From: Aureococcus anophagefferens
Taxonomy: Eukaryota; Sar; Pelagophyceae; Pelagomonadales; Pelagomonadaceae
Direction: 5' to 3'
Length of the DNA: 64,000 bases
Assembly (NCBI RefSeq): GCF_000186865.1
Contig: NW_008705567.1
Coordinates: 1,690,117 to 1,754,116 of the forward strand
In this document: one piece after another, positions 1-64,000 of the stretch
How the letters are laid out: each line of letters opens with the position of its first letter
Position numbering within the stretch: position 1 is the stretch's first letter
Program-made: the position numbers and the translations under genes
Notes under the pieces: model-generated
What the model saw: only the letters and a program-made list of their open reading frames with translations
What the model was told of the DNA's origin: nothing
Database searches by the model: none

Positions 1-841
1 TGACGGACGTCACGCAGCGCACGGCGCGGTCCGGCCCGTCGGCGACGACGCCGACGACGCAGACGGAGTCGCGCGCCTTCGTCGGGAAGACCGCGTGGTA
101 CTCGTAGCGCCGCAGCGCGCACTCGAGGCCCGACCGCCCCGCGCCGTCGAGGAGGCGGGCGTCGTAGGTCTCGAGGATCGTCAGCTTCTTGAACTGTTTA
201 TCCCAGGCCTCGGGCGAGTGCGCCTTCTCGTCGAGCGCGGCGAGCACCGCGTCGCGCGGCGCGTCGACCGTCGTGACGCCGACGGAGTCCTTGACGCCCG
301 TGGCCTCGTTGACGTGGAACCAGACCTCGATGCCGTCGCGCACGCCCCATCTGTCCCAGCCGCGCCGCTCGCCCTTGCCGAGCGCCTCGATCGCGTCGAG
401 GCCCCGCCGCAGGGGCTCGAGCCGCGCGCGCGCGGCGCCCTCCGCGTGCTCCGCGTCGCTCAGGCGCGTGCCCGACACCTCGGGCACGTCCTCGACGGCC
501 GCCGCCGTCGGCTCCCGCGGCGGAGGCTCGCCCGACCGCCACGTGCACGCCGCCCACGTCACGGCCATGCCGACGGCGAACGCGGCCCACTCCCGCGGCT
601 CGAGCACGCCGTGGAGCGAGCCGAGGATGACGGCGAAGCCGACGACGAAGAGGCCGCCGGACGGCCCGCGGCGCGGCGCGGGCTCCTCGCCGAGGACGAC
701 GGCCTCGCGCGGCGGCGGCGGCGTCGTCGTCGCCGCGATGGGCGGCGCCGTCGTTTCTCGCAGCGGTGCGGTCGCGGGCGGCGGGCGCCGCGGCGGCGGC
801 GGCGGCCGCGCCGGCGCCTCCTTGCAGCTCAAGCAGAACAT
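1..841 (-). CDS. START-domain membrane protein, C-terminus beyond window
   Basis: This minus-strand frame opens at the ATG at 841-839 (starts MFCLSC) and stays open to the window edge, giving 280 codons; it is a partial gene. Residues 1-60 are Pro/Ala-rich. Two hydrophobic segments, about 63-80 and 85-101, look like membrane spans joined by a short loop. From about residue 145 to the edge the sequence resembles a START lipid-binding domain: an IEVWFHVNEATG-like strand, then the VGVTTVDAPRDAVLAAL, LETYDARL and YEYHAVFPTKARDSV stretches, in the order seen in StAR-related proteins. START domains bind sterols, phospholipids or ceramides; here the ligand is unknown. The membrane anchor suggests lipid transfer or sensing at an organelle surface (inference). 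The large frames on the other strand read as Arg-rich shadows. Confidence 0.7.
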   Translation of the reverse strand, partial: MFCLSCKEAPARPPPPPRRPPPATAPLRETTAPPIAATTTPPPPREAVVLGEEPAPRRGPSGGLFVVGFAVILGSLHGVLEPREWAAFAVGMAVTWAACTWRSGEPPPREPTAAAVEDVPEVSGTRLSDAEHAEGAARARLEPLRRGLDAIEALGKGERRGWDRWGVRDGIEVWFHVNEATGVKDSVGVTTVDAPRDAVLAALDEKAHSPEAWDKQFKKLTILETYDARLLDGAGRSGLECALRRYEYHAVFPTKARDSVCVVGVVADGPDRAVRCVTSV

Positions 842-880
842 CGCGCCGCGGGCGCGCGGACCGTCGACTGGTGTTTGGAG

Positions 881-985
881 CTCCTGAGCGCGGCGGGCGG
901 TGTTCGAGGAGTTCGCGGGCGCGCGGAACGTCGACTGGCGCTCGGAGCACGGCGTGCTCCTGAGCGCGGCGGGCGGTGTTCGAGG
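881..985. repeat. Two-copy direct repeat, 76-bp spacing
   Basis: The 29 bases at 881-909 recur at 957-985, starting CTCCTGAGCGCGGCGGGCGG and continuing through TGTTCGAGG. The repeat lies just upstream of the START-domain gene, so it sits in its promoter or 5' leader. Confidence 0.8.
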
Positions 986-1032
986 GGTTCGTGCTCGTGT
1001 TGTGCTCGTGTTGTGGTAATTCGCGCTTCAAC

Positions 1033-1424
1033 ATGGATGCTTTCCTTTGATACGGAGGCAGCCCGGATTCCAACCCGAGTCGGCTGCCCGGCTTTATAGA
1101 CCATCACCCGTGAGTGCCGAGTGCCTGTCACACTTCGGTGGCCTTGGCTAGTGAATGCACGACTCCCTCCGAGTGCTGGGATCAAATGCCACGTTTACGG
1201 TTTGCCCATAAGAGAGTCTTAGTGCTGGGCCGAAAACTCCGTGTAGATGGAGTTTTTGCCCAAGCGTTAACGCGAGGGTACTGCCTCAGGCCGGCAACGG
1301 AACAGGGTTACCTCCTGCTAGGACTGGTCTATGGACTACGAACTGGAGTGGTACCTAGTAACGAAGAGTAGGATCGTGTGGACACTAGCCCTAGGTGGGT
1401 ATTTTTTTTTTTTTTTTTTTTTTT
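1033..1424 (+). ncRNA. Possible structured RNA ending in T-run (tentative)
   Basis: The interval combines three strong inverted repeats with a terminal run of 23 T, which on the plus strand resembles a polymerase III stop. I could not match it to tRNA, 5S, U1, U2, U4, U5, U6, SRP or RNase P by eye. On the minus strand GGTTGGAATCC resembles a tRNA B box (consensus GGTTCGANNCC) with one mismatch, but no cloverleaf forms around it. It could equally be a retroposed or low-complexity remnant. Confidence 0.2.
1402..1424. repeat. T23 homopolymer (A23 on the minus strand)
   Basis: Twenty-three consecutive T on the plus strand in a GC-saturated region. It lies 107 bases past the stop codon of the minus-strand PLP-fold gene, the distance expected for a templated poly(A) tail. 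Confidence 0.95.
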
Positions 1425-1530
1425 CGTTTTCGTTATGCGGAGGCGGAGCAGGACGCGAAGATGGAGCAGCCGCTCGAAGATACACAGATTACAATATACA
1501 AAAAACAACACGCGGGCATGGACAGGGGGA

Positions 1531-3057
1531 TCAGGGATCTTCGGTGAACGGGAGGATGTTGTTCGACGCGCGCTCCACCTTGTCGTAGAAGTGGGCCTTG
1601 ATGACCGCGGCGACGTCGTGGTTCGTCGGCGTCGGCCAGAGCCGGAGCGCGTTCGGCTCCGCGTCGATGGTGATGAGGGAGTAGGTGTCCTCGAGCAGGG
1701 CCGTGAGCTCGGCGCAGACGTCCGCGTCGGCGAACTCGACGATCAGGAGCGGGAAGCGCGGCCGTAGCGTCGCGACGTCGGCCGGGATCGCGCCGCGGAC
1801 CGCGGCCGCGCACGCGTCGAAGGACCGCTTCCGGAACTGCGTGTACTCGCGCGCGAAGATGAGGAAGGCGAGCGACGGGCTCTCCGGGATGGACGTCACG
1901 GGCGCGTGCGTGATGAGCGCGTGCGCGCCGCCCGCGACGGCCGCCTGGAGGCCGCCGCGGCCGTCGCCGCGCGCGCAGCACTCGAAGCGCGCGTCGTCGA
2001 GGAAGATCATCGACGAGAGCCCAAAGTCCTTGAAGCCCGACTGCACGACGCCCAGGGCGCCGTCGAGGATCTTCCGGACCGCCGCCGGGTCCGCGCCGCC
2101 GCGGCGGTCGAGCACGTCGCGCGCGACGCAGCAGCCCGCCAGCGCCGCGTCGACGAAGACCGCCGCGTCAGCGCCGTCGCGCGCGCAGCGGGCCATGATG
2201 TTTTGGAACCAGTCCACGTCCGTCGACTCGCCGCTGACCGTGTTCGCGAGCGTGAAGACGCCCACGGCCAGGTCGCCCGCGCGGAGCCGCGTCGCCTCGA
2301 GCGCGGCGTCGTCGTCCGGGGACACGTGGATCGCGGAGAGGAACGGGTGCGCCGCGTACTTGCCGAGCACGTTGGCCCAGCAGTAGTGCGCGTCCGCGGG
2401 CAGCACGAGCTTGATGGGCCGCTCGCGGAGCGACGCCTCGTGCGCGAGGAGCGACGCGAAGGCCTCGATGGACTTGGTCGTCGACGGGAAGAGCTCGAAG
2501 TGGACGCTGTCGTCCGCGCGGCCGAAGTAGAGCTCCTTGACGCGGTCCTGGAACGCGGGCTCCTTGTTGAGGCACGCGACGGTCATCGCGAGCCGGCCGC
2601 CGCGCGTGCCGCCCGCGCTGTTCATGAGCGCGCCGCTCCGCATGCGCTGGAGCATCTCCGTCGCCTCGACGGGCACGCCGTGGTGCACGTTCAGGTCGCG
2701 CACGAAGCGGTCGAGCGTCGCCGGCCCGTGCAGCACGGGGACGCCGTGGTTCCGCCGCAGCAGCTCCTGGCCCCGCGCGAACCGCGCGAACATGCGCGAG
2801 CAGAGCGCGACCGCGTCGTCGTCGACGGCGCCGGCGAGCTCGTCGGCGTCGGCGGCGGCGACCGGCGCGTCGACGGCGGTGGCGACCAGCTCTTCGTCGT
2901 CGACGAGCGACGCGTCGAAGACGGGCAAGCGCACGCCGAGGGTGCCGTGCGGAGCGCTGCGCAGCGCGCGAGACAGCGGCGTGCCGCGCCGCGGGTTGCT
3001 CTGCAACGCGAGCGCGGGCACGGCGAGGCACGCGACGAGCCTCGCCATGCCGAACAT
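1531..3057 (-). CDS. PLP-dependent decarboxylase/aminotransferase-fold protein
   Basis: 508 residues from ATG at 3057, with a second possible start three codons in. The N-terminus (ARLVACLAVPALALQ) is a signal-peptide-like stretch, so the protein is probably secreted or sent to the plastid. The middle resembles the large domain of fold-type I PLP enzymes, especially group II decarboxylases: ADAHYCWANVLGK (His about 224, ring-stacking position), TVSGESTDVDW, the VFVDAALAG aspartate (about 303) that would hold the pyridine nitrogen, and QSGFKDFGLSS, whose Lys (about 343) is the candidate Schiff-base lysine. The C-terminal third has the small-domain pattern. The substrate cannot be told. Length suits the family. 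It lies head-to-tail with the CAP-Gly gene, 61 bp apart. Poly(A) in the DNA about 107 bp past the stop raises the possibility of a retrocopy. Confidence 0.65.
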   Translation of the reverse strand: MFGMARLVACLAVPALALQSNPRRGTPLSRALRSAPHGTLGVRLPVFDASLVDDEELVATAVDAPVAAADADELAGAVDDDAVALCSRMFARFARGQELLRRNHGVPVLHGPATLDRFVRDLNVHHGVPVEATEMLQRMRSGALMNSAGGTRGGRLAMTVACLNKEPAFQDRVKELYFGRADDSVHFELFPSTTKSIEAFASLLAHEASLRERPIKLVLPADAHYCWANVLGKYAAHPFLSAIHVSPDDDAALEATRLRAGDLAVGVFTLANTVSGESTDVDWFQNIMARCARDGADAAVFVDAALAGCCVARDVLDRRGGADPAAVRKILDGALGVVQSGFKDFGLSSMIFLDDARFECCARGDGRGGLQAAVAGGAHALITHAPVTSIPESPSLAFLIFAREYTQFRKRSFDACAAAVRGAIPADVATLRPRFPLLIVEFADADVCAELTALLEDTYSLITIDAEPNALRLWPTPTNHDVAAVIKAHFYDKVERASNNILPFTEDP

Positions 3058-3118
3058 CCTGATTCAAACCTGTGTGGAAAAGAGCGACCGCAACCAGTAC
3101 TGCAACGAGTACACCTCC

Positions 3119-4327
3119 TTAGTGGAAGCGCGCGCGTTCGAGCTCCGCGGCCTGGGCCCGGGCCTCGTCGGTCTTGTCCAGGGTCGCAGCGCCGCCCTCG
3201 ACCATGCGGCGCTCGAGGGACGCGCCGGAGAAGGACGACTTGCGCACGGAGAGCCGCGAGAGGCGGCGCTTCTCCGCGGCGTCGTCGTACTTCTCGTGGA
3301 AGTAGTTGAGGACGGGCAGCGGGTTCCGCGGGAGCTTGTCGACGGGCGTCATCGTCGCGTAGTCGACGTCGTCGAGCTGGACCTCCGACGGGTTCACCAT
3401 GAGGCCGCGCTTCGGCGCGCACTCGAAGTACTCCTTGCCCTTGACGACGCCGCTGTTGCGGCCCCGGTCGTGGTCGAGCTCGACGCCCACCATGGTGCCC
3501 CGCGTGTAGTCCACGGGCCCCACGTAGCGCACGGTGGCCTTGTCGCCCGTCGCGAGGACGCGGACGCGGCAGCCCTCCGCGAGCTCGCGCGACCGCACGC
3601 GCTCGCGGTCGCGCCGGTCCTCGACGCGTCGGCCCAGGCCCCGCGCGTTCTTGACGAAGAGCGCGCGCCGCTGCTTCTCGTCCTCCTTGTCGAGCTTCTC
3701 CCGGCCCTTGGCGTCGAGCGCCGCCGCGCCCAGGCTGTCCTGGACCGCGGCGAGCGACATGAGGTAGGCGACGCAGGCCTTGTGGCCCCGCCGCTTCGCC
3801 ATCCACAGCGCGTCGGCGCCGCGCGCGCGCTCGATGCGCGCGTCGAAGTAGGGCGCGAGGTGCTCCGCGACGTCGACGGGGTCGCAGTCGCCGAACTCGA
3901 CGAGCGCGCGCAGCAATCCCAGGAACCCGTTGATGGCGCAGGCGTGGAGCGCCGTGACGCCGCTGTAGGGGCACCGCGCCTGGGCGTAGAGGCTGCTCTT
4001 GCCGTACTTCTTGACGTCGTCGACGACGACCTCGTGGAACTTGGACCGCCGCTCGCGGCCGCCGTCGATGCGCCAGCTGCCGGGGCAGAAGACCTCGTAG
4101 AGCTTCTGGTGCGCCTCGACCTCGGCGTCCGGCGCGAAGGGCTCCACGGGCGGCGCGTTGATGCTGTAGTTCCGCAGGCCGAAGACGTCGTCCTCGAGGT
4201 ACTGGGCGCGCGTCAGGGTTTCCTTCGTCGCGTGGCTCTCGAAGCCCGCGGTCTCCTCGTCGTCGTCGTCGCTGATGACGTCCACGGCCTGGAGCCGCAT
4301 GCGCGCGGCCATCTCCGACGTCGACAT
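3119..4327 (-). CDS. Ankyrin and CAP-Gly domain protein (tubulin-associated)
   Basis: 402 residues from ATG at 4327 (MSTSEM). The frame extends upstream only through non-ATG codons. Residues 124-160 (TALHACAINGFLGLLRALVE) form an ankyrin-type helix pair in a region with further degenerate repeats. Residues 252-318 are a CAP-Gly domain: VRVLATGDKATVRYVG, then GVELDHDRGRNSGVVKG and YFECAPKRGLMV. The family's GKNDG groove motif reads GRNSG here, so binding of EEY/F tails may be weakened. CAP-Gly proteins bind tubulin or EB-protein C-termini; tubulin-folding cofactors B and E carry this domain, but the ankyrin pairing is different. The C-terminus is a basic, charged helix. It shares a 168-bp divergent interval with the syntaxin gene. 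Confidence 0.75.
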   Translation of the reverse strand: MSTSEMAARMRLQAVDVISDDDDEETAGFESHATKETLTRAQYLEDDVFGLRNYSINAPPVEPFAPDAEVEAHQKLYEVFCPGSWRIDGGRERRSKFHEVVVDDVKKYGKSSLYAQARCPYSGVTALHACAINGFLGLLRALVEFGDCDPVDVAEHLAPYFDARIERARGADALWMAKRRGHKACVAYLMSLAAVQDSLGAAALDAKGREKLDKEDEKQRRALFVKNARGLGRRVEDRRDRERVRSRELAEGCRVRVLATGDKATVRYVGPVDYTRGTMVGVELDHDRGRNSGVVKGKEYFECAPKRGLMVNPSEVQLDDVDYATMTPVDKLPRNPLPVLNYFHEKYDDAAEKRRLSRLSVRKSSFSGASLERRMVEGGAATLDKTDEARAQAAELERARFH

Positions 4328-4495
4328 GTCGGAGGAGGGCTGCCCGCCTCGGGAGTTATGTTGATTCCATCGGTGGCCGCTGCAACGATGCAGCAACGTG
4401 AAGGAGGTTTTGGCCTGTCAACAGGTGTTGCCTCTCTCTCGACGTGCGCGACGCGCGCCGAGCGCAACGCGCGCGCCTCGTCGTGCGCAACGACG

Positions 4496-5521
4496 ATGAC
4501 GGACCGCGGCCTGGAGTTCAAGAGCGCCTGCCGCCTCGCGCGCAAGAAGCTCGGCGCGCCCGCCGCCGCCGACGAGCCGCGCGCCGGTGCGCCGGCGCTG
4601 CACCAGTCGCTGGCGGCGCGCCAGTCGTCGGCCATCGCCGCGAAGCTGTCGGAGATCGACGGCCGCCTCGCGAACCTGCGGGCCGCGGCGGAGCGCAAGC
4701 ACGACGGCGGCGCCAACGCCTTCGAGCGCGCGATGGCCGCCGTCGAGCGCGACTGCGCGTGGGCCGACAAGGGCATCGCGGCGATCCTCGCGGCGGCGGA
4801 CGGCAAGCGCGGCCAGCGCCGGGACCACGAGCGCGTCATCGCGGCGACGCTGCGGTCGCGGCTCGGCGACCGGCTCCGCGAGGTCCAGGCCTGCGCGGCC
4901 GCGCGGCAGCGGGCCCTCAAAGAGCAGCAGAAGCGGCGCAACAAATTTTCCCACAGCGGGCCCGCGATCTCGACGCGCGTCCAGCTCGACACGCCCCTCT
5001 TCGCCACGGCCTACAAGCCGCGCGCGCCCGCGCGGCCGCCCGCGGCCGCGCCGCCGCGGCCCGCGGCCGCGGCCGCGGCCGCGCCGGCCGCGGCCGCCGC
5101 GCCGCCGGGCGCCTTCGCGCCGTCGAGCTCCTTCGCGCCCAGCGGGCTCCGGGCGCGGCGGCCCGGCGCCGCCGCCGGCGCCGCGGCGGAGACCCAGTCG
5201 CGGCTCCAGCTCCAGCAGGAGCAGCAGCGGCAGCAGATGATGCTCGAGCAGACGTCGCGGCGGCGCCTCGACACGGCGCACAACATCGAGAAGGAGATCG
5301 GCAAGCTCGGCGAGGTCTTCTCGCGCTTCTCGTCCCTCGTCGCCCAGCAGGCCGAGGTCGTCGAGCGCCTCGACGACGACGTCGAGGGCGCGCTCGGCGA
5401 GGTCGAGATGGGCCACGCGGAGCTCCTCAAGGCGCAGGAGGTCCTCCGGGGCAACCGGGCGCTCTTCCTGAAGGTCTTCGCCGTGCTCATCGCCCTCATC
5501 GTCCTCTTCGTCCTGTTCTAA
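4496..5521 (+). CDS. Syntaxin-5-like Qa-SNARE
   Basis: 341 residues from ATG at 4496 (MTDRGLEFKSA). The opening resembles the syntaxin-5/Sed5 N-terminus (DRT.EF) that binds Sly1-type SM proteins. Helical segments (residues 40-150) fit an Habc domain. A long Pro/Ala-rich linker (180-230) and a Gln-rich stretch precede the SNARE helix (about 260-322), with the heptad pattern FSRFSSLVAQQAEVVERLDD and the zero-layer Gln in QQAEVV. The last 19 residues (LFLKVFAVLIALIVLFVLF) are a tail anchor. Sed5-type SNAREs mediate ER-to-Golgi and intra-Golgi fusion. Together with the TVP23 gene in this window it is one of two Golgi-traffic genes, but they are not adjacent. The stop is 44 bp from that of the convergent ankyrin gene. 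Confidence 0.85.
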   Translation: MTDRGLEFKSACRLARKKLGAPAAADEPRAGAPALHQSLAARQSSAIAAKLSEIDGRLANLRAAAERKHDGGANAFERAMAAVERDCAWADKGIAAILAAADGKRGQRRDHERVIAATLRSRLGDRLREVQACAAARQRALKEQQKRRNKFSHSGPAISTRVQLDTPLFATAYKPRAPARPPAAAPPRPAAAAAAAPAAAAAPPGAFAPSSSFAPSGLRARRPGAAAGAAAETQSRLQLQQEQQRQQMMLEQTSRRRLDTAHNIEKEIGKLGEVFSRFSSLVAQQAEVVERLDDDVEGALGEVEMGHAELLKAQEVLRGNRALFLKVFAVLIALIVLFVLF

Positions 5522-5565
5522 GGGTGTTGATACTATTGTCGAGATGCGTATGTTTCGCGCGCGTT

Positions 5566-6348
5566 CTAGACTCCCCGGGCCGCAAAGTTCCAGAACGTCA
5601 AGATGTGCTCGAAGACCTCGTCGGGAAGCGGGATATTGTTCGCGGCGCGGCGCGAGCGCGTTCCCGCTTCGCCGGCGGCCGGGATCGGCGGCGCGCCGAA
5701 GCATCTCGCGAGATGCGGCGGCGGCGTCGCGCGGCCCGCGAGGCACAGGTAGCGCAGCGAGAGGAGCGCGACGACGGGCTCCCGCACGTACGCCTTCCAC
5801 GACCCGGCGTTTTCCACGGCCGTGAGCAGGTCGACGATACTTTGGCGTCGATGGGAGTGGAACGACGACAAGTTTTGGCGTGCGATGTCGAGCGCAGTTT
5901 TACCATAATCATCCCGAAGACTGAAAGACGCTCCGTTTCTTAGCAGAGCGCGCACACAATCAACTCGATGGAGTGTGACTTGATACATGAGCGCTGTTTC
6001 GTGTCCGTCGACTTCGTCGTCACGTGGGCGCCGTGCATAATCAACAGCCGCGCCCGACGCGACGAGGAGGTCGATCGCGCGCTCATTTTCCGCTATCATC
6101 AGAGGCCGAATATCGAACTGTTCATTATCAGACAGATTTGGGTCCGCGCCGCGCTCAAGGAGAAACTTGACAAGATCGCAGTGGCCATGATCCGATGCCA
6201 AGCAGAGCATAGTGTCGGCATTTCTCTCGTCATGTGAAGCAAATCTATCATTCACATCAAAACCAGCTGCGAGCACGCTCTTGACTGCGCCGATATCCCC
6301 CCTTGCGGCCGCCCGATACGCTACCACGTCAAACGCCTCCTCCTGCAT
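5566..6348 (-). CDS. Ankyrin-repeat protein with F-box-like C-terminus
   Basis: 260 residues from ATG at 6348 (MQEEAFDVVAY). The frame continues upstream to a GTG at 6453, so an unseen upstream exon is possible. It has at least five ankyrin repeats (AVKSVLAAGFDVND, LVKFLLERGADPN, AIDLLVASGAAVDY, CVRALLRNGASF and a final TALDIARQ). After a Pro-rich linker the C-terminus reads LPDEVFEHILTFWNF, an F-box-like LP..V...IL.FW motif. The two ankyrin genes at 49.2-51.0 kb share this layout and ending. Ankyrin plus a terminal LP motif suggests a substrate receptor of an SCF- or SOCS-type ubiquitin ligase (inference). Confidence 0.8.
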   Translation of the reverse strand: MQEEAFDVVAYRAAARGDIGAVKSVLAAGFDVNDRFASHDERNADTMLCLASDHGHCDLVKFLLERGADPNLSDNEQFDIRPLMIAENERAIDLLVASGAAVDYARRPRDDEVDGHETALMYQVTLHRVDCVRALLRNGASFSLRDDYGKTALDIARQNLSSFHSHRRQSIVDLLTAVENAGSWKAYVREPVVALLSLRYLCLAGRATPPPHLARCFGAPPIPAAGEAGTRSRRAANNIPLPDEVFEHILTFWNFAARGV

Positions 6349-6505
6349 CTGCGCGCGCCAAAAATTACCACGATTGACCAAGACTTGACCAAGGTCGTCG
6401 GAGATCTGTCGGAGCCTCCGCGGCGGCGTCCTGTCGGCCGCACGACTCGCCACGAGGCTCGCACGGCTCGTTTCACATCTAGACTCCCACCGGCGGGATG
6501 TGTTA

Positions 6506-7528
6506 TTAGGACCGCGGCGTGGCCGACGACGCGCGCTGGTCGTCGCCCGGCATGCCGAACTTGGAGCCGTCGGCGACCTCCATGGTGCCGATGAGGCCGT
6601 CGAAGGGCGGCAGGCCCGAGACGCGCCGGAGCACCCTGCCGTTCTTCTTGATGATGATCGTGAGGCCCTTCGCGACGGGGTCGAAGCCCTGGGACGACGC
6701 CGTCTCGATCTCCGACGCGAGGTAGTCGGCCCACGCGTCGGGCCCCCGGGGGAACGCGACGACGCCCGCGGACCGCGCGACGTCGAAGTTGCGGTCGTTT
6801 TCGCCGGCCTCGGTGGAGCGCCAGGCCGCCGCGGCGTCGCCGACGCGCAGGCCGCCCGCCTCGAGGAGCACGGGCACGACGACCATGTCCACGGACTCGA
6901 TGGCCTCCGGTAAGGTGTTCGCGTCGGGCCGCTGGTCCGCGGACAGCCGGCGCGCGAGCGTCTCGACGTAGGCTCGGCCGCCGCAGGCGATGACGACGCG
7001 GCTCGTGCGGCGGTAGTCCGCCAGGGGCGCGCGCTTCTCCGGCGCGGCCGCGGGCGACACGACGAGCTTCGCGAGCCGACCGCCCTGCGCGATGCGCTCC
7101 AAATTCGCCTGGCCCGCGCGCCAGTCGTTGTAGGTGACGGCGGCGCAGGCGACGATGGCGACGAGGTTGATGCCGCAGGACTGGAGCGCGTCGCTCAGGG
7201 GCGGCGCGTCGCGGAAGCCCGCGTTCGCTTTAAAAGCGTTGAGGAGCGAGAAGTAGAACGCGAGGCCGGCCGAGCCCGTCGACGCGCCGAAGAAGAGGAG
7301 GCGCACCTTGCGGAAGGGCGAGTCGATCTCCTCGCGGAGCCGCTGCTTCGCCGTGTAGCCGCCGAAGAGCTCGTCCTCGTCGGGCAGCGCCGCGAGCCGC
7401 GTCTCGGAGCGCGGCGCTTCGGAGAGTGGCGCCGGCGATCGGCGAGCGGCGCTGGCGACGGCGCGCGTCCGCGGCGCGACGAGCGCGTGCGACAGCGTTG
7501 CGAGCAGCAGGAGCGTAGTTGACCGCAT
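6506..7528 (-). CDS. LPA1/Rep27-like plastid protein (photosystem II assembly)
   Basis: 340 residues from ATG at 7528. The N-terminus (MRSTTLLLLATLSHALVAP) is a signal peptide followed by an Ala/Pro/Arg-rich stretch, the two-part presequence of secondary plastids. The mature part begins with SPFRKVRLLFFGASTGSAG, characteristic of the Low PSII Accumulation 1/Rep27 (DUF3493) family, with two membrane spans: one at AGLAFYFSLLNAF, one at GINLVAIVACAAVTY. The remaining 180 residues are soluble and include a thioredoxin-like or DUF-like fold I cannot place. LPA1/Rep27 proteins are thylakoid factors for D1 insertion and PSII repair. Length is typical for algal homologues without TPRs. It shares a 132-bp divergent interval with the WW gene. 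Confidence 0.7.
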   Translation of the reverse strand: MRSTTLLLLATLSHALVAPRTRAVASAARRSPAPLSEAPRSETRLAALPDEDELFGGYTAKQRLREEIDSPFRKVRLLFFGASTGSAGLAFYFSLLNAFKANAGFRDAPPLSDALQSCGINLVAIVACAAVTYNDWRAGQANLERIAQGGRLAKLVVSPAAAPEKRAPLADYRRTSRVVIACGGRAYVETLARRLSADQRPDANTLPEAIESVDMVVVPVLLEAGGLRVGDAAAAWRSTEAGENDRNFDVARSAGVVAFPRGPDAWADYLASEIETASSQGFDPVAKGLTIIIKKNGRVLRRVSGLPPFDGLIGTMEVADGSKFGMPGDDQRASSATPRS

Positions 7529-7660
7529 GGTTGCACGCGTCGACGGAGCTCGAGGGCGGCGTCGTGGTCGGCGCCAGCACAGTCTGTGTGCTCGGCGCTG
7601 CTTCGCTATCTCTTCGCTGACTCGTTGACCTCATTGCCACAGCGGTGCCAAGCTCGCGCG

Positions 7661-8753
7661 ATGGGCAGGCGTCTCGTGCGGCGCCTCAAGGCGCCGGCGC
7701 CGGCGCCGGCTGCGGCCATGGCCGGCCTCGTCGACTACGGCAGCGACTCCGACGCCAACTCGGAGGCCGACGACGCCTCGGACGCCGCGCCAGCTCCCGC
7801 CGCGACCTGGGACAAGCACGTCGACGCGCAGAGCGGCGCGCCGTACTGGTGGAACCGCGCGACGAACGAGACGACCTGGGACGACCCGACGCCCGCGGCC
7901 GAGGCGCCGGCCCCGCCCGAGGCGCCCGAGCCGGCGCCGTCGCCGCTCGCGCCGCTCGCTCCCGTGCTCGAGGCCCTCGAGGCCGAGCTCGCGACGTACG
8001 CCAAGGTCCGCAACGCGAAGAGCGACGGCGCCTCGACGGGCGAGGCCTTTAGTTTGAACGCCGCCCAGCGCACGCGCCTCGCCTTCGCGCGCGACGCCGG
8101 CGTTTCTTGTTTCGCGGTCGCCGCTCCGACGCTCTACTCTAGGTCGACGACGGGCGACGCCGTGCAGCCCGTCGCGGAGCCCGCGGCGCGCCTCGCGCTC
8201 GCCATGCGCGCCGCGCGCGCCGCCTGCGACGACGACGCCCTCCGCGGCGCCGTCGCGTTGGGGGCGGCCCTCGCGCGCTACGCGGACTGGTACTCGGGCG
8301 CGCTGAGCGACGACCTGTTCGTCTGCCGGCTCCGGTCCATGGCGGGCCTCCTCGACGCGCCCGCGCCGGCGCCGGCGCCGGCGCCGCCCCCCGCACCCGC
8401 ACCGGCGCCGGCGCCGAAGCGGAAGCGCCGCGTCGGCGCGCCGCTGCCGAGCAGCTCCGACGACGACGAGGCGGCGCCGAAGAAGCCCAAGGCGCCGGGC
8501 CCGCTGCCGGACGGCTGGGCCGCGACGTGGGCGCGCGCCGGCGTCGGGAGGAGCCGCACCGGGCCATTGCGACGCGCCGTTTTCCAGAATGACCGCGGCG
8601 ACCGACGTTTACCGCCGCCGCGTTTGAGGGGGGGTTCGGGCCGCGCGGCACTCACTTTCGCGCGCGCGCCCCGCGCAGGATGCGACGCACGGCTCCGTCT
8701 ACTACTACAACGCCGCCACGGGCGCGAGCTCCTGGGAGCGGCCCGCGGCGTAA
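7661..8753 (+). CDS. Protein with two WW domains (spliced; FNBP4-like)
   Basis: Joining 7661-8542 to 8679-8753 gives 318 residues. ATG 7661 is the first start; a second ATG at 7718 (MAGLVDYGSDSD) is equally likely, because LVDYGSDS near the N-terminus is typical of FNBP4-type spliceosomal WW proteins. WW1 is at about 48-76 (TWDKHVDAQSG then YWWNRATNETTWDDP). WW2 is at about 280-318: exon 1 encodes GPLPDGWAATWARAG and exon 2 completes it with SVYYYNAATGASSWERP. Without splicing the second WW is destroyed. Pro/Ala-rich and acidic Ser linkers lie between, with a basic KRKRR patch that may be a nuclear signal. WW domains bind proline motifs; a role in pre-mRNA splicing is inference. Confidence 0.75.
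8543..8678 (+). other. Spliceosomal intron in WW gene
   Basis: Phase-0 GT-AG intron of 136 bp: donor GTCGGG after codon GGC, acceptor CCCCGCGCAG. Removal rebuilds a textbook WW domain ending SSWERP and a TAA stop 24 codons later. The retained sequence would give an Arg-rich tail instead. Confidence 0.85.
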
Positions 8754-8808
8754 ATTTATCGAGGCTTGACTTGGACTTCTCCTTGAAGTGCAAGTGTCGC
8801 GCGTTCAA

Positions 8809-9801
8809 ATGGAGGCAGCCCAAGAGGCGCTCGTGGCCTGGCGCCGGGAGGGGTTGCGTCTCGTCTCTCTGCTGAGCGCGCCGGAGGACGTCCGCGATCT
8901 CATCACGGAAGCGTCCGAGCGTATGTTGTGGCGGCTGGATCAACTTAAGCGCAGCCGTGCGCCGTTGGTGTTGACAGAAGCTGGAGAGCCCGACGAGCAA
9001 AAGCGCCGCCGCGCGCCGCTGTCGCGCACTGCGAGACACACTTGCTTCACCGTGTGTTTGACTGAAGATTTTCTCCATCCTGCGGACATCGTCGCTATTA
9101 TGTCGGTCTCTCGATCTATGCAAAAGCTCGCCTCGGCGGACACAGTGTGGGACTGGCCCACGAGATGTAGCTTCCCCGAGGCTGGGCAGCTGCGCAAGGC
9201 TGGCGCGCGCGCTCCTACGAGGCATCGGGAGTACCTGCGCATGGTCCGCCTCTGGCCGTGGTTCGGCCGCGCGACGGCCCCCAGACTCGAAGCCTACTCC
9301 GCGGTCGTCGTGATCATGAAAAAGAGAGAAGGCTTCCACGGAAAGAGTGTATTTTCGCGCGCCAGCGAAATGAAAACTGTAGATGCCGATGCTGAAACTA
9401 GCGACTGTTTTGTCATCGACGTCGACATTCCCGTTCCCACATTACGACACCATAATTTCAAACTCGATGGCTCAAAGTTCCCAGGGCTGACGGTCTCAGT
9501 ATTCCTGGTAAGGAAGGTTGACGGCAAATGCATGCGACTCGTCGCCAACGCGGAGGGAGTCAACAGACCTGATTTGGCACTGGAGTTGGGGGCCGAGGTG
9601 GCGTTGGACGCCGACCCGAAGTACGTCCCACTTGGCGAAAAAAATGTGTCCCCGCTATTGCGTGGACTTGTGACAGACGACGATGGATTCCTGACTGGCA
9701 TCCGGGGGCCATTAGAGATCTACTACGAGGCTGGTGAAGGCCACATATACTCGTGCGCCTCGCAACTCTTCGGCTGGGACCGCAGCGCGAACTGGCTCTA
9801 G
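8809..9801 (+). CDS. F-box-like protein
   Basis: 330 residues from ATG at 8809 (MEAAQEALVAW). Residues about 84-120 (TEDFLHPADIVAIMSVSRSM followed by DTVWDWPTRC) have the F-box pattern of a leucine/proline start, an internal SVSR helix and a terminal W..., so it could bind Skp1. The rest has no repeats I recognise. The pattern of a short F-box followed by a beta-rich region starting RLEAYSAVVVIMKKREGF suggests a family-specific domain. Its base composition is lower in G/C than its neighbours, which could mean a younger or transferred gene. It starts 55 bp after the stop of the WW gene on the same strand and ends 83 bp from the convergent TVP23 gene. Confidence 0.6.
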   Translation: MEAAQEALVAWRREGLRLVSLLSAPEDVRDLITEASERMLWRLDQLKRSRAPLVLTEAGEPDEQKRRRAPLSRTARHTCFTVCLTEDFLHPADIVAIMSVSRSMQKLASADTVWDWPTRCSFPEAGQLRKAGARAPTRHREYLRMVRLWPWFGRATAPRLEAYSAVVVIMKKREGFHGKSVFSRASEMKTVDADAETSDCFVIDVDIPVPTLRHHNFKLDGSKFPGLTVSVFLVRKVDGKCMRLVANAEGVNRPDLALELGAEVALDADPKYVPLGEKNVSPLLRGLVTDDDGFLTGIRGPLEIYYEAGEGHIYSCASQLFGWDRSANWL

Positions 9802-9884
9802 CGTAAGCAGTAGTGCAACTTAAGAGCCGTATAGGAAACCACACCCTCGACCTAGCTACGTTCGCACCCGTTACACCGCGCCGC

Positions 9885-10613
9885 CTAGACCGCGGCGACG
9901 CCGGCCTGCGGCCCCGTCGCGGCGCCCGAGGACTTGCTCATCAACGAGCCGATGCCCGAGATGACGTTGCCGATGCCGACCTGGTTGATGAGGGACCCGG
10001 CGACGCCGCCGGAGGCGAAGTTCTCGATGCGCTGGCGCGCCTCCTTGGAGCACTTGGTGTAGCCGACGATGTTCGCGCCGGACAGGCAGAGCGCGGCGGC
10101 GATGACGATGAGCCACTGGACCTTGAGCTGGAGGATGGCGACGAGGAGGAAGAGGGACCAGACGACGGCCGGCGCGTAGAGCGCGCCCCAGAAGACGCGG
10201 CGGTCGACGTCGCTGATCTCCGACGCGTCGTCGGCCGATTCGAAGACCCACTCCGTGGCGCCGTCCTCCTTGACGTAGTTCCACCAGCGCAGCCCGACCA
10301 TGAGCCGCCCGCTCACGTTCTTCACGGTCCAGAAGTCGAAGGCGAGCAGCAGGATGCAGACGACGCAGACGAGCACGAAGTTGCTCGTGAACATGCCGGA
10401 GAACATGTAGACGAGGACGGCCAGGGCCTTGAAGAGCACGTGGAAGAGCGCCGCGCCGGGGTGCCGCGACCCCTTGAAGAGGCCCAGCTTCCCGACGAGC
10501 GTCGTCTCCTCGGCCTCGCCGAAGAGCGGCGCCGCCTGGGCGCTCGTCGCCGCCTCGTTGTAGTCGTCGTTCATGTCCGTCGTCAAAAACGCGAGGTCGT
10601 CGGGCTTCGACAT
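9885..10613 (-). CDS. TVP23: TVP23 family Golgi membrane protein
   Basis: 242 residues from ATG at 10613. Residues 50-210 match the TVP23 (DUF846) family closely: the HPGAALFHVLFKALAVLVYM span, SNFVLVCVVCILLLAFDFWT, then the diagnostic VKNVSGRLMVGLRWWNYV and TEWVFES, and FWGALYAPAVVWSLF with KVQWLIVIAAALCLSGANI. Four membrane spans are predicted. TVP23 proteins act in late-Golgi to endosome and vacuole traffic with Yip-type partners. The acidic cytosolic N-terminus and the Gly/Ser-rich C-terminus are usual. The divergent SGNH gene starts 271 bp away. Confidence 0.93.
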   Translation of the reverse strand: MSKPDDLAFLTTDMNDDYNEAATSAQAAPLFGEAEETTLVGKLGLFKGSRHPGAALFHVLFKALAVLVYMFSGMFTSNFVLVCVVCILLLAFDFWTVKNVSGRLMVGLRWWNYVKEDGATEWVFESADDASEISDVDRRVFWGALYAPAVVWSLFLLVAILQLKVQWLIVIAAALCLSGANIVGYTKCSKEARQRIENFASGGVAGSLINQVGIGNVISGIGSLMSKSSGAATGPQAGVAAV

Positions 10614-10884
10614 GGTCGCCGAGCGGCGCGGCGCGGCTTAGCGAGGCGCGTTTCGTGGGGGGGTTCGGGACGCGCTCCGGGACGCGCGCGGCGAACGGCG
10701 CAGCCCGGCGTCGACGAGGTCAGCAAAAAGTCTGTGGAGATTGCGATGGGCGCCCGCTAGCTCGCCGTCCGTGCCTCGCGGTCAACGCTGCCACTCGAGA
10801 ACGCCAAGCGACGCCCAAAAATCACACTAACACAAGAAACACACGCCGCCGCCCAGCGCTCACGGTCACGCCGCCGCGAGAACG

Positions 10885-12783
10885 ATGCTGCGCACCCTGC
10901 TCCTCGCGCTCGCCGCCGCCGCTTCGGCAAAGCACCACGGCGAGGACATCGCGAACTGGGTGCGGAACACGCACGTCGGGGAGCGCAACGCCGTCGTCGG
11001 CAACGCCCAGCGCGCCGTGGCCGCGGCCATCGCGAGCCTGCTCGCGTACTACGAGGGCGACGAGCAGGTGCTCGACGCGGTGACCGCGAGCACGCCGGGC
11101 CTCGCGCGGAACCTGGAGGCGAAGCTGGCGTCGCGGGCCGTCTCCGGCGAGGGCGCGCGCTTCGTCGTCGCGGCGCTCGGGTCGTCCGTGACCGCGGGCC
11201 ACGACAACGTCGGCTCGACCGCGTGGCCCGCCGTGCTCGAGCGGCGGCTCAAGGGCGCGCTGGGCCCGCTGGGCATCGACGTCGAGGTGCGGAACCAGGC
11301 CGTGGGCGGCCGCGAGCCCTTCCCCGCGTCGCTCTGCCTGGCGCCCATCGCGGGCGAGGACGCGGATCTCGTCGTGCGCGAGTGGGAGTACTGGTCCTTC
11401 GGCGACGGCCTCCAGGGCGAGGGCCTGCGCAAGGGCGGCGAGTCGGGCGACGTCGAGGTCTTCCTGCGCAACGCCCTGGGCCTGCCGGGCGCGCCGTCCG
11501 TGTTTTTCCTCAATCTGGACGCGGACGGCGCGGGCCAGAAAACGAAGGCGCTCGGCCAGATGTTCGCCGCGGGCCCCGTGTACGAGGCCTACGGCCCGAA
11601 CCACGGCGTCGCCGTGCTCTCCGCCTTCGGCAAGACCTTCGACCACCTGCGGGCCAAGGCGCCGAAGAAGCGCCTCGACCGCTCGGGCAAGAAGGAGTGC
11701 TCCGGCCGCAACGTCGGCGACTGCCCCGTGGGCGAGGGCAAGCCCGACGGCCACCACACGCGGCCGCTCCACATCGGCATCCCCGAGGACGACCCGCTCG
11801 TACCGTTCGCGGACCCGGCGAAGCTCTTCATCAACTGGCACCCGGGCGCGCTGGGCCACGAGGTGATGGGCCACCAGGTCGCGTACGCGGTCCTCAAGGC
11901 GCTCCAGCGGGGTCTCAACGCCCTCGGGAAGGTGGCGTCGTCCGGCGAGGCGGCGCCGCCGTCGACCTTCGCGGGCCCCGCGCCGCTGCCGCCCGCGGCG
12001 GCCTGCGCGGGCTCCGCGCTCTGCGGACCGCGCCCGCCGCTCTGCGCGATGTCGACGCTGCCCAAGGCGCAGGCGCCGGACCTCGGCGACTGGGTGCGGA
12101 ACGGCACGGCGTTCGGGCCGACGAAGTGGTCGAACCGCCCGACCCAGGAGGCGAACAACGTCGCCGTGGCCTGCGCCGCGCCGTCGAAGGAGTGCCGGAA
12201 CTCGCCGGGCTCGAACGGCTGCTGGGGCCACACGCGCAAGTGCTCCTACGCGGACATGAAGCGCGCCTTCTCCGGCACGGCCGCCGACGGGGCGCTGGTG
12301 CTGGGGTTCCCCGCGCGGCCGTCGAACGACGCGTCGTGCTCGCTGAGCCTCTCGGAGCCCGGCTACGCCTGGTCGAAGCCGAAGACGTACGCGAACTGGC
12401 ACATGGAGCTCAAGGTCACGGTCGACGGCGAGCCCTGCCGGGCCTGCCGCGTCGACCAGGGCCAGGGCCAGTACCTCCAGAACTACCACATCGACGTCAA
12501 GAAGCATCTGGAGCTCGCGGGCTCGAGCAAGAAGTGCGAGGACGTCGACGTCGCCGTCTCCGTCGACCCCATCGACGGCCTCGAGGCCTGGGAGGCGGCC
12601 ACGGGCAAGAAGGTCTGCCAGCTCGCGCGCAACGGCAACTGCGAGGCCAAGGAGGACTGGCGCCGCTACGCGATCGGCTGCGACAAGACGGGCGACAAGG
12701 CCGACCCGTGCAAGCTCGGCAAGAACCCGGGCCGGGACCCCAAGGCCGTCGCCGCCTTCATCACGTCCGCCATCGCCTGGTGA
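10885..12783 (+). CDS. Secreted SGNH-hydrolase-like protein
   Basis: 632 residues from ATG at 10885, with a signal peptide (LLLALAAAASA). Residues 93-330 look like an SGNH/GDSL hydrolase: block I VAALGSSVTAGHDN (Ser about 100 or 101), block III RNQAVGG with the oxyanion Asn, and block V NWHPGALGHE with the catalytic-type His. The usual GDS is GSS here and the block-V Asp position is Asn-Trp, so activity is uncertain. The second half (about 375-632) is Cys-rich, with TKWSNRPTQEANNVAV, CRACRVDQGQGQYLQNY and about ten Cys; this may be a disulphide-held extracellular domain. Esterase or deacylase action on a wall polysaccharide is inference. It is convergent with the coiled-coil gene, 7 bp between stops. 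Confidence 0.65.
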   Translation: MLRTLLLALAAAASAKHHGEDIANWVRNTHVGERNAVVGNAQRAVAAAIASLLAYYEGDEQVLDAVTASTPGLARNLEAKLASRAVSGEGARFVVAALGSSVTAGHDNVGSTAWPAVLERRLKGALGPLGIDVEVRNQAVGGREPFPASLCLAPIAGEDADLVVREWEYWSFGDGLQGEGLRKGGESGDVEVFLRNALGLPGAPSVFFLNLDADGAGQKTKALGQMFAAGPVYEAYGPNHGVAVLSAFGKTFDHLRAKAPKKRLDRSGKKECSGRNVGDCPVGEGKPDGHHTRPLHIGIPEDDPLVPFADPAKLFINWHPGALGHEVMGHQVAYAVLKALQRGLNALGKVASSGEAAPPSTFAGPAPLPPAAACAGSALCGPRPPLCAMSTLPKAQAPDLGDWVRNGTAFGPTKWSNRPTQEANNVAVACAAPSKECRNSPGSNGCWGHTRKCSYADMKRAFSGTAADGALVLGFPARPSNDASCSLSLSEPGYAWSKPKTYANWHMELKVTVDGEPCRACRVDQGQGQYLQNYHIDVKKHLELAGSSKKCEDVDVAVSVDPIDGLEAWEAATGKKVCQLARNGNCEAKEDWRRYAIGCDKTGDKADPCKLGKNPGRDPKAVAAFITSAIAW

Positions 12784-12790
12784 TGTAAAA

Positions 12791-15055
12791 TTAGGAGGGG
12801 GGCGTCGCACCGTCGCCGCCGGGCGCGCTCGCGGGCGTCTCCGGGTCGGGCTCGTCCGCGTAGGCGCCCAGAATCGACGCGAGGTCCTCGGCGGGGAGCT
12901 GGTACTGCGCCGCCGTCCTTCGCGCGAAGCGCTGGACGGCGACGCGGTCCGCGCCGAGGTCCGACATGCTCAGGCAGAACGCCGCGAGCTGCGCGTGGAC
13001 GACGAGGTGCACGCGCTTCGCCGCGTCCGGCGCCTGCGCCGTGAAGACGAGGTCGTCGTAGGTGACGCCGTCGCGCGACGTCGCGTTGACGGCGTCGAGC
13101 GCCGCCTCGGCCATGGACTGGTCCCAGAAGGCCGCGCTCCGCCAGGTCTCGTGGTCCTTGAGCGCGTCCTTGAGGTAGACGCGCGCGTCGCGGCCCGCGA
13201 CGCGGAGCGAGTCCCGCTTCTTCGGCGCGCCGTCCGCCGGCGTACCCGGCGGCGACTCCGGGTCGTCGCCCAAACGGTAGAAGGTCTGCGCGAGCATGCC
13301 CAAGACCGCCGGCGACCGCGCGTCTCGCGCGGCCAAGGACGCGTCGAGGCACGTCCGCGCGACGGCCGCGACGGCCGCGAGCTTCTCCGGCGACGGCGCC
13401 TCCGTCCGCCGGCTCCGCTGGCGGTTCAAGGCACGAACCACCGCCGCCGCGCGCGCGCCCGCGCCGTGGCTGCCGCCCGTGCCGCGCGCGACGAGGCCGC
13501 CCTTGCGCTCGCCGCCGTGCTTCACGAAGTCCTCGAGCTTCGCCGCGAGGACGTCCGGGGCCTCGGTCGTCGCGAGCTCGCGCGCCCGGAGCTCGAAGGC
13601 GCGGGACCCGTCCTCGGCGGCCGCCGCGGGCGACGCGGGCTCCGGGGGCGACTTGTCCCCGCCGAAGAACATGCCCGCGACGAGCCTCCGCGCGTGGTCC
13701 GCCTCGAAGCCCGCGGCGCCCGCGGCCTCGGCGATGACGTCGCTCGCCGTGAGCCGCCGCGGCGAGCCGCCCTTGGACGCCGGGGTCCCGACCTCGACCT
13801 CGACGGCGTCCGCGGTCGCCTCGTCCTCGAGCGGCTCGTCGCCGTCGAGGAAGAGCGCGAAGATGCGCGCGTCGACGTCCTGGTCCCGCGCGAGCACCTC
13901 CGCGGCCGAGTTCGGACTTTGCCGCGGGTCCGTCTCGCGCCGCTTCTCCGCGTCCCGGAGCAACGCGAGCGCGCGGCTCACCTTCGTCGCCGCGCGCCGC
14001 TCCGGCGTCGCGCCGCGCTCGTCGTCGAAGAGCTCGCCGTCGGCCAACGCGAGCGCCGCGTCGAGGTCGTCCAGGCGCCGGCGCCGCGCGTCCAGGCTCG
14101 CCCGCTCCGCGGCCGCCGCGGCGCGCAGCGCTGCGAGCGCGCGCGGGCCCGCGAGGTCCCGCCGCAGGCTCCGGAGCGCGGTCGACACGACGGTCTCCGC
14201 GCGCTCCCGCTCGGCGATGCAGGCGATGGCCGCGTCCGCCGCGCAGCGGAGCTCGCGCCGCTCGTGGTTGAGCCGCGCCTCGGCCTCGAGCGCGCGCTCC
14301 CCGGACTTGCGCTCCGCGAAGGACGCGCGGTCCGCCGTGGTGCCCGCGGCGGGCGCGCTGGAGCCGCCGGCGGCGAACTCGCGCTGGGCCCGGCCCGACG
14401 TCTTGACGGCGTTGCGCCGCGCGACGTCCGCGTGGCGCCGCGCGGCGTCGAGGCCGTCGGACGCCTTCGCGACGGCCGCGCGCCGCGCGGCGACGGCCTG
14501 CTCGCTCGCCGCCGCCGCCTGGCGCGCGGCGACCAGCAGGCCGTGGCTCTCGGCCAACGCGACGCCGGCCTCGCCGACGTCGCCGCGCAGGAGCTTCTTC
14601 AGCGACGCGTAGCCGTCGCCGGCGCCGTCGCCGCCCGCGGCCGCGCAGTACGCGGCGAGCGCGTCGACGCCGCGGCCGAGGCCGTCGCGCGCGCAGGGCT
14701 GCGCCAGCGCGCCCTGCTCGCCGGCGCCGAGGGGCCACCGCCGCCCCGCGCGGCAGCCGCCGGCGCCCGCCGCCGCGCCGAGGCCGGCCGCGTGCGCGGA
14801 CCACTCCGCCGGCGCCTTGCTCGCGACGCGGCCCGCGGCGAACTGCTCCAGGGCAACGAGGACCTCGAGGCCGTGCTCGGCGTCGCGGATCGCGCACTCG
14901 ACGCGCTCCTCGGGCCGGATCAGTCCGGGCTGCTCGGCCGTGAGCCGCGCCCCGGCGACGCGCCAGGACTCCTTGCCCGTCGACGGCCGGCCGGGCTCGT
15001 CGCCGAGCCAGCGCGCGCCGGCCTCGCTCTTCTTCAGGCCCAGGAGGGAGAGCAT
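12791..15055 (-). CDS. Coiled-coil protein with possible SBF1/SBF2-like C-terminus
   Basis: 754 residues from ATG at 15055 (MLSLLGLKKSEAG). Residues 20-360 are Ala/Arg/Glu-rich helices that look like a long coiled coil or BAR-type bundle, including ERAETVVSTALRSLRRDL and RASLDARRRRLDDLDAAL. Residues 590-730 form a compact helical domain (VYLKDALKDHETWRSAAFWD, VHLVVHAQLAAFCLSMSDLG) that recalls the SBF1/SBF2-type domain of KIAA0513-like proteins; I am not certain of this. A role in membrane curvature or endosomal traffic would fit but is inference. The Ala richness makes domain calls weak. It starts 101 bp from the divergent thioesterase gene. Confidence 0.55.
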   Translation of the reverse strand: MLSLLGLKKSEAGARWLGDEPGRPSTGKESWRVAGARLTAEQPGLIRPEERVECAIRDAEHGLEVLVALEQFAAGRVASKAPAEWSAHAAGLGAAAGAGGCRAGRRWPLGAGEQGALAQPCARDGLGRGVDALAAYCAAAGGDGAGDGYASLKKLLRGDVGEAGVALAESHGLLVAARQAAAASEQAVAARRAAVAKASDGLDAARRHADVARRNAVKTSGRAQREFAAGGSSAPAAGTTADRASFAERKSGERALEAEARLNHERRELRCAADAAIACIAERERAETVVSTALRSLRRDLAGPRALAALRAAAAAERASLDARRRRLDDLDAALALADGELFDDERGATPERRAATKVSRALALLRDAEKRRETDPRQSPNSAAEVLARDQDVDARIFALFLDGDEPLEDEATADAVEVEVGTPASKGGSPRRLTASDVIAEAAGAAGFEADHARRLVAGMFFGGDKSPPEPASPAAAAEDGSRAFELRARELATTEAPDVLAAKLEDFVKHGGERKGGLVARGTGGSHGAGARAAAVVRALNRQRSRRTEAPSPEKLAAVAAVARTCLDASLAARDARSPAVLGMLAQTFYRLGDDPESPPGTPADGAPKKRDSLRVAGRDARVYLKDALKDHETWRSAAFWDQSMAEAALDAVNATSRDGVTYDDLVFTAQAPDAAKRVHLVVHAQLAAFCLSMSDLGADRVAVQRFARRTAAQYQLPAEDLASILGAYADEPDPETPASAPGGDGATPPS

Positions 15056-15156
15056 GGTTTTTAGCAGGCGGCCCTCACGAGGCCGCTCTCCCCATCGGGC
15101 AGCCCCTCGGAAGAGCGGATTTGCAGCCTGTGCAAGTTGGCCACCTTGAACAACTT

Positions 15157-15773
15157 ATGATGGCCTTCCACAGAGCAATGGCTGCCCGACATGCAGCCCG
15201 CCGCTTCAGCAGCATGGATTCCATCGTGGAGAGATTCATGGTCGCGCCGCGCGGCCGAGGCGTGTGCCTGTCGCAGCCGTTGTTGTGGGGCGACATGGAT
15301 GCCTACGCACACTTGAATAACTGCACATGTACCAGCGTGGGATTTTGGCTGGGAACACGACAAACGAACTGGGGCTGGTAGGCAAGTACTTCGTCCACAT
15401 CGAGACGGCGCGCATCAAATACTTCGAAGCCATGGTCGCAATCGGCAAGGTGCTCGATCCCGCGTTCGACGCGGACGGGTTCATCCACGGCCGCGCCGTC
15501 GGCCCGATCCTCGCGAGCACGTCGTGCAAGTTCATACGGCCCTGCACGTATCCGGACACGCTCCACACGTTCGTGTCCGCGAAGCTCCTCGACGACGACC
15601 GCTTCGCGATGGACTACACGATGTTCTCGGACGAGGCGGGCTGGGACGTGCCCGTCGCGAAGGGCGAGGGCGTCGTCGTGACCGTGGACTACGCCGCCGC
15701 CGCGCCGGCGCGGTGCCCCGTGCCCGCCGTGCTGCGGGACGCGATCGACCGGCTCACGGCGGCCGAGGCTTAA
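15157..15773 (+). CDS. Hotdog-fold (4HBT) thioesterase, probably mitochondrial
   Basis: Joining 15157-15322 to 15382-15773 gives 185 residues. The N-terminus (FHRAMAARHAARRFSS) is an Arg/Ser-rich, acid-free presequence typical of mitochondrial import. Exon 1 ends in the thioesterase motif WGDMDAYAHLNN, exon 2 starts KYFVHIETARIKYFEAM; together they match the 4HBT catalytic segment (the Asp/His-Asn-Asn region plus the ..Y...FE.AR helix), with the exact spacing of known members if one residue is coded across the junction. It then has the central strands ASTSCKFIRPCTYPDTLHT and FAMDYTMFSDEAG. Such enzymes hydrolyse acyl-CoA. The stop is 10 bp from that of the convergent Jhy-like gene. Confidence 0.75.
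15323..15381 (+). other. Short intron in thioesterase gene (GC-AG or GT-AG)
   Basis: The acceptor is TGGTAG at 15379-15381. A GC donor at 15323 (59 nt) gives the family's exact spacing between HLNN and the next helix. A GT donor at 15329 (53 nt) also keeps frame but adds two residues. Both are phase 1. The GC choice parallels the likely GC donor of the first intron of the giant gene. Confidence 0.6.
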
Positions 15774-15783
15774 GATCCGCCCT

Positions 15784-17214
15784 TCAGAACCCGTAGAGCT
15801 TGCGGATGTCCGCGGCCATGGCCCGGTGCTGGTCGTGCTTCGCCTCGAGGCTCTCGAGGCGCGTGGGCTGGTAGAGCTCGTCGCCGAACTCGGGCGCCTC
15901 GTCGTCGTCGTAGGGCACGACGGTCGGCGGCGCCGCGGTGTCCATGGGGTCCGGCGCGGGCGCCCTGACCTTGGGCCTGGGGATGTTCCGCGCGTAGTCC
16001 GCCGCGCGCTGGACGCGCGTCGGCTCCTTGGGCGCCTCGGGCTTCTTCTTCTTCTGCGGCTTCGCGCGCGCGGCCGCGGTGTTGGCCTCCTGGAGCTGGC
16101 GGCTGAACTCCTTGAGCTCCGCGGCCTTGCGGCGCTTCTCGACGAGCACGGGGTCCATGAGGTCGGGCTGGAGCTTGCCGAACTCGACGTACTTGCCGGG
16201 CTTCCGCTTCTTGTACTCGTCGAGCGTGTAGGGCTGGAAGTTCGACACGGCCCGCGCCTTCCGGCTGAAGTAGAGCTGGTCCTCGGGCTGCTTGATGTGC
16301 TTCTCGTTGAGCTCGTCGCCCAGGAGCGGCGGCTCCGGCGCCGCCCGGCGCGGCGCGTGGCGCGGCCGCCGCCGCGCGGGCCGCTCGCGCGGGACGTCGA
16401 GCGGCTCGGGCCGCGGCTCGGGCCGCGGCGGCCGCCCGGGCGCCGCGTGGCGCTCCTCGGCGGGCGCGGGCGGCGGCGGCGGCGGCGACGCGCACTCGCC
16501 GAGGTCCTTGAAGTGCTCGTCGAGGGAGTCGGGCGTCGCGAGGTAGTTGGCGCTGTTGCCGCGGCTCCGAGGCGCGCGCTGCGACAGGTAGCGGTCCTTG
16601 GGCGACACGTTGGCCTGGGGCGAGTCGAAGCCGCCCGTGTAGCTCGACGCCGCGGGCGACAGCGCGGCGGCCCGGGCGGGCGACCGCGCGTAGCCCGGGT
16701 TCGCGTAGCCGCCCTGGTCTCGCGCGTAGCCGCCCCGGTCTCGCGCGTCGCCGCCCCGCCGTCGCGCGTAGCCGTCGTCGCGCGCGTCGTCGTCCGCCGG
16801 CCGCGGCCGGCGCCGCTCCGGCGCGACGTCGTCGCCGCGGACGGCGTAGGAGACGCCGCCGCCGACGGCGTGGTCGTCGTCGCCGTCGTCTTCCGCGGGC
16901 GGCCGCCGCTCGCGGCGCGGCTCGGGCGCGTCGTCCGCGTAGCCGCCGCGCTGGCCCGTGCGGTCCACGGCGGCGCCGCCGCCGCTGCCGCGCGCGTAGC
17001 CGCCGCCGGCCGCCCGGCGCGCGTAGCTCGGGTTCGCGCTCACGTCCGGCGCGCCCGCCGCCGACGTGCGGCGCTCCTTGGCTGCCAGGGCCGTCGCGGC
17101 GCCCGGCCGCGTGCGCCGGTTGTGGAGGTTGCTGTCGAGCGTCGCGACGGACGTGCCGTCGGACCGCGTCCGGTGCACGCGCCCGGCGAAGCGGTCCCGG
17201 AAGGCCTTGGACAT
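15784..17214 (-). CDS. Jhy-like, probable cilium-associated protein
   Basis: 476 residues from ATG at 17214 (MSKAFRDRFAGRV). The frame extends 12 codons upstream only to a TTG. The N-terminal two thirds are low-complexity and rich in Arg, Gly, Tyr and Asp, with repeated GGYARD-type units (about 140-180), and are probably disordered. The conserved part is near residues 310-400: YTLDEYKKRKPGKYVEFGKL, then QPDLMDPVLVEKRRKAAELK and EFSRQLQEAN, recalling the C-terminal motif of Jhy (a vertebrate protein needed for motile-cilium central microtubules). It is divergent from the kinesin gene with 183 bp between starts, so the two may be co-regulated. Assignment rests on one motif. Confidence 0.5.
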   Translation of the reverse strand: MSKAFRDRFAGRVHRTRSDGTSVATLDSNLHNRRTRPGAATALAAKERRTSAAGAPDVSANPSYARRAAGGGYARGSGGGAAVDRTGQRGGYADDAPEPRRERRPPAEDDGDDDHAVGGGVSYAVRGDDVAPERRRPRPADDDARDDGYARRRGGDARDRGGYARDQGGYANPGYARSPARAAALSPAASSYTGGFDSPQANVSPKDRYLSQRAPRSRGNSANYLATPDSLDEHFKDLGECASPPPPPPAPAEERHAAPGRPPRPEPRPEPLDVPRERPARRRPRHAPRRAAPEPPLLGDELNEKHIKQPEDQLYFSRKARAVSNFQPYTLDEYKKRKPGKYVEFGKLQPDLMDPVLVEKRRKAAELKEFSRQLQEANTAAARAKPQKKKKPEAPKEPTRVQRAADYARNIPRPKVRAPAPDPMDTAAPPTVVPYDDDEAPEFGDELYQPTRLESLEAKHDQHRAMAADIRKLYGF

Positions 17215-17397
17215 CGTCGCGGTGCACCGGGGCTGCCGGCACTCGACCAAACCGGCGGCGGCGCCGGATACGAGGCCAGTGCTTCCCTCGTTCCCCCATC
17301 GTATCGTCGTCGTCTGGGAGGCCGATCAACGTTGATAGACACCGGGCGCGTCGATCGGCGTTCCTCCCTGCGGCGCCGGGCAGCCCCCGCGGTCGCC

Positions 17398-19335
17398 ATG
17401 GCGGGCGCGAGCCAGCGCGTGCGCGTCGCCGTGCGCGTGCGGCCGCTCAACGACCGCGAGGCGGGGAGCGCCGTCGTGCGGTGCCTCGACCCGGGCAGCC
17501 TCGAGCTCATGTGCCCGTCGGCGGGCGGCGTCCGGGCCGCGAAGACGTTCAACTTCGACCTCTGCGCCCACGAGGGCATGGGCCAGGACGACGTCTTCGG
17601 GAGCGTCGGCGCGCGCGAGCTGCTGGACAGCGCGCTGCGGGGGATGAAGGCGACGATGTTCGCGTACGGCGCGACGGGCTCCGGGAAGACGCACACGATC
17701 ATCGGCCACGCGCGCGACGGCGCCGAGTTCCCCCAGGAGCCCCGGGGCGACGGGGGCACGGGCCTCATCGACCGGGCCGCGGCCTACCTCTTCTCGAACG
17801 CGAGGGAGAGCGGCTTCTTCGCGGTGGCGTCGTTCTTCGAGGTCTACGACGAGCGCGTCTACGACCTGCTCGACGCGTCGAAGACGCCGCTGCCCGTGCG
17901 GCACAACGTGGGCACGGGCTTCTTCGTGCCGGGCCTGAGCGAGCTCGAGTGCTTCAGCCCCGACGACGTCGTCGCGGTGTTGGCCGAGGGGCGGCGGAGC
18001 CGGCGGCGCGCCGCGCACAAGCTCAACCGCGACTCGTCGCGGGGCCACGCGCTGCTGACGCTGAAGCTCGTCCACGGCCGGACGCGGGGGAAGGTGAGCT
18101 TCGTCGACCTCGCGGGCAACGAGCGGTTGAAGCGGTCCGAGGATTCGGACGCGGCGGAGACAGGCTCGATCAACCGGTCGCTCCACGCGCTGGGCAAGGT
18201 CATCTCGACGCTCGCGAAGAAGGGCGACAAAGAGGACGAGGCCCACGTGCCCTACCGCGACTCGACGCTCACGAAGCTCCTCATGGACTCGCTCGGCGGC
18301 GACGTCGTCACGCTGATGATCGCGTGCGTGTCCCCCGCGGAGGCCCACCTCGACGAGACGCTCTGCACGCTCCAATACGCCTACCGCGCCAAGGGCATCG
18401 TCAACTCGCCCGCCGTGAACCTCGTCGGCGCGCCGCGCGGGAGTATCGCGGTGGCCGCGCAGGAGGAGACGATGGCGGAGATGCGCGCGCTCCGGGAGGA
18501 GGTGCGGCAGCTGCGGGAGGAGAACCGGCGCCTCGCGGGCGCCAACGCGAAATTGGAGGCCCTCGCCGCGGACCTCGCCGCCAAGGCGTCGGAGGCGTCC
18601 CAGCGGCCGCGGGGCCCGTCCGACGAGCCGCGCGACGACTCGCGCGCGCGCGGCGGCAGCGACGACGACGACCCCTGGCAGCGGCGGCAGCCTACCGCCG
18701 GCACGCCCCGGGGCACGCCCCGCGGCGGGTCGAGGCGCGCGCGCCGCGGGTCCCAGCACCGCAACGCGCCGCAGAGCCGCGCGCAGTCTTCTCGCAGCGA
18801 CGCGTCCGAGCACTTCGCGGCCGCCGTGTCGCCGTCGGCGAACGTCAGCGAGCTCGAGGAGAAGGTGGCCAAGCTCAGCGAGACCTGCGCCTCGCTCGGC
18901 AAGCAGCTCGACCAGGCCCACTTCAACCACCACACGTACAAGGAGCAGCAGGAGTTCAAGTGGCACCAGGCGCAGCAGGCCCACGCGTCCCAGTCCGCCC
19001 AGTGGCAGCAGGCCCTCCAGACCCAACAGGCCTCCCACGACGAGGAGCTCCGCGCCGCCGAGGCCGCGCGGTCCGAGCTCGAGGCCAAGAGCGTGAAAAA
19101 TCCCGAGGACGAGTACTACGCCAACTTCTACCAGAGCCAGCTCCTCTCGCACCAGCGCCTCGTGGACCCGACGAACCAGACGGCCGCGCCGACGCCGACG
19201 AACGGCGCGCGCCGCCGGCGGCCCGAGGAGAACGTCGACGGCCTCTGCGCGGTCCGCCGCTCCGTGCACGGCGACGTCGTCAAGCGCCACCGCGACATCT
19301 CCGACATGCTCGGGTTGGAGCCCGACGGGTGCTAG
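17398..19335 (+). CDS. Kinesin with N-terminal motor
   Basis: 645 residues from ATG at 17398 (MAGASQRVRVAVRVRPLND). The motor domain runs to about residue 345: P-loop GATGSGKT at 91-98, EVYDERVYDLL, switch I NRDSSRGHALL, switch II VDLAGNERLKRSE, and the microtubule-binding HVPYRDSTLTKLLMDSLGG. A short neck coiled coil (MAEMRALREEVRQLREENRR) follows, then a Ser/Arg/Gly-rich disordered stretch, a Gln/His-rich coiled coil (about 480-570) and a basic tail. It is a plus-end-type N-terminal kinesin; the subfamily cannot be set by eye. The open frame upstream of the ATG is antisense to the Jhy-like gene and is not coding. Confidence 0.93.
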   Translation: MAGASQRVRVAVRVRPLNDREAGSAVVRCLDPGSLELMCPSAGGVRAAKTFNFDLCAHEGMGQDDVFGSVGARELLDSALRGMKATMFAYGATGSGKTHTIIGHARDGAEFPQEPRGDGGTGLIDRAAAYLFSNARESGFFAVASFFEVYDERVYDLLDASKTPLPVRHNVGTGFFVPGLSELECFSPDDVVAVLAEGRRSRRRAAHKLNRDSSRGHALLTLKLVHGRTRGKVSFVDLAGNERLKRSEDSDAAETGSINRSLHALGKVISTLAKKGDKEDEAHVPYRDSTLTKLLMDSLGGDVVTLMIACVSPAEAHLDETLCTLQYAYRAKGIVNSPAVNLVGAPRGSIAVAAQEETMAEMRALREEVRQLREENRRLAGANAKLEALAADLAAKASEASQRPRGPSDEPRDDSRARGGSDDDDPWQRRQPTAGTPRGTPRGGSRRARRGSQHRNAPQSRAQSSRSDASEHFAAAVSPSANVSELEEKVAKLSETCASLGKQLDQAHFNHHTYKEQQEFKWHQAQQAHASQSAQWQQALQTQQASHDEELRAAEAARSELEAKSVKNPEDEYYANFYQSQLLSHQRLVDPTNQTAAPTPTNGARRRRPEENVDGLCAVRRSVHGDVVKRHRDISDMLGLEPDGC

Positions 19336-19413
19336 GCCCGCGGGTTCGTGTGTAAAGGTGAAAGTGGTGTTGGTAGTGCGTCTGCACCACCGCATATCTC
19401 CGTCACTTTCTCC

Positions 19414-19421
19414 GTCGGGTG
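19414..19421. repeat. Left target-site duplication of transposon
   Basis: GTCGGGTG, identical to 20517-20524 on the other side of the element. Confidence 0.9.
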
Positions 19422-19500
19422 TTGAGGGGGGTCGGTGGCGCCCTCGGCGCCCTCGGCGCCCTCGGGACGAGGGCGCCGCCCCCTCGTCCGACGCCCTCGG
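19422..19500 (+). repeat. Left terminal inverted repeat, 79 bp
   Basis: Perfect reverse complement of 20438-20516. It contains three GGCGCCCTC units and an inverted copy of the CGGACGAG subterminal motif. Confidence 0.95.
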
Positions 19501-19525
19501 ACCCTCGGACGGAGGATCGGCGCCC

Positions 19526-19591
19526 TCGGACGAGGACTCGGCCGTCGGACGAGCGCGCGGCCGTCGGACGAGCGCACGTCCATCGGACGAG
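19526..19591 (+). repeat. Subterminal array of TCGGACGAG, 19-bp period
   Basis: TCGGACGAG starts at 19526, 19545, 19564 and 19583. Regular subterminal repeats of this sort usually bind the transposase. Confidence 0.9.
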
Positions 19592-20437
19592 GGCGGCGAA
19601 CCGTTGGTGACCCCCGGCCCGGGGCGCTGGATGTCCGGGGCTGCGTGATGTGTTTATGACAGGCTTTGCACCCGCGCCGCTCAGCGAATACGCGGAGATG
19701 CGCAACGATCTCTGTGGCTGCATGGGCCGCATCCTGACGGACGACGCGCCGGTGAAAACGGGACGTCCAGGCGATGGCGTCGGGGAACAGGCGGGCGGTT
19801 CTCAGAGGCTCGAATGGGGCGCGCTCGACGCCTCCCAACCCATCGACTCGTTTCGAATCACTGCAGCATCGGGAATCGTTCGTCGTCACCCAGGCGTCGT
19901 CTCGGTACAAGGGCTGGGTCGTGAGACTCGAAATCGTCGAGTTCGTCCGGTCGGGGCTCGGGCGCCGCGGCGGTCCGACGGAGACTCCGTGATGATCCAC
20001 GGCAGCACCAGCGTCAGCAGCCAGGAGAGATCGTCCCTGGCCGCCCCCGGGCCACGCTCCATCATCGACTGGGGCGACTGCGCGGCCTAGGACCGACAGG
20101 ACCTCGTGCCCGCGCCGACGTGTAGGCAGCCCACGGCGCCGCGAGGGGAAAGCGCCGCACGGCCGCCGCTCTTGGCTGCGCCCCGTCTCGGGGACCGTCG
20201 CGACCGTGGGCGTCAATGCCGGCACCCACGGCGCGCCCAGGGACGCCCAAGGGCTGCGCCTTTGGGCTGCCGCGCCCCCTCATAACCTTCCAACGACGGA
20301 TGGCCAGAGATTTGCAGTCACGGTTCGAGCGCGCCGGGCGTGCCTGGCCAATCAGCGGCCGTCGGCGCCCTCGGCGCCCTCGGCCATTTCGGACCCTCGG
20401 ACGCTCGGCTCCCTCGGACGAGGGGAAAATCCCTCAG

Positions 20438-20516
20438 CCGAGGGCGTCGGACGAGGGGGCGGCGCCCTCGTCCCGAGGGCGCCGAGGGCGCCGAGGGCGC
20501 CACCGACCCCCCTCAA
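20438..20516 (-). repeat. Right terminal inverted repeat, 79 bp
   Basis: Perfect reverse complement of 19422-19500, ending ...CCCCCCTCAA. Confidence 0.95.
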
Positions 20517-20524
20517 GTCGGGTG
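20517..20524. repeat. Right target-site duplication of transposon
   Basis: GTCGGGTG, identical to 19414-19421. Confidence 0.9.
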
Positions 20525-20736
20525 CCGAGGCTTTGATGTTGGTCGAGATGTTTGCACCATGTTTCGTCGGAGAGCCACCCACCCAATCCTTCGCCGCCGC
20601 TAGCTTGAACTTGTCGAAGCCGGCAGGGCCCGCGTTCGCACCAAGCTTCCATCTCCCACAAACCTGTTTGCAGTCGGCTGCAACTTTTTCCCACCTGCAT
20701 CCCCGGGCTCCAAGCCCCTTCGGGGCCTCGCGCCAC

Positions 20737-21474
20737 ATGGCGTCAATCGATAAGCTACCGGCGGCGTGCCTCGCGGCAACGCTGCAACACCTCCCTTTGA
20801 AAGATCGCATGGCCGCGACGCGCACGGCGCGGTCCTGGCACGCGCAGCGCCCATTGCTCTGGCGGCGCCTCGCGTCCATCCGCGTCTGGACGACGGCGTC
20901 CGCCGTCGAGAAGGTCGCCTTCGCCTTCGACGACGGCTCGCGCGAGCGCTACGGCCCGATTTCCGCGGAATGCGTCGCGTCGTGCCGGCCCTTCGAGCTG
21001 CTGCGCGACGAGGTGCTCGTCGCCGTCTGCGTGCGCGAGGCGCCGGGCGGGGGCGTCGACGCCATCTCCTTCTGCGTCGCCTCGGAGACGCGCGCGCGGA
21101 CGTCGCCGGTCTACGGCTCCCGCGGTTGCGGCCGCGCGCGCGTGCTCGCGCGCGCGGGCGGCGGCGCCATCCTCGGCCTCGGCGTCGCCCTGCGCGACGA
21201 CGGGTCCCTGGCGCGCGTCGACGGCCTGCGGGACCGCGCGGGCGCCGCGAGGAAGCGCCTCCGGTACCGCGACGCGGGCTTCTCGGACGTCGCGGCGCCC
21301 TTCTTCGACGACCTGCTCCCGGCCGTCGCCAAGGCGCCGGTCCTCGCCGCGCTGCCGCGGCCGTCGCCGGAGGGCAGCGCGCTCCAGCGCTGGGCCTTCG
21401 ACCAGGGCCTCCGCATGGGCGTGCTCCTGAGCCTCCGCGGCGGCAGCGACGACGAGGACGACGACGCCGCGTGA
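20737..21474 (+). CDS. F-box protein
   Basis: 245 residues from ATG at 20737 (MASIDKLPAACLAATLQHLP). Residues 5-45 are an F-box: KLPAACLAATLQHLPLKDRM, AATRTARSW and LLWRRLASIRVW. It would bind Skp1 and recruit a target to an SCF ubiquitin ligase. The following 180 residues form a beta-rich region (ISFCVASETRARTSPVYGSR, GGGAILGLGVALRDDGS) reminiscent of a SPRY-like or similar recognition domain, but I cannot name it. The tail is acidic (DDEDDDAA). The open frame continues upstream into the transposon, but no ATG there is supported. It ends 72 bp from the convergent GNAT gene. Confidence 0.75.
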   Translation: MASIDKLPAACLAATLQHLPLKDRMAATRTARSWHAQRPLLWRRLASIRVWTTASAVEKVAFAFDDGSRERYGPISAECVASCRPFELLRDEVLVAVCVREAPGGGVDAISFCVASETRARTSPVYGSRGCGRARVLARAGGGAILGLGVALRDDGSLARVDGLRDRAGAARKRLRYRDAGFSDVAAPFFDDLLPAVAKAPVLAALPRPSPEGSALQRWAFDQGLRMGVLLSLRGGSDDEDDDAA

Positions 21475-21546
21475 GAGGGGTCTCGCGCGGCCGTGCCACC
21501 GACCCCGACGGCGGAGCCCGAGGGGGGAATTAACTACCATGCTGCT

Positions 21547-22314
21547 TTAGAAGGGCAGGAGGTCCAGCGCGGACGCGGCGACACCGAGGGCGACGACGCC
21601 CGCCGCGGGGACGAGCAGCCCGCCGACGCCGCCGCCGAGGGCCTTGGTCATCGTGAGCGTCGTCGTCGCCGTCGACACGACGCGGCCGTCGGACTTGGGC
21701 GTCAGCGTCTTCGCGTTCTCGTCGAAGAGCTCGGGGATCTCCGCGTAGCCGAGCTTCTTGTAGAGCTTCTTCGCCGGCGTGTTCTTGTCCTCGACGACGA
21801 GCGTGATCTCGCTGCAGCCCCAGTCGCGCGCGCTCTTCTCGCAGGCCCTGACGAGCTCCGCGCCGACGCCCTTGCGGCGGCCGTCGCGGCCGACGGCCAG
21901 ATTCGACATGACGGGCACGATGTCGCCGTCGCCGGCGGCGCCGTCGAGCTCGACGCCCGCGCAGCCCACGGGCACGCCCGCCGCGTCGCTCGCGACGTAG
22001 AACGCGGACCGCCGCCGGCTCGGGTCGCGCCGCGAGCCGTAGCGGCGCCGGAACTCGACCTCCTGCTCGCGCTTCAGGCGCTTCCGCTGGTCCTCCTTGA
22101 GCACCCGGCCCTCGGCCTTGTCCCGCCAGAAGGCCTCCACGAACATCTTCGACACCTCGACGAAGTCCTCGTCCTTCTCGGCGATGTCGAGGCCGCCGCG
22201 CAGCGCCCTGAGCTGGCGGTCTGATCGGCGGCTCAGCGCGCGCTGCGGCGCGGCGACGAGCAGCGCCGTCGTTGCATGCGCGAGCGCGCAGGCGATGGCG
22301 ACGGCGCGCAGCAT
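21547..22314 (-). CDS. GNAT-family N-acetyltransferase, plastid-targeted
   Basis: 255 residues from ATG at 22314 (MLRAVAIACALAHATTALLV), chosen because it starts a clean signal peptide; upstream codons are in frame but lack this. The presequence ends ALLVAAPQRALS, a plastid-type two-part leader. The GNAT core covers about 70-200: YVASDAAGVPVGCAGVEL, SNLAVGRDGRRKGVGAELV (motif A, the R..G.G acetyl-CoA loop), WGCSEITLVVEDKN and AKKLYKKLGY (motif B). A C-terminal hydrophobic segment (GGLLVPAAGVVALGVAASAL) suggests membrane attachment. Plastid GNATs of this type acetylate protein N-termini or lysines; the substrate is unknown. It is divergent from the giant gene, with 348 bp between starts. Confidence 0.85.
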   Translation of the reverse strand: MLRAVAIACALAHATTALLVAAPQRALSRRSDRQLRALRGGLDIAEKDEDFVEVSKMFVEAFWRDKAEGRVLKEDQRKRLKREQEVEFRRRYGSRRDPSRRRSAFYVASDAAGVPVGCAGVELDGAAGDGDIVPVMSNLAVGRDGRRKGVGAELVRACEKSARDWGCSEITLVVEDKNTPAKKLYKKLGYAEIPELFDENAKTLTPKSDGRVVSTATTTLTMTKALGGGVGGLLVPAAGVVALGVAASALDLLPF

Positions 22315-22662
22315 CGTTGGTGGTGTTGTCGAGCTGCTCCTGTTGGCAGCGTGACGCAGTCTCGAGATCTCGAGCGGCTCGGTGGCGAGATGAAGTGTCT
22401 TGCAGTACAACTAAGCTTAGGTGAACCGCGCCGTATCAACCTCACCTTCCGTCTTGCCGTGGACGGCGCAACCTCTTGTGAGCACAAGCTCTTTCAAAGG
22501 GCAGCCCATTGCGGCGTCGCGCCGGCGGCCCGCAGCAGGCTTGCCCGGCAGCGACACGAAAACAGACGCGCGAGCGCTGCCGACCACAGGAAGGGGCAGC
22601 CTCGCACAAAAAAGCTCGCGCTGCCGACCACAGGAAGGGGCAGCCTCGCACCAAAAAAAACC
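22315..22662. promoter_or_regulatory. Divergent promoter interval of GNAT and giant gene
   Basis: No gene is seen in these 348 bp. They should hold both promoters. The half next to the giant gene carries a two-copy 44-bp repeat and ends in AAAAAAAACC directly before the ATG. No TATA box is obvious. Confidence 0.5.
22574..22661 (+). repeat. 44-bp tandem repeat with hairpin, just 5' of giant gene
   Basis: Two copies start at 22574 and 22618. Each has GCTGCC and GGCAGC arms around a 13-base centre, so each can form a hairpin, and each ends in an A-run. They lie in the probable 5' leader. Confidence 0.9.
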
Positions 22663-25600
22663 ATGCCGTCGGCGCCGCTGATGCCGGCCGTCGCGCCCGT
22701 GGCCGTGCCGCCGACGGTGCGCGTGCGCGTCATCGACAGACACACGCAAAAGAGCCTCGACGACGTCGCCGTCGTCGTCTTCGTGCCCGCCGACGACCAC
22801 GCGCCCATCGTCGTGCCGCTCGCCGGCGGCGCCGCGCAGATCACGACGGACAAAGACGCGAAGCTCGCGGCGCTGCAGACGCTGCCCGCGCGCAAGTTCC
22901 TCGTGCGCGCGACGGCGCCGGGCTACGCGCAGACGACCTACTGCGACGGGCCCATCTCGCTCTACTACGAGCACGTCGTCGTCGACGCCGAGGGGACGCC
23001 CCAGAAGGAGGTCGTCGTGGAGATGGAGCGGCGGTGCGTGTGCGTCTGGCTCAGCTGCCGCGACGCGCGCACGGGCGACATGCTGCCGACGGCGAAGGTG
23101 CGCCTGCGGGACACGCGGGGCACGGGCGCGGCCTTCGTCTTCGACAAGCCGGGCGAGCACACCGTCGACGTCGGGCGGCCGGACGCGCTCGGCGACGACG
23201 CGGTCTACGCCGTCGAGGTCGAGCTGTCGGGCTATTTGCTGTGGGGCCCGAAGACGGTGACGCTGACCCACGGCGCCGTCGTCGAATTACACGTCGATCT
23301 CCGGGCGACGGACGTGCGCGTGGACTGCCGCGACCTGAGGACGATGCAGGCGCTGGACGACGTCTTCGTCACGCTCGTCGCGGGCGACGAGCTCGACGCG
23401 CGGAACGACGTGCTCTTCCTCGGCGTCGGGCCGCGGCGCGTGGCGGCCGTGGACCTGGAGAAGCCCTACCGCATCGAAGCGACGGCGCCGAACATGCGGC
23501 AGGTGTCGGCGACGAGGCCCGCGATCTTCCGGGCCGGCGACTTCGAGCGGTCCTGGAGCTCCGCGAGTGGCGACGCGGCGCCGCTGCTCGTCCGCGTCCA
23601 CCTGGAGCCCATCTCCGTCCCCGAGCCCTTCCCGACGCCGGAGCTGCCCGTCTGGGGCTGGCTGCGCCTCGGCGACCAGCGGCGCGACCCCGACGAGCCG
23701 GACCCGGAGGAGAAGCCCGTCCCGGACGACAAGTGGGGCGAGGCGACGGTCGTCATCACGGTCGTCGACGCGACGGTCCGCGACGCGCCCGTGAACCTCC
23801 GCGGGGCCCGCGTCGTCGTCAACGGCGCGGTCCTGTGTGGAAATCAACCACTGGTTTGGGGGGTCCTGACCAAACTTCAGAACTCTCTATCTCGGTCAAA
23901 TCGAAGTCGATTCGGCTGATTTTTGGACGAATCGATTGCTCTCATCGAGTTCTCGAAGCACAGCAGAAAGCCTTGCGTCGGAACGGTCGCATACGCGCAC
24001 ATTGAAGTCGGGTTGAAGATTTGGTTTCCACACAGGCGCGGTCGCGGGCAAGACGGGCGACGGCGGCGAGCCCCTCGCGGCCAAGATCCGCGCGCCGCCC
24101 CACGTCGACAAGTCGTCGACCGTCGCCGTGACGGCCCGCGCGGAGCTCGCGGGCTACTGCGGCGCCGACGAGTTCACCGCGTCCACGGCGCGCGTCCACG
24201 TCTTCGCCGGCGGCAGCGAGTCCATCGTCGTCGCGCTCCGGCGCACGACGCTCGCCGTGCGCGTCATCCGCGCCGACGACGAGCACCGGAGCTTCCTCCC
24301 GGGCGACGTGCAGCTCAAGGTGACGCCGACGCACGCGTCCGCGCCGCGGCCGGGCGTCGCGCCGCGGCGCGCGCCGTTTCTGAGCGACGACGACCTCTTC
24401 CTCGACGTGCTCCACGCGCAGGCGACCTTCGACGGCACCGTCGCCGCGCGGCGCGGCGGGGAGCGCGGGGCGCCCTTCGTCTACGACGTCGTGTCCGTCG
24501 ACGGGAGCGTGTGCTTGAAGGACGTCGCGCGGGACGCGCTCGAGTCGCGGCGGCGCGTCGGCTTCGCCGAGGCCGTCGCGCACGCGCTCCAGTCGCGCCC
24601 GCTGGACATCGGCGAGGCCGTCGCGTGCCTCCACGAGCACCGGGGCACCTACGTCGTCGAGTGCAGCGCGAAAGGGTTCCGCCTCGCGGGCGCGGACGAC
24701 GGCAACTCGCTCACGAAATTCTTCTCGGGCCGCGACTTCGCCGCGCTCGGCGGCCACTGCGTCGCGCTGCCGCTCGTCCTCCCCATGGAGCCGTCGAGCG
24801 CGCCGCTGCACATCGTCGCGTGCGTCGACGCCGTCTCCGGGGAGCGCGTCGCGGCGACGGTGGCCGTCGGCGGCGCGACGGCGTCCGTCGACGCCGAGGG
24901 CGGCGGCGCGGCCGTCGACGTGCCTCTACCGCCCGGCTGCGCCTGGACGACGGTCAAAGTGGTGGCCACCGCGAAGCACTGGGTCCAGGTCGGGCCCTAC
25001 GACGCCGCGGTCCGCGCGGACCGGAGATGCGAGGTCACCGTGAAGCTCCGCCGCGCGGACGTCGTCGTCCACGTGCTCTCCCAGAACCGCAAGAAGCGCC
25101 TCAAGGGCGCGGCTTTGCGCCTCACGAAGTTCTTCCAGGGGTCCCAGCGGGACGACCACGTCGAGCGGCGCATCGAGGCCGCCGTGCCGCTGGCCGTGGA
25201 CCCCGGCGCGCGCTACCGCCTCTCGGCGTCGCTCCGGAAGCATCGCCAGCTGTCGATGACGCAGCCCTTCACGGTGACGGAGCAGATGTTCCGCGACGCG
25301 CACGCGCGCGGCGAGACGGCGCCCCTGCGCATCGCCGTCGACATGGACGTCGCCGTCGGCGCCATCGATCTGGTCGTCGTCGACGTCGCGGGCGTGCCGG
25401 TGCCCGCGGCGCGCGTCACCGCGACCTTCGTGGACGCCCGCGCGCCCCCGGTCGTCGTCGGCCACCGCCGCGGCGTCCACGAGCTCGCCCTGCCGCCGCC
25501 GCCGCCGCGGGACCCCGCCGCGCCGCCGCCGCCGCCCGGCGGGAAACGGGGCGACCACGCCGCGGACTTACGGTGCGACTGCGAGGGCTTCGTCATGGTC

Positions 25601-28600
25601 GGGGCAGCACAAGGGTGATTCAACGTCGCTTCAACGTGCGTGTTCCGCGCGCGCGCGTTCTGGAGAAAGCATCCACGCTTCGAGACCGTTCCGAGAGATG
25701 ATCGCTCGTCCAAAAATCAGCCGAAACGAGCGGAAACCGACCGAGAGAGGAGCCTTTGAAGTTGGGAAGTTCGCACCCTTTTGCTGCCCAGGTCATGGTC
25801 TCGCCGCCGCGCGTGCACCTCAAGGCCGGCCGGCTGCGGAAGACGACGGTGGTGCTGCGGCGCACGGACGTGGCCGTGACGCTCCGCGACAACCGCACGG
25901 GCGCGCCCGTGTCGACGACGCGGCGCGACGCGCCGACCAGCGTCCGCGTGGAGCTCGTGCCCATCCGCGACGACGCGGCGCTCGAGGCGGAGCTGCTCAT
26001 GGGGGGCGCGGCCCACGCGCCCTTCGCGCCGCCCGTCGTCTTCGAGCGGGGCGACGACGCGCGCGCCGACCGCTTCGGGAATCCCAAAACCGTCGCCGTC
26101 GGCGCCGCGTACCGCGTCCGCGTCGTCGCGGACGAGCGGCTGCGGCTCGTGGCGCCGATCGACCCGGTCGTGTTCGACGGGTCGGTCTTCGGCCCGCCCA
26201 AGGACCTGGCCCCCATCGAGGCCCTCATGCTCGAGGCCGCGCGCCTCGCGAAGCGCGGGCGCGATCCTTTGGCCGACGACGAGCTCGCGTGGGAGATGCG
26301 GCGGCGTTTAGCAGCGGTGCTCGACGTGCGCGTCGAGCCCATCGTCTGCCACGTCGTGTTGGACGTCGTCGACGCGCGGACGAACCTGCCGGCGGACGAC
26401 GTCGTCGTGAGCTTCTCGCACGCGCATTTCGGCACGTTCCGCGCGGGCCACCGGCGCGGCGAGCTCCTCGACGTGCCCTGCCCCGGCGGCGGCGCCGCCG
26501 TGGAGGTCGACGTCGTCGCGGAGGCGGCGGACCGCGTCCAGCTCGACCCCAGGGTCGTCACGCTCCGCGCGGGCTGCGGCAACCCCGTGACGCTGTACGT
26601 CCGCGACGCGGACGTCGTCGTCCACTGCGTCGACGCGGACACGGGCGAGGCCCTCGAGCCGGCGAATCTCCACCTGGAGACGGCCGTGGGCTCGCCGCGG
26701 GCGCCGCCGCACGAGTACCTGACGCGCGCGGTCGACGCGTCCGGCCCAGGGCAGCAAAAGAGAGCGAAATTCCCAACTTCAAAGGCTCCGATCTCGGCCG
26801 TTTTCCACTCGTTTCGGCTAATTCTTGGACGAGCGATCATCTCTCGGAGCGGTCTCGACGCGTGGGCGCTTTTTCCGGAACGCGCGCGCGCGGAACACTC
26901 ACGTTGAAGAGACATTGAATCACCCTTTTGCTGCCCAGGTCCGGCCGCGCGCTCGTCGCGCCGGGCGTCGAGTACGCGGTCCACGCGGTCGTGCCGCGCT
27001 ACCGCGCCGTCGGGAGCCGCACGCTCCGCGCGACGACGGCGGACTTCCGGCATCTCGATCCGCACCTGCCCATGCAGTGCACCGTGCGCTTCGAGCCCTG
27101 CGAGGTCGATTTGGACGTCCGCGTCGAGGACATGGCGACGGGCATGCTCCTGCAGCGGGTCCACGTCGCCCTGGGGCCCCACGTGCTCGGGTCCGCGCGG
27201 GGCGTGCTGGCGCCGTTGGCCCTGCCGCCGGGCGCGCGCGACGCGCGCTGGCCCGTGGAGGCGGCGTTCCGGGGCTGGGTGCTGTGCGCGCCGCGGACCG
27301 TGGACGTGGCCGCGGCCAAGGTCCGGGGCGCGCCCCAGATGGTCACGGTGCTCATGCGGCGCTGCGAGGTGCTCGTGGCGGCCGTCGACGCCTTCACGCG
27401 GGAGCCCCTGGCCCACGCGGCCGCGCGGCTCAAGCCCGCGGACGGCAACGACGCCGCGGCGCCCTGGGAGCTCGTCCACGACGACGCGCCCGGCGAGGCG
27501 GGGTTCGTCGTGGACGTCGCGGGCCCGCGGCGCGGCGCCGTCTGCGCGCGGCGCGACGACCGCTACGACGTCCGCTGCGACGACGGCGGCGAGGAGCGCG
27601 GCTGCGCCGTCGCGGAGCTCCGGCGCGCGTCGGGCGAGCACGCCGCGGCCTACGAGCTGGAGGACCGCGTGGAGCTCCGGCGGCGCGGCCAGGGCGACTA
27701 CACGCTCGAGGCGACGTGCGAGGGCTACCGCCAGGCGAGCCACTGCGAGCTCCTGGCGAACGACGGCGTGCGGCCGACCCCGATGACCTTCGCGGTGCAG
27801 GATTTCGTCCGGTTGCCCGCGCGCGAGCCCCTGCGGCTCACCGTGGAGCTCGAGGCCTTGTACGGCCACGCGGACGTGCGCGTCTTGGACGGCGCGGGCC
27901 GGCCCTTGGACGACGCGGACGTCTGGATCGACCGCCACTACGTCGGCAAGCGCCGCGGCCGCGTCCGGCTCCGGCTGCCCGGCGGCGGCGCGCCCCACGG
28001 CGCCAAGGTCGCCTGCGTCTGCCCGGGCTACGTGCTCATCCGCCCGGCGACCGTGGAGCTGCGCTGCGGCGCCTGCGTCGCCGTCGCGGTGGAGATGCAG
28101 CGCTGCGCGGCGCTCGTCCGCGTCGAGGACGCGCGCGACGGCGCGCCCGTCGACGCGCGCGTCTGCCTCGTGCCCCTGCGGTCCGCGGACAGCGGCCACC
28201 GCGCGCCGCCCAAGTGGGTCCAGGTCGGGTCCAAGGTCGAGGCCGTCTACCCGGACTCGGGGGGCTGGTACGGCGCCGTCGTCCGCGGCGTCCACGGCGA
28301 CGGCACCTACGACGTCGACTTCGACGACGGCGCGCGCTGCGACGGCGTCGGGCCCTGGCACGTCCGCGAGCCGGGCAAGGAGGTGCTGTCGAAGCCCGCG
28401 CCGCTCAAGGCGGACCACGACTTCGACGAGACGCTCGACGTCCAGGCGCAGACGTGGTGCGACTGGCGGACGATGAAGCCCGTGGGCGTCGACGTCCAGC
28501 CCGCGCGGTACCGCGTCGTCGTCCACGACGCCTCCGGCGACTACCGCCAGGTGAGCCACCTCGCGCCCGTGGAGATCCGCGGCGCCGAGCTCCTGTCGCT

Positions 28601-31600
28601 CGACGACGCGCTCGCCGCGCACCGCGTGCCCGACAAGGCGAAAGCGGCGGCGCCCGCGGGCCTCTTCGGCGGCCTCTTCGGCACGTCCAAAAAGGCCAAG
28701 GAGACGGCCGCGGCGTCGGGCGCCAGGGCCGCGGCGCTCCTGAACGAGCTCCGCGCGCGCGACGCGCGGAGCCGCGTCGCCGTGCTCGTCGTCAAGGTCG
28801 CGCCGCGGTGCGCGAAGGCGACGATCCAGGTCTTGGACGGCTCGGGCCTCGCGCCCCTGCCCGAGGCGTCCGTGAAGCTCGGCCGCGTGGTCCTGGGCAC
28901 GCGCCGGGGCAACGTCGAGGTCGACTGGGCGAAGATCGCGCCCGGGGACAGTCTGGCGCCCGCGTGCCCGTGGCAGCACGCGGCGGGCGCGCGCGTCACG
29001 GGCTCCGGCGTGCCCGTCGCCGTCGACGCGGCGCTCGACGGCTTCGTGCACATCTCGGAGACGACGGTGCCCTTCACGGCGTCCGGCGTGACGCGCGTCG
29101 TCGTCACGATGCGGCGCGCGACGGTCGCGCTCAAGACGGTCGACTCGGTCACGGGCGCGGCCCTCGGCGACGTCGCCGTGGACCTGCAGCCCCTCGACGG
29201 CCAGGCGCTCGTGTCCTGGCCCCTGGGGCACGTCTACGACGGCAACGACGGCGCGCGGTTGGCCGCGCCGCGCGTCGTCGTCGTCGGGAGCCGCTACCGC
29301 GCGGTCGCGCAGGGCAGCCGCCTGCGCCAGGTGTCGCCGGACCCGGCGGCGGTCATGACCTTCGGGCGCCACCTCTGGGCCAACGGCCTGCCGAGCGACT
29401 GGGACTACGAGCTCGTCGTGCGTTTGGAGCGCCGCGTCACGGCCGTCGACGTCCGCGTCGTCGACGCGGGCCTGAACGACGCGGTGCTCCACGACGCCAA
29501 GGCCGTTTTAGGCGCGGGCGCGGGCGGCGCGTCCTTCAGCGCCGCGGAGGGGTGGACGCAGGACGTCGAGGTCGCGCCGGGCGCGAAGGTGCTGCGCGAC
29601 GTCGCGGCCCGCGCGGCGCTCGAGGGCTACCTCCAGCTCCCGCCGCGGACGCTCGACATCGTCGTCGGCGACGGCGGCGCGCCGCGCGTGCTGCGCATGC
29701 GGAGTCTGGACGTCGTCGTGCGGCCCGTGTCGACCTACGACCGCAAGGCCCTCGACGACGCGGAGTGGCGTCTGGTGGTCGAGATGGCCGACGAGGACGT
29801 CGACGGCGAGGCGCGCGCGCGCGTCGCGGCCGTGCCGCGGTCCGCGCGCGACCGCCAGCGCGTGCGCCTCGGCGAGCGCTACGTCGCGGACGTCGGCTGC
29901 CCCGGCTGGCGCCTGACGACGTCCGCCGCGCGGCTCGTCTTCGACGTCGACGAGCGCGTCGGCGAGTTCGAGGCCCACGCGCCGGGCGACGCCGTGCCCT
30001 TCGAGGTGCCCATGGAGGCGACGACGGCGCTCGTGCGGCTCGCGTCCGTCACCGTGGCGAACGGCGTCGCCGGCGACGTCCGCGACAGCAAGCTGAGCGC
30101 CGCGGAGACGCCCATCCCGCTCCTGGACGTCGTCGCCGTGCCCCTGCCGCGCCTCCTCCACGCGGCGGACAAAGTGGACCTCGAGATCACGGCCTTCGTG
30201 CCCGACCCGTCGCTCGACTTCGTGAGCCCGCGGACCGTGACCGTGAACCCGGGCGCGCGCGCGGCCGACGGCTCCTGGCCCGCGGTCACGGACGTCGACG
30301 CCGTCTTCAAGCGCTTCCACCTCATCGTGACGATCCTCGACGAGAAGCGCAACGAGCTCCGCGACGCGACGTGGACCCTCGACGGCGAGTCGCTCGTCGC
30401 GTGGCGCAAGGTCGCCGAGGGCCACCGGACGCAGCCCATCGGCTCCGGCGGCAAGCACCACGTGCACCTCGACACGCGCTACAGGCTCCGGGTCTCCGCG
30501 TCGGGCCGGTCCCAGGTCGACTTTAGGGAGCCCGTCGAGTTCGTCGACGGCGACTTCACGAAATCCGCGACGAAGGACGGCGGCTGGGAGTGCCGGCGCC
30601 AGATCGTCTGCGTGCCCTGCTGCGCGACCGTCGAGCTCAACGTGCTCGACGCGACGACGCGCGAGTCGCTGCCCCAGGCGGCCGTGGAATTCTACGGCGC
30701 GCGGTCGAAGACGAAGCTGCCCTACCTGCTCTGGAACTCGGAGGGCACGGCGCCCGACGACGCCGGCGTGCGCACGATCAAGCTCGACAACGTGCCCGGC
30801 GGCGGCGACGAGGTCCAGCTCGCCGTGTCCGCGACGCTCCCGGGCTACACGCACATCGACCCGAAACTCTTCGAGCTCCGGGCGACGCGCGCGGACGCGG
30901 CCGTCGTACAATTGGAGCTCCTCATGCGCAAGTACTACGTCGTCGCCGACGTCGTCGACCCCCGCGGCGACGAGCTCCGAGTGAGGGGCGCGGGCGTCGA
31001 GCTCCGGCCCGCGACCCTCGCCGACGCGACGGACGACGTCGCCAAGAGGCAGCGCGCCGCGGCTGTGGTGACGTTCAAGCCCGCGGACGTCACGGGCCAA
31101 TCGCCCGTGCCCGTCGTGCTGGGCGTCGTCTATGATGTGGTCGCGACCCACCTGGAGCCGCCGCGCGCGGTGCAGCGGGAGCACCTCTTCCGCGGCGCGT
31201 GGCGCCCGGGGCCGGAGACGATCTGCTTTCGGGAGGAGGACTTCCACGAGCTCGAGCGGAAGGCGTCCGAGGCCACGCGGAAGATGAAGAAGAACGCCGT
31301 CTCCGACGATCTGCGCTACCCCTTCCTCAAGCGCATCGTCGAGCGGCCGACGTGGCGCGCGCTCCACAGCTGGACGCTCGCCGCGCGCGCGAAGCGGAGG
31401 CCCGACCTGAGAGCGCCCCCGTACGCCCTCAAAGTCCGCGCGATGGCGACGCACTGCGCCGTCGACGTCGCCGTTTTGGACCCGGAGGGCGCCGCGCTGA
31501 CCAAGGCCGCGGTGCGCTACAAAGCGCGCGGCGCGGACGCCTGGTCCGCGCTGGGCGCGCCGCGTCTGGCGGACCTGACGATCCCAAATGGGGGGCTCCC

Positions 31601-34600
31601 GACAGTTATGGCCTTTGAGGCGACGCTCCCGGGCTACCTCTCGGAGTCGCCGACGACGGAGAAGACGCTCTTCGCGACGTACCGCGCCGCGCAGCCCCAA
31701 AACGCCGCCGTCGAGCGCGTCGAGCTCGTTTTACGGCGCGTCGACGTCGCGATCCGCGTCACGGACGGGGACGGCGCGGCGCTCACGCGAGCCAAGGTCA
31801 CGCTCGCGCCCGACGACGCGCGCGCCCCGGCCCCCGCCGACGGCGCCGCGGCGCCGGCCGCGGCGCCCGTCGACCCGCCCCCCGCGGCCATCGCCGACTC
31901 GGACGACGAGGACGCCGCGGCCGACGCGGAGCTCGAGATCGACGACGACGGCCTCTACGGCCGCGGCCGGCGCCGGCGCCGCCGCTACCGGCTCGCGGCG
32001 TCGTCGCCGGGCCTCCAGCCGCGGACGTCACTTGTGGCCATCGCGGACGCCGGCGTGCGCCAGCACTGGGCGGCGCGCGGCGTCGACGCGCCCCTCGTCT
32101 TCACCATCGCGCTCGCCAGGGCCGTCGCGCACGTCGGCGTGACCGTCCGCGACCTCGCGGGCGCGGTCCTTCCCGACGCCGCGCTGGAGGTCGCCGGCCA
32201 GAAACTCCGCGCGGGCGACCACAGCGTACCGGCGGCGCCCCTCGTCGAGCTCGACGCGGGCGACGCCTTCGAGCGCGCGCTGTCCTCGTGTGTCCTCGAG
32301 GGCTACTTTGCGTGCTCGCCGAAGCTCCCGGGCGTCCTCGCCGCGTCGGCGAGGGACCACGGCGTCGACACGCCCCTGCGGCTCGAGGTCATCATGCAGG
32401 AGACCCTCGTCGTCGTGCAGCTCGTCGAGCGGCGGCGCAACGTGCCCATCGCGGCGCCGCTCGGCTGCAAGTTCGTCGCGACTTTGACGCCCGTCGAGGA
32501 GCCGCCGGCGGAGCTCGAGGATGCGGACCCGCCCCAGGAGTTCGAGGACGTGCGCTACCCGTTCCTCAAGCGCATCGTCGAGCGGCCGGCCTGGCGGGGC
32601 CTGCACTCCTGGGCCGCGGCCGCGGGCGCGGTCCGGGCGCCGAACACGGAGCCGTTCGCGGCGCTCTCCGCGGAGCTCGAGGCGCGGCGGCGCGCGGAGC
32701 GCCTGGCGCTGACGCGGCGCCACTACCCCGTCGTCGTCACGCAGGTCGACGAGCCGGCGTCCGTCGTCTGCGGCGTGCGCTATTTAGTAGCCATCGACGT
32801 CGTCGCGGAGGACGGCTACGCGCCGCCCGCGCTGCGGCAGGTGAGCCACGACTCCGTCGACGCCGCCGCGCTCTTTACGGAGCAGCAGTGGCTCGACCGC
32901 GTCCCGAAGGACGGCTGCGATTTTAGGGTGGACCCCGTGCCGCTGGTCGTGAAGATGGAGCGCGACGCGAACTTGATCCTCGACGCGCGCGACGCGGACT
33001 CGGACGCGCCGCTGCCCGACTGCAGCGTCGAGCTCGGCGGCGTCGTCTTCGGCACGCAGCGGGGCATGCTCGATTTGGACGACGACATCGAGACGCTCAT
33101 GGTCGGCGACGAGGACCATCTGGACGACGCGCTGACGACGCGGACGCCGACGCGGCGCGGCCCGCCCGCGGCGACGCGGCGCGTCGAGCTCCGCGGCGAG
33201 CTCCGGGGCTTCGTCCAGGTGTCGCCGCCGGCCGTGGACATCGACGGGCGGCGGCGCACGTCTCTGGTCGTGCTGATGCGGCGCGCGCTCGTCGTCGTGG
33301 ACGTGCGCGACGGCGGCGGCGACGAGAGCCTGTTCGAGCGGCTCTTCGCCGCGGAGAGCTCCGCGAAGTGCGTCGTCGCGCTGACGCGGACCGACGACGC
33401 GCACAAAGAGCCGCTGCGGCCCGTGCGGCCGCCGGGCGACGGCGAGGCGCCGGTGTTCGCCGTGGAGCCCGACGCGGCCTACGATCTCGAGGTCTACTCG
33501 AAGGACCGCGTGACGCACCGCCGCGCGCTCCGCCTCGACGGGGGCCTCTTTTTAGCTTCATCGGAGCCCCACGCCCTCGTCGTGCGGCTGCTGCGCTCGA
33601 CGGTGCGCGTCGACCTGTCCGTCGTCGACGCCGTCACGAAGGCGCCCCTCGCGGGGCGGGCGGCCGTCGGCAAGACGGACGTCGGCGAGGCGCGCGGCGA
33701 GGTCGACGTCGCGCTGCCGCCGGCGGACGCCGGCGTCGTGCGCCTGCCCCTGCGCTGCGAGCTCGACGGCTACGTGCTGCGCGCGCCGCGTTTTGTGGAT
33801 TGCGCGCGCGGCGCGGTCGCGCGGTGCGCTTTGGAATTGCGGTCCGCGGACGTCGCGGTTAAAGTCGTCCTCGCGGGCCCGCGCCACGGCGGGCCGGACA
33901 ACGCCGACGACTGCGCGGTCGCGCTGGCGCCGCGGCGGAGCGGCCAGGCCGTCGCGGCCTTTGGCGCCGGGCCCCTGCGGTCCGTCGCGCGGGTCGTGGA
34001 AGGAGCGGCCTACGCGTGGGCCTTGACCGGCGACAGCGGCGACGCCTACGCGCTCGTCCGGGAGGACGCCGAGTCGCGGCCGCGCTTCCAGGCGTCGGAC
34101 TGGGACGCGCTCGAGCGCGACGAGCCCCTCGAGGTCGTCGTCCGCGTCGCGCGGAAGGCGGGCGAAGCAGCGGTAGCGGTCGACGCGGACGCGCCCGCGG
34201 CCGCGGTCGTGCTGGAGGTCGTCGACGGCGACGGCGCGGCCGTCGACGCCGCGGAGATCTACGTCGGCGCCGTCAAGCTCGGCACGAAGCGCGGCGCCTG
34301 CGCCGTGCCCGTCGCGGACGGCTTCGAGAGCGGCGGGTTCGCGCACGCGGACGTCGCCGCGCGGTGCCCGGGCTACGCTCTGATCGGCCCGAAGCGCGTC
34401 CGGCTCCAGCCCGAACGCGAGGGGCCCACGACGTTGCGCGTCGTGCTCCGCGCGGCCCGGGTCGCGCTGCGCGTCGTCGACGGGTCGCTCGACGGCGACG
34501 GGTCGCGAATGAAGGAGCCGCTGCCCGGCGCGTGGCCCGAGGTCCGCGGCCTCGGGTCCTACGACGCGGCGCTGTCGGCGGTGGACGGCGAGGGGTTTTG

Positions 34601-37600
34601 TATTCTGGACCCCGACGCGGCCTACCGGCTGAGCGTGCGCTGGGACGCGCTCGGCCGCGGGCCGGGCGCGCGGTACCGCGTCCGCCGCGCGACGCTCTCC
34701 GACGACGGCGCCGCGGACCCGGCCATGGCGGGCCGGACGCGCCTCGAGTGGGCCGCGGGCTTTGGGGACGACGGCGCCGTGCTCGCGCCGGGGCACCTCG
34801 AGCTCTGGCTCGCGCGGGGGCGGGCCGCGCGCGCCGCGGGCGCGCCGCACGAGCTCCACACGCCCTACGGCGCCGAGCGGGCGCTCCTGCCGCTCCTCCT
34901 CGCGCGGGAGGACGACGACGCGTCCCTGGACCTGCCCCGGCGGTTCCGCGCGTGGGCCTCGGACGGCGACGTGTCCGACGGCGTCTTCGCGGAGGGCGTG
35001 CGCCACGTCCACGCGAGCCTCGCGGACTTGCCCGTCGACGAGCTCGCCGGCGTCGCCAAGGCCCTGCGGCGCGCCGTCGGCCGGGCGCCGAGGGACGCCG
35101 ACGCGGCCGCGGCGGCCAACGGCGTCGTTTTGGCCGTGCCCGCGGCCGCGTTCGAGCGGCCGGGCGACGTCCGCGTGGACGTCGAGGTCGAGCCCGTCAC
35201 CTGCGAGCTGCTTTTGGAGGCCTGCGAGGAGGCGACGCGCGTCGAGATCCCGCTCCACGCCTGCCACGTCGTCGCGGCCTGGGAGCTCCGCGGCGAACTG
35301 TCCGCCGCGACCGAGACCCTCGAGCGCGCGCGCGGCATCTTCCAGGTCGCCGCGCCGGGCGGCGGCGCCGCGGCGACGCTCATACTCAGGCTCGACGTGC
35401 CCGGCTACGCGCCCTGGGAGGCGCGCGTCGCCGGCCGCGCGGGGCGGCGCGCGAGCGCCGTCGCGGCGCTCCGCGAGATCGCCGCGGCGATCGAGCCCGC
35501 CGCGGCGCCCGCGGACGCCCTCGCGCTGACGAATAAGGCGGAGCCGACGACGCTCGTCGACGTCTGGGACGCGTCGAGCCGCGCCCTGCTCGCCGCGGGC
35601 GAGACGGACGCGCGCGACGTCGCGCCCGTCGTCGCGGAGCTGCCCAAGTACGTCCTCGTGAGCCCGCTGACCTTCCCGCTCAAATGGAGCGGCGACGTGC
35701 GGCGCGTCACGCTCCACATGCGCAAGGCGACCGTGGTGGCGACGGCCTACGACGCGCGGGGCCGGGGCCGCGCGGCGCCGTTCGCGCGCGTGTCCGTGCG
35801 CCGCGACGACGACGACGACGGCGCCGCGGGCGCGGTCGTCGCCGCGGCCGCGGGCCACGTCGAGGCCGACGTGTCCCTCGGCGCGGCCTATAGTCTGACG
35901 GCGGCGGCCGACGGCTGGGCCCAGGTGACCTACGAGACGCGCGCGCGCTTCGCGCCGCGCCACTTTCGCCGGCAAGAGCTCGACCGCCGCGCGCCGCTGC
36001 CGCTCCGCGTGGACCTGGAGCCGACCGTGGTCGACGTGAATTTGGTCGTCGTCGACGCGGCGACGGAGGAGGATCTGGACGAGGCGCTCGTGTCCATCCA
36101 CGGTATCGACGTTGGCGAGAATAGAGGAATAGTGACGCTGGACCTCGCGGAGCTGCGCGCGCGGGGCGCGGGCGCCTGGGTCGCCAAGGACGGCGCGCTG
36201 GCGCTGCCCCTGCGCGTCAGTGCGCGCCTCGACGGCTTTTTAGACGTGGAGGAGCACCGCTGGGTCCGCGCGGGCGCGCGCGAGCCGGGGACGGCCGCGG
36301 CGACGTGCACGGTGCTGTTGCGGCGGTCCGAGGTCGCGGCGTTGTGCGTCGACGCGGCGAGCGGCGACCCCGTCAAGGATTTAATTTCGGTGACCCTCAT
36401 CCCCGAGTTCGGCTGGGCCGAGGACGCCGCGACCGCGGCCGCGAAGGCCGCCGGGTCCGTCCACTTCGACCGCGTGTCGCGCGCGGACGTGCTGCGGTGG
36501 ATCGCGGCGGAGAAGGACGAGGCCGAGGCCGCGGACCTCTTCGACGACGAGTTCGCCGAGCCCCGGCCGGCGATCAACGCGGCCGTCGTCGCGCGCGAGG
36601 CGACGCTCCGCGCGCTCGCGACGCCGAGCTGCTCCACGAGGGAGCTGCTCAAGGCCCTCGGCGACCTCGCCCCCGCGGACGTGCCCGGCGACGAGCTGCG
36701 GCGCGTCGTCGACGAGATGTCGACGCACGGCACGCGGAGCGTCGCGGTCGGCGCGCGGTACGCGGTCCGCGCTAGGGCAGGAAAAGAGTGCGACATGTCC
36801 AACTTCAAAGGTTCCTCTCTCGGCCGTTTTCCGCTCGTTTCGGCTGATTTTTGGACGAGCGATCATCTCTCGGAACGCTCTCGAAGCGTCAACGCTTTTC
36901 CCGGAACGCGCGCGCGCGGAACACTCACGTTGAAGCGACGTTGAATCTCTCTTGTCCTGCCCAGGTCCGCGCGAGCCACGTCGACTACGTCGCCGCGGAT
37001 CCCGCGCAGTTCGTGCGCTTCGACGCGCGGGGCTGGCGCTCCATCCCGCCGGCGCAGCCGCGCGTCGTGACCATCCCCGTGACGCCCGTCTTCGTGGACG
37101 TCGCCATCACGGTCGTCGACGACGCGACGTCGTCCGAGGTCGAGGACGCGGCCGTGAGCTTGGGGGACGAGCGCCTGGGGCTGACGCGCAAGGCGCGCCT
37201 GCGGTCCTTTTTTACGAATTCCATCGGTCCCAAGGACGTGGCCGTCGCGCTCGCGCACCCGCGCTACGTGCTGCTGGAGCCGCGGACGGTGACGCTCGCG
37301 CCCGGCGCGGGCGAGACGTCGATCGCGTGCCGCGCGCGGCGCGCGACGGTCGCGCTGCGCCCGACGCGCGACGGCGTGCCCGTCGACGGCGCCGTCTGCG
37401 CGTTGAACGACGTCGACGCGTCGCTGCCGCGCGGCGCCGGCGTCGAGCTCGGCGCGGCGTACGTCGTCTCGGCGACACACGACGCGCTGCTCCAGATCGA
37501 GGCCCGGACGCTGAGCTTCGACGAGCACGACTTCCGCGGTGTTTTGGACGCATCCCAGCCCCTCATCGTCGACGTCCCCATGGAGGAGCGCGGGTCATAC

Positions 37601-40600
37601 TTCACCGTGACCTGCGTCGACGAGGTCTCGGGCGACGACGTGCCCGAGTGCGAGGTCCGCGTCGGCGACCACGCGTTGGGCGTCGCCCGGGGCCCCGTCA
37701 ACGAGGTCGCGGTCCGGCGGCCGGGCCACAAGGGCCCCATCCGCGTCGTCGCCGTCGCGCCGGCCTACGTGCTGGCGAGCGCGGCGGTGATCGCGACGCC
37801 GCGCGGCGCGCGCGGCGCCGCGGACGCGACGGTCGACGAGTTCGACGCGGAGGTCGCGCCGCCCTGCAACGACGTCCAGGACGACTGCCTGACCTGCGTC
37901 TACGCCGCCCTAAAGCCGAGCGCCGGCGCGGACACGGTGCTGGAGCTGCGCCTGCGGCCCATGCGGGTCGTGGTCGCGGTGACGCACGCGTCGGAGCCCG
38001 CCGCGGACCTCTCGTCGACGCACATCGCCGTCGTCGCGCGCGACGGCCTGCGGCGGCCGCCGGCGAATCTAGTCATCGAGCGCATCGACGTCGAGGAGCT
38101 GCGGGAGACGCCCCAGAAGCCGCCGCTGCCCACCGCGGCGTCGTCGCGGAGCGTCGCGTCGCTGGGCAACGTGACCTTTGACGGGATGCACAAACAGCAA
38201 AAGTGGGCCTGGCTCGTCTCCGGCTTCCCGCCGAGCCGCGACGGCTACTACGTCGTCGCGCGCCACGCCGCGGCGCGCGCGCGCGACGTCGCCGCGTTCG
38301 GACTCGAGGACGTGCTCAGGCGGCCGCGCTTCGACGCGCTCAAGTGCGACGTGCTCCTGGAACCCGTCGACGGCGGCGTCGACCTCGATGTCTGCGATGT
38401 AGATGTGGAGGACCAGGGGGCGCTGGCGAAGCTGCCGGCCGCGGACGTCGCGCTCGGCCACCACCGCGTCGGCGCGTGGCGCGGCCGCGTGCAGCTCATC
38501 GAGATCGCCGGCGGCGGCCGGCCGCGCCACCTCGACGTCTCGAGCCGCCTGGCGCGCTTCGTCCTCGTCGGCTTCGGGCCGTTGAGCGCGGGCTTCGCGG
38601 GGTCGCGCGCGCCGCCGCCGCTCCGGGCCGCGCACGAGGCCGCCGTCGACGTGGGCATGCGCCGCGCGATGGCGTCCTTCGTCGCCCGGAACCGGAGCGA
38701 CGGGGCGACATTGACGGGCTACACGACGACGCTGCGCGTCTACGGCGGCACCGATGCGGAGACCGTCGTCGCGCGCGACGGCGAGGCCGTCGCCGTCGTC
38801 GCGGGCGCGCCGCGCGCGGGCGCGATCGCCGCGGTGCTCGACGGCGCGGCCCTCGTGCGCCTCGACGACGCCCCGGGGGAGGACCGGCGCGTGCCGCTCC
38901 GCCTGCTGGCGCGGCGCCGCGGTTCCTTCGGCGATGTGCCCGCGGAGCTGCTGCCGGGCGACCGCGTCGACGCGCCGGAGCGGCTCTACGTCGTCGAGTG
39001 CCACAAGGAGGGCTACCGCCAGGTGTCGCACCGCGTCGAGGGCACGCTCGAGCCCTTCGCGCTGCCGGCGAGCCTCTTCGCGGGCAACCGGTCCGGCGGC
39101 CCCGTGATCATCGACGTGTTCGTCGAGAAAGCCGCCGCGGAGCTCTTATTCGACGTCGTCGACTCGGACGGCGCGGCGCTCGAGGGCGCGGCGCTCGAGG
39201 TCGACGGCGTCGCGTTGGCCGACGGCGCCAGGAGCTGCGGCGTGCCCATCGGCGCGGCGGGCGTCAGCGACGTCCAGGTGGCGGCGTCCCTGGCGGGCTA
39301 CGCGCAGCTCGCGCCCGCGGGGCCGGTCCGCGTCGACGCGGCGGCGCCGGGCCCGACGAAGGTCGCCGTCGTCCTCGAGCGCTACGTGCTCCACGTGGGC
39401 GTCCTCGCCGCGGACGGCGCCCCGGCGAACGGTGCGACGGTCACCGCGCGCTTCGACGGCGCGGGGACGGCGCTGGGCGCCGGCCCCCGGCGGCGGCCCT
39501 ACGTGCTGCCGTCGCGCCGGGGCGCCTACGTCGTCGAAGCGGCGCTCGAGGGGTCCAAGCAGGTCGACCACCTGGACCCCGTGGCCTTCGAGTCCCTGTC
39601 CTGGTTCGCGTCGCCGGCGGCGGCGCTGGCGGACCTGGCCCAGGCGTCGGAGGACGCGGCCGCGTTCGCGCGGCGCGACCGGAGCCACGCGCCGCGCGAG
39701 CGCGTCGCGCGGCGGCTCTTCTTCCGGCGGCAGGGCCTCGCCTTCTACAAGTGGCGCCTCGAGACGACGTGCCTCGACGCGGACTGGGACGCGGCGGCGC
39801 CCCGCGGGAAGCACGCCTTCCTCGTGGTCCGCGTCGCGGCGACGGCGTCCGCGGTGTCCGTCGACGTCGTCGACGTCGACGACGGCTCCGCGGTGCCCGG
39901 CGCCGTCGTCACCTTGAACGGCGTGAGCTTCGGCACGCAGCGGGGCGCCGTCGACGCCGCGGCTGCGGGCTTCGCGCGCGACGCCGCGGGCCGGCTCCCG
40001 AGCGCGGAGGCGCGCTTCGACGGCTACCACTCCGCGGATCTCCTCGAGCGGCGGGCGGGCCGCGCGACGGCTTTGACGTTCAAGCTGCGGGCCCACCCCG
40101 TCGTCTGCCGCGTCTTCGAGCCGGCGCGGGGCGCGCACGCCGGCGGCGCCGTCGCGCTCCTCGAGGGCGCGGACGCGTCCGGCGCGCGCCTGGCGGGGTA
40201 CCTGCGCTTCGACGCGCAAGGCGCCGCCGCGGGCGCGGTCGGCCGCCGCGGCGACGCCGCGGTGCTGCCCCTCGCGGGCCGCGTCGTCAAGGGGGAGCTG
40301 GAGCTCAGCGCGGCGCGCACCGTCGACGCGCGGGCCGTGCTCCGCGCGACGCTGGGCGCCGCCGGGGACCGCGGCGTCGACGTCGCGGGCGCGTTCGGGT
40401 CGTGGGACGCCGACTGGGACGGCAAGCTCGCGCGCGGCGAGCTCTGCCACGCCTTCGCGTCCCTGCGCATCGCGCTCGACGCCGCCGAGGTCGCGGCGAT
40501 CCTGGCGCTCGTCGAGGACGACGGCCAGAAATCCGACGTCTGCGCGCTGCTCCGCGGCGGCGGCGTCGACGCGTCGCTCTTCGTGCGCGCGCGCCTCGAG

Positions 40601-43600
40601 CACGCGCTCCGCCGGTTAGATTTAGAACGGGGCGTGCTCGTCGAGGCCGTCTTCGCCGAGTGGGACGCCAACGGCAACGGCCTCCTGTCGCGCAAGGAGC
40701 TCAAGGCGGGCCTCGCGACCATGGGCCTCTTCGAGGGCGTCGACGACGCGGACGTCGACGCGGTCTTCGAGCGGACGCGCGCGAGCCGCGCGGACGGCGT
40801 GAGCCTGCCGGACTTCATCGCCTTCCTGGGGTGGTCGCCGGCGGCCGTGCTCGCGCGGCGCCTGCGGGGCGTGCTCCTGAAGGCGGAGCAGCTCGGCACG
40901 TCGCTGGACGCCGCGTTCGCGGCGTGGGACGACGACGGCGACGGCCGCGTGTCTCCCGCGGAGCTCGCGGCGGGGCTCAAGGGGCTCCGATCCTTCGGGA
41001 ACCTGCTCTCGGGCGACGGCGCCGCGAGCGAGCGCGTCGTGTTGGAGCTCGTCAAGCTGTTCGACGTCGACGGCGACGGCACCATCTCCGTCCGCGAGCT
41101 CTACCGCTTCATGGGCCGCGACGCGACGGTCGTGACGGAGATGCGGCTGCGCCGCGTCATCCACGGCAGCGGCATCGGCGCCGAGGAGGCCTTCCGCCAC
41201 TTCGCGGGCGCGGCGGACGAGGTGAGCAGCGCGGACCTCGCGGCGGGCGTCCGACGGTTGCCCAACTTCGAGGACGTCACCGAGGACGACGCGGCGAAGC
41301 TCGCGGCGCTCTACGACGCGACGGGCGACGGGACTACTTCATTAAACGAGTTCGTGCGCCAGGTCGGCGCGACGGCGGACGTCGGCGAGGCGGAGGCGAC
41401 GCTGCTGCTGAAGCTCCGCGGCGCGGTCAACGAGCCCGCGGCGCCCGGCGAGCGGCCCCGGGGCTTCCGCGCGTTCAAGCTCGCGTGCCGCGCGCGAGCG
41501 TCCGGCGGCGCGCTGGACGCGGACGCGCTCGGGCGCGTCTTCCGGGACCTCGGCGTCGAGGACGCGCCCGCGGCCATGCTCCGCCTACTCGTGGCGCGCC
41601 TCTCCACAAAACCGACGGTCGCCGTCGACGACGTGCTCGCGTTCGCGCGGCGCGGCGGCGTCGGCACGCCCCAGGACGTCGCGACGCGCCTCGGGGAGCC
41701 GTCGCCCCACGACGGCGCCCTCAGGGCGCATCCCGACGCCGCGGCGGACAAGTTCGGCCGGCTCGTCGCGTCCTACGAGGCCGCGGGGCTCGACGTCGGC
41801 GCGTTCTTCGCGTCGCTCGACGCGAACGGCAACGACGCGATCTCGCCCGGCGAGCTCTACGCGGGGCTGCGGAGGCACGACGCCTTCGCGGACATGACGC
41901 GGCAGGACGCGCTCCGCGTGCTGCGCCACGTCGACAGCTCGCGCAACGGCGCCATCGAGGTCGGCGAGCTCGAGGCTTTCGCGCGCGACTACAAGAAGCG
42001 CGGCGAGCAGACCGCGGACGTCGCCGCGGGGCCCTGGACCGAGGCCTTCGGGGCGGCGCGGGCCGCGGCCGCGCTCGTGGCCTTCGCCGACGACGGCGGG
42101 GCGCTGGCGTCGCTGTTCTCCGGCGCGGGGGCGCTCGGCGCGGCCGCGCTCCTCGACGCGTGCCGCGCGACGGAGTGGCCGGACCTCAAAGTTTTGGAAC
42201 AACGGGATCTCGAGGCGATCATCGCGCAGGCGGGCAGCGACGACTCGCTCGACGCGCGCGAGCTCCTCGCGTTCCTGGGGACCTGGCGGGCCTACAGGGC
42301 GACCTTCGCCGGGAACGGATCCGACACCGCGGAGACGTACGCGACGCGCGCGGGCTTCGTTGTGCGGAAGACGGCCGTCGCCGACGTGCGCGGCACGTCC
42401 GCCGCGGGAGCGTCGGACCGCTGGGATCTGGACGTCGCCTGGCCCGAGGCCGCGGACGTCCGCGCGCTCCGGGACGCGGCGACGCCCGAGGCGCTGGAAT
42501 TGCTGGTGCGCGGCGCGGAGACCGCGGGCGCCGCGCCCGCGCAGCGGCCCTTCGACGACGTGACGCACGCCATAGCCGTGCACCTCCACCCCCACGTCGC
42601 CGCGCGGCGCCAGGTCGACTTCCCCGCGGGCGGCGACGCGCGCGAGCTCGTCGCCACGGGCGACCCCGGCTACGCGGTCCGCCTCGGCGACGGCGGCGAC
42701 CGCCGCTGCGTGCGCAAGTGGCGCCTCGGCGCCGTCGGCGCGTTCAAGGGCACGGCGTGGACGGACGCGTCGACGCCCGTGACCTTTTCCGACGCGGCCT
42801 TCGACGCCATGCGCGAGGCCGCGCGCGCGAAGCAGGAGGAAGAAATCCACGACCCGCGGTACCGCTTCTGCGCGCGCGCCGCGCGGCACCGGCTCTGGCG
42901 CGGGCTGCTGACGTGGACGCGCGTCGCCGGCGCCGCGCCGCCCCCGAGGGCGGACCCGCTGCTGGCCATCCCGCTGGAGATCCGCGTGGGCGCGACGTCC
43001 GCGGTCGCGAAGTTGGACGTCGTCGACGACGAGGGCCGGCGGCTGCCGGAAGCGCGGGTCACCGTCGACGGCGCCGACAAGGGGCTCGCGCGCGGGTCGC
43101 TCGCCATCGAGACGGAGGAGGACGCGTCGGGCGACGTGGCCGTGGATTTTGGCGCCGTGTTAGAGGGCTACGTCCAGCTCCCGCCGACGCGCGTCGTCCT
43201 CGAGGGCGGCCGCGAGACGCGCGTGTCGCTCCGCATGCGGCGCTGCGACGTCCACTTCTCCGTCGTCGACGAGGCGACGGGCGACGCGCTGCCGGCGGCG
43301 GAGCTTGAGATCCAGAGCGACGGGCGCGCGGACGCGCTGCGGGGCGCGGGGGTCGTCACGGTGCGGCCCGACCGCGGCTACCGAGTCGCGGCGAAGCTGC
43401 CCGGCTGGCGCCAGGTCGACGCGGACGTCGCCGCGTGGCCCGCGGCGGCCTTTTTGGAGGAGCGGGGGCGCGTGGCCTGCGTCGTGCGCCTCGCCCACGC
43501 CTCCGTGCCTTTGGTCGTCGACGTCGTCGACGCGGGCGACGACCACGCTCCGTTGGCGAACGCGCGCGTGAATCTGGGCGGCCACGCGTTCGGGGCCGTC

Positions 43601-46600
43601 GCGCCGGGCGCGACGCTCGAGCTGCCCTGGGCCTGCGCGTCGGCGCAGACGGCCGTCGCCGTCGACGTCGGCGGCGACGACACCTGGCTCCTCCTCGGCC
43701 CGCTGTCGCTGGACCTGCGCGACGTCCCCGCGGAGCCGCGGAGCATCACGATCCGCGTGCGGCGCGCCGCGGTCGTCGTCGACGTCGTCGAGGACCGCGC
43801 GGGCGCCCCGGCGCAGCGCCTCGTGCACGCGACGGTCACTCTCGTGCCCGTCGACGGGTCGTCGGCCTGCCGCCGCGCGACGGCGCCGTCCGGCGACGCG
43901 CTGGCCGTCGTCCCCGGCTCCTACGACGCGGCCGCGGCCGCGCCGGCCATGGTCCAGGTCGGGGAGTTGAGGGCGGATTTGGGCGTGGACCGCTTCCGGG
44001 CCCTGGCCGACGCGCGGCAGCCGCTGACGCTGACGCTGCGCCTCGCCGTGTCGTCCGTCGACGTCGCCGCGCGCGTCGTCGACGGCGCGGGGGGGGCGCT
44101 GGAGAGCGCGGCGCTCGCTTTGAACGGCGTCGACTACGGCCACGGCCGGTCCGTCGCCGTCGAGCTCCCGCGCCTCGCGCCGGGCGAGCCCACGCCCGCG
44201 CGGCTCGACGTGGACGCGGAGGCGGCGCTCGCGGGCTACGTCCAGGCGCCCGAGTCGCGGCGGCAGCGCGTGTCCCGCTTGCTCCCGTCGAACGACGTGC
44301 TAGCGCCGCGGCCGCCCGTCGTCGTGCACGTGCTCATGCGCGCGACGCGCGTCGTCGTGCGCTGCGTCGACGCGCGGACGCGCGAGCCGCTCCCGCGCGC
44401 GACGTGGCGCCTCGTCGCGGCCGACGGCGCCGCGGACGTCGGCGGGCCCGACGCCGGCGTCGCCGTGCGGCTCGGCGTCACTTATGAGATTGCCGCATCC
44501 CTACGAGCCTGGCGGCCGACGTCGGCGACGACGCCGCCGGGCGCGAGCGATCCCGAGCGCGCGCGGCCGGGCGCGTTCGCCGTCCAGTTTTCCGGGAGCG
44601 ACTTCGACGGCGACGAGCCCGGGCCTCTCGTCGTGGAGGTCGCCTTCGAGCCCGTCGCACTGAGAGTTACAGTGGTGTTGGTGGAGGAGACGCCGACGGA
44701 CGCGGCGACCTTTTTAGACGACGTCGCCGTGTCCCTCGGCGGGACCGCGGCGACGCGCGACCGGGCGCTGACGCTGCCCCTCGAGGCGCTCGCGGCCGCC
44801 GGGGGCACGCTGCGCCTGCCCGTGGCGGCCCTCGGCTCGCGCCACGTCCTCGTCGGGCCGTCGGAGCTCGTCCACGACCTCGAGGGCGCCGGCGTCGACG
44901 GCGACCACGAGGCGACGCTACAACTGACGATGCGCGCGGCGTCCGTCGAGGCGGACGCGCTGGAAGCGAAGGACGACGGCGTCGCGCTGGCCAAGGTCGA
45001 CGGCGCGACGGTGGCCGTCGCCCCCTACGACGCGGGCTACGCCGGCGGGACGCTCCTGCTCGACGCGGGCCGGCCGCGGCCGGCGGTCGTCGAGCTCGGC
45101 CGCGCGTACCGCGTCTCCGCGCGCTGCGACCGCATGCGCCTCGTCTCCGGCGACCGGTTCGAGATCAAACCGGCGGACGTGCTCGCGCTCCCGCCCGGGG
45201 GCGTGTCGACGATTTCCGTGGTCCTCGCGCGCATGCTCCGGGCGACGGCGACGCTGTGCGTGCGGGCGCTCTACGACGTCGCGAGAGACCGAGAGACGCC
45301 GCTCCAAAGCGCCGCGCGCGCCTACGACGGCGCCGCCTTTCTCGCCGTCGACGCCGCGGGCCGCCACGGCGAGCTCGACGCGGCGCACGAGGACCCCGTG
45401 CGCGACGACCCGCCGTCCGAGTACGCGGCCGTGACGATCCGCGCGGCGTCGGACGAGGGCCGCGGCGAGGGCCAGGGCATGGGCGTCGCCCGGGGCGCCG
45501 TCGAGATCAGCGTGCCCCCGTCGGGCGCCGTCGAGGCGCGCGCGGCGCTCCGGGGCTGGGCCCAGCTGCCGCCCTACAAGTTCGTGGCCCGCCCGGACGC
45601 GTCGGAGCCCGCGCACGTGGCTCTGGTCATGGTGCCGGCCCTCGTCGCGCTCCGGGCCGTCGACGGGGCCACGGGCAAACCCTTGCAGGACCAGGCCGCC
45701 GTCGAGGCCTGGCTCGAGCCGGCGGACGACGGCGACACGGCCGTGCGGCTCCCGTGCTGCGCCGCGCACGGGCCGCCCGCGCGGGTCCGCCCGGGCGCGC
45801 GGTACGTCCTCAAAGTCAAGGCGCCGAAGCGGCGCCTGGCCTCACCGGCGCTCGTGGGCGGCGTCCTCGGCGGCGGCGCGCATGGCGACGAGCTCGTCTT
45901 CGAGGACGAGCACTGGTGGGACGCGTCGACGAAGCTGAGGACCGCGTACGGCGAGCGGCCGTTCTCGTCGAAGGAGCCCGTCGTGCTGGAGCTCGTCGCG
46001 GCCCTCGAGCCGTCGCGGTCGAAACTGCGCATCTCCGTCGTCGCCGACGACGCGCCGTCGGCGCTGGGCGCCGGCGTCCGCGTGCGGCGGCGGGGCCTGC
46101 CGGACCTGCGGTGCCGGCCGGGCGACGTCGCCGTGGACGGCCTCCCCGCGCGCCAGGTCGAGGCGCTCGTCGACGGGTTGCTGCCGGGCCACGTGCAGCT
46201 CCGGCCGCGCGACGCCGTCACGCTCATCGCCGGCGGGACCCAGGACGTCGTCGTGCAGCTGCGGCCCGCGTCGGTGGTCGCGCGGTGCGTCGACGCTAGG
46301 TCCCACGCGCCGCTGGACCTGGGCCGCGTGCGCCTCGCGCCCCGGGAGCCGTCGGCCGCGGGCCTCGAGCATGCTCGAGGTCGGCCGCCCGTCGTCGTCG
46401 ACGTCGCGGCCTGGCGGCCCTGCGTCGTCACGTCGCACGTCGCGGACGGCGCGGCGCCCGACGATCCCGCGCTCCACGCGGTGCCCGCGCGCGTCGGCGG
46501 CAAGCTCGTCGCGCCGGTCTACGCCTACGGCGTGACCTTCGACGACGGCACGCGGGACGTCGTGCCCGCGGCGGCGCTCCGCGGGGCCCGGTGGGGCGTC

Positions 46601-49153
46601 CTGGACTCGAGGGCCGACGGCGACGGCAAGCTCGACTGGGGGGTGCTGGCGACGCGGCCCGCGGAGGCGTCCTACGCCGTCGGCGACCGCGTCGAGGCGC
46701 CGCGGGGCGCCGCGCAGGCGTACGTCGCGGGCGTCGTCGCGTCGGCGCTCGACGGCGGCCGCTACGGTATTGATTTTGATGGCGAAAGTCGGACGGACGT
46801 CGTCGCGGGCGCCGCGCTGCGCCCCGAGCGGTGGACGGCGACCTTCCGCTGCTATCTCCCGGTCGGTCTCGCCTGCGAGGCGCGCCACGCGACGCGGGGC
46901 TTGTACGATGTGGCGGCGGACCTGCCGGGCTACCGCCAGGTGTCCCATCTGGAGCCCGTGCTCTTCGAAGCGAAGAAGTTCGTCGCGCTCGGCGGCCCCC
47001 GGGAAAAACTAGCGACGCCGAATCTCGCGCCGCCGCCGCTCCAATTATGTCAAACGACGACCTTTTGCCTCGCGACGACGCCCCTCGCCCTGCTGCGGCG
47101 CTTCAACGACCTCCGGGCCGCGCGCGCGCTCCGGACGTGGGCCGGCGGCGCCGCGCGGACCCGGGCGGCGCGGCTGCTGGCGCCCGCGAGCCTCGAGGGC
47201 CGCGGCGGCGCGTCGCCGCCCCTGGAGATGACCGTGAAGCTCGTGCCCTGCGTCGGCGATTTGGACGTGTCCGTCGTCGACGACGCGACGGGTTTAGACC
47301 TCGACGACGCGCTCGTGACGCTCAGCCCGCCGGACGGCGACGCGCCGCCGCACGTCGGCGACTGGCCGCCCATGGTCCAAAAACCGCTGAATTTGGGCGC
47401 GCGGCGGGGCCGCGTGCGGCGCGTCGCCCTGGCGGGCGACGGCGAGCCGACGCCGATGCTCGTGAGCGCGGCCCTGGAGACGTACTTCCGCTGCTCGCCG
47501 GACCGCGTCTGGCTCCGGGCGGGCGACCGCACGGCCGTCGCCGTGCGGCTGCGGCGCGCGCTCGTGCGGCTGCGCCTCGTCGACTTCGACACGGGCGCGC
47601 CCTGGGCGCCGCGCGCGCCCGACGCCGCGCCGCGCGCGGAGCTGCGCCGCGCGGACACGGGCCGCGTCGTCGCCGTCTTCTCCGCGGCGCGGAACCCCGT
47701 CGCCGTGCCCCTGGACGTCCCGCTGGTCTTTGTCGTCGACGCGAAGCGGCACGCGCAGAAGACGATGGTCGACGCCGTCGTTTATACGGCGGACGACTTC
47801 TCAAGGGGCCCGCTGGACGTCGCCGTCGCGCTCGCGCCGTCGTCCTGCGCCGTCGACGTGCGCGTCGTCGACGCCGCGAGCGGCGCGGACCTGCCGCTGG
47901 CCGACTTTGTCTGCGGCGACGAGCACTTCGGGACGCGCCGGGGCGTTTTGGAACTCGCGGGCTCGGACCTAACGGCGCCGCGGCGCGTCGACGCCCTGCT
48001 GGACGGCTACGACGACGTCGACGCCTCGCGGGGCCGCGTGCTGCCGGTGCCCGGCGGCGTCGCGCCCGTCGTCGTCCGGCTCCGCGTCTTCCGCGTGCGC
48101 CTGTCGGCGGTGCGGTTCCGCGCGCGCGGCGCGCCCGCGGCGCTCCTCGACGCGCGCGTCGTCCTCGAGCGCGTCGACGGCGGCGCCTGCGCGCCGGCGC
48201 TGAGCCGCGACGGCGTCGCCGAGGCGGGCGTGTCCCTCGGCGTCGCCTACCGCGTCCGCTGCACCAGGGACGGCTTCCGGCAGCGGTCGCTCCGCGACCC
48301 CGTGACCTTCGACGTCGCGCACTTCGACGGCTGCGGCGCCGCGGCGCTCGCTTTGGTCGTCGAGCTCGAGGCGGAGACCTTCGAGGCCATGGTCCGCGTC
48401 GTCGACGACGCGAGCGACGCGCTCATCCCCGGGGCCGTCGTGACCATCGGCGGGCACGAGTTCGCCGCGGCGCCCGGCCCCCGGGGCTACCGCCACGTCG
48501 GCCGGCGCGTGCCGGGCACCCCGGGGCCGTCGGCCTTCCCCCACGCCGTCGCGACGTGCCCGGGCTACCTCCAGACGTCGCCGCAGCGCCTGGAGCTGAG
48601 AAACGACGGGCTCGCGCCTTGCTCCACTTTGCGGTTGCGGCGCGCGGCCGTCGCGGTCCGCGTCGTCGACGGCGACGAGCGGGCCGTGCCGGACCCGATC
48701 GTGCAGCTCAGCCTATCCGCGCGGAAGCGGCGGCCGGCCGCCGTGCGGCGCGCGGCGCGCCGCGCCGCGGTCGCGGTCGCCGACGCGGCGGACGCCGTCC
48801 GGCCGCGCCGGTCCGTGCTCGTCGTGCTGGGCCGGTCCTACGACCTGCGCGTCGTCCACGAGTCCATGCGCCAGCGCGATCTGCTGGACCCGCAGCGCTT
48901 CGAGCGCCTCGACTTTCTGCGCGCGGGGCCCCTGGCGCGCGCGCCCGGAGCGCCGGCGGCGGCGCCGCCGCCGGACCCGCTCACGCTCACGGTCCACCTC
49001 GAGCCCTACCGCTGCAGCATCGACCTCGCCGTCGTCGACGCCTTCGGCGACGACCTCCCGGACGCCCAGGTCAAGCTCGGGTGCTACCTCGTCGGCACGC
49101 GGCGGGGCGTCGTCGACCTGGACCTGACGGACCGGGCCGTGGTGGGGGCGTGA
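22663..49153 (+). CDS. Giant modular beta-sandwich/EF-hand protein (8,559 aa)
   Basis: Joining 22663-23824, 24036-25591, 25792-26738, 26939-36764 and 36965-49153 gives 25,680 bases, exactly 8,560 codons with the TGA. Two modules alternate. Module A (about 90 residues) has VVDA.TG.PL..A.V.LG..., GT.RG.V.L, then L.GYV..SP..V.L.AG and V.V.MRRA. Module B (about 110) has VDA.T..PL, L.P.DG, G..Y.V.A, RQVSH..PV.F and PL.V.V.LEP. They recall carboxypeptidase-regulatory-like or Cna-B-like sandwiches. I count roughly 30 pairs. Inserts: seven EF-hand loops (5645-6165), two Tudor/SH3-like segments (near 1648 and 7735) and at least five Trp-containing helices such as FLKRIVERPTWRALHSW (2684, 3097, about 5412, 6463, 7870). 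No signal peptide or membrane span is seen, so it is probably cytosolic. A calcium-sensitive scaffold is inference. It ends part-way through an A module. No known family is recognised. Confidence 0.85.
23833..24035 (+). mobile_element. Introner copy 1 (intron 1 of giant gene), 203 bp
   Basis: The ends are inverted repeats CTGTGTGGAAATCAACC and GGTTTCCACACAG. The 8-bp duplication GCGCGGTC lies at 23825-23832 and 24036-24043. Splicing as GC-AG from 23825 to 24035 (211 nt) restores the coding sequence exactly. A GT donor at 23837 also keeps frame but adds four residues. The core TTCGGCTGATTTTTGGACGA is shared with the other copies, but the ends differ, so it is a diverged subfamily. Confidence 0.85.
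25600..25791 (-). mobile_element. Introner copy 2 (intron 2), inverted, 192 bp
   Basis: This copy is the reverse complement of copies 3 and 4, with high identity by eye along its full length. The duplication GTCATGGT is at 25592-25599 and 25792-25799. Intron 25592-25791 is 200 nt, GT-AG, phase 0; removal joins CEGF to VMVSPPRV, the normal module-A pattern. The left end reads CGGGGCAGC where CTGGGCAGC is expected, one mismatch. Confidence 0.92.
26747..26938 (+). mobile_element. Introner copy 3 (intron 3), 192 bp
   Basis: The ends are CAGGGCAGCAAAAG and CTTTTGCTGCCCAG. The duplication GTCCGGCC is at 26739-26746 and 26939-26946. Intron 26739-26938 is 200 nt, GT-AG, phase 2, and removal joins VDA to SGRALVAPG in frame. 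The pyrimidine-rich right repeat doubles as the polypyrimidine tract and acceptor. Confidence 0.93.
36773..36964 (+). mobile_element. Introner copy 4 (intron 4), 192 bp
   Basis: The ends are TAGGGCAGGAAAAGAG and CTCTTGTCCTGCCCAG. The duplication GTCCGCGC is at 36765-36772 and 36965-36972. Intron 36765-36964 is 200 nt, GT-AG, phase 0, and joins GARYAV to RASHVDYV in frame. It has the same orientation as copy 3. Confidence 0.93.
40406..41968 (+). other. Block of seven EF-hand calcium loops within giant protein
   Basis: Twelve-residue loops with Asp at 1 and Glu at 12: DADWDGKLARGE (40406), DANGNGLLSRKE (40664), DDDGDGRVSPAE (40928), DVDGDGTISVRE (41063), DATGDGTTSLNE (41315), DANGNDAISPGE (41819, Asp instead of Gly at position 6) and DSSRNGAIEVGE (41933). 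They correspond to residues about 5645-6165. Flanking helices fit EF-hands; degenerate loops may lie between. Confidence 0.9.
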
Positions 49154-49184
49154 GGGTAACTACTGTGTTTTTTTCCGTAGTTTG

Positions 49185-49202
49185 ATCGCCCTCCAGGGCG
49201 AT
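49185..49202. other. Perfect inverted repeat in 3' flank of giant gene
   Basis: ATCGCCCT-CC-AGGGCGAT, 32 bp after the stop and preceded by T8. It could form a hairpin in the 3' UTR, which overlaps the 3' end of the convergent ankyrin gene. Function unknown. Confidence 0.5.
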
Positions 49203-49230
49203 GCTTCGGTGTCATCGTGTATTTAGTAAC

Positions 49231-49986
49231 TTAGTGACCCCCTGGTGGGCTCCAAAAGCCAAGGATCGCGACGTTGACGTCGTGCGGTAGGCGGGGGACG
49301 CAGTGTGAAATGACGCCCAGGAGCCGGTCACGGTGCCGCTGCACGCGCGCGATCCAGCCGCCATCATTGATCATGTCGGCCATGAAGTCAGACAAGGCCG
49401 CGTTCTCGTTGCGGATCTCGCGCCGGCGGGATACTTTTGCCGCAGCGCCGGCACGGAGCAGCGTGAGCACGACCTTGCGCTCGTTCCTCCACATGGCAAC
49501 CTGTAAGGCGGTAAGGCCATCAGAGTCCTTCAATTCGAGGTCAGCGCCCTCCTCGATCAGCATTTGCACCGCTCGAGGCTGTGAATCCTTGATAGCCCAC
49601 TGCAGAGCGGGACAGGACCAAGCCTGTTGTATACCGGGCATACTCGAAAAGGGCTCGTTTGGGTCCGCACCCGCCCGTAGCAGGATTCGCGCGCAAGCCA
49701 CGTGCGCATCGGATCCGTCAATACCCAGCGCGGCTTGGAGCGCCGAGATTCCGACGCCATGGGGCCACGGATGTCTCCTCGCTCGAGCGTTCACATTTGC
49801 TCCTGCCGCTACAAGCAATTCGCAAGATCCAATAAGCCCTTGCGATGCGGCGTAGCAAATCAAAGGAAGAAAAGATGACTCCGGTTCGACGGTGGCGTCT
49901 GCGTCCGCGCCCGCGGAGAGAGCGGCACGGAGCCCGTCTTCGTCTTGAGAGAGTAAGGCGATTAAAGCACTATTGTTGGGGTTCAT
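49231..49986 (-). CDS. Ankyrin-repeat protein with F-box-like end (paralogue 1)
   Basis: 251 residues from ATG at 49986 (MNPNNSALIALLSQ). It has about five ankyrin repeats: LRAALSAGADADA, SCELLVAAGANVNA, CARILLRAGADPNE, AVQMLIEEGADLELKDSDG and VVLTLLRAGAAAKV. The C-terminal domain reads ALSDFMADMINDGGWIARVQ, then RHRDRLLGVISHC and LPHDVNVAILGFWSPPGG. The neighbour at 50182-50997 has the same order and near-identical C-terminal motifs, so the pair is a tandem duplication. The protein at 5566-6348 is a more distant relative. A role as ubiquitin-ligase adaptor is inference from the terminal LP..V...IL.FW motif. Confidence 0.85.
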   Translation of the reverse strand: MNPNNSALIALLSQDEDGLRAALSAGADADATVEPESSFLPLICYAASQGLIGSCELLVAAGANVNARARRHPWPHGVGISALQAALGIDGSDAHVACARILLRAGADPNEPFSSMPGIQQAWSCPALQWAIKDSQPRAVQMLIEEGADLELKDSDGLTALQVAMWRNERKVVLTLLRAGAAAKVSRRREIRNENAALSDFMADMINDGGWIARVQRHRDRLLGVISHCVPRLPHDVNVAILGFWSPPGGH

Positions 49987-50181
49987 CCGGTCGTGCGCCA
50001 CGCTGCGCGGGCGCGATGCGCGGGGCGCGGCAGCGCAGCCGAGAGCCGCCGCGGCGCTTCCTGTTGAGGCATGATCCCGTCAAGGTGCACTTTTGCGACC
50101 TGCTCCGAGGCCTCTTCCGCTGTCGCACACAACAGGCACTTAGCCACTCATTCCAGGCGTCTCCTCGCTCTCTCGTGAGAG

Positions 50182-50997
50182 TCAGACAGTCTCTCGTTCA
50201 AGTTCGCTGGCCCACGGCCTGCGACCACCAGGGGGGCTCCAAAAATCGAGGATCGTGCCCAAGACCTCGTGCGGCAGCCGGTTCCAGATGGAGAAGCGCG
50301 AGATGATGCCCAGGAGAATGCCGCGGTGGCGCTGCACGTGTGGGATCCAGCCTCCGTAATTGATCATGTCAACGATGAAGTCAGACAGGGCCTCGTTCTC
50401 GTCCCGGATGTTGCGGCGGCGGAGGACCTTCGGCACCGCGCCCGCACGAAGCAGCGTGAGCGCGATCTTGCCCTCGTTGAGACGTATAGCATTGAGCAAG
50501 CCTGTGGCGCCATCAGCCTGCCTCAGTTCAAGGCCAGCGCCGTGCTCGATGAGAAGCTTTACCATCTTATCAGACTTTTTCGAGATCGCGAGGTGCAGAG
50601 GGAATATGAACAGTTCCTGGCGGCCGTTAATTATGATCCGTGTATTCGGGTCCGCGCCCGCCTCTAGAAGGATTCGCACACAAGCTACGTTCGCGTCGGT
50701 TACGACGTGCTCGTGGGATCCGCCCGCTATCGCTTTGGCGAGTGAACTCATTCCCAGGCCCTGCTCCGCCTCCAGAGTCGATCCGGCCGGGGCGTGCACA
50801 TCCGCACCTGCCGCCACGAGCAATGTGCACATTCCGCTCAATCCCTTCGCTGCGCACCATTGTATCAAAGGAATGAAATAAGGGGGTGGAGCCATCGAGG
50901 CGTTCGGGTCCGCGCCCGCCGCGAGCGCGGCGCGCAGCGCGTCATCATCCTCATTCGTTATCGCGTTAATCGCACTGATCGTCGGGAAAACAACCAT
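50182..50997 (-). CDS. Ankyrin-repeat protein with F-box-like end (paralogue 2)
   Basis: 271 residues from ATG at 50997 (MVVFPTISAINAITNEDDD), a start set by alignment with the adjacent paralogue. The frame stays open 80 codons upstream, but that part is a translated 48-bp minisatellite (GPRLEKQRARRG units) and is probably leader or promoter. Ankyrin repeats: LRAALAAGADPNAS, MCTLLVAAGADVHA, CVRILLEAGADPNT, MVKLLIEHGAGLEL and IALTLLRAGAVPKV. It ends DFIVDMINYGGWIPHVQRH, then LPHEVLGTILDFWSPPGG. An 11-residue charged tail extends past the end of paralogue 1. It is divergent from the small membrane-protein gene. Confidence 0.82.
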   Translation of the reverse strand: MVVFPTISAINAITNEDDDALRAALAAGADPNASMAPPPYFIPLIQWCAAKGLSGMCTLLVAAGADVHAPAGSTLEAEQGLGMSSLAKAIAGGSHEHVVTDANVACVRILLEAGADPNTRIIINGRQELFIFPLHLAISKKSDKMVKLLIEHGAGLELRQADGATGLLNAIRLNEGKIALTLLRAGAVPKVLRRRNIRDENEALSDFIVDMINYGGWIPHVQRHRGILLGIISRFSIWNRLPHEVLGTILDFWSPPGGRRPWASELERETV

Positions 50998-51003
50998 GGC
51001 GTC

Positions 51004-51147
51004 GCGCCGCGCGCGCTGCTTCTCGAGGCGCGGTCCACTTCTATCGCGCCCGCGCCGCGCGCGCTGCTTCTCGAGGCGGGGTCCACTTCTATCGCGCCCG
51101 CGCCGCGCGCGCTGCTTCTCGAGGCGCGGTCCACTTCTATCGCGCCA
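51004..51147. repeat. 48-bp minisatellite, three copies
   Basis: Copies begin at 51004, 51052 and 51100 and are almost identical. They occupy the divergent interval between the ankyrin paralogue 2 and the 51264 gene. Confidence 0.92.
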
Positions 51148-51263
51148 GAAGGCCAAGGCAGGTCGATGATGCCCGTCATGATGCACAGGTGTTGCAGGGC
51201 TTCGATCGATCGAGGCAGCCCCGCCGCCATCCCCCACTGCTGCAGCCGCGCTGCCGAGGAGCG

Positions 51264-51710
51264 ATGTTCCCGCTCATCCCCATGGCGGCGTCGGCCGTCG
51301 GGTCAGCCCTCGCCGGCGCGACGGGCTGGATGTTTGTCAAGTACGAGAACATGCAGTCGCAGATGGAGATGATCTCCGCCCACACGGCGCAGCTGCAGCT
51401 CAGCGCGGATTCCATGAAGACGCACTCGATCTGGAAGGAGCTGCTCGAGCCCGTGGCCCAGAGGTGGGGGCCCGCGATCAAATTTTTCGCCTATTCCGTC
51501 GCCGGCGCGTCGTCCGTCGTCGCGCTCATCGCCGTCGCCTTCTCGCGGGAGATCCTCCAGGAGCTGCGCAAGTCGCGCAAGGAGCTCTCCGAGGTCGCGG
51601 CCCTGCGCGAGGAGGTCTCGCTCCTCCGCCACATCATCGAGGACGCGTGCCCCGACAAGCTGCGCGAGCTCGACCGCGCGCGGCTCGAGCGGCGACTCGG
51701 GAAGCAATAG
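51264..51710 (+). CDS. Small membrane protein with coiled coil, unknown
   Basis: 148 residues from ATG at 51264 (MFPLIPMAASAVGSALAGAT). It has two hydrophobic segments: about 4-25 at the N-terminus and about 72-90 (FFAYSVAGASSVVALIAVAF). They are separated by a Met/Gln-rich helix (MQSQMEMISAHTAQLQL). The C-terminal 55 residues are a charged helix (ILQELRKSRKELSEVAAL, LRELDRARLERRLG) fit for a coiled coil. I do not recognise the family. The layout recalls small organelle-membrane scaffolds. The stop is only 4 bp from the stop of the convergent O-methyltransferase gene, the tightest pair in the window. Confidence 0.65.
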   Translation: MFPLIPMAASAVGSALAGATGWMFVKYENMQSQMEMISAHTAQLQLSADSMKTHSIWKELLEPVAQRWGPAIKFFAYSVAGASSVVALIAVAFSREILQELRKSRKELSEVAALREEVSLLRHIIEDACPDKLRELDRARLERRLGKQ

Positions 51711-51714
51711 CGAA

Positions 51715-52929
51715 TTAGGCCTTGTGGGCGATGACGAGCTTCGTCATGCCGCCGATCATCTCCCGGGGCGCGCCGACGGCGGAAAATCCCGCGTCCTCGA
51801 GCTTCGCCGCGACCGCGGCCGGGTGGAGGCCGAGGCCGTCCGCGTTGACGGCGACGTGTTGCAGCGCCCAGAGCGCGGCGCCCCGCGGGCCGTCGAGGGA
51901 GTCGTCGACCATGAAGTCGTGGACGATGGCGACGCCGCCCGGCTTGAGCGCCGCGTGCGCGCGCTGGTAGATGTCGCGGAGCGCGCTCTCCGGCACGGAC
52001 CCCGACACGTACGACATGAGCACGACGTCGAAGGTCGCCGGCGCCACGGGCCAGGCCGGGGCGGTGACGTCGAGATCCTCGAAGCACACGCGCGCGCGCG
52101 TCTCGTCGTCGACGCCCGGCCCGCCCGCGAACGCGCGGCCGGCCGCCGCGACCTCGGGCAGCTCGAGCACCGTCGCGCGCGCGCCGCGCTCCGCGAACAC
52201 GTAGGAGAACGCCCCGGAGCCGCCGCCGACGTCGAGGAGCGCCATGTCGTTCGCGACGATCGTCTCGAGCGCTTCTCCGAGCCGGCCGCGGTCCGCCTGT
52301 TTCGCCAGCGCTCGTCCCGTGGCCACGGACCCGTTGTGCTGCGCGAGGCTGTACTGCTCCGCCTCTTTGGGATCCTCGAACCACGTCGCGTACGTCGGCG
52401 CGTCCTCGCCGCGCATGACCGCGGCGAGCGGCGCCATCCGGTCGTAGAACTGCGACCCGACCTGGAGCCGCAGGTAGTCGCCGTAGTACGCCGGCGCGTC
52501 GGCGACGAGGAACTTGGCCGCGTTCGGCGACAGCGCGTAGGTCTGCGTCGCGGCGTCGCGGCGCAGCGCCTTGAGCGCCGTGAGCGCCGTGACGAGCGTC
52601 TGCGCCCGCGGCGCGTCGACGCCGACGCCCGCCTCGATGTCCGCGAGCGTCGCCGAGTTACCGCGCCGCGCGACGACGTCGAAGAGGCCGAGCTCGAGCG
52701 CCGCGAAGAGCGCCTTGCTGCCCATGAAGGCGTAGGCCACGGCGTCGACGTCGATGTCCTCCTCCTCTGGTGTTGTTGTTGTCGAGAGGTGGCGCGCCTG
52801 AGTGTCCTGCGACCGCAGCATCGATGGTTGCAACATCGACGTGTTGCGCGCGACGCGATGCAGCCGCGCGATGCCACGCAGCATTGACGTGTTGCGCGCG
52901 ACGCACAGCCGCGCGCGCGACGCGATCAT
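51715..52929 (-). CDS. Family-2 O-methyltransferase, organelle-targeted
   Basis: 404 residues from ATG at 52929 (MIASRARLCVARNTSML). The first 60 residues are Arg/Ser/Leu-rich with two VARNTSML repeats and look like a mitochondrial presequence ending near ARHLSTTT. Residues 65-150 are the dimerisation winged helix (VAYAFMGSKALFAALELGLF, LADIEAGVGVDAPRAQTLV). The SAM-binding fold follows: motif I LLDVGGGSGAFSYVFA, the acidic loop VLELPEV, then TFDVVLMSYV and GGVAIVHDFMVDD. This is the plant caffeate/hydroxyneurosporene O-methyltransferase family. The catalytic His of plant enzymes is not obvious. The acceptor is unknown. The presequence lies in a 48-bp repeat. Confidence 0.85.
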   Translation of the reverse strand: MIASRARLCVARNTSMLRGIARLHRVARNTSMLQPSMLRSQDTQARHLSTTTTPEEEDIDVDAVAYAFMGSKALFAALELGLFDVVARRGNSATLADIEAGVGVDAPRAQTLVTALTALKALRRDAATQTYALSPNAAKFLVADAPAYYGDYLRLQVGSQFYDRMAPLAAVMRGEDAPTYATWFEDPKEAEQYSLAQHNGSVATGRALAKQADRGRLGEALETIVANDMALLDVGGGSGAFSYVFAERGARATVLELPEVAAAGRAFAGGPGVDDETRARVCFEDLDVTAPAWPVAPATFDVVLMSYVSGSVPESALRDIYQRAHAALKPGGVAIVHDFMVDDSLDGPRGAALWALQHVAVNADGLGLHPAAVAAKLEDAGFSAVGAPREMIGGMTKLVIAHKA

Positions 52930-52930
52930 C
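52834..52930. repeat. Two-copy 48-bp repeat at start of O-methyltransferase gene
   Basis: GACGTGTTGCGCGCGACGC occurs at 52838 and 52886. It encodes the repeated VARNTSML in the presequence of the minus-strand gene. Confidence 0.8.
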
Positions 52931-53030
52931 GTCCTTGTCCACAAGACTTCTGACAAGACTTCTGAATGTTTCACTACAACAATCCGGGCATCCGCCCTGC
53001 TTGAACGCAGCTAAAATTCCAAGCGCAGCG

Positions 53031-54409
53031 ATGTACCGCATGCACGCGATCCTCGCGCTCGCCGTCGGCGCCGCGGCCTTCGGCAGCAGCTCCAGCGCCA
53101 CCTCCTCCGAGGACTTCGAGAGCATCGAGGCGACGCTGGACCACGTCGAGGAGATGGTGCGATCCCGCGTCCAAACGCTGCCCCAAACACCCGCCTCGCA
53201 GCCCCTCCACACTGCGCCTCGCAGGTCTACAACCACACCTACACGCCGTCCGCGCCCATCGGTACCACGACGCTCGGGCACGGCGTCGACCCGGACGACT
53301 ACTCGACCTTGGACGACTACCAACTGCCCATGCGCCGCCGCCTCGAAGACGGGGAGAGCCTCGGCGTGCTCGGCCTGGACTCGGCCGACTTGAACCTGTT
53401 CGAGCGCGCGGGCTTCGTCGTGCCGTTCGACTGGGAGTGCCAGGCCGGCACGAGCGGCGGCGTGTACCCGTGCCCGAACGGCATCCCTTCGACGTGCCGC
53501 GCGAACACGGGCGGCGTGTCGTCGGTGTGCGCCAAGTGCTACTGCGAGGTCGGGAGCCACACGTGCTGCACGTACTACAGCGAGAACAACACGTACTCGG
53601 AAGGCGGCTACTGGTACGGGGGCTTCGAGTGCCCGTCGGCGCTCCTCAGCGGCGGCGAGCTCGTGACGGACTCGGCGGTCAACTACTGCGAGGTCGGCGA
53701 CGCCGTCTCCGCGCTCTACGACGACGGCGAGTCCTACTCCGCGACGGTCACCGAGGTGACGGGCAGCGACATCACGGTCACGTACTCGGACGACGACACG
53801 TCGACCTACGACCTCACGGAGTCCGGCAACGTGGTGCAGACCGCGAGCGGCGCGGACTGCGTCACGACCTGCGACTCGTCGACGCTCGACACGGAGGTCT
53901 GGGGCAACCAGTGGTGGAACGACCCCTACGTGTCGCAGTCGTACATCAACTTCAAGGTGACGCGCTACGAGATGGCGGACGCGTTCGGCGTCGAGTTCTA
54001 CTCGACGGAGGGCGACACGCTCAAGGTCTTCTCGACGGGCGACGTGCACTTCAAGCCGGACAACGCGGAGCGCACGGTGTACATCAACGAGCAGGTCGAG
54101 TACGAGTACGAGACCGACATCGACCGCCGCCTCTCGACGGCCGAGGCCGTGCTCGGGGACATCGACCTCACGCTGCCCATCGACCACGCGCGGCTCGTCG
54201 AGGCGCGGTACCGCCACAGCAACACGCGCGGCGGCTCCCAGAAGCCCGCGGCCACCTCGGAGGTCCCGAGCCCGAAGGGCGAGCCCGTCGCGCTGAAAGA
54301 CGCGAGAGTCCAGACGGCCCGGCGGCTCCTCGGCCGCCGCGGCGGCTCCATCTCCACCACGGGGTCGTTCTCGTTGGGCCACAGCAGCAACCGGTCGGGC
54401 AACGACTGA
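53031..54409 (+). CDS. Secreted Cys-rich protein with Tudor-like segment, unknown
   Basis: Joining 53031-53156 to 53225-54409 gives 436 residues. The signal peptide is MHAILALAVGAAAFGSSSSA. A Cys-rich domain (about 120-200) has WECQAGTSGGVYPCPNG, CRANTGGVSSVCAKCYC and HTCCTYYSENNTYSEGG. It is followed by a segment resembling a Tudor/agenet barrel (VGDAVSALYDDGESYSATVT, ITVTYSDDDTSTYDL), unusual outside the cell. Then comes a domain with WGNQWWNDPYVSQSYINFK and a tail of low complexity. Similar pairing of Cys-rich and barrel segments occurs in algal surface proteins, but I do not recognise the family. It is divergent from the O-methyltransferase with 101 bp between starts. Confidence 0.7.
53157..53224 (+). 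other. Intron in secreted Cys-rich protein gene
   Basis: A 68-nt GT-AG phase-0 intron: donor ATG|GTGCGA, acceptor GCCTCGCAG. A second in-frame donor (GTCCAA, four codons later) is possible. Without it the reading frame of the Cys-rich domain is lost. Confidence 0.75.
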
Positions 54410-54618
54410 TAACCTCGCCTAGTACCGTCCTAGCCTCCCCACCCGGAGACGCGGGGCGCGCTCGGGAAGTCGGCCGGGAAGCGGCGTTTGGCGAGGTCAC
54501 GTAAGTTAAAGCTGCCGCGGCGCGCCGGCTCGTCTCCGGCTCCATCGACTCCTTGACGACCAGCTCAGTAGCTTATGTGGCCGCGCGCACGCGAATCCTC
54601 GCACCAAACAGCCTAACG

Positions 54619-55374
54619 ATGGCGTCGCGCCTCCTGATCGCGCTCGCGTGCACAGCGACAGCGCTGAAATCCGCGCCGCCGCGGCCGCTCAGAGCGACGA
54701 GGCCGCCGACGGCGCTCCGCACTGCCGCGGCGCTAAACAGGCCGCAAACCGCGCCGCCGCGACCACCCACAGCTCTCCGAGCGACGCGCCAAGCCACCTT
54801 GGGCCTGGGCTGCTTCTGGGCGCCGTCCGAGGAGCTGCTCGGCGTCGAGGGCGTCGTGGACACGTGCTGCGGCTACGCGGGCGCCGTTTTCCCGGACGCG
54901 CGGCCGAGCTACGCGTCGGTCTGCGGCGGCGACGGCAACGTCGAGGCCGTCCAGGTCACGTACGACGACGCCGTCGTGTCCTACGAGGCGGTGCTCGACG
55001 CGGCATTTGCCGCGAGCAAACCGGTACTCGGCTCGCGACAATACGCCCCCATCGTCTTCGCGAGCGACGGCGACGAGGCGTCGCGCGCCGCGGCGTGGGT
55101 CGGGCTGGGCGGCGTGCGCGACGACGGCCTCGAGCGGCGCCAGTTCGCCGTCGAGGAGACGGACACGTTCTGGCTCGCGGAAAGCTACCACCAGGAGTAC
55201 TGGCAGAAGTGGCGGCCGCGCTACGCGCTCCTCGCCGCGCTCGTCGCGGTCCAGTTCGGCGACACGCTGGGTCGCACGGGCGACGACATCTGCACGGCGC
55301 TGGTCTGCGCGCTCGGAGTTCTGGCGGTCGTCGAGCGCTTCTTCGGCGACGTCGAGGCCGGGAGCATGGCGTAA
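54619..55374 (+). CDS. msrA: Peptide-methionine (S)-S-oxide reductase MsrA
   Basis: 251 residues from ATG at 54619. The N-terminus is a signal peptide (LLIALACTATA) plus a Pro/Arg/Thr-rich stretch, a plastid-type leader. Catalytic motif GLGCFWAPSEELL (about 62-74) holds the active-site Cys, followed by GVVDTCCGYAGA, NVEAVQVTYD and SYHQEYWQKW, all standard for MsrA, which reduces the S-form of methionine sulfoxide using thioredoxin. The usual GYAGG reads GYAGA. After YHQ the family normally ends; here about 50 more residues include two hydrophobic stretches (YALLAALVAVQFGD, ALVCALGVLAVVERFF), so it is probably membrane-attached. Stop 9 bp from the convergent gene's stop. Confidence 0.92.
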   Translation: MASRLLIALACTATALKSAPPRPLRATRPPTALRTAAALNRPQTAPPRPPTALRATRQATLGLGCFWAPSEELLGVEGVVDTCCGYAGAVFPDARPSYASVCGGDGNVEAVQVTYDDAVVSYEAVLDAAFAASKPVLGSRQYAPIVFASDGDEASRAAAWVGLGGVRDDGLERRQFAVEETDTFWLAESYHQEYWQKWRPRYALLAALVAVQFGDTLGRTGDDICTALVCALGVLAVVERFFGDVEAGSMA

Positions 55375-55383
55375 GTCTTACTG

Positions 55384-55803
55384 CTATTGCGCGAGCAGGA
55401 AGTAGAGCGACCCGCCCGCGAGGACCGTCGCGACGCCGCCGAGGGCGGCGTACTGCAGGAGGTACTCGCCCGCGTTCTCGGGCTCGCCGAGGACGTCGAC
55501 GGGGTCGAAAGGCTCGGGCCGCCGGTCCCCGCGGCGCTCCGGCGGCACGGGGCACTCGGGCTCCGGGGCGTCCGCGCCGCCGAACTTCTTGAAGTTCAGC
55601 GACTTGTCGAGCCACAGATCGCTCTCCTCCCAGGCGCGCGGCCACGGCGTCGCGTCCGGAAAGAAGCGGCGCCGCGCCTCGATGACGCCCTTGCCCGCGA
55701 GCCAGACCGGCGCCAGCGGCGCGAGCGGGCAGATCATCGTCGCGGCGCTCCTTCGAGACGGACGCAGCGCGGCGCGCGCGAGGAGCATGCAGCTGTGCTT
55801 CAT
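55384..55803 (-). CDS. Small single-span membrane protein, unknown
   Basis: 139 residues from ATG at 55803 (MKHSCMLLARAALRPSRRSA). The Arg-rich, acid-poor start looks like a mitochondrial presequence. The middle (WLAGKGVIEARRRFFPDATP, WEESDLWLDKSLNFKKFGG) is hydrophilic and the C-terminus has one span (YAALGGVATVLAGGSLYFLL). Size and layout recall accessory subunits of mitochondrial inner-membrane complexes, but I recognise no family. The frame extends upstream without an ATG that improves the leader. Confidence 0.6.
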   Translation of the reverse strand: MKHSCMLLARAALRPSRRSAATMICPLAPLAPVWLAGKGVIEARRRFFPDATPWPRAWEESDLWLDKSLNFKKFGGADAPEPECPVPPERRGDRRPEPFDPVDVLGEPENAGEYLLQYAALGGVATVLAGGSLYFLLAQ

Positions 55804-56009
55804 ATGATGGATGGTTGAAAGCGCGGGCTTTTCGCTGCGCGTGTCGTCGCTGCTGCGCTCCGCGTATCGTGTCGCGTTCGCGCGGGCTCGCAGGCGGTTG
55901 CGGGCGCCGAGGGCGCGACAGTCGGCTCGCTTGAAGCTCAATATGCACTGAGCCTGCTGTGGCAATTATCGCATTTTCAGCGCCAAGAAGAAAACGCCAC
56001 AGTCGATAC

Positions 56010-56054
56010 AGTCGACGTCGGCATAGTCGACGTCGGTACAGTCGACGTCGGCAT
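56010..56054. repeat. 15-bp tandem repeat, three copies, before multi-pass gene
   Basis: AGTCGACGTCGGYAY units start at 56010, 56025 and 56040, ending 33 bp before the ATG at 56088. A partial copy lies just upstream. They sit in the divergent promoter or 5' leader and contain the palindrome GTCGAC. Confidence 0.9.
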
Positions 56055-56087
56055 CCGAAAGTACGCGCGCAGACTCGTGAACGAAGC

Positions 56088-57812
56088 ATGGCCGCGCAGA
56101 AACAGCTCACGGCCTACCTGCGGCTCTGGGCCGCGGCCAACATCCTGCGCATCCTGAGCGGCTTCGTCGCCGGGACGGCGCTCAAGGACACGGTGCAGTC
56201 CCAGCCGACAACCCTCTTACTGACGCTCCTCTTCCTCGCGCTGCTGAGCCCCGGCACGCCGATCATCGCCGTCGCCGCGCTCGCGCTCCGCGTCGCGACG
56301 AACGTCGCCAAGGGCCCGTGGATGGGCAACAGCCAGCTCTGGGGCGTCTTCACGGACGTCGCGCTGCTCGCCGCGCTGCTGCCGGAGGCGACGCGCTGGT
56401 TCGCGCCGCTGTCGACGGACGCCGAGGCGCGCGTCGTCCGGGCCGCGGCGGCGACGATCCGCATCCAGCTGTCGATCTTCTACCTCGCGTCCGGCGCCTG
56501 GAAGCTCAACTCGTCGTTCCTTCATCGAGACTATTCCTGCGGGAGCCTGTTCACGGTGCAGCCCCTGGAATATTTGCCCGACGACGTCCTCTTCGCGTCG
56601 CCGGTCGTCGCGGCTCTCGCGCGGTCCATCGCCGCCGTCGGCCCCGCGGCCACGCTCATCCTCGAGACGCTCATCCCCGCGCTCCACTTCCTCGACCCGG
56701 CGGATTACCCCGTCGCCGCGCGCGCGGGCGTCTTCGCGACGGTGGGCTTCCACATGGTCATCGGCCTCACGCCGCCGCCGTCGAACGTGTCGAGCTTCGG
56801 CGTCACGACGGTCACGCGCCTCTTCTTCTGCGTCCCCGCGGCCTGCGCGGCGACGCTCGACGACGTGCTCTCCCTTCGAAGGCCGGCGCTGCTCGCGGCG
56901 CTCGCGGCCGCGCCGGCGGTGGCGCTCGCGATCGTCGACCCGCTCCACCGCGGCGCCGTGTCGACGGTGCAGGGCAGCGGCCGCGACCTCCACCTGGCCT
57001 ACTACGCGGCGCTGTCCGTCTTCTTCGTCGTCTCGTGCTGCCGCGGCGAGAAGAGCGACGCGGGCGCCGAGGCGACGAACGGCGCCAAAAGCCCGCCGCG
57101 CGACGGCCCCTGGAGCCGCGTCCAGGTCGCGGCGGCGGTCTTCTACGCCTTCGGCATGCCCGTGCTCGGGCTCCAGGAGAAGGGCGGCTGCCTCATGTTC
57201 AGCCAGCTGCGGCTCCATGGCGGCTCGAACCACTACGTCCTGCCGACGTCGCTGCTCCAGCGCGCGCGCGTCGACGGCGCGGGCGACGACGCGTTCGCCG
57301 GCGGCGTCGTCCGCGTCAACGACTACTCGCTCGCCTGGGTCGGCTCCCCCTTCGCGGAGCACATGGGCCCGCGGACGCTGCGCGTCGTCCGCGACGTCGC
57401 CGGCGTCCCGGGCGAGTACGTCTGGGCCGCGAAGCAGACGACGTACGACCGCGCGGTGCCGCCGCCGCGCAAGTGGGCCTACACGATCTCGAACCTGGGG
57501 CTGCGGCGCCTCGTCGCGACGGCCAGGGCCCAGGGCGAGGCCCTCGCGCTCGACTACGAGCGGCTCGACGGCGCGACGGGCGACGAGGCCTGGCGCACGG
57601 CGGCGCCGGGCACGCGCGTGAAGCTCGTCCTCGGCGCGGACGGCAGCGTCGAGAAGTGCGTCGCCGGCGGGAAGGCCTGCGGCGCGCGGGAATTGGCGCT
57701 CGTCGGCCCGCCGTCGCCGCGGTCCGCCTTCTTCGCGGGCATGCTCCTCCCGCAGCCGAACCCAATCGTCCCGGGCATGACCGAGGAGATGCACTGCGTC
57801 ACCTGGGGCTAA
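56088..57812 (+). CDS. Multi-pass membrane protein, HTTM-like
   Basis: 574 residues from ATG at 56088 (MAAQKQLTAYLRLWAAANIL). The frame extends upstream only through the translated repeat (SRRRHSRRRYSRRR). It has about eight hydrophobic spans between residues 10 and 400. The segment IRIQLSIFYLASGAWKLNSS, followed by FLHRDYSCGSLFTVQPLEYL, has the look of the HTTM domain found in vitamin-K-dependent carboxylase relatives, though not closely. After a short basic linker come one more span and about 190 soluble residues (SQLRLHGGSNHYVLPTSLLQ, YVWAAKQTTYDRAVPPPRKW). Function is unknown. Stop 12 bp from the convergent DnaJ stop. Confidence 0.65.
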   Translation: MAAQKQLTAYLRLWAAANILRILSGFVAGTALKDTVQSQPTTLLLTLLFLALLSPGTPIIAVAALALRVATNVAKGPWMGNSQLWGVFTDVALLAALLPEATRWFAPLSTDAEARVVRAAAATIRIQLSIFYLASGAWKLNSSFLHRDYSCGSLFTVQPLEYLPDDVLFASPVVAALARSIAAVGPAATLILETLIPALHFLDPADYPVAARAGVFATVGFHMVIGLTPPPSNVSSFGVTTVTRLFFCVPAACAATLDDVLSLRRPALLAALAAAPAVALAIVDPLHRGAVSTVQGSGRDLHLAYYAALSVFFVVSCCRGEKSDAGAEATNGAKSPPRDGPWSRVQVAAAVFYAFGMPVLGLQEKGGCLMFSQLRLHGGSNHYVLPTSLLQRARVDGAGDDAFAGGVVRVNDYSLAWVGSPFAEHMGPRTLRVVRDVAGVPGEYVWAAKQTTYDRAVPPPRKWAYTISNLGLRRLVATARAQGEALALDYERLDGATGDEAWRTAAPGTRVKLVLGADGSVEKCVAGGKACGARELALVGPPSPRSAFFAGMLLPQPNPIVPGMTEEMHCVTWG

Positions 57813-57824
57813 TTGTACATGTAG

Positions 57825-58889
57825 TTACCGCCAGAGCGCGTCGCTCTCCCCGCCCGCGAGGCGTCGCGCGAAGGCCTCGTCGGCCTCGTCGAGGTCGAGG
57901 CGCTCGGAGCGGCCGGAGGAGCGGCGCGGCGCCGGCGCGAGCGCCGGCGCGCGACCGGAGCTTCGGAGCTCCCGGCGGCCGGACGACGGGCCGAGCTCCT
58001 GGCGCGCGAAGCTCCGCGCGAGGTCCTCGTCGTCGTTCGCCGCGCGCCAGCCGCCGCGGAGCTGCGCGAGGTCCTCGTCGTCGTCCGCGCGGCCGCCGAG
58101 CGCCGGCCCGCCGCCGCCGCGCTCCGCGGCCGCGCGCCGCTGCATGATCTCGCGGACGGCGTTGCGGTCGCGCGCGGCCGCGGCGCGGTTCGCGTCGCCG
58201 CCGTAGGGCAGCGGCGCGTTGTCGCCGTAGGGCAGCGCGCCCTCGTGGACGTCCACATCGACGACGTGGCCGCGGCCGCCGTGGAGCACGTGGCCGCGGT
58301 TGAAGTAGTCGAAGGACTCGCCTCCCGAGACCGTCGTCCGCGTCATGGACTCCATGGACCCATTGGCGCGCTTGATCGTCGAGATCTGCGTGACCTTGCG
58401 CGCGCCGGGCCGGGCCGGCGGCGGCGCGCCGCGCCAGGGCGACTCGTTCCCAAAGAAGCGGTCGAACTGGGCCCGCGCGTCGTCGACGGTGAAGCCGCCG
58501 CCGCCGCGGGGCGCCGTCGCGTGGCGCGCGGCCCGCGCCTCGTCGAAGAAGTCGTCGCCGAAGCCGAAGCCGCCGCCGAAGCCGCTCTCGCCGAACGACG
58601 GGTCGAAGCCGGGCGCGGGCCGCGGCGCGAAGCCCTCGGCGCCGCCGCGGCTCGACCCGCGGCTCGAGGCGCCGCCGCCGGCGAGCGCCGCGTCGTAGTC
58701 TTTGCGCCTCGCCTCGTCGGAGAGCGTCGCGTAGGCCTCGCCGACGGCCTTGAAGGCGTCCTCCGTGTTCCGCCCGGGGTTCTTGTCCGGGTGCGTCTCC
58801 AGCGCCTTCTTCTTGTAGGCCTTGCGGATGTCCGCCGCCGTGGCGCGCTTCGTGAGGCCCAACACCTTGTAGAAGTCGGGGTCGCGCAT
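57825..58889 (-). CDS. DnaJ-domain protein (type III J-protein)
   Basis: 354 residues from ATG at 58889 (MRDPDFYKVLGLTKRATAAD). The J domain is residues 4-68: IRKAYKKKALETHPDKNPGR with the HPD motif that stimulates Hsp70, then AFKAVGEAYATLSDEARRKD. A Gly/Phe-rich region follows (GFDPSFGESGFGGGFGFGDD), then FTVDDARAQFDRFFGNESPW and a disordered Arg/Ala tail with repeated DDEDLA units. There is no zinc-finger or DnaJ C-terminal domain, so it is a specialised co-chaperone like DNAJB6/B2. Location is probably cytosolic or nuclear. Divergent from the RGS gene, 151 bp between starts. Confidence 0.92.
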   Translation of the reverse strand: MRDPDFYKVLGLTKRATAADIRKAYKKKALETHPDKNPGRNTEDAFKAVGEAYATLSDEARRKDYDAALAGGGASSRGSSRGGAEGFAPRPAPGFDPSFGESGFGGGFGFGDDFFDEARAARHATAPRGGGGFTVDDARAQFDRFFGNESPWRGAPPPARPGARKVTQISTIKRANGSMESMTRTTVSGGESFDYFNRGHVLHGGRGHVVDVDVHEGALPYGDNAPLPYGGDANRAAAARDRNAVREIMQRRAAAERGGGGPALGGRADDDEDLAQLRGGWRAANDDEDLARSFARQELGPSSGRRELRSSGRAPALAPAPRRSSGRSERLDLDEADEAFARRLAGGESDALWR

Positions 58890-59040
58890 GGCTCACGACC
58901 GCCTTCCTAACGAATCGGGCAGCCTCTATCGTTCGACTTCGACGGGGTAAATCAGCTTAGCTTGGGGCAGCATGATGATCTGCACGATGGCGTGATCCGC
59001 CCCGCAGCAAGGATGGCGTGATCGGGACCGCGCGACGACG

Positions 59041-61554
59041 ATGGTGCTGTTCCGCTGGTTCCCGTCGCGCCGGACGAAGGACGCGACGAAAAGGCCGAGC
59101 ATCCGCATGCCCGCGCCGTCGGACGCGCCGCACCACGGCCTCACGTCCAAGGCCCGGCTGCTGAGCGCGATCCTCGCGTCGCCGGCCTGCCGCGGCGAGC
59201 TGCACCACTACCTCGCCGGCGAGTTCGCGAGCGAGTCCGTCGAGTTCTGGGAGGCCGTGGAGACCTTCAAGACGCTCGCGGACGATCCGGCGCTCCACAG
59301 CACGGGCGAGGTCATCTTACAAAAATTCGTCGTCGCCGGCGCGCCGCTCCAGGTGAACATCTCGTCGGCGCTGCGCGACGCGACGAAAGCGCAGTTCGAG
59401 GACCTCGAGCGCGCCCTGTCCGCGCGGCGGCGCGAGGACCGCGAGGAGTCGGCCGGCGACGAGTCCTCGGGCGCGGACGAGTCCGACGGCGAGTACCCGC
59501 GCCTGAGCACCAAGGCCGCGCGGCTCCTGGGCGTGGCCGAATCGGGCGCGGACCGGGACCGCGCCGTCGAGAGCCTGCGGACCGCGCGGCGGTCCTCGCG
59601 GTGGTCGCGCGCGCCGCCGCCGCCGGGCGAGAAGCCGAGCAGCCCGCGGAAGGCGCGGAGGCGCATCCCGACGGACGTCTTCGACGAGGCGCGGCGCGAG
59701 GTCGAGCGGAGCCTCGAGTGCGACGCGCTCGACCGCTTCCTCGCGTCCGCGCACGGAAGGTACGCGTTGTTGTCGCTCGACTCGCGCGACGGCGTCCTCG
59801 CGGAGGCGCCGGAGCTCCACGAGTACCGGCGGCGGCTCCAGCTCTGGCGGCCCTGCCGCGGCACACTCTATCTGGACGCACTGGCCCTGGAGCGGCCCCA
59901 CCTGCACCTGGGCCGCAAGACGCGTTGTGTCGGCCTCGCGCGCGTCGTCGCCGTCGGCGCCGCGAGCGCGCACTCGAAAGACCACTGCCTCGAGCTCCGC
60001 CACCGGGGCGACCAGGGGACCCTGAAGCCGCTCCTCATCGCCTTCGGGTCCGCGGCGGAGCGCGCGACCTGGCGGCGCCTCCTCGAGCGCGCCGTCGGCG
60101 CCGCGCGCGCGCTCCCGGGCGGCGCGGCGAACCGCGGCGCCGCGTCGGCGAGCGTCGTCGCCGCCTGGGAGGGCGCCGTGCAGGCGCCGCCGTCGCCGAC
60201 GGGCGGCGGCTTCGAGAACCCGTTCCCGGACGAGCCGGACGCGCCGCGCGACGAGCCGAAACCCCCCGAAGCGACCGCGGCCGAGGCGCTCCTGCCGCCG
60301 GACGACGGCCTCGAGACGGCGCGCACACGCTGCGACCGGCTCTGCGCCGAGCTCCTCGGCGCGCTCCAGGCCGAGTGGTGCCGCGAGCTCGCCGCGCGCG
60401 TCGCCGCGGTTGGCGACGCGGCCGCGGCGCCCGAGGCCCCGCCGCGGCGGAGCTCGCGGCGGCCGTCGCTGTCCCAGACATCGGCGCCGGAGCTCGTGAC
60501 CCTGGACCTCGGCCTCGGCGCGGCGCCGTCGGCCCTTCGACTATTATCGGCCGCCAAGCACGCGGCCGCGGCCGCCGCGGCGCGCCACGCGATCGCGTCG
60601 CGGACGCTCGCCGACGGCGCGGGCGCCAAGGTGCGCCGCGGCTACCACGCCGTCGGCGCCGCCAACGAGCTCAAGCGCGTCCGCGCGTTCCGCGAGCTCG
60701 CGGAGGCGCTCCAGGAGGCCGCGGACGACGGCGCGGCCGCGCGCGCGCGATGGCGGCGCGTGCGCGACCGCCTCGGCGACGTCGTCGCGCTCGGCGGCGC
60801 GAGACCCCGGAGCCCGACGCCGCGGCGCTCGACGCTCGTGCCGGACGCGGGGTACCTGGGCCTGACCTGCGGCCTCGTGTCCGAGTCGACGCTGGACATC
60901 GCGGGCTCGTTCCTCGACAGCCTGACCTCGGGCACCTTCTCCGGGCCCGCGGACCTCCCGGACGAGCGGCCCGCGCCGCCCGACGCCGCCGCGCGGCGCG
61001 AACGGGCCCTGCGGGACGCGCTGCGGCGCGCGGAGCGGCGCGCGGCGCCGGACGCGGCCGCGGCGGCGCGCGCGCGCAGGCTCGGCGCGGCCCTCGCCGC
61101 GCGGCGCGCGCCGGCCTGCGTCGTCTGCGCCGGGGGCGTGCTCAAGGACGGCGCGGCGACGCCGCCGCGGATCTGCCTCGTCGCGCCGCGCGGGTCGTCG
61201 GCGTTGTCCTGGGTCCACGGCGACTGCGCGGCCTGCGCCGCGTGCGGCGCGACGGATCTGGCGCTGCCCGGCGGCCCGCCGGGGACCTCGTCCCTCGAGC
61301 TGCGGGCCGACGCCGCGGGGCGCCTGCTCTGCGCGGCCTGCGCGCGGCCGCCGTCGAGCGCGCGGCGCCGGTCGTCGAGCTTGCTCCGCGCGACCGCGAG
61401 CATGGACGACGCGCCGCCCCTGCGCTTCTCGAGCACGCTCGCGCCCCTCGTCGACCGCTCCGGCGACGACACGCCGCGGATCGACTCGGACACGGACTCG
61501 GACTCGGACCAGGACGCGATCTTCCATTCCCCGCGGTCGCATAGAACTCGTTGA
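59041..61554 (+). CDS. RGS-domain protein with PH-like and LIM-like regions
   Basis: 837 residues from ATG at 59041. Residues 38-126 match the first part of an RGS domain (LLSAILASPACRGELHHYLA, SESVEFWEAVETFK, VILQKFVVAGAPLQVNISS). Its last helices (DVFDEARREVERSLECDALD, RFLAS) come only at 211-236, after an acidic and basic insertion of about 85 residues. A PH-like region is at about 255-350 (LQLWRPCRGTLYLDALAL, HCLELRHRG, AERATWRRLLERAV). The C-terminal third has Cys pairs (CVVCAGG, CAACAACGATDL, LLCAACARP) like a LIM or FYVE-type zinc finger. RGS domains speed GTP hydrolysis by G-alpha subunits, so a G-protein route linked to membranes is likely. Confidence 0.78.
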   Translation: MVLFRWFPSRRTKDATKRPSIRMPAPSDAPHHGLTSKARLLSAILASPACRGELHHYLAGEFASESVEFWEAVETFKTLADDPALHSTGEVILQKFVVAGAPLQVNISSALRDATKAQFEDLERALSARRREDREESAGDESSGADESDGEYPRLSTKAARLLGVAESGADRDRAVESLRTARRSSRWSRAPPPPGEKPSSPRKARRRIPTDVFDEARREVERSLECDALDRFLASAHGRYALLSLDSRDGVLAEAPELHEYRRRLQLWRPCRGTLYLDALALERPHLHLGRKTRCVGLARVVAVGAASAHSKDHCLELRHRGDQGTLKPLLIAFGSAAERATWRRLLERAVGAARALPGGAANRGAASASVVAAWEGAVQAPPSPTGGGFENPFPDEPDAPRDEPKPPEATAAEALLPPDDGLETARTRCDRLCAELLGALQAEWCRELAARVAAVGDAAAAPEAPPRRSSRRPSLSQTSAPELVTLDLGLGAAPSALRLLSAAKHAAAAAAARHAIASRTLADGAGAKVRRGYHAVGAANELKRVRAFRELAEALQEAADDGAAARARWRRVRDRLGDVVALGGARPRSPTPRRSTLVPDAGYLGLTCGLVSESTLDIAGSFLDSLTSGTFSGPADLPDERPAPPDAAARRERALRDALRRAERRAAPDAAAAARARRLGAALAARRAPACVVCAGGVLKDGAATPPRICLVAPRGSSALSWVHGDCAACAACGATDLALPGGPPGTSSLELRADAAGRLLCAACARPPSSARRRSSSLLRATASMDDAPPLRFSSTLAPLVDRSGDDTPRIDSDTDSDSDQDAIFHSPRSHRTR

Positions 61555-61596
61555 GGTTTATAGTTGCATGTTCAAACTGCCGGTTGACTGTCGAGC

Positions 61597-63016
61597 ATGG
61601 GCAGCAGCGTCGCCATCATGTGGCTGCGCCTCGCCGTCGTCGCGGCGTCGCTCGCGCGCGTCGCCGCGGCGGCGCCGGTGCGCGACCACTGCTTCCTCGA
61701 CGAGGTGAACCGGACGATCCGCGTCGCCAAGGACTTCATGTGAGCACGCCCGCTGTTTTGCTCATCCATCACTCACACGCATCCTCCGTAGGGACTGGGG
61801 CGGCAGCGACCGGCTCTTCAGCCGCTGGTGGATGGACCACGTCGCGGACTACAAGCTCGACCGCGAGTTCTGCCCGGACCAGGACTTCCTGAAATGCCTC
61901 GAGGGCAAGTGGCGGTCGGGCCCGGGCGAGGTCACGGTGCTCCAGGCCGGCGGCGACGGCATCTGCAAGATGGCGCGGCTGCTCGCGGACGCGCCGCACC
62001 CCTACATCTACATCACGCCGGCGGAGAACTGGGGCGCCGTGAGCAGCCAGAGCTTCAACCGGACGGCGAACTGGAACTACTGGACGGACCCGCGCCAGTG
62101 CCTCGAGGAGCGCGACCGCGGCGTCATGACCGCGAGCAGCCCGGACTATCTGTACGCCATCAAAGACATCGACCCGCGGCGGTCCCGCTTCGTGCGGGAC
62201 TGGCTCGAGACGACGGAGCTGCGCATGATCTTCACGACGCAGCACCAGCGCGACGTGCGCCACCCGAAGATCGTGTCCTTCCCGCTGGGCATCCGCCGCG
62301 GCAACATCCCCATGCTCCTCACGCTCATCATGGGCGCCGTGCGGCCGCCGCGGACGCGCCTGCTGTTGATCAACAACAGCGGCTGGAAGTTCCGGAGCGG
62401 CATCAACGACCGCGTCGCGCGCAACTTCGACCCGCCGCTGGAGAATTTGTACTGCACGAAGAAGCACTGCGCCATCGCCGAGGGCGCCACCTTCGACGGC
62501 AAGCCCATCGACGAGGGCGACTACCGCCGCTTGATGAACAACCCGCCGGACCTCGCCGCGTTCTACCGATTCTCGCCGTACGGCCAGATCGCGACGTCCA
62601 AGTTCGTGCTCTGCCCGCCGGGCCTCGGCGCGGACAGCTACCGCATCTGGGAGGTCATCTACCTCGGCGCGATCCCCGTCATCGAGCGCACGAACGGCGC
62701 CTGGGACGACATCTTCGTCGACATGCCCGTGCTGCTCGTCGACGACTTCGCCGAGGTCGACGCGCCCTTTCTGCATGCGGCCTACGACCGCATCCTGAAG
62801 CGCTGCGGCGCCTACGACTCGCGCAAGCTCACGAAGTCCTACTGGCTCAACTTCATCCGCCGCCAGGGCACGACGAAGCTCGGGCCGGGCCACCGGGCCC
62901 ACCCCGTCGCGCCGCGCGACGCGAACCCGTTCCCGCCGGACCTGAGGCACAACATCCCCGAGTTCCTCGCGCGCCGGCTCCCCCGGCACCTCGCGCCGCC
63001 GCCGAAGAAACGTTAA
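61597..63016 (+). CDS. Exostosin-like glycosyltransferase (GT47-type)
   Basis: Joining 61597-61739 to 61792-63016 gives 455 residues. The N-terminus (AIMWLRLAVVAASLARVAAA) is a signal peptide or type-II anchor, as expected for the Golgi lumen. Features of the exostosin family: YIYITPAENWGAVSS, VVSFPLGIRRGN-like KIVSFPLGIRRGNIPML, LLLINNSGWKFRSG, and the donor-binding end KFVLCPPGLGADSYRIWEVI with LGAIPVIERTNGAWDDIFVD. The E in YRIWEVIYLGAIPV is the expected sugar-nucleotide residue. Members transfer GlcA, Xyl, Gal or GlcNAc in wall and glycan synthesis; the sugar cannot be told. Stop 7 bp from the convergent gene's stop. Confidence 0.85.
61740..61791 (+). other. Intron in exostosin-like gene
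   Basis: A 52-nt GT-AG phase-2 intron, donor AT|GTGAGC, acceptor CTCCGTAG. Removal joins KDFM to DWGGSDRLFSRWW. The donor is the closest to consensus in the window. Confidence 0.9.
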
Positions 63017-63023
63017 TAGGACC

Positions 63024-63965
63024 CTACCGCACCCACTGGTCTCTGTGGAAGCTGCAGTCGTTGCAGCAGGCCTCGCCGACGCCGGCGTAGGGCAGCAGGC
63101 AGCCGTTGCACCAGACTGCGCCGCACTCCCGCCAGCCTTTATCTCCGCTGCATGTGTCGTGGCACGATGGACAGCAGATCGTATTGCAGTAGAAGCACAT
63201 TGCGAGCTTCTTCTGGTCCAAGATCTTGCCGCAGCAGGCGGGGTTGATCGTATCCTCGTCCTGGAAGTAGCCGCAGCGCGAGCTCGCGATCGCGGCGCAG
63301 GAGGCCTCGTGACGCTCGGCGTGCTCCCCGCAGATGGGCACGTGGCAGCGGTGGCACGGTTCCACGTTGCAGCCGCAAGTCATGTCTCGCGACGGGCAAC
63401 CGTCGACGGCGCAGCGCCGCCGCTGGGGCACGCGCCGCGGGTCGTAGCGGGCGCGGCAGTCCGACACCGCGCAGAGCCCGAGCGCATCGTCGCCGCCGCC
63501 GCTCCCGTGGAGCTTGAGGATGGAATTGCATCGGAGATGGTCATCGTAGAGGTCGTCGCGCTTCCGCTTGCGGTCGGCGGCGAGCTTCGATTTGGCCGAA
63601 GCGTACTCGGCCTGGATCCGGTCGCGCTCGCCGTCGGCGCGGGCCATGAGTGCCGTTTGTTTCGCTGCGAGCCTGCGCACGGCCTCTTGGAGCAATGCCT
63701 CGGCGTCGCTCGCGGCCGAGGCCTCCTCGGAATTCGCGAGGTCGTCGCGCGCGCGCTCGTAGACCTCCGCCACGCGCGCGGCGTGCGACTCGCGGCACTC
63801 CACGGCGTCAGCGTCCGCGTCCTCCTCCAAGGCCATCGAGTCGAACCGCATCTTCTCCGCAGCGGCTGCGCCCGAGATCGCGAACAGCGTCTTTGGCTCG
63901 GCCCCCGCGGCGAACGGCGCCGGCGCCGGCGCCGTCGTCGGCTCTCCCGTCACGAGAAGAGACAT
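63024..63965 (-). CDS. Cys/His-rich coiled-coil protein, possibly 5'-incomplete
   Basis: 313 residues from ATG at 63965 (MSLLVTGEPTTA). The frame stays open to the window edge (GEVIEYIGYDK before this Met), so the true start may lie outside. Residues 40-140 are a charged coiled coil (ARVAEVYERARDDLANSEEA, RIQAEYASAKSKLAADRKRK). The C-terminal 150 residues hold over 25 Cys and several His in groups such as CGCNVEPCHRCHVPIC, CFYCNTICCPSCHD and CNGCLLPYAGVGEACCNDC, probably binding several zinc ions. The layout recalls RING/B-box-type ubiquitin ligases, but the spacing fits none exactly. Confidence 0.68.
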   Translation of the reverse strand: MSLLVTGEPTTAPAPAPFAAGAEPKTLFAISGAAAAEKMRFDSMALEEDADADAVECRESHAARVAEVYERARDDLANSEEASAASDAEALLQEAVRRLAAKQTALMARADGERDRIQAEYASAKSKLAADRKRKRDDLYDDHLRCNSILKLHGSGGGDDALGLCAVSDCRARYDPRRVPQRRRCAVDGCPSRDMTCGCNVEPCHRCHVPICGEHAERHEASCAAIASSRCGYFQDEDTINPACCGKILDQKKLAMCFYCNTICCPSCHDTCSGDKGWRECGAVWCNGCLLPYAGVGEACCNDCSFHRDQWVR

Positions 63966-64000
63966 TTTGTCATATCCGATGTACTCGATCACCTCGCCCG

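Follow-up and report, generated by a model that had tools for sequence, protein, structure and literature searches.

How introns can arise in large numbers is a long-standing question, for which the genome of the pelagophyte Aureococcus anophagefferens offers examples by the thousand, with exact borders and in many cases of young age. Here, the question is raised by a giant gene in a 64,000-nucleotide stretch of this genome (the window), whose four introns the first-pass annotation described as near-identical copies of one short transposon-like element. Intron-making elements of this kind are already known from A. anophagefferens. Huff et al. 2016 (Nature) reportedly described introner elements in this species and in Micromonas pusilla as short non-autonomous DNA elements with a target duplication (TSD) and inverted-repeat ends (TIRs), in which one splice site is said to come from the element and the other from the duplicated target, so that mRNA length reportedly remains unchanged. 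The four introns are very probably introners in this sense, i.e. short non-autonomous DNA transposons that belong to two related families and generate an 8-bp target duplication.

The giant gene and its two element families

EF-hands are found in the product of the giant gene, and NCBI records matching pieces of the protein are named 'Ca2-binding protein [Aureococcus anophagefferens]', which identifies the species. Of two other markers consulted for this purpose, PF00016 (plastid) has no match in the assembly, and the 120 HSP90 matches listed include no named pelagophyte. The ATG at 22663 is the start common to the giant gene, the related-strain protein P0155 and P0156. Deletion of the first TSD copy together with the element leaves a single stop-free frame at 4/4 sites (Table 1), and the element positions, lengths and exact 8-bp duplications given by the first-pass annotation are borne out at all of them. 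NCBI gene models of the giant gene begin within intron 2 or break near intron 1 and are thus broken at these two introns.

Table 1. Coordinates of the giant gene, its introns, the shared core and the empty site in the window; splice types are predicted from the DNA sequence.
Feature	Position	Strand	Splice type, phase	First TSD copy	Element	Second TSD copy	Remark
Giant host gene (EF-hand protein)	22663..49153	+					8,559 aa once four introns removed
Intron 1	23825..24035	+	GC-AG, 1	GCGCGGTC, 23825-23832	Family B, 23833-24035 (203 bp)	24036-24043	TIR CTGTGTGGAAA
Intron 2	25592..25791	+	GT-AG, 0	GTCATGGT, 25592-25599	Family A, 25600-25791 (192 bp)	25792-25799	Core inverted
Intron 3	26739..26938	+	GT-AG, 2	GTCCGGCC, 26739-26746	Family A, 26747-26938 (192 bp)	26939-26946	
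Intron 4	36765..36964	+	GT-AG, 0	GTCCGCGC, 36765-36772	Family A, 36773-36964 (192 bp)	36965-36972	
18-bp core CGGCTGATTTTTGGACGA	23913..23930	+					In intron 1; common to families A and B
Core copy	25706-25723	-					
Core copy	26815-26832	+					2 mismatches
Core copy	36841-36858	+					
Empty site GTGCCCAT	25957..25964	+					P0155 carries family-B introner here; empty in window

Introns 2, 3 and 4 (family A) share 87.0-88.5% pairwise identity, and the element of intron 2 is inverted relative to those of introns 3 and 4. Intron 1 represents family B, with TIRs that differ from those of family A; the introner TIR patterns are C[AT]GGGCAGSAMAAG or CTGTGTGGAAA, the latter being the family-B TIR. 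Plain identity was rejected as evidence for homology of intron 1 with introns 2-4 over the whole element, as the 51-52% overall identity does not rise above the shuffled control (maximum 57%, 50 shuffles). The consensi of the two families align with a score of 110.5 against a shuffled maximum of 75.5, and with the core masked the score is 117 against 102.5 (n=1,000 each). Judged by sequence comparison, the common core and the collinear flanks of the two consensi show that families A and B are akin. The view that all four introns are copies of one element is not supported as worded and gives way to two related families with different TIRs. Likewise, near-identity does not describe these particular copies, while recency is supported at the family level. 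The families also differ in how they end: the family-A acceptor end reads ...CTGCCCAG and its opposite end mostly ...CTGCCC[T/C/G]G, while family-B elements mostly read ...CACAG at both ends. The second base of the element end appears to decide whether an acceptor is carried.

Copies in the genome and differences between strains

The first-pass annotation held that an element without other copies in the genome would speak against introners, and thousands were found. When up to three mismatches are allowed, the 49.05-Mb genome contains 3,968 copies of the 18-bp core versus 12 of the reversed pattern, and exact matches number 1,855 versus 0, so that the core is not a product of chance. Among the best 40 genome matches listed for each, those of intron 2 and of intron 1 are both 94-100% identical. 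Median nearest-neighbour identity, in a sample skewed toward best matches, is 96.9% for 49 family-A copies and 97.5% for 36 family-B copies; together with one polymorphic strain site, this supports recent spread at the family level. Two further observations were set aside: a strand asymmetry of cores along contig C1 is a listing artefact, the reverse-complement pattern giving mixed strands, and viral spread was considered because of the core in two IMG/VR contigs, where the blastn match of only 18-20 bases is attributable to chance (this collection may omit near records of the genome).

Introns of old divergence shared between related strains had likewise been named as evidence against the proposal, and the comparison covers this for part of the sites. 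The intron 2 element is present in P0154, a named A. anophagefferens record from another assembly. P0155, which comes from a contig of 5,122 bp, is exactly continuous over the junctions of introns 1 and 2 and may reflect either cDNA of a processed mRNA or a genomic allele that lacks these introns. Further downstream, P0155 matches the exon as far as LVPI, where its sequence passes into the end of a family-B element at the site behind 25964, which is empty here. In the residues after LVPI, 33/36 family-B copies (core-minus) match 11-15 of 19 residues, in comparison with 3 for the best family-A copy and at most 7 among 20,000 stretches taken from elsewhere in the window. Such a presence/absence difference between strains, found at one site in one strain and read at the protein level only, speaks for recent mobility.

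Splice signals, frame and competing explanations

Among 60 best-match loci examined with no TSD filter (30 per family), the duplication is 8/8 in 49, 7/8 in 8 and shorter in 3. For the analysis of splice signals, 85 copies (49 A, 36 B) were parsed; entry required a TIR signature and a duplication matching at 7/8 bases or better, but not G[CT] (GY); 83/99 uncut distinct cores sit in parsed copies and 16/99 are left unparsed. All 49 family-A copies have exactly one AG end and a usable GY opposite, and GY is found on a usable side in 36/36 family-B copies. Genome-wide, 1,204 of 1,227 exact family-A AG ends (98.1%) are followed by GY, which occupies 21.8% of positions in the coding sequence of the giant gene. 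The predicted intron start, i.e. the first two TSD bases, is GT in 39 and GC in 46 parsed copies; with GC donors thus in the predicted majority, gene callers that accept GT only may misplace introns. A search for a U1 snRNA with an altered donor-pairing end gave no match, the controls being silent as well.

A codon model trained solely on the giant gene detects a strong coding signal on both flanks of 63/85 copies, on the same strand in 63/63 and frame-continuous after exact removal in 63/63. Repeat borders and predicted intron borders coincide at the 4/4 gene sites and in these 63 clear-flank copies. Frame continuity alone is no proof of splicing, because any exonic insertion with a TSD, once exactly removed, looks the same. 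It is the GY/AG strand rule that does that work: the strand predicted from AG and GY agrees with the coding strand in 58/58 unambiguous cases. Among the 22 copies that fall short of a strong two-sided signal, 19 have a best joint strand in agreement with the AG and GY prediction; the other 3 contradict it, each at a negative joint score, and 2/85 copies without coding signal on either side still keep GY-AG. In sense orientation, the core is plus in 17 and minus in 32 family-A copies, and plus in 17 and minus in 19 family-B copies.

Features inside the elements were considered as well. TTGAA lies near the two ends in 48/49 and 46/49 family-A copies and near the right end in 35/36 family-B copies; its role as a branch point was dropped because only 2/36 family-B left ends carry it although this family sits in sense both ways. 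A TIR-TIR RNA stem appears in 77/85 predicted folds, as inverted repeats are expected to give. In 90 of 102 copies, the 12 with uncertain borders being dropped, paired TIR positions co-vary, with 451/510 equal in family A (shuffled mean 428.2; 0/2,000 as high) and 348/390 in family B (shuffled mean 337.5; 8/2,000 as high), which recognition by a transposase explains as well.

The first-pass reading of DNA elements with TIRs and TSDs that create introns is upheld by thousands of copies, TSDs, TIRs, frame restoration and strain polymorphism. According to this model, an element would insert into an exon and generate the 8-bp duplication, after which the spliceosome would take its donor from the two bases that open the upstream duplication and its acceptor from the terminal AG of the element. 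Family A, with an acceptor at one end only, would be spliceable in one orientation, and family B, mostly with acceptors at both ends, either way. Copies landing unspliceably in exons would probably be purged, because no palindromic target preference strong enough for the pattern is seen. Purging alone fails to explain the rarity of family-A copies at unconstrained sites, so either insertion would in addition favour coding regions or copies outside them would be lost.

If the elements were unspliced and merely disrupted the gene, the broken NCBI models would be understandable, and the evidence assembled here comes from DNA and protein records rather than RNA; nonetheless, this is very improbable in view of the 8,559-aa frame that opens after element removal, the continuity of P0155 across two junctions, and the strand agreement and GY frequency given above, which need splicing or an equivalent removal. 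Spread via RNA, through reverse splicing of excised introns, would account for ends that resemble splice sites and for the sense orientation of copies within coding sequence. Reverse splicing makes no duplication and cannot invert an intron, however, and the prevailing full 8-bp duplications of the unfiltered loci, the copy-specific TSD sequences, the TIRs and the occurrence of both core orientations in sense render it the least probable of the explanations, to the point of being almost negligible.

Another possibility is that the machinery itself targets GY on the coding strand when it places the element in an exon, for instance coupled to transcription or RNA. The near-universal GY beside family-A AG ends and the two copies that keep GY-AG without coding signal on either side point in this direction. 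Furthermore, random landing plus purging predicts that about 70% of survivors are non-coding, an estimate from ~80% coding DNA and 10.9% spliceable exonic positions for family A (21.8% GY times one half for orientation) that is blurred by UTRs and by the small 84-kb sample behind the coding fraction, and about 2.4% look unconstrained. Given how rarely family-A copies occupy unspliceable sites, random landing and purging do not look sufficient. Even so, directed placement is considered unlikely, as knowledge of the strand would require something beyond the element ends, and an exon bias with purging, or loss from intergenic DNA, fits the same numbers. Family-B ends are mostly symmetric, and family-B TSDs end in RC at background frequency (8/36, 22% vs 21.2%), so the family-B transposase does not read a palindromic GY target. 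If insertion were directed, thousands of introns would have been placed rather than sorted by survival. The corresponding minimal scheme, in which an intron start needs only GT or, in the majority, GC and the transposon supplies the rest, possibly including a TIR stem in the RNA, with insertion directed, is similarly doubtful. The scarcity of unspliceable copies lends itself to a direct test by comparing A. anophagefferens strains.

Relation to known introners and to hAT elements

The introner reading agrees with what Huff et al. 2016 reportedly described in species, in the non-autonomous element with TSD and TIRs and in the split splice sites. Features of the present set are the 46/85 predicted GC donors and the two families with a common core and different TIRs. 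The GC donors, the second base of the element end and the scarcity of unspliceable family-A copies point beyond the known mechanism, with possible overlap with that work.

The introners of A. anophagefferens are also mentioned in PMC9860276, which finds homology of introner consensi only where species within a genus have diverged recently. In Aureococcus sp. TARA_AOS_82_MAG_00129, of the same genus, family 4 shares the 8-bp TSD, but the element brings both splice sites with it and lengthens the transcript by 12 bp (PMC9860276), whereas exact removal here adds nothing. The introners of the dinoflagellate Symbiodinium microadriaticum resemble those described here in their TIRs, with the 3' site from the element and the 5' site from the TSD, and differ in a 4-bp TSD (PMC9860276). 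In PMC9481584, the introns of the pelagophyte Pelagomonas calceolata are set against A. anophagefferens introners; at ~210 bp they are similar in length.

Searches of the genome with transposase profiles for hAT (PF05699) and KDZ (PF18758) found no autonomous partner with matching ends. KDZ gave no match, control genomes being likewise silent, and PF05699 gave four matches barely above cut-off, around which the DNA read holds no matching TIR pair; apart from ordinary introner copies, it shows just isolated TIR matches that deviate at two positions. MITEs of the hAT superfamily have an 8-bp TSD and a TIR beginning YARNG. The introners share the 8-bp TSD, and in most family-A copies the end opposite the acceptor starts CAGGG (CA in 32/49), a combination that we take to be hAT-like; in contrast, the acceptor ends CTGGG and CTGTG depart from YARNG at position 2. 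A segment resembling the hAT C-terminus (PF05699, E 1.6e-4) is present twice in the genome, on C1 and C13, in copies that are 99-100% identical over 2.3 kb.

Four introns of a giant EF-hand gene

The host gene encodes a protein with EF-hands and numerous imperfect internal repeats, and its four introns are introners, short transposon-like DNA elements that create introns. As proposed in the first-pass annotation, exact 8-bp duplications (TSDs) are found at all four sites, and the coordinates confirm the intron lengths.

The host gene and its four introner elements
Feature	Position in the window	Length	Flanking sequence
Giant EF-hand gene	22663-49153 (+)		
Intron 1 element	23833-24035	203 bp	exact 8-bp repeats GCGCGGTC
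Intron 2 element	25600-25791	192 bp	exact 8-bp repeats GTCATGGT
Intron 3 element	26747-26938	192 bp	exact 8-bp repeats GTCCGGCC
Intron 4 element	36773-36964	192 bp	exact 8-bp repeats GTCCGCGC

Exact removal, in which one TSD copy and the element are excised, yields a single frame of 8,705 codons (counted from the upstream stop) when applied at 4/4 sites. The giant protein comprises 8,559 aa from the ATG at 22663, a start shared by two database proteins, and the phases of introns 1 to 4 are 1, 0, 2 and 0. After exact removal the donor of intron 1 is GC; using the GT within its duplication as donor shifts the frame. The G+C content is 52.5-58.7% in the four elements versus 75.7-75.8% in two exon stretches.

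Two related element families

The earlier reading of all four introns as copies of one element holds for a shared core and collinear flanks, but two families with different ends are distinguished: family A (introns 2-4) and family B (intron 1). Introns 2-4, with intron 2 inverted, carry the ends C[ATG]GGGCAG or TAGGGCAG; their identity to one another is only 87.0-88.5%, short of the near-identity initially noted. Intron 1, with the ends CTGTGTGGAAA, is assigned to the second family, and its plain identity to introns 2-4 is 51-52%, a measure by which the kinship is invisible. Consensus sequences were built from 45 and 33 full-length copies; both contain the core CGGCTGATTTTTGGACGA and are collinear on either side of it, scoring 110.5 against each other (shuffled maximum 75.5 in 1,000 shuffles), or 117 with the core masked (shuffled maximum 102.5). 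This 18-bp core (e.g. 23913-23930 in the window) is present in both families, and both orientations are used.

The anticipated further copies are abundant: a genome search with the core returns 3,968 occurrences with up to 3 mismatches, versus 12 for the reversed control, and 1,855 exact occurrences versus 0. Among the 60 best-match loci, taken with no TSD filter, the TSD agrees at 8/8 positions in 49, at 7/8 in eight and at fewer in three. From all fetched loci and the window, 85 distinct copies (49 A, 36 B) were parsed, with a TSD of >=7/8 and the signature of the inverted-repeat ends (TIRs) as entry conditions and no donor requirement; these contain 83 of the 99 distinct cores uncut by a locus end. 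Searching these 353 kb with a profile gives 111 matches, 22 of them below 200 bits, and some of the 22 are cut by a locus end. Median nearest-neighbour identity among parsed copies is 96.9% (A) and 97.5% (B), in a sample biased to young copies, since most of it stems from top matches or the DNA around them.

A hAT-like ancestor is suggested by the TSD length of 8 bp and by the end CAGGG, a hAT-like motif. Where the end has T rather than A/G as its second base, ...CCCTG or ...CCCCG becomes ...CCCAG, and family B mostly has T there at both ends. In a tree of 48 family-A interiors (one divergent row dropped; 30/44 inner branches poorly supported), the acceptor-end label changes 6 times versus a shuffled mean of 13.7 (0/500 as low), and the side bearing the AG is thus mostly inherited. 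In both families, TIR positions 3-12 co-vary within copies above the level of shuffled pairs; recognition by the transposase, homogenisation of the TIRs or a stem in the RNA may keep the two TIRs matched.

Splice signals, purging and insertion preference

Every one of the 49 parsed family-A copies has exactly one AG-giving end (core-left 32, core-right 17), and the opposite TSD starts with GT or GC (GY) in 49/49. Family B gives AG at both ends in 28/36 and at one end in 8/36, with a usable GY in 36/36. Under a positional codon model, 63/85 parsed copies show a clear coding signal (score >15 on both sides, the analyst's threshold); the flanks are on the same strand and frame-continuous after exact removal in 63/63, and the strand predicted from AG and GY matches the coding strand in all 58 unambiguous cases (35 A, 23 B). 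Of the remaining 22 copies, 19 agree with the prediction in their best joint strand, and the three disagreeing copies (one in L011 and two in L027, loci sampled from the genome) all score negative.

Predicted donors are GT in 39 and GC in 46 of the 85 copies (30 and 33 of the clear ones); for family A the first 100 listed sites, all on contigs C1 and C2, give 59 GC and 41 GT. Since the giant coding sequence has GT at 5.4% and GC at 16.4% of its positions, GT is over-represented relative to supply. The usual donor consensus is not seen (A 7% at +3, A 14% at +4, G 42% at +5), and -1 and +3 vary between GT and GC donors as expected from codon context. GC donors range from 0 to 50.0% across introner families in the part of PMC9860276 covered, which places the share here at or above the upper end. 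The parts covered of PMC9860276, PMC9481584, PMC12768974 and PMC10366177 do not contain these statistics for Aureococcus anophagefferens, and none of them is put forward as new.

Genome-wide, 1,204/1,227 family-A acceptor ends, counted where the TIR is exact and TSD position 8 is other than A, are followed by GY, against a background of 21.8% in the giant coding sequence. A palindromic enzyme preference predicts RC, the reverse complement of GY, at the other TSD end; this occurs in 8/36 family-B copies (22%, background 21.2%), and in 16/49 family-A copies and 33 of the first 100 listed, a mild excess. Because B shows no excess and A only a mild one, the rule follows the coding strand, and a symmetric element is unable to read that strand from its own ends. 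The simplest cause is that unspliceable copies are purged.

Codon periodicity marks 0.85 of the sub-windows scored in the window (0.78 without the giant gene) and 0.79 and 0.80 of those in two sampled loci (L045, L046). If copies landed at random and were then purged, 0.8 x 0.218 x 0.5 = 0.087 would remain in exons versus 0.2 elsewhere, placing 70% of survivors outside coding sequence. Only 23 non-GY copies are observed, corresponding to ~29 unconstrained copies (2.4%), and either a strong insertion preference for coding regions or loss of copies elsewhere accompanies purging; the size of this bias was estimated by the analyst on an 84-kb sample, with UTRs ignored. Its direction is already known, as the part of PMC9860276 covered reports introner enrichment in genes in 161/175 genomes.

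Strain variation and neighbouring segments

A search with 715 aa of the spliced giant protein yields three database proteins. NCBI names two of them 'Ca2-binding protein [Aureococcus anophagefferens]': P0154 (81% identity, 41% of query) and P0156 (100%, 4% of query). Both are near-identical to the giant protein in long segments, interrupted by gaps and breaks in frame that resemble errors of the gene models. P0154 begins within intron 2 and continues into exon 3; the named assembly it comes from therefore has intron 2, in a slightly different form. The third, P0155 (JGI/ENA; from a 5,122-bp contig), is identical to the giant protein at 955/964 residues and is continuous across junctions 1 and 2, reflecting either a spliced transcript or an allele without introns 1 and 2. 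After LVPI it departs from the exon into a tail matching family B in core-minus orientation: 33/36 B copies match 11-15 of 19 residues and the best A copy 3, while among 20,000 stretches taken from the window outside intron 1 the highest count is 7 (up to 14 with intron 1 included). The tail starts immediately after the 8-mer GTGCCCAT, an empty site at 25957-25964 in the window, which indicates that the P0155 strain carries a B introner absent from this genome, with a GT donor in agreement with the GY rule. Strain presence/absence, suggested earlier as a check, is thus partly answered, with intron 2 present in the P0154 assembly and the B site, known from the P0155 protein, empty here.

Two copies of a segment encoding a hAT-like C-terminal domain, 99-100% identical over 2.3 kb, lie in L048 (C1:938001-948000) and L041 (contig C13); they could reflect recent duplication or a hAT transposon that was active not long ago. 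L047 (C6:235501-245500) contains an open frame of 1,217 codons with a PF05699 match barely above the cut-off and no matching TIR pair found around it in 10 kb; this frame may be a hAT gene, either domesticated or autonomous. At 61709-63013 the window holds an RXYLT1/exostosin-like glycosyltransferase frame with 99% identity and 91% coverage to a 29-member protein cluster from JGI and ENA sources.
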